Source: Devosia insulae DS-56
GTDB taxonomy: Bacteria > Pseudomonadota > Alphaproteobacteria > Rhizobiales > Devosiaceae
Reading direction: 5' to 3'
NCBI RefSeq assembly: GCF_000970465.2
Contig: NZ_LAJE02000272.1
Coordinates: forward strand, 1 to 36,753
Length of the DNA: 36,753 nt
Position 1 is the first letter of the stretch; each line of letters opens with the position of its first letter. The translations under genes and the position numbers were made by a program. The notes under the pieces are model-generated. The model saw nothing but the letters and a program-made list of their open reading frames with translations, was not told the origin of the DNA and did not search any database. Shown here in pieces: positions 1 through 36,753 of the stretch.

Positions 1-612
1 GGGTCAGCCCGCACCGGCGGCACAGGCTCCCGCTCCGACCTCCCCCACAACCCGAACGACGAGATTCCCACCTCGATGCACGCCTATCTTCCCGATCGCA
101 CATTATTTTTGCGGATTGATACACAGCTTGCGCCGATCCAAAAAACCCCGCACATTCAAAGCGCTTCGAGATGTCGAGCGGATTTCCTGCGCCGGGGGCC
201 GTCTGAACTACCATTCCAGCTGTTGACTCAACCCCGACGCGCGTCTAACGCTTGAGAATATTGGGAGAAATAGCCGGGCGCTCTGGAGGGAGTTGCCGGC
301 TCTGGTGGGGGAGACGCCAAGCCAATGCCGCAGGGCAAGATCTGACTGTCCAATGGGCAGTACCAGCGTAACGCGATGAGTGGCGGAACGGCTTCCTGAC
401 CTCAGGCAGCCGACAGAAACCTGCGCGCCGAAACATCCGCGAACCGCGGCTCGGCGCCCCAGCGCGAGGCTCGTACGGCCCCCGATCTTTCAGCAGGAGA
501 TCGGTGAACATTCAGGCTCTGTCGCGCATCAACGTGGAACAACGGCACCCTTGGTGCCCCGTATCCGCCGGCCGGCCGACCGCCCACCGCCCGAAGAACG
601 ATCGCAGGATAA

Positions 613-625
613 CAAGATTATCTTG
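613..625. promoter_or_regulatory. Palindrome, candidate operator of the transporter operon
   Basis: CAAGAT-T-ATCTTG is a perfect 6+1+6 palindrome about 105 bases upstream of the binding-protein start. Sugar-acid operons are often controlled by GntR or LacI repressors that bind such sites, but the sequence does not match a consensus I know and no such regulator is in the window. It is a candidate only. Confidence 0.3.
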
Positions 626-675
626 GGGAGGTGTGGGGCTTAACCGGGTCGATGGGACCCACAATTCAAACGTTT

Positions 676-691
676 GTCGCCTCAAGGCGAC
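676..691 (+). promoter_or_regulatory. Leader hairpin before the binding-protein gene
   Basis: GTCGCC-TCAA-GGCGAC forms a 6-bp stem with a four-base loop, 22 bases before the ribosome-binding site AGGGAGA (714-720). It may stabilise the 5' end of the messenger. No T-run follows, so it is not an obvious terminator. Confidence 0.3.
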
Positions 692-729
692 CTTTAGCTT
701 TCGTCGACAGTCAAGGGAGACTCTGTCAC

Positions 730-2526
730 ATGGTCAAACGTAGAACAATCACAGCGGCACTGCTGGCGCTCGGCGTCATGGCATCGCCGCTGGCAGCGCT
801 GGCGCAAAGCCCGCTCGCTGCCACAGCACCCAAGGAAATCGCCCCGGCGACTCCGCTTCCGGAAGTGCCGCGCAACCAGACCGTCGTTCTCGGCTGGGGT
901 GTTGCGCTGTCTTCGCCGATCGGCGTCACCAACCCGTGGGCCCTGCCCGGCTACACCCACCAGGAAGGCAACGCCTTCATGTGGGAGCCGCTGATGTACT
1001 TCGCCATCTTCAAGGGCGAGTATGTTCCTTGGCTGGCCGACAGCATGGAATACACCGACGACACCTTCACTGCGCTTGAGATCAAGCTGAACAAGGACGC
1101 CAAGTGGTCCGACGGCACGCCCGTCACCTCCAAGGACGTCAAGTTCACCTTCGATGGCCAGCTGAACAATTCCAAGCTGCCCTACAACGCGCACTTCACC
1201 CAGTTCGTCTCTTCGACCGATATCGTCGACGACCTGACCGTGAAGGTGAACTTCAAGTCCCCGGCGCCGCGCTTCAAGTTCGAAGTGCTGACCGAGAAGT
1301 TCGATACCGGTATCCCGATCGTCCCGGCCGACTATTTGTCGTCCAAGCCCGACGTCAATATGGAACCCGGCTCGATCGATATCCCGCATTCCGGTCCCTA
1401 TGACCTGAAGGCGTGGAACGGCAACCAGAAGATCTTCGACTACCGTCCCGACTGGTGGGCCGTTAAGGCCGGCCGTATCGCCGAGCCGGCAGTCAAGCGC
1501 GTCATCATCGCCAACATCACCGGCGTCTCGATGGACACCGTCGCCCAGCGCGTCGTGAACAACGAGTTCGACTCCGCCCTCGACATGCGGTCCTCGGTTA
1601 TCGGCAACATCCTTGCCCAGAACCCGGAAATCACCACGCATACCGGTTCGGAATCGCCGTTTGGTTACCTCGACTGGTGGCCGAACTCGCTGTGGATGAA
1701 CACCCAGCTCGAGCCCTACAGCGACCCCAAGGTCCGTCGTGCGATGAGCCTCGTCATCAACCGCGATGTCATCAACGACATCCTGTATGAAGGCGCTCCG
1801 ATCGCGACGATCTATCCGTTCCCGCTCTACCCGAACCTGCAGGCCTTTGCTGACACGCCCGCCGTCAAGGCGCTCGAGGAGCAGTACCAGCCGCGCAAGT
1901 TCGACACCGAAGAGAGCGCCAAGCTCATGGGCGAGGCCGGCTTCACGCTGAACGGCGACGGCCTGTGGGAGAAGGATGGCAAGACCATCGACGCCACCAT
2001 CCAGGGCTTCGAAGGCATCCACTCCGACATCGTGCCGATCCTGGTTGAAATGCTCCGCCAGGGCGGCTTCGACGCCGCGATCAACTTCGGTCCCGATGCA
2101 TACCAGAACATGGCGGACGGCAAGGCCGGCCTCTACATGTTCGGCCACGGCGCATCGCTCTACGACCCGTTCGAAGCCCTCAACCTCTTCCACGGCAAGT
2201 ACAGCGAAGCCATCGGCACCTCGGCCGGCAACAACCGGTTCTCGCGCTACAAGAACCCCGAGTACGACGAAATCCTCGACTCAATCGCCCCGCTCTCGTC
2301 GGACGATCCGAAGTTCCAGGAAGGCGCCGCCAAGGCTCTGGGTATCTACTGGCGTGACCAGATCGATATCCCGATCATCCAGTGGCTGCACCGCATCGCC
2401 TACAACCAGCACTACTGGAAGAACTGGCCGACCGCCGAGAACCCCGCAATGGGCACCAACGGCGCATTCTGGGCCCACACTGGCCTCTTGGTCATCACCT
2501 CGCTGCAGCCGTCCGGCGCGCAGTAA
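730..2526 (+). CDS. ABC transporter substrate-binding protein, family 5 (Opp/Dpp type)
   Basis: This is the periplasmic solute receptor of an Opp-type ABC importer, about 598 residues. The chosen ATG at 730 has AGGGAGA at 714-720 and opens directly with a signal peptide (MVKRRT, then a hydrophobic run, cleavage near ALAQ, about residue 25). The in-frame ATG at 631 would add 33 residues in front of the signal and is rejected. The family signature WSDGTPVTSKDV lies about 120 residues into the mature protein. There is no lipobox cysteine, so it is probably free in the periplasm. Family 5 receptors bind peptides, nickel, opines or oligosaccharides. The mannonate dehydratase and dehydrogenase genes downstream favour a sugar acid or oligosaccharide ligand, which is inference. 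It is the first gene of the operon and is followed by a strong hairpin. Confidence 0.93.
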   Translation: MVKRRTITAALLALGVMASPLAALAQSPLAATAPKEIAPATPLPEVPRNQTVVLGWGVALSSPIGVTNPWALPGYTHQEGNAFMWEPLMYFAIFKGEYVPWLADSMEYTDDTFTALEIKLNKDAKWSDGTPVTSKDVKFTFDGQLNNSKLPYNAHFTQFVSSTDIVDDLTVKVNFKSPAPRFKFEVLTEKFDTGIPIVPADYLSSKPDVNMEPGSIDIPHSGPYDLKAWNGNQKIFDYRPDWWAVKAGRIAEPAVKRVIIANITGVSMDTVAQRVVNNEFDSALDMRSSVIGNILAQNPEITTHTGSESPFGYLDWWPNSLWMNTQLEPYSDPKVRRAMSLVINRDVINDILYEGAPIATIYPFPLYPNLQAFADTPAVKALEEQYQPRKFDTEESAKLMGEAGFTLNGDGLWEKDGKTIDATIQGFEGIHSDIVPILVEMLRQGGFDAAINFGPDAYQNMADGKAGLYMFGHGASLYDPFEALNLFHGKYSEAIGTSAGNNRFSRYKNPEYDEILDSIAPLSSDDPKFQEGAAKALGIYWRDQIDIPIIQWLHRIAYNQHYWKNWPTAENPAMGTNGAFWAHTGLLVITSLQPSGAQ

Positions 2527-2543
2527 ACTGAAGTTCCGCTATC

Positions 2544-2567
2544 GGGGTGCGCGTCCGCGCGCACCCC
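2544..2567 (+). terminator. Strong hairpin between binding-protein and permease genes
   Basis: GGGGTGCGCG and CGCGCACCCC form a perfect 10-bp stem around the loop TCCG, 17 bases after the stop codon of the binding-protein gene. No T-run follows. Such hairpins behind binding-protein genes are known from ABC operons (for example malE-malF), where they protect the upstream messenger and lower permease expression. Partial attenuation or 3' stabilisation is more likely than full termination, because the downstream genes have no other clear promoter. Confidence 0.65.
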
Positions 2568-2598
2568 TCCACTAGTCACCGTGCCGGAGATGACCCGA

Positions 2599-3597
2599 GT
2601 GAACTTCAAGCTGATTGCCAAGCGCCTTTCCTTCCTGGTTCTGGTCATCTGGGCCGCATCCACGATTGTATTCTTCGTCCCCCGCCTCAGCCCCCGCAAC
2701 GCGCTGCGCGAACGCTTCGCCGAACTGGCGCGCTCCGGCGGTTTTGCCCCAGGCGACATCGAAAAGCTCATCACCAACATGAACCAGCAGTTCGGCCTCG
2801 ATAAGCCGCTGCTCGAGCAGTACTGGACCTATCTCGGCAACATCATCCGGATGGACTTCGGCTACTCGCTGAACCGCTACCCCGCGACGGTGACCGACAT
2901 CATTTCCCAGGCCCTGCCCTGGACCTTCTTCCTGTTGCTGTTCACCACCATTCTCAGCTTCATCATCGGCAACCTCCTGGGCGCCATCTCGGCCTGGCCC
3001 AAGTCGCCACGCTGGCTGCGCGGTATTGCCACCCCCTTCGTGCTGCTGACCGGCGTGCCGCCCGTCATCATGGGCGTGCTGCTGCTGTTCTTCATCGGCT
3101 TCCGGCTGAAGCTGCTGCCGCTCGGCGGCCCCTATTCGATCGGCATCGTCCCCAACTGGTCCTGGGATTTTGCCGTCGACGTGCTGCGCCACCAGATGCT
3201 TCCCGCGCTGGCGCTGGTCCTCGGTTCGGTCGGCGGCTGGGTGCTGTCGATGCGCGGCATGGGTGTCACCATCCAGGGCGAGGACTATGTCAACTTCGCC
3301 GAGCACAAGGGCCTGACCGGTGGGCGCATCTTCCGCGACTACTACCTCAGGAACACCCTGCTGCCGCAGGTGACCGGCCTCGCGCTGGCCTTGGGCACCC
3401 TGGTCACCTCGGCACTGGTCGTCGAGCAGCTCTTCGGCCTTCCGGGGCTGGGCCAAGTGCTCAACAACGCCATCCGCTCCAATGACTTCCCTGTCATCTA
3501 CGGGATCGTGCTGTTCATCACCATCGCCATCGCCGTGCTGATGGCCGTGCTCGAGTTCATCTATCCGCTGCTCGACCCCCGCGTCCGCAACCAGTAG
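2599..3597 (+). CDS. ABC transporter permease, OppB/DppB type
   Basis: This is the first inner-membrane subunit of the importer (BPD_transp_1 family), about 332 residues. It has an N-terminal membrane segment right after the start, a periplasmic loop of about 70 residues, then about five more membrane segments. The cytoplasmic coupling (EAA-like) loop reads EHKGLTGGRIFRDYYLRN. Possible starts are GTG 2581, ATG 2590 and GTG 2599. I prefer 2599, because GGAG at 2586-2589 is well spaced only for that codon and the usual OppB N-terminus is short. The gene lies 72 bases after the binding-protein gene, behind a hairpin, and 11 bases before the second permease. Confidence 0.92.
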   Translation: MNFKLIAKRLSFLVLVIWAASTIVFFVPRLSPRNALRERFAELARSGGFAPGDIEKLITNMNQQFGLDKPLLEQYWTYLGNIIRMDFGYSLNRYPATVTDIISQALPWTFFLLLFTTILSFIIGNLLGAISAWPKSPRWLRGIATPFVLLTGVPPVIMGVLLLFFIGFRLKLLPLGGPYSIGIVPNWSWDFAVDVLRHQMLPALALVLGSVGGWVLSMRGMGVTIQGEDYVNFAEHKGLTGGRIFRDYYLRNTLLPQVTGLALALGTLVTSALVVEQLFGLPGLGQVLNNAIRSNDFPVIYGIVLFITIAIAVLMAVLEFIYPLLDPRVRNQ

Positions 3598-3608
3598 GAA
3601 CCGGAAAA

Positions 3609-4523
3609 TTGACGACCGTTACCGCAACCTCACCGGCAATCGCAGACACCGCAATGGAGCAGCCGAGCAGCCTCACGCTGTTCCTGCGTTACCTCAACCG
3701 CAATCGGGGTCTCGCCGTCGGCGTGGTCATTCTGATTGGGCTGGTGCTGTTCACCGTTATTGGCCTGATCACCATCAACCCCAAGCACGCCTATCCGCTG
3801 TCGGTGGCGACCAAGCAACCGCCGAGCCTCAAATACCCGTTCGGTACCGACTTCTTCGGCCGCAACCTCATGGCGGCGATGGTTGTCGGCATGTGGCAGA
3901 CCGCCGTCATCGGCGTCGTCGCCGGTGGACTGGGCACTTTGATCGGCGTCGTCCTCGGCTTCACCTCGGCCTATTTCGGCGGCTGGATCGACTCGACCAT
4001 CCGGACCATCTGCCAGATCCTCACGCCGATCCCGGTGCTGCTGATCCAGGTGGTCGTCGCCGGCTCGCTCGACAAGCGCGATGTCACCATCCTCACCATG
4101 GCGCTGATCGTGGTGATGCTGGCCTGGATGGGACCGACGCTGGTGATCCGCGCCCAGGTGCTGACCATGAAGGAGCGACAATTCGTTTCGGTGGCGAAGC
4201 TCTCCGGTGTCGGCGACATCGCCATCATCTTCAAGGAAATCCTGCCCAACCTGTTGCCCTTCATCGCTGCGGCCTTCGTCGGCCAGGTGTTCTCCGCCGT
4301 GTTCGCCTCGTTCTACCTCGCGGTGCTCGGGCTCGGGCCGCTGCGGGAGCCGCTGCTCGGCAACATCATCTGGGCGGCACAACTGCAGGGCGCCTTCTTC
4401 AACGGCTGGTGGTGGTGGCCGATCGCCCCGTCGATCGGGATGATCCTGATCCTCGCCTCGCTCGCCCTCATCAATATGGGCCTCGACGAACTGGCCAATC
4501 CGCGCGTGCGCAAGACGGAGTAA
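3609..4523 (+). CDS. ABC transporter permease, OppC/DppC type
   Basis: This is the second inner-membrane subunit, about 304 residues. It has a cytoplasmic N-terminus of about 30 residues, a first membrane segment, the FGTDFFGRN motif typical of OppC/DppC proteins, then about five further membrane segments with the coupling loop between them. The start is TTG at 3609, supported by AGGAA at 3596-3600. The next in-frame ATG (3654) has no ribosome-binding site. Its stop TAA (4521-4523) shares one base with a possible ATG of the next gene, so the two are translationally coupled. Confidence 0.92.
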   Translation: MTTVTATSPAIADTAMEQPSSLTLFLRYLNRNRGLAVGVVILIGLVLFTVIGLITINPKHAYPLSVATKQPPSLKYPFGTDFFGRNLMAAMVVGMWQTAVIGVVAGGLGTLIGVVLGFTSAYFGGWIDSTIRTICQILTPIPVLLIQVVVAGSLDKRDVTILTMALIVVMLAWMGPTLVIRAQVLTMKERQFVSVAKLSGVGDIAIIFKEILPNLLPFIAAAFVGQVFSAVFASFYLAVLGLGPLREPLLGNIIWAAQLQGAFFNGWWWWPIAPSIGMILILASLALINMGLDELANPRVRKTE

Positions 4524-4528
4524 TGACG

Positions 4529-5548
<1,020 letters not shown>

Positions 5549-5552
5549 GCCG

Positions 5553-6419
5553 GTGTCCAACCTCTTGGAAATTCGCAACGTCACCAAGGTCTACCAGCGC
5601 GGCCTGTTGTCCGCGCATGCCAAGGTTGCGCTCAAAGAGTTCAACCTGATCCTGCCGGAGAACGATCCCTCCATCCTGACCGTCGCCGGCGAGTCCGGCT
5701 CGGGCAAGACCACGCTCGCCATGCTGGTGCTGGGCTTTATCACCCCCACCACCGGCGAGATCCTCTATCGCGGCAAGAACATCACGACGCTCCGTGGTGC
5801 CGAGCGCATGGCCTATCGCCGGGAAGTGCAGGCGGTGTTTCAGGACCCGTTCGCGGTGTTCAACCCGTTCTACACCGTCGACCACCTGCTGACCGTGCCG
5901 ATCAAGCAGTTCAAGCTGGCCAAATCCGGCAAGGACGCGCGCAACAAGATGGACGAGGCGCTGACCGCCGTCGGCCTCCGCCCCGAGGACGTGCTCGGCC
6001 GCTTCCCGCATCAGCTCTCGGGCGGCCAGCGCCAGCGCATCAACGTCGCCCGCGCTCTGCTCTTGAAGCCCAAGCTGCTGATCGCCGACGAGCCGGTGTC
6101 GATGGTGGACGCCTCGCTCCGCGCCAACATCCTGGAATCGCTGAAGAACCTGCACCGCGACCATGGCGTGACGATCATCTACATCACCCACGACCTGACC
6201 ACCGCCTACCACGTTGCCGACACCATCACGGTGCTCTATCGCGGCGACGTGGTGGAAAAGGGCGACGTCGAGACGGTGATCCGCAACCCGCAGCACGCTT
6301 ACACCAGGCTCCTCGTCGACTCGATCCCGTGGCCCAACCTCGATCAGAAATGGGGCCAGCACTCGGTCCGCTCCAAGGAATCGCAGGCCGAGTTCAAGGC
6401 GAACGCGCCGACGCCCTAG
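5553..6419 (+). CDS. ABC transporter ATP-binding protein, OppF/DppF type
   Basis: This is the second nucleotide-binding subunit, about 288 residues. It shows Walker A GESGSGKTT (46-54), signature LSGGQRQRI (155-163), Walker B LLIADEP with PVSMVDAS in place of the usual PTSALD, and the switch His in YITHDLT. SMVDAS is a common variant in OppF-like subunits. The protein is shorter than the paired subunit and lacks the long cysteine-containing C-terminal extension. The start is GTG 5553 with AGGAG at 5538-5542, four bases after the previous stop. Confidence 0.92.
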   Translation: MSNLLEIRNVTKVYQRGLLSAHAKVALKEFNLILPENDPSILTVAGESGSGKTTLAMLVLGFITPTTGEILYRGKNITTLRGAERMAYRREVQAVFQDPFAVFNPFYTVDHLLTVPIKQFKLAKSGKDARNKMDEALTAVGLRPEDVLGRFPHQLSGGQRQRINVARALLLKPKLLIADEPVSMVDASLRANILESLKNLHRDHGVTIIYITHDLTTAYHVADTITVLYRGDVVEKGDVETVIRNPQHAYTRLLVDSIPWPNLDQKWGQHSVRSKESQAEFKANAPTP

Positions 6420-6471
6420 AGCCCATTCAAAGGCCTGTCCCCACCAAGGCTGGGGGCTGCAAAGCCATAGC

Positions 6472-6494
6472 GCCGGCCGTTCATCGCGGCCGGC
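6472..6494 (+). other. Intergenic hairpin inside the operon
   Basis: GCCGGCCG (6472-6479) and CGGCCGGC (6487-6494) form an 8-bp all-GC stem with a 7-base loop in the 134-base gap between transporter and enzyme genes. No T-run follows, so it is a weak terminator at best. It may mark a change in expression level between transporter and enzymes. Confidence 0.45.
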
Positions 6495-6553
6495 ACAGTT
6501 ACGTCCACCCGCGGCCCGGTATTTGCCGCACCAACTTTTGAGATCGTATCGAC

Positions 6554-7519
6554 ATGCTCGAAATCGCTGAGGTCATCCCTCCGAAATACTCACCCGTCTG
6601 GAAGCTCGCCAAGCAGTGCGGCGTTGACCTGGCCGTCGCCGGCCTGCCCTTCGACAGCCTGCAAGCCAACGAGCGGGTGTCGTCGCTCTCGGCGCTCACG
6701 CGCATGAAGGACGAGTACGAGAAGGGCGGCTACGAGATCCGGGTCATCGAGAGCCGGCCGCCGCTGAACCTCGCCAAGCGTGGCCTCGAGGGCCGCGACG
6801 CCGAGATCGACGTGGTCTGCGAGCTGCTTACCAATATGGGCAAGCTCGGCATCCCGGTCTGGTGCTACGAGTGGATGACCGATTTCAACTGGGTGCGCAC
6901 CAACATGGCGCTGCCCAGCCGCGGCGGTTCGGTGGTGACGGCCTTCAACGTCAACGACGTGCCCGACAGCATCACCTCGAACCCGCCGATCTCGGAGGAA
7001 AAACTCTGGGAGACGCTGGAATATTTCCTGCGCCGCGTGCTGCCGGTGGCCGAGAAGGCCGGCGTCAAGCTCTCGATGCACCCCGATGATCCGCCGATCA
7101 CCCCGATCAAGGGCGTCTCCCGCATCATGCGCACGGTGCCGAACTTCCAGCGCCTCGTCGACATGCTGCCGTCGGACTACAACACCATCACGCTCTGCCA
7201 GGGCAACTTCACCCTGATGACCGACGACCTGCCCAAGGTGATCCGCGGCTTCGGCAAGAAGAAGATCAGCTTCGTCCATTTCCGTGACGTCGAGGGCGTG
7301 CCGACCAACTTCCACGAAACCTGGCACGACGCCGGCAAGACCGACATGCTCGCCACCATGCGCGCCTATAAGGACATCGATTTCGAGGGCGTGCTGCGCC
7401 CCGACCATGTCCCGACCGTCGAGGGCGACAGCAACGAGAACGCCGGCTACTCCGCCTTCGGCCGACTCTACGCCATCGGCTATATCCGCGGCCTCCACGA
7501 AGCCGTCTATTCGAGCTGA
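6554..7519 (+). CDS. uxuA: Mannonate dehydratase (UxuA family)
   Basis: It dehydrates D-mannonate to 2-keto-3-deoxygluconate in hexuronate breakdown and acts in the cytoplasm. The protein has 321 residues and a xylose-isomerase-like TIM barrel. Family motifs are KLSMHPDDPP (about 172-181), ITLCQGN with Cys215, FVHFRDV with His242, RPDHVP with Asp284-His285, and the C-terminal GRLYAIGYIRGL. Cys, His, Asp and His in these motifs are the metal ligands known from the solved Streptococcus suis ManD. It is shorter than E. coli UxuA (about 394), which fits a compact subgroup. Activity on a related sugar acid is possible. It lies in the operon downstream of the importer. The ribosome-binding site is weak. 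Confidence 0.85.
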   Translation: MLEIAEVIPPKYSPVWKLAKQCGVDLAVAGLPFDSLQANERVSSLSALTRMKDEYEKGGYEIRVIESRPPLNLAKRGLEGRDAEIDVVCELLTNMGKLGIPVWCYEWMTDFNWVRTNMALPSRGGSVVTAFNVNDVPDSITSNPPISEEKLWETLEYFLRRVLPVAEKAGVKLSMHPDDPPITPIKGVSRIMRTVPNFQRLVDMLPSDYNTITLCQGNFTLMTDDLPKVIRGFGKKKISFVHFRDVEGVPTNFHETWHDAGKTDMLATMRAYKDIDFEGVLRPDHVPTVEGDSNENAGYSAFGRLYAIGYIRGLHEAVYSS

Positions 7520-7528
7520 GAGATCAAA

Positions 7529-8356
7529 ATGAAGATCGCACTCACCGGTTCGTCCGGCGGCGTCGGCCGCGCCATCATCACCGAAGCGCGCAAGCAAGGC
7601 CATGATCTGGTCTGCATCGACCGCGTCGCGGCGCCCGAGACCGAAGAGACCAAGGACCTGCATTTCATCCAGGCCGACATGGATGAGTATGAAAAGCTCG
7701 TTGCAGCCTTTGCCGGCTGCGACGCAGTGATCCACATGGCCGCCATCCCGTCGCCGGGCCGGCACCCCGATCACGTCGTCCACAACAACAACGTGGTGGG
7801 CAGCTACAACGCGCTGCAGGCCGCCGTCGACAACGGCATCATGCGCATCTGCCAGGCCTCGAGCGTCAACGCCATCGGCCACTCCTACAGCCGCGATCCG
7901 CATTACGACTACCTGCCGATCGACGAGGAACACGCCAACTATTCCGAGGAGCCCTACAGCCTCTCGAAATGGATCTGCGAAGCCCAGGCCGACGCCTTCG
8001 CCCGCCGCTGGGAAGATATCTCCATCGCCTCGATGCGCTTCCATTGGGTGGTGCCGGAGCGCGAGCTGGCGGCCCGCAACTTCACCCCCAACTCGGCCTC
8101 GCCGAAGAAGCACCTCTTCGCCTATACGCGCTTCGACGCCGCGGCGCGGGCATGCCTCATGAGCCTCGAGGGCAAGTTCAAAGGGCACGAGGCGTTCTAC
8201 ATCGTCGCCCCCGATACCACGCTCGACATCCCCAGCCTCGAGGCGGCTGAGAAGTTCTTTCCCGGCATTCCGATCAAGGGCGATCTCAGCGGTCGCAAAG
8301 CCTTCTTCAACTCGTCAAAGGCCGAGCGCATCCTCGGCTGGAAGCACGATCTCTAG
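7529..8356 (+). CDS. NAD-dependent epimerase/dehydratase family dehydrogenase, uronate-dehydrogenase-like
   Basis: This is an extended short-chain dehydrogenase of 275 residues. The N-terminal Rossmann glycine motif is TGSSGGVGR (6-14), a Ser pair sits at 111-112, and the catalytic pair is Tyr143-x3-Lys147 (YSLSK). The fold and size resemble bacterial uronate dehydrogenases, which oxidise galacturonate or glucuronate to aldarolactones. Identity to them is only inferred from general layout, and a mannonate/fructuronate-type oxidoreductase or sugar epimerase remains possible. It lies nine bases after uxuA with GAGAGAT as ribosome-binding site, and it is the last gene of the operon. Confidence 0.8.
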   Translation: MKIALTGSSGGVGRAIITEARKQGHDLVCIDRVAAPETEETKDLHFIQADMDEYEKLVAAFAGCDAVIHMAAIPSPGRHPDHVVHNNNVVGSYNALQAAVDNGIMRICQASSVNAIGHSYSRDPHYDYLPIDEEHANYSEEPYSLSKWICEAQADAFARRWEDISIASMRFHWVVPERELAARNFTPNSASPKKHLFAYTRFDAAARACLMSLEGKFKGHEAFYIVAPDTTLDIPSLEAAEKFFPGIPIKGDLSGRKAFFNSSKAERILGWKHDL

Positions 8357-8388
8357 CTGCGCCCGCCGCTGGCGCACTACCTGGTAAC

Positions 8389-8428
8389 GTGGCGCAAACG
8401 GTTGAAAACCGCTTGCGCCACTATTTGC
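8389..8428 (+). terminator. Terminator of the transporter/uxuA operon
   Basis: GTGGCGCAA (8389-8397) pairs with TTGCGCCAC (8413-8421), and inside it CGGTT pairs with AACCG around a GAA loop, with one A/C mismatch. TATTTG follows. The structure lies 33 bases after the last stop codon of the operon. Confidence 0.65.
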
Positions 8429-8485
8429 TCGGAACGTTCACGATCCTGTCGCGCCAGCTGAGGCAGGCTGGGGCGTCGGGCTATC

Positions 8486-8510
8486 GGAACCTCGTCACCA
8501 TCCTGGCGTT
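8486..8510 (+). promoter_or_regulatory. EcfG-type (general stress response) promoter
   Basis: GGAAC at 8486-8490, exactly 16 bases of spacer, then CGTT at 8507-8510 matches the alphaproteobacterial EcfG consensus GGAAC-N16/17-CGTT. It lies 29 bases before the ATG of the sugar dehydrogenase, the expected distance for a short leader. I found no other full match in the intergenic regions of the window. Control by the PhyR-NepR-EcfG stress cascade is inferred. Confidence 0.6.
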
Positions 8511-8539
8511 AAGCGTCAACCACCAGAAGGGACAATCCT

Positions 8540-10399
8540 ATGAGATCGCTTTCCGGAATCGCCGGCGTGTTGCTCGCGCTCGTGGCCAGCACGTCGCTCG
8601 TCCATGCCCAGGGCACGCCCGACTCGGCGGTCACTGGAACCAAGCAGTTCGAGATGAAAGAGCTCACCAACGGCTTCGAGGGGCCATGGGAGATCACCTG
8701 GGGTCCCGATGACTGGCTGTGGCTGACCGAGCGTGTCGGCGGCAAGATCACCCGCGTCAACCCGGCCGATGGCACCAAGCAAGTGGCGATCGATATCGAG
8801 GAAGTGTCGGCCCCCGGCGGTCAGGACGGCTTGCTCGGCATGGCGCTCGACCCGGGCCTGCTCAAGGATACCGGCAACGACTACGTCTATGCCGCCTATA
8901 CCTATGTGGACAAAGAGCTGCCCAAGCATGAGTGGGTCAAGGACCCGTTCAGCCCCTATGCCAACCTCTTCGCCAAGATCGTCCGCCTCAGCTACGACAA
9001 GGCCTCCGGCACGCTGAGTGATCCGCAGGTGATCATCGCCGGGATGCCCGGCCAGAACGACCACAATTCCGGCCGGCTGAAGTTCGGCCCCGACGGCAAG
9101 CTCTATTACACCATCGGCGATGGCGGTAAGGGCCAGCTCGGCAACTGGTGTATCCCGATCGAGGCGCAGCGCCTGCCGACCGCCGATGAGCTCGCGGCCA
9201 AGAACTGGATCGCCTATCAGGGCAAATCACTGCGGCTGAACCTCGACGGCTCTATCCCCGAGGACAACCCGGAAATCGACGGCGTCAAAAGCCACGTCTT
9301 CACCTACGGCCACCGCAACATGCAGGGCATCGACTTCGGCCCGGATGGCACGCTCTACGCCTCCGAACAGGGTCCGAAAACCGATGACGAAGTGAACGTG
9401 CTGGTCGGCGGCGATAATTATGGCTGGCCGCATGTCGTCGGCTTCAAGGACGACAAGGCATACCAGATGGCCCGCTGGGATCTGGCCACCACGCCCTGCG
9501 CGCAACTGACCTTCTCCGACATCACCATCGATCCGTCGGTGCCGGTGGAGGATGAAACCAGTTGGCCGGGCCAGCAGCACGACCCGGTTGCAACGCTCTT
9601 CACTGTCCCCAGCGATTGGGACTTCACCGACCCGGCCTGCGGCGGCATCGACTTCATCTGCTGGCCGACCGTCGCCACGTCCTCCATGCAGGCCTACTTC
9701 CCGGCAGCCGGCGAAGGCATCCCGGGTTGGGAGAACTCGCTGCTGGTCACCACGCTGAAGCGCGGCTCGATCTACCGCGTGCCGCTTGGGCCCGACGGCA
9801 AGACCGCCGCCGGCCCGATCGAGCGCTACTTCCAGTCCGAGAACCGCCTGCGCGACATGGCGCTCAGCCCCGACATGAAGACCATGTACATCGCCACCGA
9901 TGTCAGCGGCCTAGTCGGCACCATGGATGGCGGCGCTGGCACCGAGCTCAAGAACCCCGGCGCCATCCTCGTCTACACCTATACCGGCGAGGGTGACGGC
10001 ACTGCCGCCGCGACCAACACCGAGGCGGCTCCGGCCGCTGAGGCGGCGACTATGGCTGCGGCCGGCGAGCCGGCAACCTTCACTGCCGAGCAGGCGGCGC
10101 GCGGCAAGACCGCCTACGACGCCAACTGCGTCTCCTGCCACGGTCCGGACCTGGTGAGCGCCAATTACGGCCCGCCGCTGGCTGGGGCGTATTTCGAAGG
10201 CAAGTGGGTCGGCAAGACCGTCGGCGCGCTCTACACCCACACCCACGACCGCATGCCGCCCTCGCGGCCGGGTGAACTGGGCGACGAAACCTACGCCGAC
10301 CTCGTCGCCTACATCCTCTCGGTCAACGGCCTGCCGGCCGGCGATACCGAGCTGCCGACCGATCTCGCCAAGCTCGAGGCGATGATTATCGCGAAGTAG
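8540..10399 (+). CDS. PQQ-dependent sugar dehydrogenase fused to cytochrome c
   Basis: This is a periplasmic quinoprotein of 619 residues. After a signal peptide (cleavage near VHAQ, residue 24) comes a glucose/sorbosone-dehydrogenase beta-propeller. DHNSGRL carries His175, matching the catalytic His144 of soluble glucose dehydrogenase. YGHRNMQG and YASEQGPKTDDEVN match its PQQ and calcium sites. An Ala/Glu-rich linker (about 490-512) leads to a class I cytochrome c domain with CVSCH at 530-534 and a likely axial Met572 in DRMPPS. It should oxidise aldoses and pass electrons through its own haem to the respiratory chain. The start has AAGGGAC upstream and an EcfG-type promoter. No PQQ synthesis genes are in the window. 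Confidence 0.9.
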   Translation: MRSLSGIAGVLLALVASTSLVHAQGTPDSAVTGTKQFEMKELTNGFEGPWEITWGPDDWLWLTERVGGKITRVNPADGTKQVAIDIEEVSAPGGQDGLLGMALDPGLLKDTGNDYVYAAYTYVDKELPKHEWVKDPFSPYANLFAKIVRLSYDKASGTLSDPQVIIAGMPGQNDHNSGRLKFGPDGKLYYTIGDGGKGQLGNWCIPIEAQRLPTADELAAKNWIAYQGKSLRLNLDGSIPEDNPEIDGVKSHVFTYGHRNMQGIDFGPDGTLYASEQGPKTDDEVNVLVGGDNYGWPHVVGFKDDKAYQMARWDLATTPCAQLTFSDITIDPSVPVEDETSWPGQQHDPVATLFTVPSDWDFTDPACGGIDFICWPTVATSSMQAYFPAAGEGIPGWENSLLVTTLKRGSIYRVPLGPDGKTAAGPIERYFQSENRLRDMALSPDMKTMYIATDVSGLVGTMDGGAGTELKNPGAILVYTYTGEGDGTAAATNTEAAPAAEAATMAAAGEPATFTAEQAARGKTAYDANCVSCHGPDLVSANYGPPLAGAYFEGKWVGKTVGALYTHTHDRMPPSRPGELGDETYADLVAYILSVNGLPAGDTELPTDLAKLEAMIIAK

Positions 10400-10422
10400 G
10401 GCGAGCCATCGGCGCAATGAAA

Positions 10423-10455
10423 GAAGGGCTCCGCAAGGAGCCCTTCGCACTTTGT
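10423..10455. terminator. Bidirectional terminator between the dehydrogenase and the Crp/Fnr gene
   Basis: GAAGGGCTCC (10423-10432) and GGAGCCCTTC (10437-10446) form a perfect 10-bp stem with the stable loop GCAA, followed by GCACTTTG. It sits between two convergent genes, 23 bases after the dehydrogenase stop. Confidence 0.8.
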
Positions 10456-10470
10456 GTCCGGTCTTGAGCT

Positions 10471-10511
10471 GGCGGTGCCCCACCGCCCCCTCGCCCCTCT
10501 GGGGAGAGGGG
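10471..10511. repeat. Double hairpin, fragment of a mosaic palindromic repeat
   Basis: Two hairpins lie side by side: GGCGGTG-CCC-CACCGCC (10471-10487) and CCCCTCT-GGGG-AGAGGGG (10494-10511). The second matches the tip hairpin of the longer elements at 17117, 19570 and 28817. It may also help to terminate the convergent Crp/Fnr gene. Confidence 0.55.
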
Positions 10512-10583
10512 ACGCAAGATCGCTGACGATGGCGCATCGCATTCCGATGGGCTCTCCACGATTTCCCCAAAACGAGGAGCGCC

Positions 10584-11345
10584 CTAATAATTCACCTTGC
10601 GATAGTGCTTGGGCTCCTTCGCCTCAACCACCTCTGCCTCGCTCTCCGGGCCAAGCAGGTTGGCATATTCTTTCTCCGCGAGGCCGTAGGCGCCGTTGGT
10701 GAACTCGGCGAGGCCGGCGCGATCGATGATCGCCACCACCCCCCGCATGGTACGGATCAGGCCGCGGGCCTCGAGATCCTGCAGCGCCCGGGTTACCCCG
10801 GCGCGGCGCACTGCCAGCATCACCGACAGGAACTCATGGGTGATCTGGAACGACTCGCCCAGCCGATCGCCCACCATCAGCAGCCACCGCGCCACCCGCT
10901 GCTCCAGCAGCAGCCGGCCATTGGCCGAGGCGGTCGAGGCGACCTGCACCGCGAAGGCCTGCGCGTAGCGCATGAACAGCTGATGCAGCGACGGGCTGTC
11001 GGCGAGGGCAGCGCGCAGGTACTCGGGGTCGACGCGGACCGCCGTGCCGCCGCCCTGCACCACCGTGCTGAACGGGGTTTGGTCGACCCCGTGCACCACC
11101 GCGAGGCCGGTCATTCCCTCCGGTCCGATCAGCCCGACCTCGATGATGCCGCCATCGGCATCGTCGGCCACCACCGAGGCGAAGCCGCGCTCGATGAAGT
11201 AGATCGACTCCACACTGCGGTTGGCGACCTCCAGCGCGTTGTGCGGAGCAAGCTCGACCCGCTCCAACGGCCCCAACAGCGCCACGTCCTCTACAGACAG
11301 GCGCGACAACAGCCCATTTTCGAACCGCGGTGACAGAAAAGACAA
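10584..11345 (-). CDS. Crp/Fnr family transcriptional regulator
   Basis: This is a cytoplasmic DNA-binding protein of 253 residues. An N-terminal cyclic-nucleotide-binding-like beta-roll (about 20-125) and a long dimerisation helix (about 125-160) precede a winged helix-turn-helix (about 165-230). The recognition region is AVRRAGVTRALQDLEARGLI. The cysteine ligands of Fnr are absent and a cAMP pocket is not evident, so the signal is unknown. Start codon TTG at 11345 is backed by AGGAG nine bases upstream, and no better ATG is near. A tail of about 25 charged residues extends past the usual end. It is convergent with the sugar dehydrogenase. Whether it controls the neighbours cannot be read from the sequence. 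Confidence 0.9.
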   Translation of the reverse strand: MSFLSPRFENGLLSRLSVEDVALLGPLERVELAPHNALEVANRSVESIYFIERGFASVVADDADGGIIEVGLIGPEGMTGLAVVHGVDQTPFSTVVQGGGTAVRVDPEYLRAALADSPSLHQLFMRYAQAFAVQVASTASANGRLLLEQRVARWLLMVGDRLGESFQITHEFLSVMLAVRRAGVTRALQDLEARGLIRTMRGVVAIIDRAGLAEFTNGAYGLAEKEYANLLGPESEAEVVEAKEPKHYRKVNY

Positions 11346-12094
11346 GCGCCTGCGCTCCTGCTTTGCGCAGCGCCCAGCCAGTTGTTTCCCTACTCAGGGC
11401 CGGCGCAACGCGCCGCAACAAATGGTCATGGGCGACTGCTCATGCCAAAACCAACAATGTCAGGTGAAACTGCGCCCCCCGCAGATTCCCTCTCGCGCCG
11501 CGACTACCCTCGCTGGGCAGCGGTCCGTGCGCTGGCGGCTTCTGCCGCCTTGTTGATCGCCGGTCCCTGGCAACAGGTTGTTGCTCGGCGATATGCCTCA
11601 AAAACTGCAGGCATTACCTGCAATACGCCGCAAACTCTACCAAATACTTTTGTCGAACTGTACGAATTCGCACAGTCGCAGCGTTGATACTGCCAACGCA
11701 CCAGAACGCTACATCACGCACGGCAGGTGATCAAGGCAACAGTCAATTCGATTACCCCCGGAATCGGCAACGCCCCCTCGAACGAAGCCTGAGAAATGAA
11801 TTGCGACAGAAATACGGATCGACGTCATGTATCGTTTTCGCACGCTGGAAATAACGGTGGAAATGCCGCTTTCCTTGGGCTGTCCGCTGGGGCCCGATGT
11901 AGCAGCGGATTTCTTGGCGGCGCCGCCTTTACCTTTCGCTAACGCTGCATGCGTTCCGCCACTACGACAATCGCGCGCTGACATAGATTCGGTATGCCTC
12001 ATCCCCGGGCGCAGCGCCGCAGGCCCGTCGCTGCCGCCGCTCGTTCGACCGGGTGAGGCCATGCCTTGCTCCGCTGTCGACAAAGGAGATTGGC
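11346..12094. other. Long divergent intergenic region, no supported gene
   Basis: About 750 bases separate the Crp/Fnr gene from the next + strand gene. They include a stretch less GC-rich than the surroundings (about 11580-11860). The open frames here have no ribosome-binding site and unnatural composition. A 20-base quasi-palindrome at 11657-11676 is the clearest signal. Confidence 0.5.
11657..11676. promoter_or_regulatory. Quasi-palindrome, candidate operator
   Basis: ACTGT-a-CGAATTCG-c-ACAGT is symmetric over 20 bases except for one base pair. It sits in the AT-richer centre of the divergent region, about 310 bases upstream of the Crp/Fnr start. A dimeric regulator could bind it. The family is not identifiable; it is not an Fnr box. 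Confidence 0.4.
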
Positions 12095-12418
12095 ATGACC
12101 GACCCGCGCATAGCCGCCGCCCTGGCGCTCACCACGCTCGCAACCCTGTCCCTGGCGAGCTTCGCCATGGCGCCTCCGGCGCTGGCCCAGCACTCGCTGA
12201 CCGATGATGACGACGATGATGATGACGACGAACCGTGCATGACCTCGCACCGCATGCGGCAGTTCCTTGCCGGCAAAGGCTACTCCAACATCAAGCTCAA
12301 CAGCCCGATCGGCGACACCTGGCAAGCCAGTGCCACCAAGGGGGCCGCGAGCTACCTGGTCTGGGTCGATACCTGCAGCAGCAGAATCACCAGGACCTCG
12401 AAACGCGGATCGCTCTGA
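12095..12418 (+). CDS. Small exported protein with poly-Asp tract and PepSY-like end
   Basis: A 107-residue protein. ATG 12095 has the strong ribosome-binding site AAAGGAG (12082-12087) and begins a signal peptide ending near ALAQ (about residue 32). An acidic run of nine Asp and a Glu follows at the mature N-terminus, then about 65 residues containing MRQFLAGKGYSNIKL and DTWQASATKGAASYLVWVD. That layout resembles small PepSY-like periplasmic domains. Two cysteines (one after the acidic run, one near the end) could form a disulfide. The Asp run could bind calcium or other cations. The function is unknown. The next gene is convergent, with a terminator between them. Confidence 0.75.
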   Translation: MTDPRIAAALALTTLATLSLASFAMAPPALAQHSLTDDDDDDDDDEPCMTSHRMRQFLAGKGYSNIKLNSPIGDTWQASATKGAASYLVWVDTCSSRITRTSKRGSL

Positions 12419-12426
12419 ACGCGGCG

Positions 12427-12470
12427 ATGCCGCCGCGCCGGGAAGGTGCGGCGGCATTGCATAATGCAAC
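12427..12470. terminator. Bidirectional terminator between convergent genes
   Basis: ATGCCGCCGC (12427-12436) and GCGGCGGCAT (12448-12457) form a perfect 10-bp stem. It is followed at once by the palindrome TTGCAT-A-ATGCAA (12457-12469). The structure fills the short gap between two genes that end facing each other. Confidence 0.7.
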
Positions 12471-12474
12471 AGCT

Positions 12475-12777
12475 CTAGTCGGCGAGGTGCAGCAGCTCGC
12501 GCTGGCTGCGCGACAGGAAGTAATAGTCGTTGCCGTTGCGCGAGTCGGCCTTTGGTGGCGGCAGGATCGTCACGCCGCCGCGAGCCTGGTTCCTGAAACA
12601 GCGATTGCCCAGTGCCGCGGCGCGGTCATAGGCGTCCTGTCCTTCGTCGGAGGTGGAAACCAGCGACTTGTTGTCGAAGCGCAGGCACAGCCGTTCGGCG
12701 GATGCGGGCACTGCCATCGCAGCAAGGCTCAGCAGCACGATCCCGCTCAGTGCGGTGATCTTCAGGGTGGGGGTCAT
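12475..12777 (-). CDS. Small exported protein, tandem paralogue 1
   Basis: A protein of about 100 residues with a signal peptide (cleavage near ASAE, about residue 27). The mature part carries RLCLRFDNKSLVST, DEGQDAYDRAAALGNRCF, TILPPP and DYYFLS. The same blocks occur in the next gene upstream. Two cysteines are conserved between the copies and could form a disulfide. Start ATG 12777 is chosen because AAAGGAA lies just upstream and because it aligns with the paralogue; ATG 12795 would add six residues in this copy only. The family function is unknown to me. The similarity extends into the upstream DNA, which shows a segmental duplication. Confidence 0.7.
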   Translation of the reverse strand: MTPTLKITALSGIVLLSLAAMAVPASAERLCLRFDNKSLVSTSDEGQDAYDRAAALGNRCFRNQARGGVTILPPPKADSRNGNDYYFLSRSQRELLHLAD

Positions 12778-13010
12778 TTCCGAGTTTCCTTTCATGCCTC
12801 ACGAACTCCGGGCCCGAACATGGACCCGGCGGTTGGAGCCGGCCGGTGCCGCGGAAGCGGCCTCGGCTACGCTCGTTCGGCCTCCGCAGAGGCCTCTGTG
12901 ATCGGATGAGAAGAACCGGGGTGCCCGTAGGCGATCCACACATCCGATGGCTTGCTCCGAGCCGGGAGCAAGCTCCAGGCGGGGGAGAATTCAGATGTGA
13001 GGCAGGCTTG
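12778..13010 (-). repeat. Duplicated leader/promoter segment, copy 1
   Basis: Blocks shared with copy 2 (13569-13770) in the same order include CTTTCATGCCTCAC, GGTTGGAGC, ACGCTCGT, ATCGGATGA, ATCCGATG and GAGAATTCAG followed by TGTGAGGC. The conserved inverted pair ATCGGATG (12901-12908) and CATCCGAT (12941-12948) sits mid-leader. Confidence 0.65.
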
Positions 13011-13151
13011 ATGCCGGGAAGTGACGCGAGGCAAATGGCGAGGCGTCAGTTCGTCGTGCAACAGATGAACTCTGCGCGTCAATTGTGGTGATATTAGCGG
13101 AAGCTTGCCAATATTGGTGTCCGTCAGCTTTTGGCGGAGGCCGGCGCTGCC

Positions 13152-13183
13152 GATGCCGCGGTGCTTGAGGCAACCGCGGCATC
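13152..13183 (-). terminator. Terminator-like hairpin after paralogue 2
   Basis: GATGCCGCGGT (13152-13162) and ACCGCGGCATC (13173-13183) form a perfect 11-bp stem with a 10-base loop, 22 bases after the paralogue 2 stop on the - strand. There is no T-run on that strand. Confidence 0.55.
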
Positions 13184-13205
13184 AGTACCGTGACCCCGTT
13201 AAGGG

Positions 13206-13568
13206 TCAGTTCGGCAGATCCGGGTTCGGGTTGCCGATCCCCATCAGCCGGCGCTGCTCGGGCGTGAGGAAGTAATAGTCGGCATTGTTCGCCGCGCTGG
13301 CGCTCGGCGCCGGCAGAATCGTCACGCTCTGGTTCAGCCGGGGAAAGTTGGCAAAGCACCGGTTGCCCAGCGCCGCCGCGCGGTCATAGGCGTCCTGGCC
13401 TTCATCGGCGGTCGAGACCAGCGACTTGTTGTCGAAGCGCAGGCAGAGCCGCGGCTGGTCCGGGTCCCGGCCCAGGCCGAAATCCTGGGCCAGCACCGGC
13501 GCCGCCATGGCGCCGATGGTCAGGAGCGCGATCCCGCCGAGAACCGTCATCTTCACGATAGAGGTCAT
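13206..13568 (-). CDS. Small exported protein, tandem paralogue 2
   Basis: A protein of about 120 residues, homologous to the product at 12475-12777. A signal peptide ends near VLAQ (about residue 25). A short insert with charged residues follows (FGLGRDPDQP), then the shared blocks RLCLRFDNKSLVST, DEGQDAYDRAAALGNRCF, VTILPAP and DYYFLTPEQRR. The C-terminus is longer, ending GNPNPDLPN. Start ATG 13568 has AAAGGAA upstream. Both cysteines of paralogue 1 are kept. No known domain can be named. Each paralogue has its own leader and terminator, so they seem to be separate transcription units. Confidence 0.72.
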   Translation of the reverse strand: MTSIVKMTVLGGIALLTIGAMAAPVLAQDFGLGRDPDQPRLCLRFDNKSLVSTADEGQDAYDRAAALGNRCFANFPRLNQSVTILPAPSASAANNADYYFLTPEQRRLMGIGNPNPDLPN

Positions 13569-13770
13569 TTCCGAGTTCCTTTCATGCCTCACTGCAGGCC
13601 CTGTCACAGGCCCGTCGGGTTGGAGCTGGCCGATGCCATGCGGCGAACTCGGCGACGCTCGTAATCGGATGAAGGGAGTTGGGAGGTGCCGCTCATCCGA
13701 TGCCGTGCCCCGCGTGACCAGAGCCGGGCTCCGGACAGCGGAGAATTCAGCTGTGAGGCGGCACCGTCGG
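13569..13770 (-). repeat. Duplicated leader/promoter segment, copy 2
   Basis: This matches 12778-13010 in ordered blocks. The inverted pair here is ATCGGATGA (13664-13672) and TCATCCGAT (13693-13701), nine bases each with a 20-base spacer. Its conservation while the spacer drifted suggests an operator pair or an RNA stem. Confidence 0.65.
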
Positions 13771-13812
13771 GGTGCCTCGTTCGAACCGGCACCGTGGGCG
13801 CCGGACGTTTGG

Positions 13813-13833
13813 TGCAGCAAAGGCCCTGCTGCA
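13813..13833 (-). terminator. Weak terminator-like hairpin after the His/Pro-rich gene
   Basis: TGCAGCA and TGCTGCA form a 7-bp stem with a 7-base loop, 12 bases after the stop codon. There is no T-run. Confidence 0.35.
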
Positions 13834-13844
13834 GTCCCGTCGCC

Positions 13845-14396
13845 CTATTGCGGCGCCGGGACTTCGACGTAGGCGACCTGGCTGCCGTGGAACACCTTCT
13901 GGTACCAGCCGCCGCCGCAATGGGCGTATTTGTTGCCGTTGACGGTGACGATCTCGCAATTGCCCGGCAGGGCATAAACCACGTCGAGATCGTCCCACAT
14001 GTCGTCGGCGACGGCGGCGCCCCAGACCAGCGCGCCCGGCACCCACGGATGCGGGTAGGGATGGGGCGGCGGTGGCAGCGGATGTGGCCCAGGAGGATGC
14101 GGATGCGGTCCCGGCCCAGGGTGCGGATGCGGGTGCGGGTGCGGCGGCACCGGATGGTGCGTGCCGGCCCCACCCTGCCCCGGGCGCATCCCGGGAGCAT
14201 GATGCCCGCCGGCGCCACCGCCGGAGAAATGGGACCCCATATTGCCGCCGCCGTGGCCGCCACCGCCGTGGCCGCCACCACCCAGGTGCCCGCCGCGGGC
14301 AAAGGCCGGCGCCGACAGGGCGATGGCGAGCAGCGCCGCGGCCGTCACCAGGGCGCCGGAGCGGCGCGCGAGAGATGCAGTGGGCTTGCTGCTCAT
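13845..14396 (-). CDS. Exported His/Pro/Gly-rich protein
   Basis: A 183-residue protein. The signal peptide ends near AFA (about residue 33). A Gly/His segment with GGHGGGGHGGG repeats follows, then a Pro/His segment with repeated HP pairs (about 80-118), and a globular tail of about 60 residues. The tail has two cysteines, GNCEIVTVNGNKYAHCGGGW and VAYVEVPAP. His-rich exported proteins often bind Zn, Ni or Cu, which is inference here. The tail resembles small envelope proteins in other Hyphomicrobiales, but I cannot name a family. The ATG overlaps the stop of the upstream DUF2092 gene (ATGA), with GGAG eight bases ahead, so the two are coupled. Confidence 0.8.
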   Translation of the reverse strand: MSSKPTASLARRSGALVTAAALLAIALSAPAFARGGHLGGGGHGGGGHGGGNMGSHFSGGGAGGHHAPGMRPGQGGAGTHHPVPPHPHPHPHPGPGPHPHPPGPHPLPPPPHPYPHPWVPGALVWGAAVADDMWDDLDVVYALPGNCEIVTVNGNKYAHCGGGWYQKVFHGSQVAYVEVPAPQ

Positions 14397-15208
14397 TTGG
14401 TCTTCTCCACTTCGGAGGTTGCCGCGAGGAAATCGATCTGCTGGTAGCCGGCGGGAGCGGTGAAGGCGAAGTCGGCTGCATCAGGAGCAGCATCCGCGGT
14501 CCAGGCGAGGTTGGCCTCGAAGCGCGGACGCGCCGGCTGAGTGTCGTCATCGATGACGATCTTCAGCGGTACCGGCGCATCGCCATCGGCGATCCACACC
14601 TCGAAATCCTTGCCGTCGGTACGGAAGGCCCAGTGCTTGCTGGCTTTGCCGTCGATGGTCGCCGGCCCCACCAGGAACCCTTCGGTGATCTTGTCGACCA
14701 CCGAGTCCTCGGTGCCATAGTCGAACAGGTCGGCCAGCGGCACTTCGATATCGAGGTGGTAGGCGACCTGCTCGAGCATCTGCTTGATGGTCGGCGCCAC
14801 GTCGACCTGGCCATAGACCTCGTCGGTCGGCGACACCACGGTCAGCAGTTTGCCGTCATAGATGAACTCACGCGAACCGAGATCGCCGACCAGCTCGACC
14901 TTCAACCCGTCAGGGCGCTTCACTTCGTAGCTGGTGGTGCCGCCAATCCCGACCTTCTGGTCGTTGTCGAGCACCAGTTCGGTTTCGAACGTACTGTCGA
15001 GGTTGAAGGCGCCGAGGCCCGCGATGTATGCGGCCATGCTCTTGAGCGCCTCGACCGAGGCCGGCTCGATCACGTCGGCGGATGCCGCTGCCTCGATTGG
15101 CGCGACTGCCTTTTTCGCCGCATCCTGGGCCAGGATCGGGCCGGGCGCGATGGCGAACAGGCCGCACAGGGCCGGCATCGCCGACAGGCCAACGAACTTC
15201 CTACGCAT
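14393..15208 (-). CDS. DUF2092 family exported protein
   Basis: A 271-residue periplasmic protein with a signal peptide (cleavage near ILAQ, about residue 28). The body fits the DUF2092 family: a helical region with SVEALKSMAAYIAGL, then beta strands including TTSYEVKRPDGLKVE, a central IDGKASKHWAF and GKDFEVWIADGDAPVP, and the closing DFAFTAPAGYQQIDF. The strand pattern resembles the LolA/LolB-like fold that binds lipids or hydrophobic molecules, so a carrier role is plausible but unproven. ATG 15208 has GGAG upstream. It forms a two-gene operon with the overlapping His/Pro-rich gene. Confidence 0.8.
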   Translation of the reverse strand: MRRKFVGLSAMPALCGLFAIAPGPILAQDAAKKAVAPIEAAASADVIEPASVEALKSMAAYIAGLGAFNLDSTFETELVLDNDQKVGIGGTTSYEVKRPDGLKVELVGDLGSREFIYDGKLLTVVSPTDEVYGQVDVAPTIKQMLEQVAYHLDIEVPLADLFDYGTEDSVVDKITEGFLVGPATIDGKASKHWAFRTDGKDFEVWIADGDAPVPLKIVIDDDTQPARPRFEANLAWTADAAPDAADFAFTAPAGYQQIDFLAATSEVEKTK

Positions 15209-15616
15209 AAACGTATCTCCAAGCTCGGGGGGTTGGATCGTGTTGCGGCCCTGGAGCTGAACGCGGCGCGAACGCGGCTGAAGGGGCGACCATCCGGACG
15301 GCAGGGCCTCCGCCCGGATGGTCTATCGACCGCTTGCTGTTTCCGACCGAGGGTTGCATCGGTCTGTGGTGGCCTTGGGGGCTCGCGAGTCAGCGATGGG
15401 GAGCCACCTGGAAACGTTGTGCCGTTGGTCGAACCGAACGAAGCCAAGGCCTCACATCTCAACTTCGTCCGACAGGTTCGACGCTATAGCCAAGTATTAA
15501 TGAAAGTCAGAATCCTAGAGATTCACTTCTAGCCGTTGTTCAATCAATTTTCTGGCGACACTGTACGCTACCGGACTTCTGCTATTGGCATGGCAACCAC
15601 AAGGTCACAGATCTAA

Positions 15617-15648
15617 CCTTTGTACATCTGTGCCATGGCGTACAAAGG
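15617..15648. promoter_or_regulatory. Inverted repeat, candidate operator or RNA stem
   Basis: CCTTTGTAC (15617-15625) and GTACAAAGG (15640-15648) are a perfect 9-base inverted pair with a 14-base spacer. It lies about 410 bases upstream of the DUF2092 gene. Confidence 0.4.
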
Positions 15649-16050
15649 CCGGACGTTCTAAGGCTTGTAGCAACAATGATTGGGGAGAACGAGCGCCACG
15701 GGGCCACAGCGAATGAGGAGGGGGGAGGAGGGAGCCTCCACTCGCGGCTGGCCTCGTGGCGCTCACCGATGCCCGCTGATCGGACGGACACGGAAAGGCC
15801 GCTACCATGGCCACTGCAGCGGCCGGTGGCAGGGATCTGGAGACGGCAGGCATCTGCCGCGCGTACTCTCGGATCCACCGGGCGCCGGCCCGAGGGCGCC
15901 TGAGACGATGATGTGCTGGAGGAGGCTTCTGCCTGCGGGGCGCCTGCGACGGCACCACCAGCAGCGAGGCAAATGTCCATCGACATTCAACATCGAGACT
16001 ACGCGCGCCAGCAACTGCCGGTCAATCAGTAAGTTCAGATAGCATATCAA

Positions 16051-16067
16051 CGTACAATCACTGTACG
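16051..16067. promoter_or_regulatory. Short inverted repeat CGTACA-N5-TGTACG
   Basis: Two 6-base arms with a 5-base spacer lie about 235 bases upstream of the outer membrane protein gene. The half site CACTGTACG also appears at about 15559-15567, and ACTGTACG occurs in the palindrome at 11657. A shared regulator is possible. Confidence 0.3.
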
Positions 16068-16299
16068 GTTACGCACCAACAAGTGGTCAATGTTCAGATA
16101 ATGCTTTATTCTTTCTTGGAGATGGGAAGGTAACACCGGTCTGTATTGTTGACATTGCGGATGAAGCACGGCTGACTTGCGAACAGCAAAAGGTGCGGGG
16201 GTGGCCAGGATGAGTCCCGGATACGAGCGTGTTGCATCTGGAAAGCAGCGCGAGTGCCCTTCCAGCAGGGCCGGACGTCACTCAGCGGACAGAGCCATC

Positions 16300-17082
16300 A
16301 TGCGGTGCCTTAGCCCCCTCGCCGTCTGCGCTCTCTGCGGCCTCCCGGCCGCCGCTTTGGCTCAAAACGCCGACGAGATGGCCAAGCAGTTGTCCAATCC
16401 GGCGGCACCGGTGACCTCGATCCCGTTCGTGTTCGATTTCGACCACGGTGCTGGGCCCGACGGCGATGGCCTGAGCTACACCCTCAAGGCTCAGCCGGTG
16501 ATCCCCTTCCAGCTCAACGCCGATTTCAACGTCATCTCCCGCACCATCGCGCCGCTGGTGTTCCAGACCGATATCTATCCCGATGACGTATTCGGCCTCG
16601 GCGACGTCACCCAGAGCTTCTTCATCACCCCGGCCAAGCCCGGCCAGCTGGTCTGGGGCATCGGCCCGGCTTTCCTCCTCCCCACCGCCACCGACGATCG
16701 ACTCGGCACCGGCAAGTTCGGCGTCGGCCCGACTGGCCTGCTGCTCTACGGCATGGGCAAGGTGAGCATCGGCGTGTTGGCGACACAGATCTGGTCGGTT
16801 GCCGGTGACCCGGACCGCGCCGATGTCAGCCTCCTACAGCTGCAGCCGTTCATCAACTATGCCCTCGGCGACGGCCAGACGCTCTCGGCCAACCTCGAGA
16901 GCAGCTACGACTGGATCGGCGAGCAATGGACCGTGCCGCTGAACCTCAGCTATTCCAAGGTGTTCGAGGCCGGCGGCCAGACCCTGAAGTGGCAGATCGG
17001 CGCCCGCGCCTACCTGGCGGCGCCCGAGGGTGGTCCCGATTGGGGTTTGCGCAGCGGCCTGACCTTCGTCGTGCCACCCTGA
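16300..17082 (+). CDS. Neuromedin-U/transporter-like outer membrane protein
   Basis: A 260-residue exported protein. A signal peptide (cleavage near ALAQ, residue 22) is followed by NADEMAKQLSNPAAPVTSIP, the typical opening of the bacterial proteins annotated as neuromedin U or 'transporter'. Further family blocks are LLPTATDDRLGTGKFGVGPT, ESSYDWIGEQW and GGPDWGLRSGLTFV. The body alternates polar and non-polar residues, as a beta-barrel would. The name reflects annotation history, not a hormone function; an outer membrane channel is the reasonable guess. ATG 16300 is preferred to 16177 because it begins the signal peptide, although its ribosome-binding site is weak. Confidence 0.8.
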   Translation: MRCLSPLAVCALCGLPAAALAQNADEMAKQLSNPAAPVTSIPFVFDFDHGAGPDGDGLSYTLKAQPVIPFQLNADFNVISRTIAPLVFQTDIYPDDVFGLGDVTQSFFITPAKPGQLVWGIGPAFLLPTATDDRLGTGKFGVGPTGLLLYGMGKVSIGVLATQIWSVAGDPDRADVSLLQLQPFINYALGDGQTLSANLESSYDWIGEQWTVPLNLSYSKVFEAGGQTLKWQIGARAYLAAPEGGPDWGLRSGLTFVVPP

Positions 17083-17593
17083 TCGGGATCATCTTCCAAT
17101 GGTGTTGAGGCATGGAGGCTCACCCCTCACCCGTCTCGGCCTTCGGCCGATCCACCCTCTCCCCGACGGGGAGAGGAACAGTGGGTGATCGCGGCACTCT
17201 CCGTTTTCTTCTCCCCGTCGGGTCGCGGGACGAGGGCGTAGCCCTCGCCCGGAGGTGGCGCGTAGCGCCGGATGAGGGGTGAGCCACTGAGGTCCGGCGA
17301 ACGCACGGCTACCTGCGATGCAAACATCGACCTGTAATCGAGTTTTCCGAAACAATTAATTCCGCAGCAACACTCCGCCTAGTTTCAGGTTGAGCGCCGC
17401 CATCCCGCTGCGGATAGTTCGTTCCGGCGCATCTGCGCCTGCTTCACACCTATTGCCGAACCGGTGCCTCGCACCGGACGCCCCTGCCCTGCCGCCGGAG
17501 CTCACGGGCCGACGCTCCCGGTATCACGGCATTTTGCCGTCGGCGATCGCCGACGCGACTGAGGCCGCGCGCCGCGGCGACGAGGAGTGAACC
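17083..17593. other. Intergenic region with a mosaic repeat
   Basis: The first half is a palindromic repeat element (17117-17285). The second half (17286-17593) shows no convincing gene: the + frame at 17390-17590 is Arg/Pro-rich and lacks a ribosome-binding site. GAGGAG at the very end belongs to the HAD phosphatase gene. Confidence 0.5.
17117..17285. repeat. Mosaic palindromic repeat (RIME-like), copy B
   Basis: The ends are a perfect inverted pair, GGCTCACCCCTCA (17117-17129) and TGAGGGGTGAGCC (17273-17285). Inside lie smaller palindromes such as CTCGGCCTTCGGCCGA and CTCTCCCCGACGGGGAGAG. The plan (terminal CCCCTCA boxes with inner CTCCCC/GGGGAG hairpins) is shared with the elements at 19570 and 28817, and resembles rhizobial intergenic mosaic elements (RIME). 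It follows the outer membrane protein gene and may act as its terminator. Confidence 0.65.
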
Positions 17594-18589
17594 ATGCCTG
17601 CCCGGCCCGACCGCTCGACCTTTCGCACCATGCTGGCCGTCTGCGCCATCGCCCTGGTGATCGCTTTCATCTCGTCAACCCTGGTGCTGGCCAAGTCCCC
17701 CGCCCTGCCATCGTGGAACGACACCGCGACGACCACCGCGATCGAGGACTTCGTCACCCGCATCACCACCGAGGGCGGCCCGGACTTCGTGCCGGTCGTC
17801 GACCGCATCGCCGTGTTCGACATGGACGGCACGCTGATCGTCGAAAAGCCGATGCCTGCCGCGCTCGCCCCGATCGTCGACGGCATCAAGGCAGCGGTGG
17901 CGAAAGACCCCTCGATCGCCGAGCGCTCGACCATTGCAGCCTTCCTAAAGGGCGACAGGCAGGCGCTCGCTGCCGCCGGCGAGGCCGGCATGGTCGAGCT
18001 CATCAGCACCGCCATCGCCGGCCGGACGCTCGACGAGGCAGCGGCGGATCTCGGCAATGAGCTGCGCAGCGCCGATGGCAAGCTCGCCGGCGTCAAACCC
18101 TACCAGCCGATGCTCGAGCTGATCGACTATCTCGAGGCCAACGGCTTTACGGTCTGGATCTGCAGCGGCAGCCCCCTGCTGTTCACCCGCAGCTTCTCGG
18201 AACAAGCCTTCGGCATTCCGGTCGAACGCGTCATGGGCACCACCCTGGTGACCAAATTCACTGAGCGCGACGGCAGGAGCCAACTGGTGGTCGGCGACAG
18301 CATCGACCACATCAACGACAAGGAGGGTAAGCCCCCCACCATCAACCAGGCGATCGGCAAGCGGCCGCTGCTGGTTGGCGGCAATGTGCTGAGCGGCGGC
18401 GACATCGCCATGATGCGCTATTCGCGGGATCGCGACGGCCCCAGCCTGCAGCTCCTGATCAACCACGACGATGCGGCGCGCGAGTTCGCCTATGCCGAAC
18501 CCGACAATTTCTCGCTCGGCGCTGCCGAGAAATACGGTTTCCACGTCGTCTCCATGAAGGACGACTGGGCCACGGTGTTCGCGCCCTGA
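17594..18589 (+). CDS. HAD-family phosphatase, exported or membrane-anchored
   Basis: A 331-residue HAD hydrolase. An N-terminal hydrophobic segment (about 13-33) would export or anchor it. Motif I is FDMDGTL with nucleophile Asp76 and Asp78. Motif II is the Ser191 of WICSGSP. The last motif reads GNVLSGGD (263-270), where the paralogue at 25142-26122 has GNSDGD. One of the acidic metal-site residues is therefore missing or shifted. The C-terminal block YGFHVVSMKDDWATVF is shared with that paralogue. The start has GAGGAG upstream. It is followed 33 bases later by an FGE-like gene. The substrate is unknown. Confidence 0.85.
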   Translation: MPARPDRSTFRTMLAVCAIALVIAFISSTLVLAKSPALPSWNDTATTTAIEDFVTRITTEGGPDFVPVVDRIAVFDMDGTLIVEKPMPAALAPIVDGIKAAVAKDPSIAERSTIAAFLKGDRQALAAAGEAGMVELISTAIAGRTLDEAAADLGNELRSADGKLAGVKPYQPMLELIDYLEANGFTVWICSGSPLLFTRSFSEQAFGIPVERVMGTTLVTKFTERDGRSQLVVGDSIDHINDKEGKPPTINQAIGKRPLLVGGNVLSGGDIAMMRYSRDRDGPSLQLLINHDDAAREFAYAEPDNFSLGAAEKYGFHVVSMKDDWATVFAP

Positions 18590-18622
18590 GGCGCGCCGAT
18601 ATCTGGATCAGAGGAGATTTCG

Positions 18623-19519
18623 ATGCTGCTCGATATGTTCCGCCCTGCCCCCGAGCTGCCGATCAACCCGGTGCCGACAGACATGCGCTTCGTCGCCGGC
18701 GGCAGCTTCAGCATGGGTGCTGACAACTTCTATCCAGAAGAAGCGCCGCGGCGAGCGGTGTCGGTCGGCGATTTCTGGATCGACACCACGCCGGTGACCA
18801 ATATCGACTTCGAAGCCTTCGTCGACGCCACCGGCTACGAAACCACCGCCGAGCGCAGCCGGCGTGGCTCGCTGGTGTTCGAGGCGCCGGGACCGGAGAT
18901 CGATTTGCGGCAATGGGGCACCTGGTGGCGGCAGGTGCCGGAGGCCGACTGGCGGCATCCGCACGGCGCCGGCAGCGACCTCGAAGGCCGCCTGGAGCAC
19001 CCGGTGGTGCACGTCTCGTATGAAGACGCGCTGGCCTACGCCACGTGGTGCCAGAAGGCGCTGCCGACCGAGGCCGAATGGGAGGTCGCGGCGCGCGGCG
19101 GCCTCGAGGGCACCGACTATGCCTGGGGGAACGAGCTGACGCCGCGTGGCCGCCAGATGGCCAATGTCTGGCAGGGCGCCTTCCCCTACGAGAACCTGGT
19201 CGAGGACGGCTATCCCGGCACCTCGCCGGTGCGCAGCTTCCCGCCCAATGGCTACGGCCTCTACGACATGATCGGCAATGTCTGGGAATGGACGGCCGAC
19301 CCCTGGCTGGAGGCGAGCGACAGCAGCGAGCCGATGGATTGCTGCGCCCCGCTCAACCCACGGCTCGGCGCCGCGCCTGCCATCCGCCGCGTGCTGAAGG
19401 GCGGATCGCACCTGTGCGCCCGCAACCTCAACCACCGCTACCGCCCGGCACCGCGGCAACCGGAACTGGCCAACCACACCACAAACGATATTGGCTTCAG
19501 GTGTGTGTATCGGGTGTGA
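18623..19519 (+). CDS. FGE/SUMF1-family protein lacking one active-site cysteine
   Basis: A 298-residue protein of the formylglycine-generating-enzyme sulfatase fold, without a signal peptide. Family blocks are FVAGGSFSMGADNFYPEEAP (23-42), LPTEAEWEVAARGG (147-160), NGYGLYDMIGNVWEWT (209-224) and the end GFRCVYRV. True FGEs use a copper-binding Cys pair (human Cys336 and Cys341) in GGSxxC-x4-C. Here the block is KGGSHLCARNLNHRYR: Cys265 is present but position 270 is Asn. It does keep the DCCAP motif (239-243) seen in mycobacterial FGEs. Canonical oxidation of a sulfatase cysteine is therefore doubtful. A helper or regulatory role like that of SUMF2, or another C-H oxidation, is possible. AGAGGAG precedes the ATG. 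Confidence 0.85.
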   Translation: MLLDMFRPAPELPINPVPTDMRFVAGGSFSMGADNFYPEEAPRRAVSVGDFWIDTTPVTNIDFEAFVDATGYETTAERSRRGSLVFEAPGPEIDLRQWGTWWRQVPEADWRHPHGAGSDLEGRLEHPVVHVSYEDALAYATWCQKALPTEAEWEVAARGGLEGTDYAWGNELTPRGRQMANVWQGAFPYENLVEDGYPGTSPVRSFPPNGYGLYDMIGNVWEWTADPWLEASDSSEPMDCCAPLNPRLGAAPAIRRVLKGGSHLCARNLNHRYRPAPRQPELANHTTNDIGFRCVYRV

Positions 19520-19569
19520 GGGCCCGACCGACTGATACTGCTGGCACCGCTGCCCGATGTGATCGCCGT

Positions 19570-19716
19570 CTCCCCTTGTGGGAGAAGGTGGCCGAAGGCC
19601 GGATGAGGGGTCCCGCGGCCGTTTGGGTGCGCGATGGGAGCGAAGCGACGAGCGACGAAGTACGCGGAGAGATACCCCTCATCCGCCCCTTCGGGCACCT
19701 TCTCCCACAAGGGGAG
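19570..19716. repeat. Mosaic palindromic repeat (RIME-like), copy C
   Basis: The two ends (19570-19611 and 19674-19716) are nearly perfect inverted copies of about 42 bases, each with the CTCCCCTTGTGGGAGAAGG hairpin and the GGATGAGGGGT box. About 60 bases of unique sequence lie between. The element fills the gap between two convergent FGE-like genes, so it can terminate both. Confidence 0.75.
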
Positions 19717-19765
19717 AAGGCACTCCGCCTTGCGTCCGGTGGCCCGGAAGGACCGCCGCCCTCCC

Positions 19766-20728
19766 TCAACCAGGAGTGGCACGCACAATCAACCGAAACC
19801 CCAGATGCGAGATCGAGGTGTCCACCGGCTGCGCCATGCGCGCGGCGGGGCGGTAGCGCCGGCAATAGTTCAGTGCGCAGAGGTGCGAGCCGCCTTTGGT
19901 CACCTTGCGCGGAATCCGTACCCCCGGCTGGCGCACATCGAAGCTGGCTTCGCGCGAAGCGCCGGTCGGGTTGATGGCGAGGTGCGCGTCGCGGTGCGCG
20001 GCGTACCAGTCGGCGGTCCACTGCCAGACATTGCCGGCCATGTCGTAGAGCCCAAAACCGTTGGGCGGAAAGCTCTCGACCGGCGCGGTGCCTTCAAAGC
20101 CGTCATCAGCGCTGTTGAGATAGGGGAAATCCCCCTGCCAGGTATTGGCCATGTGCTGCCCGCCAGGGGTCAGCTCGTCGCCCCAGGCATACTCGGCCTT
20201 TTCGAGCCCGCCGCGCGCCGCGAACTCCCACTCCGCCTCGGTGGGCAGCTGCTTGCCGACCCAGCCGGCATACGCCTCGACGTCCTCGAGCGCCACGTGC
20301 ACCACCGGATGCTCGCCGAGCTCGGCGATGCCGGTCTGTGGCCCGCCCGGGTGTCGCCAGTCGGCGCCGCGCACATAGCTCCACCAATTGTAATGGTTGC
20401 GCATGTCGACCGGCCCGAGCGGCCGGCTGAACACCGTCGAGGATGGCCGCAGCAGCTCCGGTAAGGCGCCCGGATAGTCCTCGGGATTGGCCGGCCGCTC
20501 GGCCAGCGTCACGTAGCCGGTGGCGGCGACGAAGGCCGCGAACTCGGCATTGGTGACGGTGTGGCGATCCATCCAGAAGCCGTTGACCCTGGCGCGATGC
20601 GCCGGCGCCTCCTCCGGGTAATGCGCGTCCGATCCCATGCTGAACGTGCCGCCAGGGATCCAGACCATCGCCTCATCCGGCGCCGGATTGGCATTGGCGG
20701 CACGCTCTCTGGTGTCGAAAAAACTCAT
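19766..20728 (-). CDS. Formylglycine-generating enzyme (FGE), intact active-site cysteines
   Basis: A protein of about 320 residues that should oxidise the active-site cysteine of type I sulfatases to formylglycine, with oxygen and copper, in the cytoplasm. Blocks are MVWIPGGTFSMGSDAHYPEE, ADWRHPGGP, LPTEAEWEFAARGGLEKAEY and NGFGLYDMAGNVWQWTADWY. The active-site block is GGSHLCALNYCRRYRPAAR, with Cys284 and Cys289 (counting from ATG 20728) at the human Cys336/Cys341 positions. It lacks the CCAP motif present in the paralogue at 18623. ATG 20728 is preferred to GTG 20737 because GAGG is well spaced only for it. It is the last gene of the sulfatase cluster, just after the DUF202 gene. Confidence 0.88.
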   Translation of the reverse strand: MSFFDTRERAANANPAPDEAMVWIPGGTFSMGSDAHYPEEAPAHRARVNGFWMDRHTVTNAEFAAFVAATGYVTLAERPANPEDYPGALPELLRPSSTVFSRPLGPVDMRNHYNWWSYVRGADWRHPGGPQTGIAELGEHPVVHVALEDVEAYAGWVGKQLPTEAEWEFAARGGLEKAEYAWGDELTPGGQHMANTWQGDFPYLNSADDGFEGTAPVESFPPNGFGLYDMAGNVWQWTADWYAAHRDAHLAINPTGASREASFDVRQPGVRIPRKVTKGGSHLCALNYCRRYRPAARMAQPVDTSISHLGFRLIVRATPG

Positions 20729-20738
20729 GTCGCTCACC

Positions 20739-21392
20739 TCAGAAGAACGGGCCGATGTGGAAGATCATGCTGGTGGCGGCAAACACGCCGATCGCCAGCA
20801 GCACGAAGGCGGTGACCAGCGTAAACGACACCGGGAACCGGCTCTGCGCGTGGATCAGCCCTTCGGCATGCATGTCCTCGCGCTCATGGCGCAGCCCGAG
20901 CATGAACTGGATGTGGTAGATGATGCCGATCACCAGCATGACGATGCCGAGCCCGACCAGGGTGATGCCGAAATTGCTGGCGGCGTGCTCGCCGACATTG
21001 ATCACCTTCGATTCCCTGAGGCCCCGGATCAGCTGGAAGATGGTGAAGCCGAAGCTGATCAGCGACAGCGCCGTGCGGATCACGCTCATCAGGGTGCGCT
21101 CGGCGCTCATCCTGGTGCGCTGGAACGACATGCCGGTCCGCCGCATCGACATCTCGGTGCGCTCGGTGGACAGGTCGGTGCGATGGGCCGACAGGTCCGT
21201 CCGATACTCCGACAGCGAGGTGCGGTGCTCGGAGAGCCCGGTGCGATGATTGCTGAGGCCGGTGCGGTAGTGCGAATACTCAGTCGAGGCTTGCTCGGGA
21301 TTACTCCGGTCGACCTCGGGGAGCGGCGGCACCGCAGCCTCGGCAAGGCGCGGCGGCCGAACCGGATCGGTTGTTTGCAGAAGCTTGTCCAT
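20739..21392 (-). CDS. DUF202 membrane protein with ten seven-residue repeats
   Basis: A protein of about 217 residues. After a Pro-rich start, a 7-residue unit (two variable residues, then RT-x-L/M-S) repeats ten times over 70 residues: HYRTGLS, NHRTGLS, EHRTSLS, EYRTDLS, AHRTDLS, TERTEMS, MRRTGMS, FQRTRMS, AERTLMS and VIRTALS. The last two units are the standard opening of the DUF202 domain (ERTxxxxxRTALxLIxFGF). Three membrane segments follow (about 103-120, 138-158 and 185-212). The repeat should form a long basic helix on the cytoplasmic side. The function of DUF202 is unknown. ATG 21392 is chosen over GTG 21404 because GAGG lies six bases ahead of it. Confidence 0.82.
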   Translation of the reverse strand: MDKLLQTTDPVRPPRLAEAAVPPLPEVDRSNPEQASTEYSHYRTGLSNHRTGLSEHRTSLSEYRTDLSAHRTDLSTERTEMSMRRTGMSFQRTRMSAERTLMSVIRTALSLISFGFTIFQLIRGLRESKVINVGEHAASNFGITLVGLGIVMLVIGIIYHIQFMLGLRHEREDMHAEGLIHAQSRFPVSFTLVTAFVLLAIGVFAATSMIFHIGPFF

Positions 21393-21528
21393 CGGAATCC
21401 TCACTGCGGCGCCAGCGGCGCGTCCGAAATGGCGCCGCCCGGCGGATCGGCTGCCGAGCGGCTCAAGTGAGGCCCGCCGAGTATCGCGGGACGCTGTTCC
21501 GTTTTGATGAAGCCGATCGGCCGCAGTC

Positions 21529-22416
21529 TTATCTAATTGGCGGCGAATGCGGCTTAACCGGCGGCTTGTGCGGCGCTTCCGGCATCAGGTGCATCCACTT
21601 GAGATAGGGGGCGGAAAGCACCACCCCGACCAGCAGATGCCAGATCACTACCGCCGCCACCGGCGCAACATGCTCGGTGTTGACCGCCGCCACCGCGATG
21701 GCGACGCCGGGGTGGCGCGATGCCGTCGCCAGCGCCAGCACCACCTGGTCATGCGGGTTGGGGCCACCCAGGACATGGCCTACGGCGAGGCCGACCAGGG
21801 CGAACAGCACCAGGATCACCAGCGTGCCGTTGCCCACCATCGACCACACCAGACCCCACTCCATCACCAGCACCGGCAGGATGCTGACCACCAGCAGGCC
21901 CATGCCGAGCAGCGAGGCCGGCCGCATGATGCGGCTGGCGAGCGAGGGAAACAGATCATGCAGGATCATGCCCACGATCAACGGCAGGGTAACCGTCAGC
22001 GCCAGCATCATGGCGATGCGCGGAATATCGGCATCGATGTGCTCGATCGCCTCGATCGACCAGATGCCCAACGGCACCGTGATGATCGAAAGGATCGCCG
22101 TGGTCACCAGCAGCGACACCACGTAAGGCGCGGTGCCGCCACCCTTGGTCTGCGTACTGGGGAGGAACGGCGGCACCGGCGACAGCGACAGCGCAACGAT
22201 GGCGAGCTCGATTGCCGGGTGGAGCTGGAACAGCACCACCAGCAGCAGCGCGAACACCGGCATGACGATGTTCATCGATAACAGCGAGCGCAGCAGCAGG
22301 CCGGGGCGGCGGATCAGGTAGGCCGCGTCGTTGAGACTCGCCCCCAGCCCGAGCCCGAAGACGATCAGCGCGATACTGAGGTTGATGGCGATTGGCAGCA
22401 GGCTGGCGATACTCAT
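21529..22416 (-). CDS. BASS-family (bile acid:sodium symporter-like) transporter
   Basis: An inner-membrane carrier of about 295 residues with nine or ten membrane helices and a Pro-rich tail. Family features are LSPVPPFLPSTQTKGGG in the first half and ATASRHPGVAIAVAAVN in the second, close to the crossover helices that bind sodium. Members import bile acids, pyruvate, pantoate and, in animals (SLC10A6), sulfated steroids. In this operon it sits directly after a sulfatase gene whose product stays in the cytoplasm, so import of a sulfated organic anion is a reasonable inference. ATG 22416 has GGGAGG upstream; TTG 22431 is less likely. Confidence 0.85.
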   Translation of the reverse strand: MSIASLLPIAINLSIALIVFGLGLGASLNDAAYLIRRPGLLLRSLLSMNIVMPVFALLLVVLFQLHPAIELAIVALSLSPVPPFLPSTQTKGGGTAPYVVSLLVTTAILSIITVPLGIWSIEAIEHIDADIPRIAMMLALTVTLPLIVGMILHDLFPSLASRIMRPASLLGMGLLVVSILPVLVMEWGLVWSMVGNGTLVILVLFALVGLAVGHVLGGPNPHDQVVLALATASRHPGVAIAVAAVNTEHVAPVAAVVIWHLLVGVVLSAPYLKWMHLMPEAPHKPPVKPHSPPIR

Positions 22417-22427
22417 GATGGCCTCCC

Positions 22428-24746
22428 TCAATCTCTGGCGATGGCGGCGGCGAGGTGCGCCTCGACGTCGACATAGGCGTCGTCCCCGACATCGAAGACG
22501 ACGCGCGACAACGTGCCGTCGCTGAAATCGAACCCCGGCTCGTATTCACCCGAGACCACATCGCCGCTGTCATAGCCGATGCAGAGCCCCTCGCCGGTGA
22601 TGGCGAAGTGGCCGGTCATGGTGCGGATTTCGCTCTCGGCCACCACCTTGTCGTCGATATAGAGCCGCGCCGGCCCATACGACTCCTGGTAGCTGCCGGT
22701 GCGCTGCTTGGTGAACTCCACCCCCACCACATGCTCGCCGGCCTTCGGCGCATCGCCGATCAGCTTCTGCTCGGGCGCGATGCCGAGGAAGTTGTAGGTG
22801 TAGAAGAGCTTGCCGTTCTTGACGAACAGCGAGTGGCCGCCGAAGCGCGAGCCATGCGCGAAGATCACTCCCTTGGTCCTGGGCGTGAACTCCACATCGG
22901 CCAGCACCTTGAACGATACGCCATGCGTATTGGCGGCCGAATGCTCCGGGATCTCGCTGGTGCCTGGGTAATAGACGAACTGCCCGCTCGGCGGCACCGG
23001 CGGCTTGAACTCCATCTTCAACAGCCCCATCACGCCGAGGTCGGACAGCGGCAGCACGTTGAACTTCTTCGCCTCTTCCATCCACAGGGCGACAAGTTTC
23101 TGCAGCCGGTCCGGATACTGCTCGGCGAGATCACGGGATTCCGAGCGGTCGACTTCGGTGTGGAACAGCTGCCAGCGGTCCTTGTCGAAATGTCCGAGAT
23201 CGGTGAACGGCCCGTGCTCGGTCACCGCCTTCCAGCCGCGGTGCCAGATGCCGCGGGTGCCCAGCATCTCGTAATACTGCGTCTCCTTGCGACTGGGCGC
23301 ATGCGGCTGGTCGAAGCTGTAGCGCATCGAGACGCCGGACAGCGGCACCTGCTCGTAGCCATCCACCACCTTGGGGAAGCTCACCCCGCAGCAATCGAGA
23401 ATGGTCGGCACGATGTCCGTGCAGTGGTGGTACTGGGTGCGCACTTCGCCCCGCGCCTTGATGCCCCTGGGCCACGAGATCACCAGTGGATCGGCAACGC
23501 CGCCCTGGTACGAGTAGCGCTTGAACATGCGGAACGGCGTCGAGAACGCCGCCGCCCAGCCGGTCGGATAGTGGTTGTAGGTTTCCGGCGAGCCGAGCTT
23601 GTCGATCATCGCGAGATTCTGCTCGATATCATCGGGGTAGCCGTTGGCGAACTTGCCCTCGTTCACCGAGCCGTTCGGCGAGCCTTCGCCCGAAGCACCG
23701 TTATCGGCACAGTAGATCACCAGCGTATTGTCGAGCTGGCCGGACTCCTCGAGATAGTCGACGATCCGCCCGATCTCGGTGTCGGTATACTCCGAGAACG
23801 CGGCATAGACCTCGGCCATGCGCGAGAACAGCCGCTTCTCATCGGGCGACAGCGTCTCCCACGGCCGCACCGCGTCTGCCTCGGTGAAGCTGCCCTCGGC
23901 CATCGGGTTGAGCGGCGTGAGCTCGGTCCCCTTGGGGAGGATCCCCGCCTTGATCATCCGCGTCAGCGCCCACTCGCGATAGGCCTCGTAGCCATCGTCG
24001 AACTTGCCGCGGTATTTGTCGATGAATGCCTTGGGGGCGTGGTGCGGCGCATGATTGGCGCCCGGACAGAACCACAAGTACCAGGGCTTGTCCGGCTCGG
24101 TCTGCTTGCTGTCGCGGATGAACTCCAGCGCCTTGTCGGCGAGATCCCTGGACAGGTGGTAGCCCTCTTCGGGCGAGTAGGGCTGGGCGATGTAGTGGTT
24201 GTCCTCGACGAGATCGGGATACCAGTTATTGGTTTCTCCGCCGACGAAGCCGTAGTAGCGGTCATAGCCCTGCCCCAGCGGCCAGCGCTTCTTCGACGAT
24301 CCCATGGTCCATTCGTCGACCGGGATATTGTGGTTCTTGCCCACCCAGAAGGTCGACCAGCCCGCCTCCCGCAGCACCGTCGCCATCGAGGCGCATTCGG
24401 GCGGGATGTGCGAGCTGTAGCCGGGAAAGCCGCTCGCTGCCTCCGAGATGGTGGCAAAGCCGTTCTGGTGGTGGTTGCGCCCGGTCAGGAAGCACGAGCG
24501 GGTCGGCGAACACAGCGCCGTGGTGTGCCACTGCGAGTAGCGCAGGCCGCGATCGGCCAGCCGCTGCAGCGTCGGCATCTCGATCCGTCCGCCGAACGGT
24601 TCCCAGGCCGCGAGCCCGGTATCGTCATAGAGGATGACCAGCACGTTAGGCGCGCCCTCCGGCGCCTTCCGCGCGCGGAACGGCGTCCAGTCGGGCTTGG
24701 AGTCTCTTATGTCGAGGCTGATCTTGCCTTTGAACGTCGTCGTCAT
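22428..24746 (-). CDS. Arylsulfatase, type I (CSPTR motif)
   Basis: A 772-residue sulfatase that hydrolyses sulfate esters. Metal-binding Asp41-Asp42 are in LYDDTG. The formylglycine site is CSPTRSCFLTGR with Cys79 as the residue to be converted. GKNH, ADNGASGEGS and later His/Lys motifs complete the alkaline-phosphatase-like core. After about residue 560 comes a beta-rich C-terminal part, as in the long AtsA/PAS-like class. The N-terminus (MTTTFKGKISLDIRDSK) has no signal peptide, so the enzyme is probably cytoplasmic, unlike many secreted sulfatases. AAGGAG precedes the ATG, which overlaps the DUF1622 stop by four bases. The substrate is unknown. Confidence 0.93.
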   Translation of the reverse strand: MTTTFKGKISLDIRDSKPDWTPFRARKAPEGAPNVLVILYDDTGLAAWEPFGGRIEMPTLQRLADRGLRYSQWHTTALCSPTRSCFLTGRNHHQNGFATISEAASGFPGYSSHIPPECASMATVLREAGWSTFWVGKNHNIPVDEWTMGSSKKRWPLGQGYDRYYGFVGGETNNWYPDLVEDNHYIAQPYSPEEGYHLSRDLADKALEFIRDSKQTEPDKPWYLWFCPGANHAPHHAPKAFIDKYRGKFDDGYEAYREWALTRMIKAGILPKGTELTPLNPMAEGSFTEADAVRPWETLSPDEKRLFSRMAEVYAAFSEYTDTEIGRIVDYLEESGQLDNTLVIYCADNGASGEGSPNGSVNEGKFANGYPDDIEQNLAMIDKLGSPETYNHYPTGWAAAFSTPFRMFKRYSYQGGVADPLVISWPRGIKARGEVRTQYHHCTDIVPTILDCCGVSFPKVVDGYEQVPLSGVSMRYSFDQPHAPSRKETQYYEMLGTRGIWHRGWKAVTEHGPFTDLGHFDKDRWQLFHTEVDRSESRDLAEQYPDRLQKLVALWMEEAKKFNVLPLSDLGVMGLLKMEFKPPVPPSGQFVYYPGTSEIPEHSAANTHGVSFKVLADVEFTPRTKGVIFAHGSRFGGHSLFVKNGKLFYTYNFLGIAPEQKLIGDAPKAGEHVVGVEFTKQRTGSYQESYGPARLYIDDKVVAESEIRTMTGHFAITGEGLCIGYDSGDVVSGEYEPGFDFSDGTLSRVVFDVGDDAYVDVEAHLAAAIARD

Positions 24747-25129
24747 GGCCTGCTCCTTGGCTCCGTGATTTCAGGCCCCGTCGTCTCCTCGCGGCGCTTC
24801 TCGTCCATTTCCGAGATGTCGCGCTCGAGGAAGAAATTGAGGAAGGTGCGGATGGCGGCGATCGCCGCCAACTGGCCGATATCGTCCCAGCTCGGCGCCG
24901 CCGAGGTTTCGATGATGTCGGCAGCCAGCTGGAAGGTGAGGCCGGCGACCAGCCAGCGCGAATAGTGCATCCAGATCGCCCGGATGCTGCCGTCGCGCCG
25001 CCGCCACACGATCGTGGCGAGCGCGCCGATGACGGCTTCGAGGGTACCGGCAACGATCACCGCCAAGGCGATGAGGTTGATCAGCGGTACCACCACTTCG
25101 GTCAGTCGAATGAGCCATTCGTCGAGCAT
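24743..25129 (-). CDS. DUF1622 small membrane protein
   Basis: A 128-residue inner-membrane protein. Two or three hydrophobic segments are visible (about 12-35, 58-72 and 84-96), followed by a charged tail with ERDISEMDEKRREE. The block WLVAGLTFQLAADIIETS and the following AAIRTFLNFFLERDI are typical of the DUF1622 family. Its function is not known. The gene overlaps the following sulfatase gene by four bases (ATGA) and lies 12 bases after the HAD gene, so it belongs to the operon. GGGAGG is the ribosome-binding site. Confidence 0.82.
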   Translation of the reverse strand: MLDEWLIRLTEVVVPLINLIALAVIVAGTLEAVIGALATIVWRRRDGSIRAIWMHYSRWLVAGLTFQLAADIIETSAAPSWDDIGQLAAIAAIRTFLNFFLERDISEMDEKRREETTGPEITEPRSRP

Positions 25130-25141
25130 TTCCGCCTCCCT

Positions 25142-26122
25142 TCACGCCGCCGATGCCGTGGCATCGGGCACAAACACCGTGCGCCAGTCGTTCTTCATAC
25201 TGACCACGGTGATCCCGTATTCAGCGGCATGGTCGAGCGCCTCGGCCAGCGGGCTCAGATGGAACTCGCGGTCATAGGCGAACTCGCGCGCCGCATCGTC
25301 GTGGTGCAGCAGCAGTCCGAGCCGCGGGCCGTCGCCGGTCAGCGTGTAGCGCAGCATGGCGAGGTCGCCGTCGGAATTGCCGAAAGCGAAGATCGGTCGC
25401 CGACCGATATGGAGGCCGATATTGTGGGCCTTCACTTCGCGGTCGTCGAAGCTGTCGATCTCGGCTTGCTTGACCAGCACCCCCACCCCGTCGCGCAGCT
25501 CGAAGCGGGTCTTGACGCTCGAGCCCACCACCTGCTCGGGCGGGATGCCGTAGGCGTCCTCGGCCAAAGCCCGCACCAGATCGATGCCGCCGCCGGTGAC
25601 GATGAAGGTCTTGAAGCCGTTGGTGCGCAGGTATTCGAGCAGCTCGACCTGTGGTTCATAGGTGAGATCGATGAAGCGTCGGCCGAGCTTTGGGTGGCGC
25701 GCGCCGGCGAGGAAACTCCGCGCTTCGGCATCAAACTCATCTTCGGTATTGCCGGCAAAGGCCGTCGCGCCGACCTCGAACAGGCCTTGCTTGCCCATCT
25801 GCTTGATCGCGGCGATGTCGCGCTCCAGGTAGGCCTTGTACGGCTGCTGCTGCTTCAGGTCCGCATCCTTGCGGACCAGCGCCTCGAGCCGTTGATGCCC
25901 GAAATAGAACTGCACCTGCAGCGGCTGTTCGCACCAGAGCGTGCCGTCATTGTCGAAGGTGGCGATGCGGCGCGCCCGCGGCAGGAAGTCGGGGCCGGGT
26001 GTGGTGACGCGCTGCACGAAATCGAGGATCGCCGCCTTGGCGGGGCCATCGCTCCATGAGGGCAGCGGCGTGGTGCTGACGGCGCTGTGGTCACCACCAG
26101 GTGAAAGATCGTCGCGTTGCAT
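25142..26122 (-). CDS. HAD-family phosphatase, cytoplasmic paralogue
   Basis: A 326-residue HAD hydrolase without a signal peptide. Motif I is FDNDGTL with nucleophile Asp57 and Asp59. Motif II is Thr176 in FIVTGGG. The metal motif FGNSDGDLAML (247-257) is intact, unlike in the exported paralogue at 17594. Shared blocks (LPSW at the start, HHDDAAREFAYDREF and YGITVVSMKNDWRTVF at the end) show that the two are homologous over their length. The layout is phosphoserine-phosphatase-like, but the substrate is unknown. The start ATG has AAGGA nine bases ahead. It lies between the two sulfatase genes and is probably co-transcribed with them. Confidence 0.87.
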   Translation of the reverse strand: MQRDDLSPGGDHSAVSTTPLPSWSDGPAKAAILDFVQRVTTPGPDFLPRARRIATFDNDGTLWCEQPLQVQFYFGHQRLEALVRKDADLKQQQPYKAYLERDIAAIKQMGKQGLFEVGATAFAGNTEDEFDAEARSFLAGARHPKLGRRFIDLTYEPQVELLEYLRTNGFKTFIVTGGGIDLVRALAEDAYGIPPEQVVGSSVKTRFELRDGVGVLVKQAEIDSFDDREVKAHNIGLHIGRRPIFAFGNSDGDLAMLRYTLTGDGPRLGLLLHHDDAAREFAYDREFHLSPLAEALDHAAEYGITVVSMKNDWRTVFVPDATASAA

Positions 26123-26211
26123 CGGACAGCATCCTTGAGTTCAGCGATGTGCCCTGGTCTGCCGGACGGGAGCCATGCCCTCGCCCGGCTGTTCGTGACG
26201 CTCGGCCGGCG

Positions 26212-27759
26212 TCAGTGTCCGGCGCCGCCTGAGACTTCGCTCATCTTCGAGATCGCGTCGTCGATGGTGAAGCTGTTGGGGTGCTGGATCGGCGGGAAGT
26301 CCTTGAACGTATCGGCGAACTTGCCGGCGATCACCTGAGCCGCGAAGATGATGTAGTCGTGGTAGAGGAACCACTCGTAATAGGTGTTCGAGGTCACGTC
26401 CGCGAACTCGTACGGGTCGGTTCTCAGGTTGAACAGCTTGGGCAGCCGCAGTCGTACGAACGGCTCGGCCCAAACGCCCATCGTCCCCTTGAGCCGCTGC
26501 TCCATGAAGACAACCTTCCAGTTGTCGTAACGAATGCCCAGGATGTCGCCGTCGTCGCTGATATAGACGAACAGCGGCCGCGGACTCTCCTTCTCCTTGC
26601 CGGTGATGTAACCGACGAGGCTCACCCCATCGATGTGGTTCTTGTAGGTCCGTCCATTCGCCTTGTAGCCCGTCTTGAGCTTGTCGACGACGGTGGTGTC
26701 GCCCGCCATCTCGAGGAAGGTCGGTAGCCAGTCGTGGTGCTGCACGATGCCGGTGGCGACTGAACCGGCCTTGATCTTGCCGGGCCAACGCGCCAGCAGC
26801 GGCACGCGGAACGCGCCTTCCCAGTTGGTGTTCTTCTCCGAGCGGAACGGCGTCATGCCGCCATCCGGCCAGGAATTCCGGTGCGGCCCATTATCGGTCG
26901 AGTACTGCACGAAGGTATTCTCGGCGATGCCGAGTTCATCGAGCAGGTCGAGCATCTGGCCGACATTCTTGTCGTGGTCGATCATCGTGTCGTGATAGGG
27001 CGATTGCCAGCGGCCGGCCTGGCCGAGGCTGGCTTTCTTGGTGTGAGTGAACATGTGCATGTGTGTGGTGTTGAGCCACACGAACCAGGGCTTGCCGGCC
27101 TTCTCTGCCCGCTTGATGAAGTCGGTCGCTGCCGCCACGAACTCGTCGTCGCAGGTTTCCATGCGCTGCTTGGTCAGCGGCCCGGTATCCTCGATCTTCT
27201 GCCTGCCGATCTTGCCCCAGCGTTCCTCGACCGTGGGGTCGTCGTTGTCGGTCGCCCAGGAATGCACCACGCCGCGTGGGCCGAGGTTCTTCCTGAAATC
27301 CGGAAAATCCTTCTCCGGCGGGTAGTCGTACATCTCCGGCTCTTCCTCGGCATTGAGGTGGTAGAGGTTGCCGAAGAACTCGTCGAACCCATGGTTGGTG
27401 GGCAGCATGTGATTGAGATCGCCCAGGTGGTTCTTGCCGAACTGCCCGGTGGCATAGCCCTGCTCGCGGAGCAGCGCCGCCGAAGTAACGATCTTCTCGT
27501 TCATGCCGATCGGCGACGCCGGGGCGCCGACCTTGCTGAGGCCGGTGCGCAGGACGCTCTGTCCGGTGATGAACGACGAGCGCCCGGCGGTGCAGCTCTG
27601 CTCGCCATAGCTGTCGGTGAACAGCATGCCTTCCTTGGCGATGCGATCGATATTGGGCGTCTGGTAGCCCATCAAACCGTGCGTGTAACAGCTGAGGTTC
27701 GATTGGCCGATATCATCGCCCCAGATGACGAGGATGTTCGGCTGCTTGCTCTTGGCCAT
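26212..27759 (-). CDS. Arylsulfatase, type I (CTAGR motif)
   Basis: A 515-residue sulfatase. Metal-binding Asp15-Asp16 are in WGDDIG, and the formylglycine site is CTAGRSSFITGQ with Cys56. Ala replaces the more common Pro at the third motif position, which the C/S-x-P/A-x-R consensus allows. Further motifs are GKNHLGD, THMHMFTH and STDNGPHRNSWPDGG with the metal-binding Asp-Asn. The C-terminal half contains the usual small second domain. There is no signal peptide (MAKSKQPNILVIW), so it is probably cytoplasmic. GGAG lies seven bases before the ATG. It is the first gene of the - strand sulfatase cluster, followed by a HAD phosphatase after about 90 bases. Confidence 0.93.
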   Translation of the reverse strand: MAKSKQPNILVIWGDDIGQSNLSCYTHGLMGYQTPNIDRIAKEGMLFTDSYGEQSCTAGRSSFITGQSVLRTGLSKVGAPASPIGMNEKIVTSAALLREQGYATGQFGKNHLGDLNHMLPTNHGFDEFFGNLYHLNAEEEPEMYDYPPEKDFPDFRKNLGPRGVVHSWATDNDDPTVEERWGKIGRQKIEDTGPLTKQRMETCDDEFVAAATDFIKRAEKAGKPWFVWLNTTHMHMFTHTKKASLGQAGRWQSPYHDTMIDHDKNVGQMLDLLDELGIAENTFVQYSTDNGPHRNSWPDGGMTPFRSEKNTNWEGAFRVPLLARWPGKIKAGSVATGIVQHHDWLPTFLEMAGDTTVVDKLKTGYKANGRTYKNHIDGVSLVGYITGKEKESPRPLFVYISDDGDILGIRYDNWKVVFMEQRLKGTMGVWAEPFVRLRLPKLFNLRTDPYEFADVTSNTYYEWFLYHDYIIFAAQVIAGKFADTFKDFPPIQHPNSFTIDDAISKMSEVSGGAGH

Positions 27760-27943
27760 CGTTCTACTCCGTTGGCAGATAGGCGTGGCGACGGGAGGCC
27801 GATCCGGAAGCGGGCGGCCGGTGGGAAGTCATGGTGACGGGAGGCGCGTTAACCGTGTCGGACGACAAATCCGGCCGCTGCCATGGAGTGGCCGCACGCC
27901 ATCGCAATAGTGAACGAAATGCTAACAGCGACCGGAGTCTATT

Positions 27944-28162
27944 ATGCTGCTTGATGAAACCAATGGTGGCGGGGGCCATCAGGGACCTTGGTGCCCATCG
28001 TGCAAACAGCCGATCCTTGAGGGCCAGAAGACCCTGCAGGTGATATTCAACGACGACCCGCACGGGTTCCGGGGCAGCACCGGCGTCTACCACGCCCAAT
28101 GCGGCAAGGTGTTCGCCTCCCTCGCTCGCGTCATGAACCTCAACCCCTGGGCGGGACGCTAA
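27944..28162 (+). CDS. Small zinc-knuckle-like protein
   Basis: A 72-residue protein with CPSC (Cys17, Cys20) and HAQC (His50, Cys53), a likely CCHC zinc site. The blocks DDPHGFRGSTGVYHAQCGK and FASLARVMNLNPW look like a conserved small family found in Hyphomicrobiales, as far as I can tell from memory. There is no signal peptide. ATG 27944 has GGAG eight bases ahead. The gene is divergent from the sulfatase cluster. Its function is unknown; small CCHC proteins can be regulators or adaptors. Confidence 0.7.
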   Translation: MLLDETNGGGGHQGPWCPSCKQPILEGQKTLQVIFNDDPHGFRGSTGVYHAQCGKVFASLARVMNLNPWAGR

Positions 28163-28206
28163 GTACAGCGCCTCGCGGAAGTTGGGAGCACCGCAGAACG
28201 GGCACA

Positions 28207-28371
28207 TCAGCGCTGCCTGCGGACGGGAATGGTGCGATAGCTCAGCGCGCGGGCGCCGAACAGCTCGGCGCGCATGTCGGGAATGCCGGCCCAGACGCGG
28301 GTTGAACGCGCCGGTGCGCGATCGGGCTTCGAGCCCCGGATCGCGGCGGTGAGAATTCCGTGCAGGAACAT
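28207..28371 (-). CDS. Possible small protein of 54 residues
   Basis: The - strand frame starts MFLHGILTAAIRGSKPDR and ends in an Arg-rich tail (IPVRRQR). AGGA lies nine bases before the ATG. It has no signal peptide, no recognisable domain and high Arg content. It lies between the zinc-knuckle gene and another small - strand gene. Support is limited to the start signal and an open frame; it could be spurious. Confidence 0.4.
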   Translation of the reverse strand: MFLHGILTAAIRGSKPDRAPARSTRVWAGIPDMRAELFGARALSYRTIPVRRQR

Positions 28372-28435
28372 GATCGTTGGTCCTCAGGGTGCCGGTGTGA
28401 GGCCGGCGCTATGCGGGATGCCCTGTGGATGCGTC

Positions 28436-28642
28436 TCAACGCGGCGCGATACTCGCCGCGATGCTGGGGCAGTGGGCTGCCGTGTGGTCGGCGGTGCAGG
28501 CCTGAGCCGGCGCTTGGGCGACGTGCGGCGCGGCCGGAAGGCTCAGCACCACAGCTGCCGTCAGCAGCCCGATGCGACCGAACGCCGACACGGTGGAAAC
28601 GCGGGATTGTCCCGGCGCCAGGCGATCGCGTGAAACGGACAT
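28436..28642 (-). CDS. Small exported protein of 68 residues
   Basis: From ATG 28642 (GAGG six bases ahead) the frame encodes a basic N-terminal region, a hydrophobic core (IGLLTAAVVLSLPAAP), a likely cleavage site near AQA, and a mature part of only about 20 residues with two cysteines. It could be a tiny secreted peptide with a disulfide, or a chance frame. An upstream start at 28705 would hide the signal peptide and is not supported. It reads in the same direction as the small frame at 28207. Confidence 0.45.
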   Translation of the reverse strand: MSVSRDRLAPGQSRVSTVSAFGRIGLLTAAVVLSLPAAPHVAQAPAQACTADHTAAHCPSIAASIAPR

Positions 28643-28990
28643 GGAAACCTCACTCAACAGCTCGAGCCACGCGTGAGGCGGGCGGGCAGTGATGGGGTGA
28701 GGCAAAGGCGAGACTGGACGCCAGAGCTTGCCGAACCCTCACGGCGCCCAAGGGCATTCGATTTGATTTAGCGGCTAAGGCGAGGGGGCTCATGGCCCTC
28801 GCAGTCGGGCGATTTCCCTTCTCCCCTCAGGGGAGAAGGTGGCCGAAGGCCGGTTGAGGGGTGAGGCGGCACAGCGAGCGCTCGCTGAGAAGCTGAACCC
28901 CTCACCCTAGTTCCGCTACGGACCTGACGGTCCTAGCTGCACTAGCCCTCTCCCCTCAGGGGAGAGGGGCCGCCGACTGCCAGTCCGGTG
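28643..28990. other. Intergenic region with a mosaic repeat
   Basis: Apart from the repeat element at 28817-28969 I see only about 170 bases of ordinary DNA, probably the promoter region of the small exported protein gene on the - strand. Confidence 0.5.
28817..28969. repeat. Mosaic palindromic repeat (RIME-like), copy D
   Basis: Each end carries a strong hairpin: CTTCTCCCC-TCA-GGGGAGAAG on the left and CCCTCTCCCC-TCA-GGGGAGAGGG (28946-28968) on the right. The left end continues with the GGTGGCCGAAGGCCGG block shared with copy C and the TTGAGGGGTGAG box. The middle differs from copy C. It lies just after the pbpC stop and probably ends that transcript. Confidence 0.7.
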
Positions 28991-31117
28991 TTAGTCCAAA
29001 AACACCTTCACCGTGTCCGAGCGACCCTCGGCGTCCACCACCGACAGCGTCACGAACCCCGGGCCATCCGGCCGCCAGCTGTTCTGGCGGGCGAAAGCGG
29101 AACGCCCGAACGGCGCGCCGTTGGCGAAGAAGGTGAAGGGCGGCACGCCGTTGCGCACCTTGACGATCAGCGGCGCCTCGTTGCCCGAGGCGAGGCCCAG
29201 GTCGACATCGACACCATCGCTCGGATAGGCGATCTGCGGCGCCGCATCGCGCTTCACCTTCTGCTCGTCGGGATGGCGGAAACGGCGCAGCGGCAGTGGC
29301 AGCTCGGAGTTGGAGGCAAAGATCGTCCCCGGCGGCGCGTCGCGCAGCGGCACGGTCTTCTCGGCCAGCCGGTCAAAGCTCTCGAACAGGATCGGCGCCG
29401 CGGCGCCTATGCCGGTAATGCCGGGGATCTGCGAGTTATCGGGCCGGCCGACCCACACCCCGATCACGGTCTTGCCATCAAAGCCGATGGCCCAGGCATC
29501 GCGATAGCCGTAGGACGTTCCGGTCTTGTAGGCGATGCGTCCGGCCGAGCCGTTGAGCGGCGGCGGCACATCGGCAAGGATGTTCCCGACATACCAGGCA
29601 GCGATCGGATCGAGCACCGGGGCGGGCGTCTCGGTTTCCTCCGCCACCGGCTTTACCCCGTCGCGAAGCACCACCGGCGAACCGCCCCGGCCAATCGCCG
29701 CGTAAATCGAAACGAGGTCGCGCAGCGTCACGCCGACGCCACCAAGGCCGACCGCGAGGCTGGGCGCCGTATCGGCCGGCAGTCGCGCCGCGGCATGCGC
29801 CCGCTTGATCCGCGCCACCAGCCGCGCCGGGCCGACGGCATCGAGCACCACCACGGCTGGAATATTCAGCGACTCCGTCAGCGCCTGCCGGATCGAGACC
29901 GTGCCACGGTTGAAGCCGTCGAAATTGACCGGCACATAGCCGTTGAAGGCGGTCGGCCGGTCCTCGATCAGGCTCTCGGGATGTGCCATCCCCAGCTCGA
30001 AGGCGAGCCCGTAGATCAACGGCTTCAGCGTCGAGCCGGGCGAGCGCACTGCCTCGGTCATATCGACATAGCCGTCGCTGTCGGCATTGAAGAGCCCGGC
30101 CGAACCCACCGAGGCGAGGATGTTGCCGGTCTGCTGGTCGGCGACGACGATTGCCACCGAGAGCTTCGAGCCGAGCTGCGCCGCGCGATCGGCGCCGAGC
30201 CGCTCGAGCTTGGCCTGCAGCTTCCGCTCGATGGTCAGTTCGATCTTCCGGGCGTTCGGATGCGCCTTCACCGCCGCCTCGGCGAGATGCGCCGCATACA
30301 TCGGGAAATCCCGCCGCGCCTTCGGCATCGGTTCGAGCTTGGCGGCTTCGGCTTCCTCGGCGCTGATCACCCTGGCCCCGACCATACGGTCGAGCACCAG
30401 GTTGCGCGCCGCCCGCGCCACTTCGATGTCGCGGTCCGGCCGCCGCGCCTCGGGCGATTGCGGCAGCGCCACCAAGAGCGCGCATTCCGCCGTGGTCAGC
30501 CGCCCCGGCTCCTTGCCGAAATAGGCAAGGCTCGCGGCACGGATGCCCTCGATATTGCCGCCATAGGGGGCAAGGGTCAGGTAGAGCGTCAGGATTTCGT
30601 CTTTGCCGAGGGAGTGCTCCAGCGCATCGGCATGCACCATCTGGCGCAGCTTGCCGGCAATATTGCGCGTCGGCTCGCCGCCGATCAGCCGCGCCACCTG
30701 CATGGTGAGGGTCGAGCCGCCCGAGACGATCCGCCCTGCCCCGGCATATTGCACCGCGGCGCGCAGCATCGAGGGCCAGTCGATGCCGTGATGCTCGTTG
30801 AAATGCTGGTCCTCATAGGCGAGCAGCATGTCGATGAAGCGCCGGTCGACCTCTTCGATCGTCACCGGCAGGCGCCAGCGCCCATTGGCCGTGGTGAACG
30901 GCCGCAGCAGCAGCCCGGCATTGTCGACCACGGCGGTCGATACCGGCACCGCCGACACCACCGGAGTGGGCGGCAGCGTGGCGCGGATATCGCGCAGCAC
31001 GGCGAGCCCATACTGGCTGCCGACCAGCGCCACGCCAGCGAGGACGATCAGCGTCGCAGTAAAGAGCCCCGGCGCGCGTCGGCGCCGGGGCTCAGGTTTA
31101 TCCGCGGCCGTGCTCAT
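28991..31117 (-). CDS. pbpC: Penicillin-binding protein 1C
   Basis: A bifunctional peptidoglycan synthase of 708 residues anchored in the inner membrane by a segment at about 18-40. The glycosyltransferase 51 domain has YEDQHFNEHHGID with catalytic Glu102 and GGSTLTMQVARL. The transpeptidase domain has STLK with catalytic Ser362, SLN (416-418) and KTGTS (531-535). A C-terminal PBP1C-type beta domain (about 625-708) ends the protein. PBP1C is usually dispensable and is thought to act in wall repair. The ATG overlaps the stop of the alpha-2-macroglobulin gene (ATGA), so the two are translationally coupled. This pairing is known from E. coli (yfhM-pbpC) and many other proteobacteria. Confidence 0.95.
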   Translation of the reverse strand: MSTAADKPEPRRRRAPGLFTATLIVLAGVALVGSQYGLAVLRDIRATLPPTPVVSAVPVSTAVVDNAGLLLRPFTTANGRWRLPVTIEEVDRRFIDMLLAYEDQHFNEHHGIDWPSMLRAAVQYAGAGRIVSGGSTLTMQVARLIGGEPTRNIAGKLRQMVHADALEHSLGKDEILTLYLTLAPYGGNIEGIRAASLAYFGKEPGRLTTAECALLVALPQSPEARRPDRDIEVARAARNLVLDRMVGARVISAEEAEAAKLEPMPKARRDFPMYAAHLAEAAVKAHPNARKIELTIERKLQAKLERLGADRAAQLGSKLSVAIVVADQQTGNILASVGSAGLFNADSDGYVDMTEAVRSPGSTLKPLIYGLAFELGMAHPESLIEDRPTAFNGYVPVNFDGFNRGTVSIRQALTESLNIPAVVVLDAVGPARLVARIKRAHAAARLPADTAPSLAVGLGGVGVTLRDLVSIYAAIGRGGSPVVLRDGVKPVAEETETPAPVLDPIAAWYVGNILADVPPPLNGSAGRIAYKTGTSYGYRDAWAIGFDGKTVIGVWVGRPDNSQIPGITGIGAAAPILFESFDRLAEKTVPLRDAPPGTIFASNSELPLPLRRFRHPDEQKVKRDAAPQIAYPSDGVDVDLGLASGNEAPLIVKVRNGVPPFTFFANGAPFGRSAFARQNSWRPDGPGFVTLSVVDAEGRSDTVKVFLD

Positions 31118-34100
31118 GGCCCGGTCGTGCCGACCTCGATCTGGCCCGCGTCGGTATTGGCGCGCAGCTCCGGCCGGTACATGTCCTCGACCGTGGCGCC
31201 CGGCATCACGAAGCTGCCCGGCGAGACGGCACGCACCATGTAGGCGGTGGTGACGCTGCTGGCGGCGGAGGTGAAGCGGAATGCGGCGACGAACTGGTCG
31301 GTCCGCGATTCAACATGCGCCGGCGTATCGACGGTGAGCCAGCTGAGGTCGGCGACGCCAGAACCCTGCAGCAGGTCGGGGTTCTCGATCTCGAACCCGG
31401 CCGGCAGCGGATCGGCCACCACATACTGGCCCGAACCGAGTTGGGTCGGCTGCGTCGTCAGCACCACCACGAAGCGATCGTTCTGGTGGACATTGCTGAG
31501 ATCGGCCGGCTCGCCATTCGGTAGGTAGTAATCCCGCTGGATGGTGAAACCGCTCGAGCTCGCCGCCGGCGGGGTCGCCGGGATGGCGGTGACGGTCACC
31601 TTCATCTCGGTCGGACGGTTGCCGTTGTTGACGATCTCGACCGGCGCCGTGTCGAACGCCTCCTGGTCGTAACGGCGGTAGACGGTGCCGGTGAGCGGAT
31701 CGCCATTGATCGTCACCGAACCATCGCCCGCCTCACGGGCCAGCGCCGCGGCAGCCACCAGGGTCCACGCATCCTCCTGGGTTGAGGTCCAGCGTTCCTT
31801 GTCGCGCAGCGTCGCGAGCTTGCTCGTCAGCGCGCCGATATCGACACCCGACGGCGTGAACTCGGCGGCGAGTGCAAGCACCCCGGCCGTATCGCGCAGC
31901 TGGCTGCCATAGTCGTTGCGGTACTTCGCCCGATCCTCGCGGGCTTGGAGGTCCTCGACGGCGGCCTGGAAGGCCGTCGCCGCACGGGTCCGGTCGCCAT
32001 AGAGGGCGAGCGCGGCACCGAGCTGGGCCTTGGCCAAGGGCGAGCCGAAGGCGTTGAGGCGCGCCTCGAGGTAGTAGCGCAGGTCGCCGATGGCAGCCCG
32101 GCCGGCGCGCGCCAGATCATAGAGCGCGAAGGCCACGTCCTCTCCGCCGACCGTGAAGTCGGTGGCGTAGGACACCTGGTTGCCGAGGTTATCGAGCGCC
32201 CGGGTCATCGCCAGATCCGGCACCGCGTAGCCTTCCGCCTTGGCGCGGAGCAGGAACTCGGTGACGTAGGAGTCGAGCCACAGGTCGGTACCGTCATAGG
32301 GTCCCCAGAGGCCGAAACCGCCGCTGGAGGTCTGCTTGGCGAGGAGGTTCTTGATCGCGTCCTTGACTCGCTGGGTGATCGCTTCGTCATCGCCCAGACC
32401 AATCATCGAGGCGACTTCGTTGAGATAAAGCAGCGGCAGGGCCCGGCTCGAAGTCTGCTCGGCACAGCCATAAGGGTAGCGATCGAGCTGCATCAGGAGG
32501 CCTGGCACATCGAGGCGGGCAATCGGCCCGACCGCGAGCGTCAGTTCCCCGGTATGCGGCACCATGTCGGCGAAGAAGCTCGCATCGAGCGTCGTCGTCG
32601 CACCCACTTCCAGCGGGATCAGCTGGCTGGTGGTCACCGGTGCGCTGGCGGCGCGGACCCCGAGCGTCAGCTCCTTGGTCTGCGTCGTGCCATCCGGTGC
32701 AGTGACGATAACCTTGAGCGTCTGGTCGCCAATCTCGGTGCCGGTGAGGCTGAGGTTAAGCGCGGTGCGCTCGCCCGTCGGCAGCTCGACACTGGTTTCG
32801 GCCGCATCGGTCGAGAGCCCCGTACCGGTTTCCAGCGCCACCTTGTAGGTGCCCGGCTGGCCGGCGACGTTATTGACCTCGACCAGCAGCCGCGACGTGT
32901 CCTCGAGACGGAGGAACCGCGGCGGGCTGAGGTTCACCACCACCGGATCGCGCACGATCACGTCGGCAGAGCCATGACCCACGGCGCCGGCGCTCCACGC
33001 CATTGCCATCAGCCGGACCGTGCCGTTGAAATCCGGCATGTCGAAGCTGATCGTCGCGGTGCCGTCGGTACCCACTTCGACGATGCCCGAGTGCAGCGCC
33101 ACCAGCACGGTGGTCGCCGGCGGCGTGCCGAAGCGCGAAGCGCCCTCGTCACCACCGGTGCGGAACGCGCCGGGAGTGCCCTGCATCGGGTCGATCAGCT
33201 GGCCATAGAGGTCACGCACCTCGACGCCGAGCTGGCGCTGGCCGAAGAACCAGCCATCCGGATCCGGTACCTGGAACTTGGTGAGGTTAAGGATGCCGAG
33301 GTCCACTGCCGCAACCGCGACATAGGCCTTGTCACCCGGCTTGACGTTGGCAAGCTTCACCGTGGTGGTGAAGGCCTGGCGCGGCAGCGCATCCTTGGGC
33401 GCATCGAGGCTCAGGTCGAGCTTCAGGTCGCCCGGCTCGACATCGGCGAAAGCAAGGCCCAGCGCACGCGCCGGCATCCGCTTGGCCTCGGCGCTGGCGG
33501 GACGATAGAGCATCGCCGTCACATAGGCGCCCGGGCCCCAGTCATCGGTGACTTCGAGCGGCACGGTGGTGCCGCCTTCCGGCACTTCGACGGCCTTCAT
33601 GGCGATGATGCGATCGTCGACCACCATCACCAAAGCGGTGCCGGCGAACTGCGGATCGAGCTTCAGGTTGGCCGTCTCGCCCTTCCGGTAGGCCGGCTTG
33701 TCGAGCGCCACGGACAGCGTATCCGGCGTGTCGGAGCCCGCTTCCGGATAATAGTAGCCGGCATAGAACTCGTAGCTCGAAGAGGTAGCGCCTTCGCCGG
33801 TGCTCGAGACTTCGAGCCGGTACTGGCCCCAGCTGACCGCGGCGCCAATGGCGACCGGGCCGGAGGCGAGCGCGTCAACGGTGCCGTTGGCAACTTCGCG
33901 CGTCGTGGTGATGGCTTCCCACTTCCAGGTGCCGCTGTTGCGATACCACTGATAGGTGGTCTCGACCCGCGACAGCGACCATTCGAGGCCCGCCTGGTCG
34001 ACGGTTGCGCCATCGGGCGCTACCGCGATCACGTCGAAGCTGGCGTTGCTGCCCTCGGCCAGGCCGCTGGCATCGGCAAACTGCGGCTTCAGCCCGATGC

Positions 34101-36597
34101 GGTTGCCATCGGCCAGCACCGGACGGGTGAGGCTGCGCTCGATGGCGCGGCCATTGCTGTCGACGAGGCGCAGGATCAGCTGCGCTTCCAGCGGCCGCGT
34201 CGTCGCCTGCGGCGCACTGACGGTGACTTCGGCCGTCACATTGCCGGCTTCGTCGGTGGTGCCGACGACGCCCAGCGGCTCACGCGAGGTCTCGAACGTG
34301 TCGTCGAGACGGCCGAACGTATAGCCGGGATAAGCCGGCAGCGACGTTACCGGCCGCAGCACGGCATCGGCCTCGACCGCAAGGTCGGGCGCCGTGGCGC
34401 CATAGAGATACTTGGCGGTCACCTCGACCGGCGTCACTTCGCCGGTCTTGATCGGCTCGTCGGCGGCGCTGATTTCGAAGGCCAGCCGCTCCGGCTCGAA
34501 ATCCTCGACCAGGAAGCCGACATTGGTCAGCGCTTCGGCCTTGGGGTCGGCATAGAGCCGCATCGTCCACGAGCCACGCATGGCTTCGGGGTCGAGCGTC
34601 ACGGCGCTGAAATAGCCGCCGGCGCCGGCATCGTTCAGCAGTTCGGTGCTCGAGATCACCCCATCCGGACGCTGCACTTCCAGCGTCAGCGGCAGGTCGG
34701 TCACGGCCTTGGCCTTCACGTCGCGCAGGATCGCGGTGAGGAACACCGTCTCGCCGGGGCGATAGACGCCGCGCTCGGTAGTGGCGAACAGGTCGAGCGG
34801 ACCCGGCGACGGCCGGCCCTCGACGCCGCGATCGGTGAGATCGAACGCCGCCTTGGAGACGTCGAGGAACGCATAATCCCCGCCATCGGTCTCGGTGGTG
34901 ATCAGCTGCGGCGCCCGGCCACCTTCGCCGCGCGACAGGCCCGGCGCGAAATCGGCCCGGCCATCGGCATCGGTCACCGCTTCGCCGAGGATTTCGTTAT
35001 TGACGGCGACGAGCCGCACTTTGGCGTTGGCCACCGGCTGCGCGCTGGTCAGCGAGCGGACGAACGCATGGACGCCATCGTCGCCGGTGACCGTGGTCAG
35101 CCCCAGGTCGGTGACGATGAACCACTGCGTCGCGACTTCGCGCCAATATTCCTGCTGTACGCCGTCGACCTTGGCGGTCACCACATAGGCGCCCGGCTGC
35201 AATTCCTTGACGATCTCGGCCACCGGAATGGCGGTCACCGTCATGGCGTTAGGCGCGCCCTGCGCCAGGTCGACCTGGCCTTCCCAGGTCTTCTCGCCGG
35301 TCGAATTGGCGACGTCTTCGGCCGAATAGCCGTCGAGCGTGCGCTGGAACACTCCGTTGCGTACCGCCGTGGCGATCGAACGATCGCCGATCCGGTAGAT
35401 CACCACGTCTGCGGTCTTGGCGTTCACCGAGGTGATCGGCAGGCCGCCACCGAGCCCGGCGGGCATCACATAGGCATTGTTGGCAAAGCCGACGAACGGC
35501 GCACGATCCGGCACAAACAGGTCGAGCTCGACATCGGCGCGCAGCTCTTCGCCATTGGCCGAAGGCAGCCCGGCGCGCAGCTTGATGTGATAGCGCCGGC
35601 CATGCTCGACGCCGGTGATGCAAATCTGGCTCTGTTCGGTTTCCACCGCCACGGTCGGCGCGTTATCGACGACGACATAGCTCGACAGGTCCGTGTCGCC
35701 AGAGGGCAGCGAATCCGAGAACACCGCGCAGATGCGCGGGTTGGCGGCTTCGGCATCGACCTGGTTGGAGGTGACGCGGAAGCCATGCTCGGCGACTGCC
35801 TTTTCCAGCGCCGCTTCGAGCGTCGCGTTATCGACCAGCGTGAGGCTTGCCCGGTAGGTGGCAATGGTTTCGCGCCACATCTCGCGGCGCGACAGCGACA
35901 CGGCGAGCGCACCCAGCGCGTCGGCGCGTTCGGCGACGGTCTCGGCCAGCATCAGCGCGTTCATCGCCGCATAGGACGAGTTGACTGCGAGGTCATAGAC
36001 GCCGTTGCCGGCGGCCGCTTCGATGACCGCGCGGGCTTCACCTTGGGCGGCGAGCTTCAGCCACACCGAGGGGTCGTTCCTGTTGATCGCCAGGGCCTGG
36101 CGATAGGAGACCATGGCGGCCGAGGGGTTCGACTGCGCCGAGGCTTCGTCGCCGGCGGCAACCAGGTCGGCATAGCTCACATCCGGCGGCGGCGGATCGG
36201 TCTGCGGCAGGTTGCTCGCCATGTAGCGGGCGGAATCGACCAGATCCTGCGCCGGGAACGGCAGCTCGCTCAGCCGCGCTTCAACGTTCTCGGCGAGCGG
36301 CGGGGTGAAATCGACGCGGCCGGACGTGGCGCCCTTGAACGCCGTCTCGGGGCCGACATCGCCCTTGAGGAAGCACCAGTTGGCCTTCTCGTTATAGGTA
36401 AAGGCGCGGCAGATCTTGTCGTCGGTACAGGCGGCCGAGCAGGCGTCGACATCGACATCCTTCAGCACCGAATAGTCGAAACCGGGGAGATCCGTGCCGG
36501 GCAGCAGCGTGATGTTGCGGTCAGCCGCATGCGCGGGACTGAGAGCAAGGGTTCCGGCCACGACAAGCCACCAGATCGACCGAAAAAGCCGCTGCAT
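31114..36597 (-). CDS. Bacterial alpha-2-macroglobulin with PAN domain and intact thioester
   Basis: A periplasmic giant of about 1827 residues that traps proteases. A signal peptide (cleavage near AHAAD, about residue 26) is followed by a PAN/apple-like domain (about 28-95, with CSAACTDDKICRAF and NWCFLKGD). Then come a helical, repeat-like segment (about 130-270) and the chain of macroglobulin domains. The thioester motif YGCAEQ carries Cys1378 and is followed by the helical thioester domain. E. coli YfhM is a lipoprotein of about 1650 residues. Here no lipobox is visible, so the protein may be soluble or held otherwise. ATG 36597 is chosen, with AGGGG seven bases ahead; TTG 36603 is less likely. 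It forms an operon with pbpC. Confidence 0.93.
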   Translation of the reverse strand: MQRLFRSIWWLVVAGTLALSPAHAADRNITLLPGTDLPGFDYSVLKDVDVDACSAACTDDKICRAFTYNEKANWCFLKGDVGPETAFKGATSGRVDFTPPLAENVEARLSELPFPAQDLVDSARYMASNLPQTDPPPPDVSYADLVAAGDEASAQSNPSAAMVSYRQALAINRNDPSVWLKLAAQGEARAVIEAAAGNGVYDLAVNSSYAAMNALMLAETVAERADALGALAVSLSRREMWRETIATYRASLTLVDNATLEAALEKAVAEHGFRVTSNQVDAEAANPRICAVFSDSLPSGDTDLSSYVVVDNAPTVAVETEQSQICITGVEHGRRYHIKLRAGLPSANGEELRADVELDLFVPDRAPFVGFANNAYVMPAGLGGGLPITSVNAKTADVVIYRIGDRSIATAVRNGVFQRTLDGYSAEDVANSTGEKTWEGQVDLAQGAPNAMTVTAIPVAEIVKELQPGAYVVTAKVDGVQQEYWREVATQWFIVTDLGLTTVTGDDGVHAFVRSLTSAQPVANAKVRLVAVNNEILGEAVTDADGRADFAPGLSRGEGGRAPQLITTETDGGDYAFLDVSKAAFDLTDRGVEGRPSPGPLDLFATTERGVYRPGETVFLTAILRDVKAKAVTDLPLTLEVQRPDGVISSTELLNDAGAGGYFSAVTLDPEAMRGSWTMRLYADPKAEALTNVGFLVEDFEPERLAFEISAADEPIKTGEVTPVEVTAKYLYGATAPDLAVEADAVLRPVTSLPAYPGYTFGRLDDTFETSREPLGVVGTTDEAGNVTAEVTVSAPQATTRPLEAQLILRLVDSNGRAIERSLTRPVLADGNRIGLKPQFADASGLAEGSNASFDVIAVAPDGATVDQAGLEWSLSRVETTYQWYRNSGTWKWEAITTTREVANGTVDALASGPVAIGAAVSWGQYRLEVSSTGEGATSSSYEFYAGYYYPEAGSDTPDTLSVALDKPAYRKGETANLKLDPQFAGTALVMVVDDRIIAMKAVEVPEGGTTVPLEVTDDWGPGAYVTAMLYRPASAEAKRMPARALGLAFADVEPGDLKLDLSLDAPKDALPRQAFTTTVKLANVKPGDKAYVAVAAVDLGILNLTKFQVPDPDGWFFGQRQLGVEVRDLYGQLIDPMQGTPGAFRTGGDEGASRFGTPPATTVLVALHSGIVEVGTDGTATISFDMPDFNGTVRLMAMAWSAGAVGHGSADVIVRDPVVVNLSPPRFLRLEDTSRLLVEVNNVAGQPGTYKVALETGTGLSTDAAETSVELPTGERTALNLSLTGTEIGDQTLKVIVTAPDGTTQTKELTLGVRAASAPVTTSQLIPLEVGATTTLDASFFADMVPHTGELTLAVGPIARLDVPGLLMQLDRYPYGCAEQTSSRALPLLYLNEVASMIGLGDDEAITQRVKDAIKNLLAKQTSSGGFGLWGPYDGTDLWLDSYVTEFLLRAKAEGYAVPDLAMTRALDNLGNQVSYATDFTVGGEDVAFALYDLARAGRAAIGDLRYYLEARLNAFGSPLAKAQLGAALALYGDRTRAATAFQAAVEDLQAREDRAKYRNDYGSQLRDTAGVLALAAEFTPSGVDIGALTSKLATLRDKERWTSTQEDAWTLVAAAALAREAGDGSVTINGDPLTGTVYRRYDQEAFDTAPVEIVNNGNRPTEMKVTVTAIPATPPAASSSGFTIQRDYYLPNGEPADLSNVHQNDRFVVVLTTQPTQLGSGQYVVADPLPAGFEIENPDLLQGSGVADLSWLTVDTPAHVESRTDQFVAAFRFTSAASSVTTAYMVRAVSPGSFVMPGATVEDMYRPELRANTDAGQIEVGTTGP

Positions 36598-36753
36598 TCC
36601 CAAACCCCTATCGTCATGAACAATTCCGCCACCCTATGATGACTGGGGCTGAACGACAAATGAATGACGGGGCAGTAATGCTGGGGATTTGCTGTTAGAT
36701 GGCGCTGCGCACATGGCGCGAGGATAGCTGAGTGCGGGAAGAGCACCCCCACC
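36598..36753 (-). other. Upstream region of the macroglobulin-pbpC operon
   Basis: This is the likely promoter region of the operon, cut by the window edge. AGGGG (36605-36609) is the ribosome-binding site on the - strand. No clear -35/-10 pair or operator could be assigned. Confidence 0.4.

Follow-up and report, generated by a model that had tools for sequence, protein, structure and literature searches.

A probable self-maturing, cytosolic sulfate-ester hydrolysis locus on a genomic island of Devosia insulae DS-56

The formylglycine-generating enzyme FGE/SUMF1 is copper-dependent and carries two copper-binding cysteines, and its paralogue pFGE/SUMF2 binds sulfatases without catalysis (PMC7279497). 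Among bacterial proteins, the OCTIN superfamily comprises FGE-domain members that lack the catalytic cysteines and bear N-terminal extensions (PMC5915273). On the membrane side, the basic pairs on TM1 of the yeast VTC channel include K24/R31, K622/R629 and K698/R705 (PMC9911596), and a diatom Vtc1 has been annotated as DUF202 (PMC7283521). In the present work, we describe a locus of Devosia insulae DS-56 that encodes FGE and DUF202 proteins together with sulfatases, a neighbourhood for which a literature search covering few subscription journals returned no published description.

Between positions 17,594 and 27,759 of the window (the whole analysed stretch of 36,753 nucleotides), the ORF list and its translations hold nine ORFs, all assigned by Pfam above cut-offs (two HAD, two FGE-sulfatase, two Sulfatase, and one each of DUF202, SBF and DUF1622), in agreement with the nine genes placed here by a first-pass annotation made from the sequence alone. 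HAD1 and FGE1 lie on the plus strand, and the seven minus-strand genes are tightly packed: SulA overlaps DUF1622, and the BASS carrier overlaps SulA, by 4 bp each, and the gaps measure 1 bp (FGE2-DUF202), 12 bp (HAD2-DUF1622), 89 bp (SulB-HAD2) and 124 bp (DUF202-BASS). A defence system was rejected, as PADLOC matched none of the nine proteins. On balance, we favour the view that this locus is transferable, that it lies on a horizontally transferred island, and that it hydrolyses sulfate esters in the cytosol with sulfatases which it matures itself. The genes present, their motifs and conservation, the limits of the island and the way HAD pairs divide by predicted export were observed; activity, protein location, transport and substrate we infer as follows. 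FGE2 would convert the active-site cysteine of SulA and SulB to formylglycine in the cytosol, where both sulfatases would fold and stay; inner-membrane partners (the BASS carrier, possibly DUF202 and DUF1622) would pass small sulfated organic anions to them; desulfation would yield sulfate and the carbon skeleton; and the two HADs, one exported-looking and one cytosolic, would dephosphorylate compounds of this class, or a metabolite of them, on either side of the membrane. If true, this would be a sulfatase module common to many bacteria and open to transfer, with hitherto unstudied partners, namely a phosphatase possible in two compartments and a repeat-bearing relative of the polyphosphate channel domain family.

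SulA (22428..24746, minus strand, 772 aa; PF00884, 211 bits against a Pfam cut-off of 25) and SulB (26212..27759, minus strand, 515 aa; PF00884, 158 bits) are type I sulfatases with the C-x-[PA]-x-R site, which reads CSPTR in the former and CTAGR in the latter. The best solved matches of SulA are the arylsulfatases 4cxk/1hdh, which we take to be AtsA of P. aeruginosa. SulA shares the Sulfatase domain and the site with AtsA and other type I sulfatases, but it is ~200 residues longer at its C-terminus than AtsA, and to our knowledge a HAD/DUF202 setting is not part of the described AtsA locus. SulB is the conserved anchor of the neighbourhood: 107 of 108 ORFs in its family contain CTAGR, the remaining one not spanning the site, and the motif residues DD, C, R, K, H, DN and K are conserved at 99-100% across these ORFs (metal ligands were checked on the SulB family alignment). 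SulB carries CxAxR in place of CxPxR, nearly invariantly across phyla, and may suit FGE engineering. No signal-like stretch is visible at the start of either sulfatase or either FGE, and of 58 FGE rows none scored as exported on hydrophobicity, which bears out the earlier claim that both sulfatases and both FGEs lack signal peptides; export calls throughout were made by hydrophobicity and inspection only. The close SulB clade likewise has no clear signal peptide, and 13 more distant relatives have one, which we count, along with the Pfam assignments and active-site conservation, in favour of the preferred reading.

FGE2 (19766..20737, minus strand; PF03781, 280 bits) is a canonical formylglycine-generating enzyme that, aligned to human FGE, keeps both copper-binding catalytic cysteines (LCALNYC) and in fold and cysteines resembles FGE/SUMF1 (PMC7279497). 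Unlike that enzyme, FGE1 (18623..19519, plus strand), a single-domain homologue 53% identical to FGE2, keeps the first cysteine only (LCARNLN). It departs from the consensus at 10 of 93 conserved columns, and no other row among those compared, which exclude the FGE of L099 and duplicate ORFs of the window, departs at more than 5. The earlier expectation that the locus has its own maturation enzyme is supported for FGE2 only. Decay of FGE1 is not favoured, because its reading frame has full length and keeps 83 of the 93 conserved columns intact. From its sequence, FGE1 is a candidate pseudo-FGE of the pFGE kind. Similar to pFGE/SUMF2, it consists of an FGE domain with a broken copper site and is encoded beside sulfatases (PMC7279497), but it is bacterial and retains one cysteine, the likeness being one of sequence and gene position. 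With the OCTIN superfamily it has the loss of a catalytic cysteine in common, and it differs in being single-domain, in keeping one cysteine and in its location in a sulfatase cluster (PMC5915273). No close FGE1 orthologue was found in the FGE comparison or the 19 genus genomes; if the candidate assignment is right, FGE1 could be a natural regulatory FGE in bacteria. FGE1 and FGE2 are the sole FGE matches in the genome assembly, which has six sulfatase-family matches. Within the genus, FGE occurs in 3 of 19 genomes, and these have 6, 8 and 12 sulfatase matches compared with 0-4 in the other 16. Both the intact cysteines of FGE2 and these counts speak for the preferred reading.

The HAD proteins HAD1 (17594..18589, plus strand) and HAD2 (25142..26122, minus strand; PF12710) are 43% identical. 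The nucleophile loop DxDGT reads DNDGT, with D57 and D59 invariant. HAD1 has a hydrophobic, signal-like N-terminus, looks exported or membrane-anchored and shows an altered motif IV (GNVLSGGD), while HAD2 has no signal peptide. The same division holds in all nine loci found with two HADs, each with one exported-looking copy and one that is not (L126, where the two HAD ORFs are one reading broken in frame, was not counted). The HAD-FGE gene sets had been described as mirrored, yet they are not equals, given the exported look of HAD1, the missing copper ligand of FGE1 and identities of 43% and 53%. The same identities led us to reject the idea that HAD1/FGE1 arose by recent duplication of HAD2/FGE2. 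The predicted structure of HAD2 (AF2 pLDDT 91.8) is closest in Foldseek to 4ovy (48% identity), followed by phosphorylcholine phosphatase (PchP, 4as2; TM 0.55, 17% identity). PchP is the closest characterised solved fold and has the DxDGT loop in common with HAD2. Together with HAD copies that are exported-looking and cytosolic, this is what one might expect if sulfatases and PchP-like HADs acted jointly on the sulfate and phosphate esters of choline, or of a comparable amine alcohol, releasing the free alcohol for osmoprotection and as a way to obtain N, S and P. However, with 17% identity a shared fold cannot by itself settle the substrate, HAD2 also matches phosphoserine phosphatases and nucleotidases, and SulB (82 bits) and SulA (63 bits) fall below the choline-sulfatase cut-off of 433, so that we consider choline-type scavenging unlikely. 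Under the preferred reading of sulfate-ester hydrolysis, the locus would offer a testable function for the HAD family of 4ovy, a structure without assigned function.

The first-pass annotation had proposed a search for co-occurrence across genomes, and this neighbourhood does recur, far beyond chance. The outcome which that annotation named as refuting, a neighbourhood that is not conserved, is excluded by the SulB loci. Of 80 SulB loci, with relatives 66-84% identical under the labels of at least eight bacterial phyla, 66 have HAD and/or FGE within 7 kb, consistent with sulfatases and maturase forming one tight block in other genomes as well. FGE is present in all 17 Actinomycetota loci and HAD in 16 of them. 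Starting from the HADs, 27 of 100 HAD genes in the order lie within 10 kb of an FGE, where ~0.36 pairs were expected (the window contig's own rows left out). On the other side, 73 of the 100 are not near an FGE and 14 of the 80 SulB loci lack both genes within 7 kb, a contig end cutting only five of these; both figures weigh against the preferred reading. Within the genus, a close SulB is found in only 2 of 19 genomes. One may ask whether this is a simple sulfatase and FGE operon with HAD, DUF202, DUF1622 and BASS as passengers. The membrane partners do differ between SulB loci, DUF1622 is mostly found elsewhere, and in the sister island of G015 HAD1 is present for no more than its first 35 codons, with FGE1 and DUF1622 not found there; of these, the HAD1 and FGE1 results also tell against the mirrored sets. 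Yet the HAD-FGE co-location and a DUF202 type that adjoins a sulfatase or FGE in nine of ten cases (see below) make mere passengers very unlikely.

The window block from 10.4 to 29.0 kb (10400..28991 by blastn) is absent from four same-genus genomes (L206-L209) and is therefore regarded as an island. This empty site and a SulB tree in which phyla are intermingled agree with the transfer that the preferred reading implies. Upstream of HAD1, the island encodes a probable outer-membrane barrel (16177..17082, plus strand) without Pfam match, so named from the neighbours of its relatives, which occur in 9 of 80 SulB loci; a predicted periplasmic DUF2092 protein (14393..15208, minus strand; PF09865), recurrent in such neighbourhoods (13 of the 96 sequences compared contain it, counting the window; L005 and L007 left out); and, adjoining the latter, a Gly/His-rich, exported-looking protein (13845..14396, minus strand). 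This last protein had no Pfam match and fell outside the blast cluster; it occupies the slot of family GH17 in other loci, a likeness judged only by eye, from its position and its C-terminus. A purely cytosolic pathway leaves the exported-looking HAD1 and DUF2092 unexplained. Besides, several periplasmic and outer-membrane families recur as partners: DUF2092, DUF4136, barrels of the Omp85-domain and MetA types, response regulators and kinases, where a single exemplar gave each family its name. They would suit a role in cell-envelope remodelling, in which the locus strips sulfate and phosphate from lipids or glycans of the envelope instead of using small esters as nutrients. We nevertheless give this little credence, as signal peptides are absent from the FGEs and from the close SulB clade, and none of these periplasmic families occurs in the 17 Actinomycetota loci.

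As for the membrane partners of the hydrolysis locus, DUF202 is near SulB in 40 of the 80 loci, DUF1622 in 27 and BASS in 10. The carrier, which had been taken as a defining part of an import-then-desulfate system, loses that standing with so low a count (12 when L074 and L076, with BASS genes farther off, are included), and this too goes against the preferred reading. The BASS-family carrier (21529..22431, minus strand; PF01758, 51 bits) belongs to a cluster-specific type whose two motifs, [SA]P[VMI]PP and RHP, are both present in 12 of 15 aligned ORFs, window included. It shares the SBF family with the solved bacterial BASS 3zuy (E 2.6e-6), but Ala and Arg align to the Glu and Gln of that protein (ASBT), presumably its sodium ligands, RHP is conserved, and its 49 bits against TIGR00841 lie below the NCBIfam cut-off of 326. 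Judged by these residues, it departs from the standard sodium-type BASS. Uptake of a sulfate ester is conceivable. The small membrane protein DUF1622 (24743..25129, minus strand; PF07784) was rejected as a dedicated sulfatase partner: its co-location is above chance, yet most genes are elsewhere. Among 39 other DUF1622 genes in 397 genomes of the order, four are inside a SulB/FGE cluster, another is found with distant sulfatases ~5 kb away, and two are beside a HAD without sulfatase. Altogether, 34 of the 39 show neither a sulfatase nor an FGE of the present kind nearby, a further point against the preferred reading.

The DUF202 protein (20739..21404, minus strand; PF02656) carries a run of ten Arg-Thr heptads and a predicted helix of 96 residues (36-131), with basic residues seven apart on TM1 (R96/R103/R110). 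It shares the DUF202 domain and this spacing with yeast VTC (PMC9911596, PMC7283521), but here the ladder is stretched to ten by repeats, and Pfam found a polyphosphate polymerase domain in none of the nine proteins. Single-protein and profile searches gave no significant sequence link to solved VTC chains, and in Foldseek a VTC entry appeared at rank 38 (E 2.4, not significant). By analogy, DUF202 might be a VTC-like anion conduit whose heptads extend an arginine ladder into the cytosol, delivering sulfated anions to the sulfatases or carrying sulfate away from them, with FGE1 as a bacterial pFGE/SUMF2 counterpart that binds sulfatases and tunes maturation by FGE2; we regard such a membrane-coupled desulfation machine as quite unlikely. 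In the preferred reading, the locus would still give this DUF202 type a testable function: when searched from DUF202 alone, 9 of the 10 subfamily members, window included, adjoin a sulfatase or FGE. The number of Arg-Thr heptads per subunit is usually 4 and reaches 14 at most.

The best reading of the island is that it carries a predicted self-maturing cytosolic sulfatase locus, with the sulfatase SulB, a HAD-family phosphatase and FGE as the transferable core and with DUF202 and DUF1622 proteins as frequent partners. All nine genes named in the first-pass annotation are present at its coordinates among the window's ORFs and translations, and a family profile search matched all nine family assignments; its interpretation, a self-contained system of import followed by desulfation, was only partly supported. 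Seven of the genes run on the minus strand in the order SulB (26212-27759), HAD2 (25142-26122), DUF1622 (24743-25129), the second sulfatase SulA (22428-24746), BASS carrier (21529-22431), DUF202 (20739-21404) and FGE2 (19766-20737), neighbours being 1-124 bp apart or overlapping by 4 bp, and HAD1 (17594-18589) and FGE1 (18623-19519) point towards them from the plus strand. In the genome assembly, for which the tool gives 100% completeness, there are two FGE matches, both in this block, and six sulfatase-family matches, four of them outside the window; two of these four, on contigs C34 and C363, are SulB-like with an identical CTAGR site. For a sulfatase-family gene of ∼530 aa (L007; G000:C68:452-1594), many FGE-less genomes of the genus contain matches of similar size.

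Scanning species genomes with SulB, we considered the best 80 of 593 confirmed loci (66-84% identity). Within 7 kb of SulB, FGE occurs in 55 of these 80, HAD in 53, DUF202 in 40, DUF1622 in 27, BASS in 10 and SulA in seven; HAD and FGE are found together in 42 and at least one of them in 66, and five of the 14 loci with neither have a contig end within 7 kb. Among the same 80, the 17 Actinomycetota loci are reduced to SulB-HAD-FGE (HAD in 16, FGE in 17) and lack DUF202, DUF1622 and BASS, and the 50 Pseudomonadota loci carry DUF202 in 32 cases and DUF1622 in 22. Other families recurring in an ORF comparison of 95 loci plus the window, with names drawn from one exemplar each, were DUF2092 (13 of 96 sequences), DUF4136 (12), Omp85-domain barrels (16) and regulators. 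Phyla are intermingled in a quick SulB tree, in which some records are metagenome bins or seemingly mislabelled; the smallest starred set holding the window comprises 21 rows from Pseudomonadota, one each from Bacteroidota and Nitrososphaerota, and two without a label. Close SulB loci also appeared in one record with Bacillus subtilis as its title and in a bin of a Nitrososphaeraceae archaeon (L058, L081), possibly through contamination or misbinning.

Reverse searches, with each partner protein alone as query, covered 397 genomes of the order. DUF202 returned 10 genes in nine genomes, and nine of the 10, window counted, lie beside a SulB-like gene or FGE: seven of the nine other than the window's own are within 6 kb of FGE, and the one on C34 of the window's genome adjoins a SulB-like gene. 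The tenth, in genome G290, has no other cluster family within ∼9 kb. Twenty-seven of 100 HAD genes lie within 10 kb of FGE and 73 do not, against ∼0.36 pairs expected from uniform placement; HAD was found in 80 genomes, FGE in 84 and both in 43 (odds ratio 7.8, not corrected for relatedness). Four of 39 DUF1622 genes other than the window's sit in such a cluster (49-57% identity to the window protein), and three further ones at 51-54% identity lie outside.

Among the 19 genomes of the genus, SulB relatives above 60% identity are confined to the window's genome and G015, FGE is found in three, and PBP1C, the right-hand neighbour gene, in 16. We compared the region beside PBP1C with the window in five of them. 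In G010, G014, G017 and G001 the match ends at ∼10399 and restarts at 28992 with ∼200-450 bp between, so that 10.4-29.0 kb is missing; G011, whose PBP1C is 99% identical, keeps 10488-11966 and traces further right and lacks the sulfatase genes. The left flank (631-6416 and 6554-10399), common to all five, encodes a peptide-type ABC transporter, UxuA-like dehydratase, epimerase and GSDH-cytochrome c outside the island. At three of the four empty-site junctions there remains a 110-bp stretch resembling the DUF202-BASS gap (21428-21538), either a genus repeat or a remnant; at 76-81% identity, ∼110 bp of it recur beside PBP1C in four of the five sulfatase-less genomes (copies in L205, L206, L207 and L209). 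Short repeats are additionally present at the G010 junction, and window 19565-19726, between FGE1 and FGE2, matches a repeat at that site (L206) in both orientations. In G015 the sulfatase set adjoins PBP1C and includes one additional SulB, and neither DUF1622 nor FGE1 was detected in this sister island. HAD1 is reduced there to a remnant of its first 35 codons at the matching place (L039:17614-17718; 77% identical). Thus, G015 can dispense with DUF1622 and with both plus-strand genes.

The CTAGR site is present in 107 of 108 SulB-family ORFs, the remaining one not spanning it, and the family motif residues (D-D, C, R, K, H, D-N, K) are 99-100% conserved. A hydrophobicity heuristic flags signal peptides in 15 of 111 rows, namely L089, whose ORF probably begins too early, a single far relative (L042, 108 bits) and, in L040-L051, 13 more distant relatives, of which two have twin-arginine-like starts. 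By this heuristic, then, a signal-less SulB clade is set apart from exported relatives. By eye, twin-arginine-like starts were seen in the exported SulB relatives L046 and L049 and in exported HADs of L057, L061, L067 and L102. Both [SA]P[VMI]PP and RHP are common to 12 of the 15 cluster BASS carriers aligned, counting the window's; the exceptions are L074, L076 and one of the two L112 carriers. At two ASBT positions that we take to be sodium ligands, the window carrier aligns Ala and Arg, and, judged by its sequence, it falls outside the standard sodium-coupled type.

FGE1 and FGE2 share 53% identity. FGE1 keeps the first catalytic cysteine and lacks the second; both are present in 56 of 57 FGE ORFs of other loci (the exception, L099, looks frame-shifted) and at all 29 loci of the best-matching order genomes. 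Of 93 conserved columns FGE1 deviates at 10, and six of these deviations fall within residues 269-289 around the missing cysteine; the next worst among 86 rows deviate at five. The cysteine pair of bacterial FGE binds Cu(I), and pFGE of humans binds sulfatases but does not act as a catalyst (PMC7279497). Cysteine-less bacterial FGE-domain proteins that have been described carry N-terminal extensions (PMC5915273), whereas FGE1 is single-domain with one cysteine. HAD1 has a hydrophobic N-terminus and an altered motif IV. Two HADs occur at eight of the best 80 of 593 loci and in the window, and in all nine, three of which are Caulobacter relatives and hence not independent, one start looks exported and one does not. 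An AF2 model of HAD2 (pLDDT 91.8) matched 4ovy first (48% identity, function unassigned), then phosphorylcholine phosphatase.

Searches by sequence and fold gave no significant link between DUF202 and solved VTC chains, so the resemblance is based on membership of one Pfam family, a diatom Vtc1 being annotated as DUF202 (PMC7283521), and on residue spacing. Five first helices line the VTC channel (PMC9911596); by our computation, of the basic residues listed there K24/R31 (Vtc1), K622/R629 (Vtc4) and K698/R705 (Vtc3) are seven apart, and others are four apart. The window DUF202 carries ten uninterrupted Arg-Thr heptads; across 46 rows, that of the window among them, the maximum run length is four in 23, 9-14 in 10, and two, three, five or six in 13. 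R96, R103 and R110 are invariant across 43 sequences, and the AF2 model (mean pLDDT 85.7) has a single helix at 36-131 with two more after it. The heptad unit looks like the beginning of the protein's own first membrane helix copied several times over.
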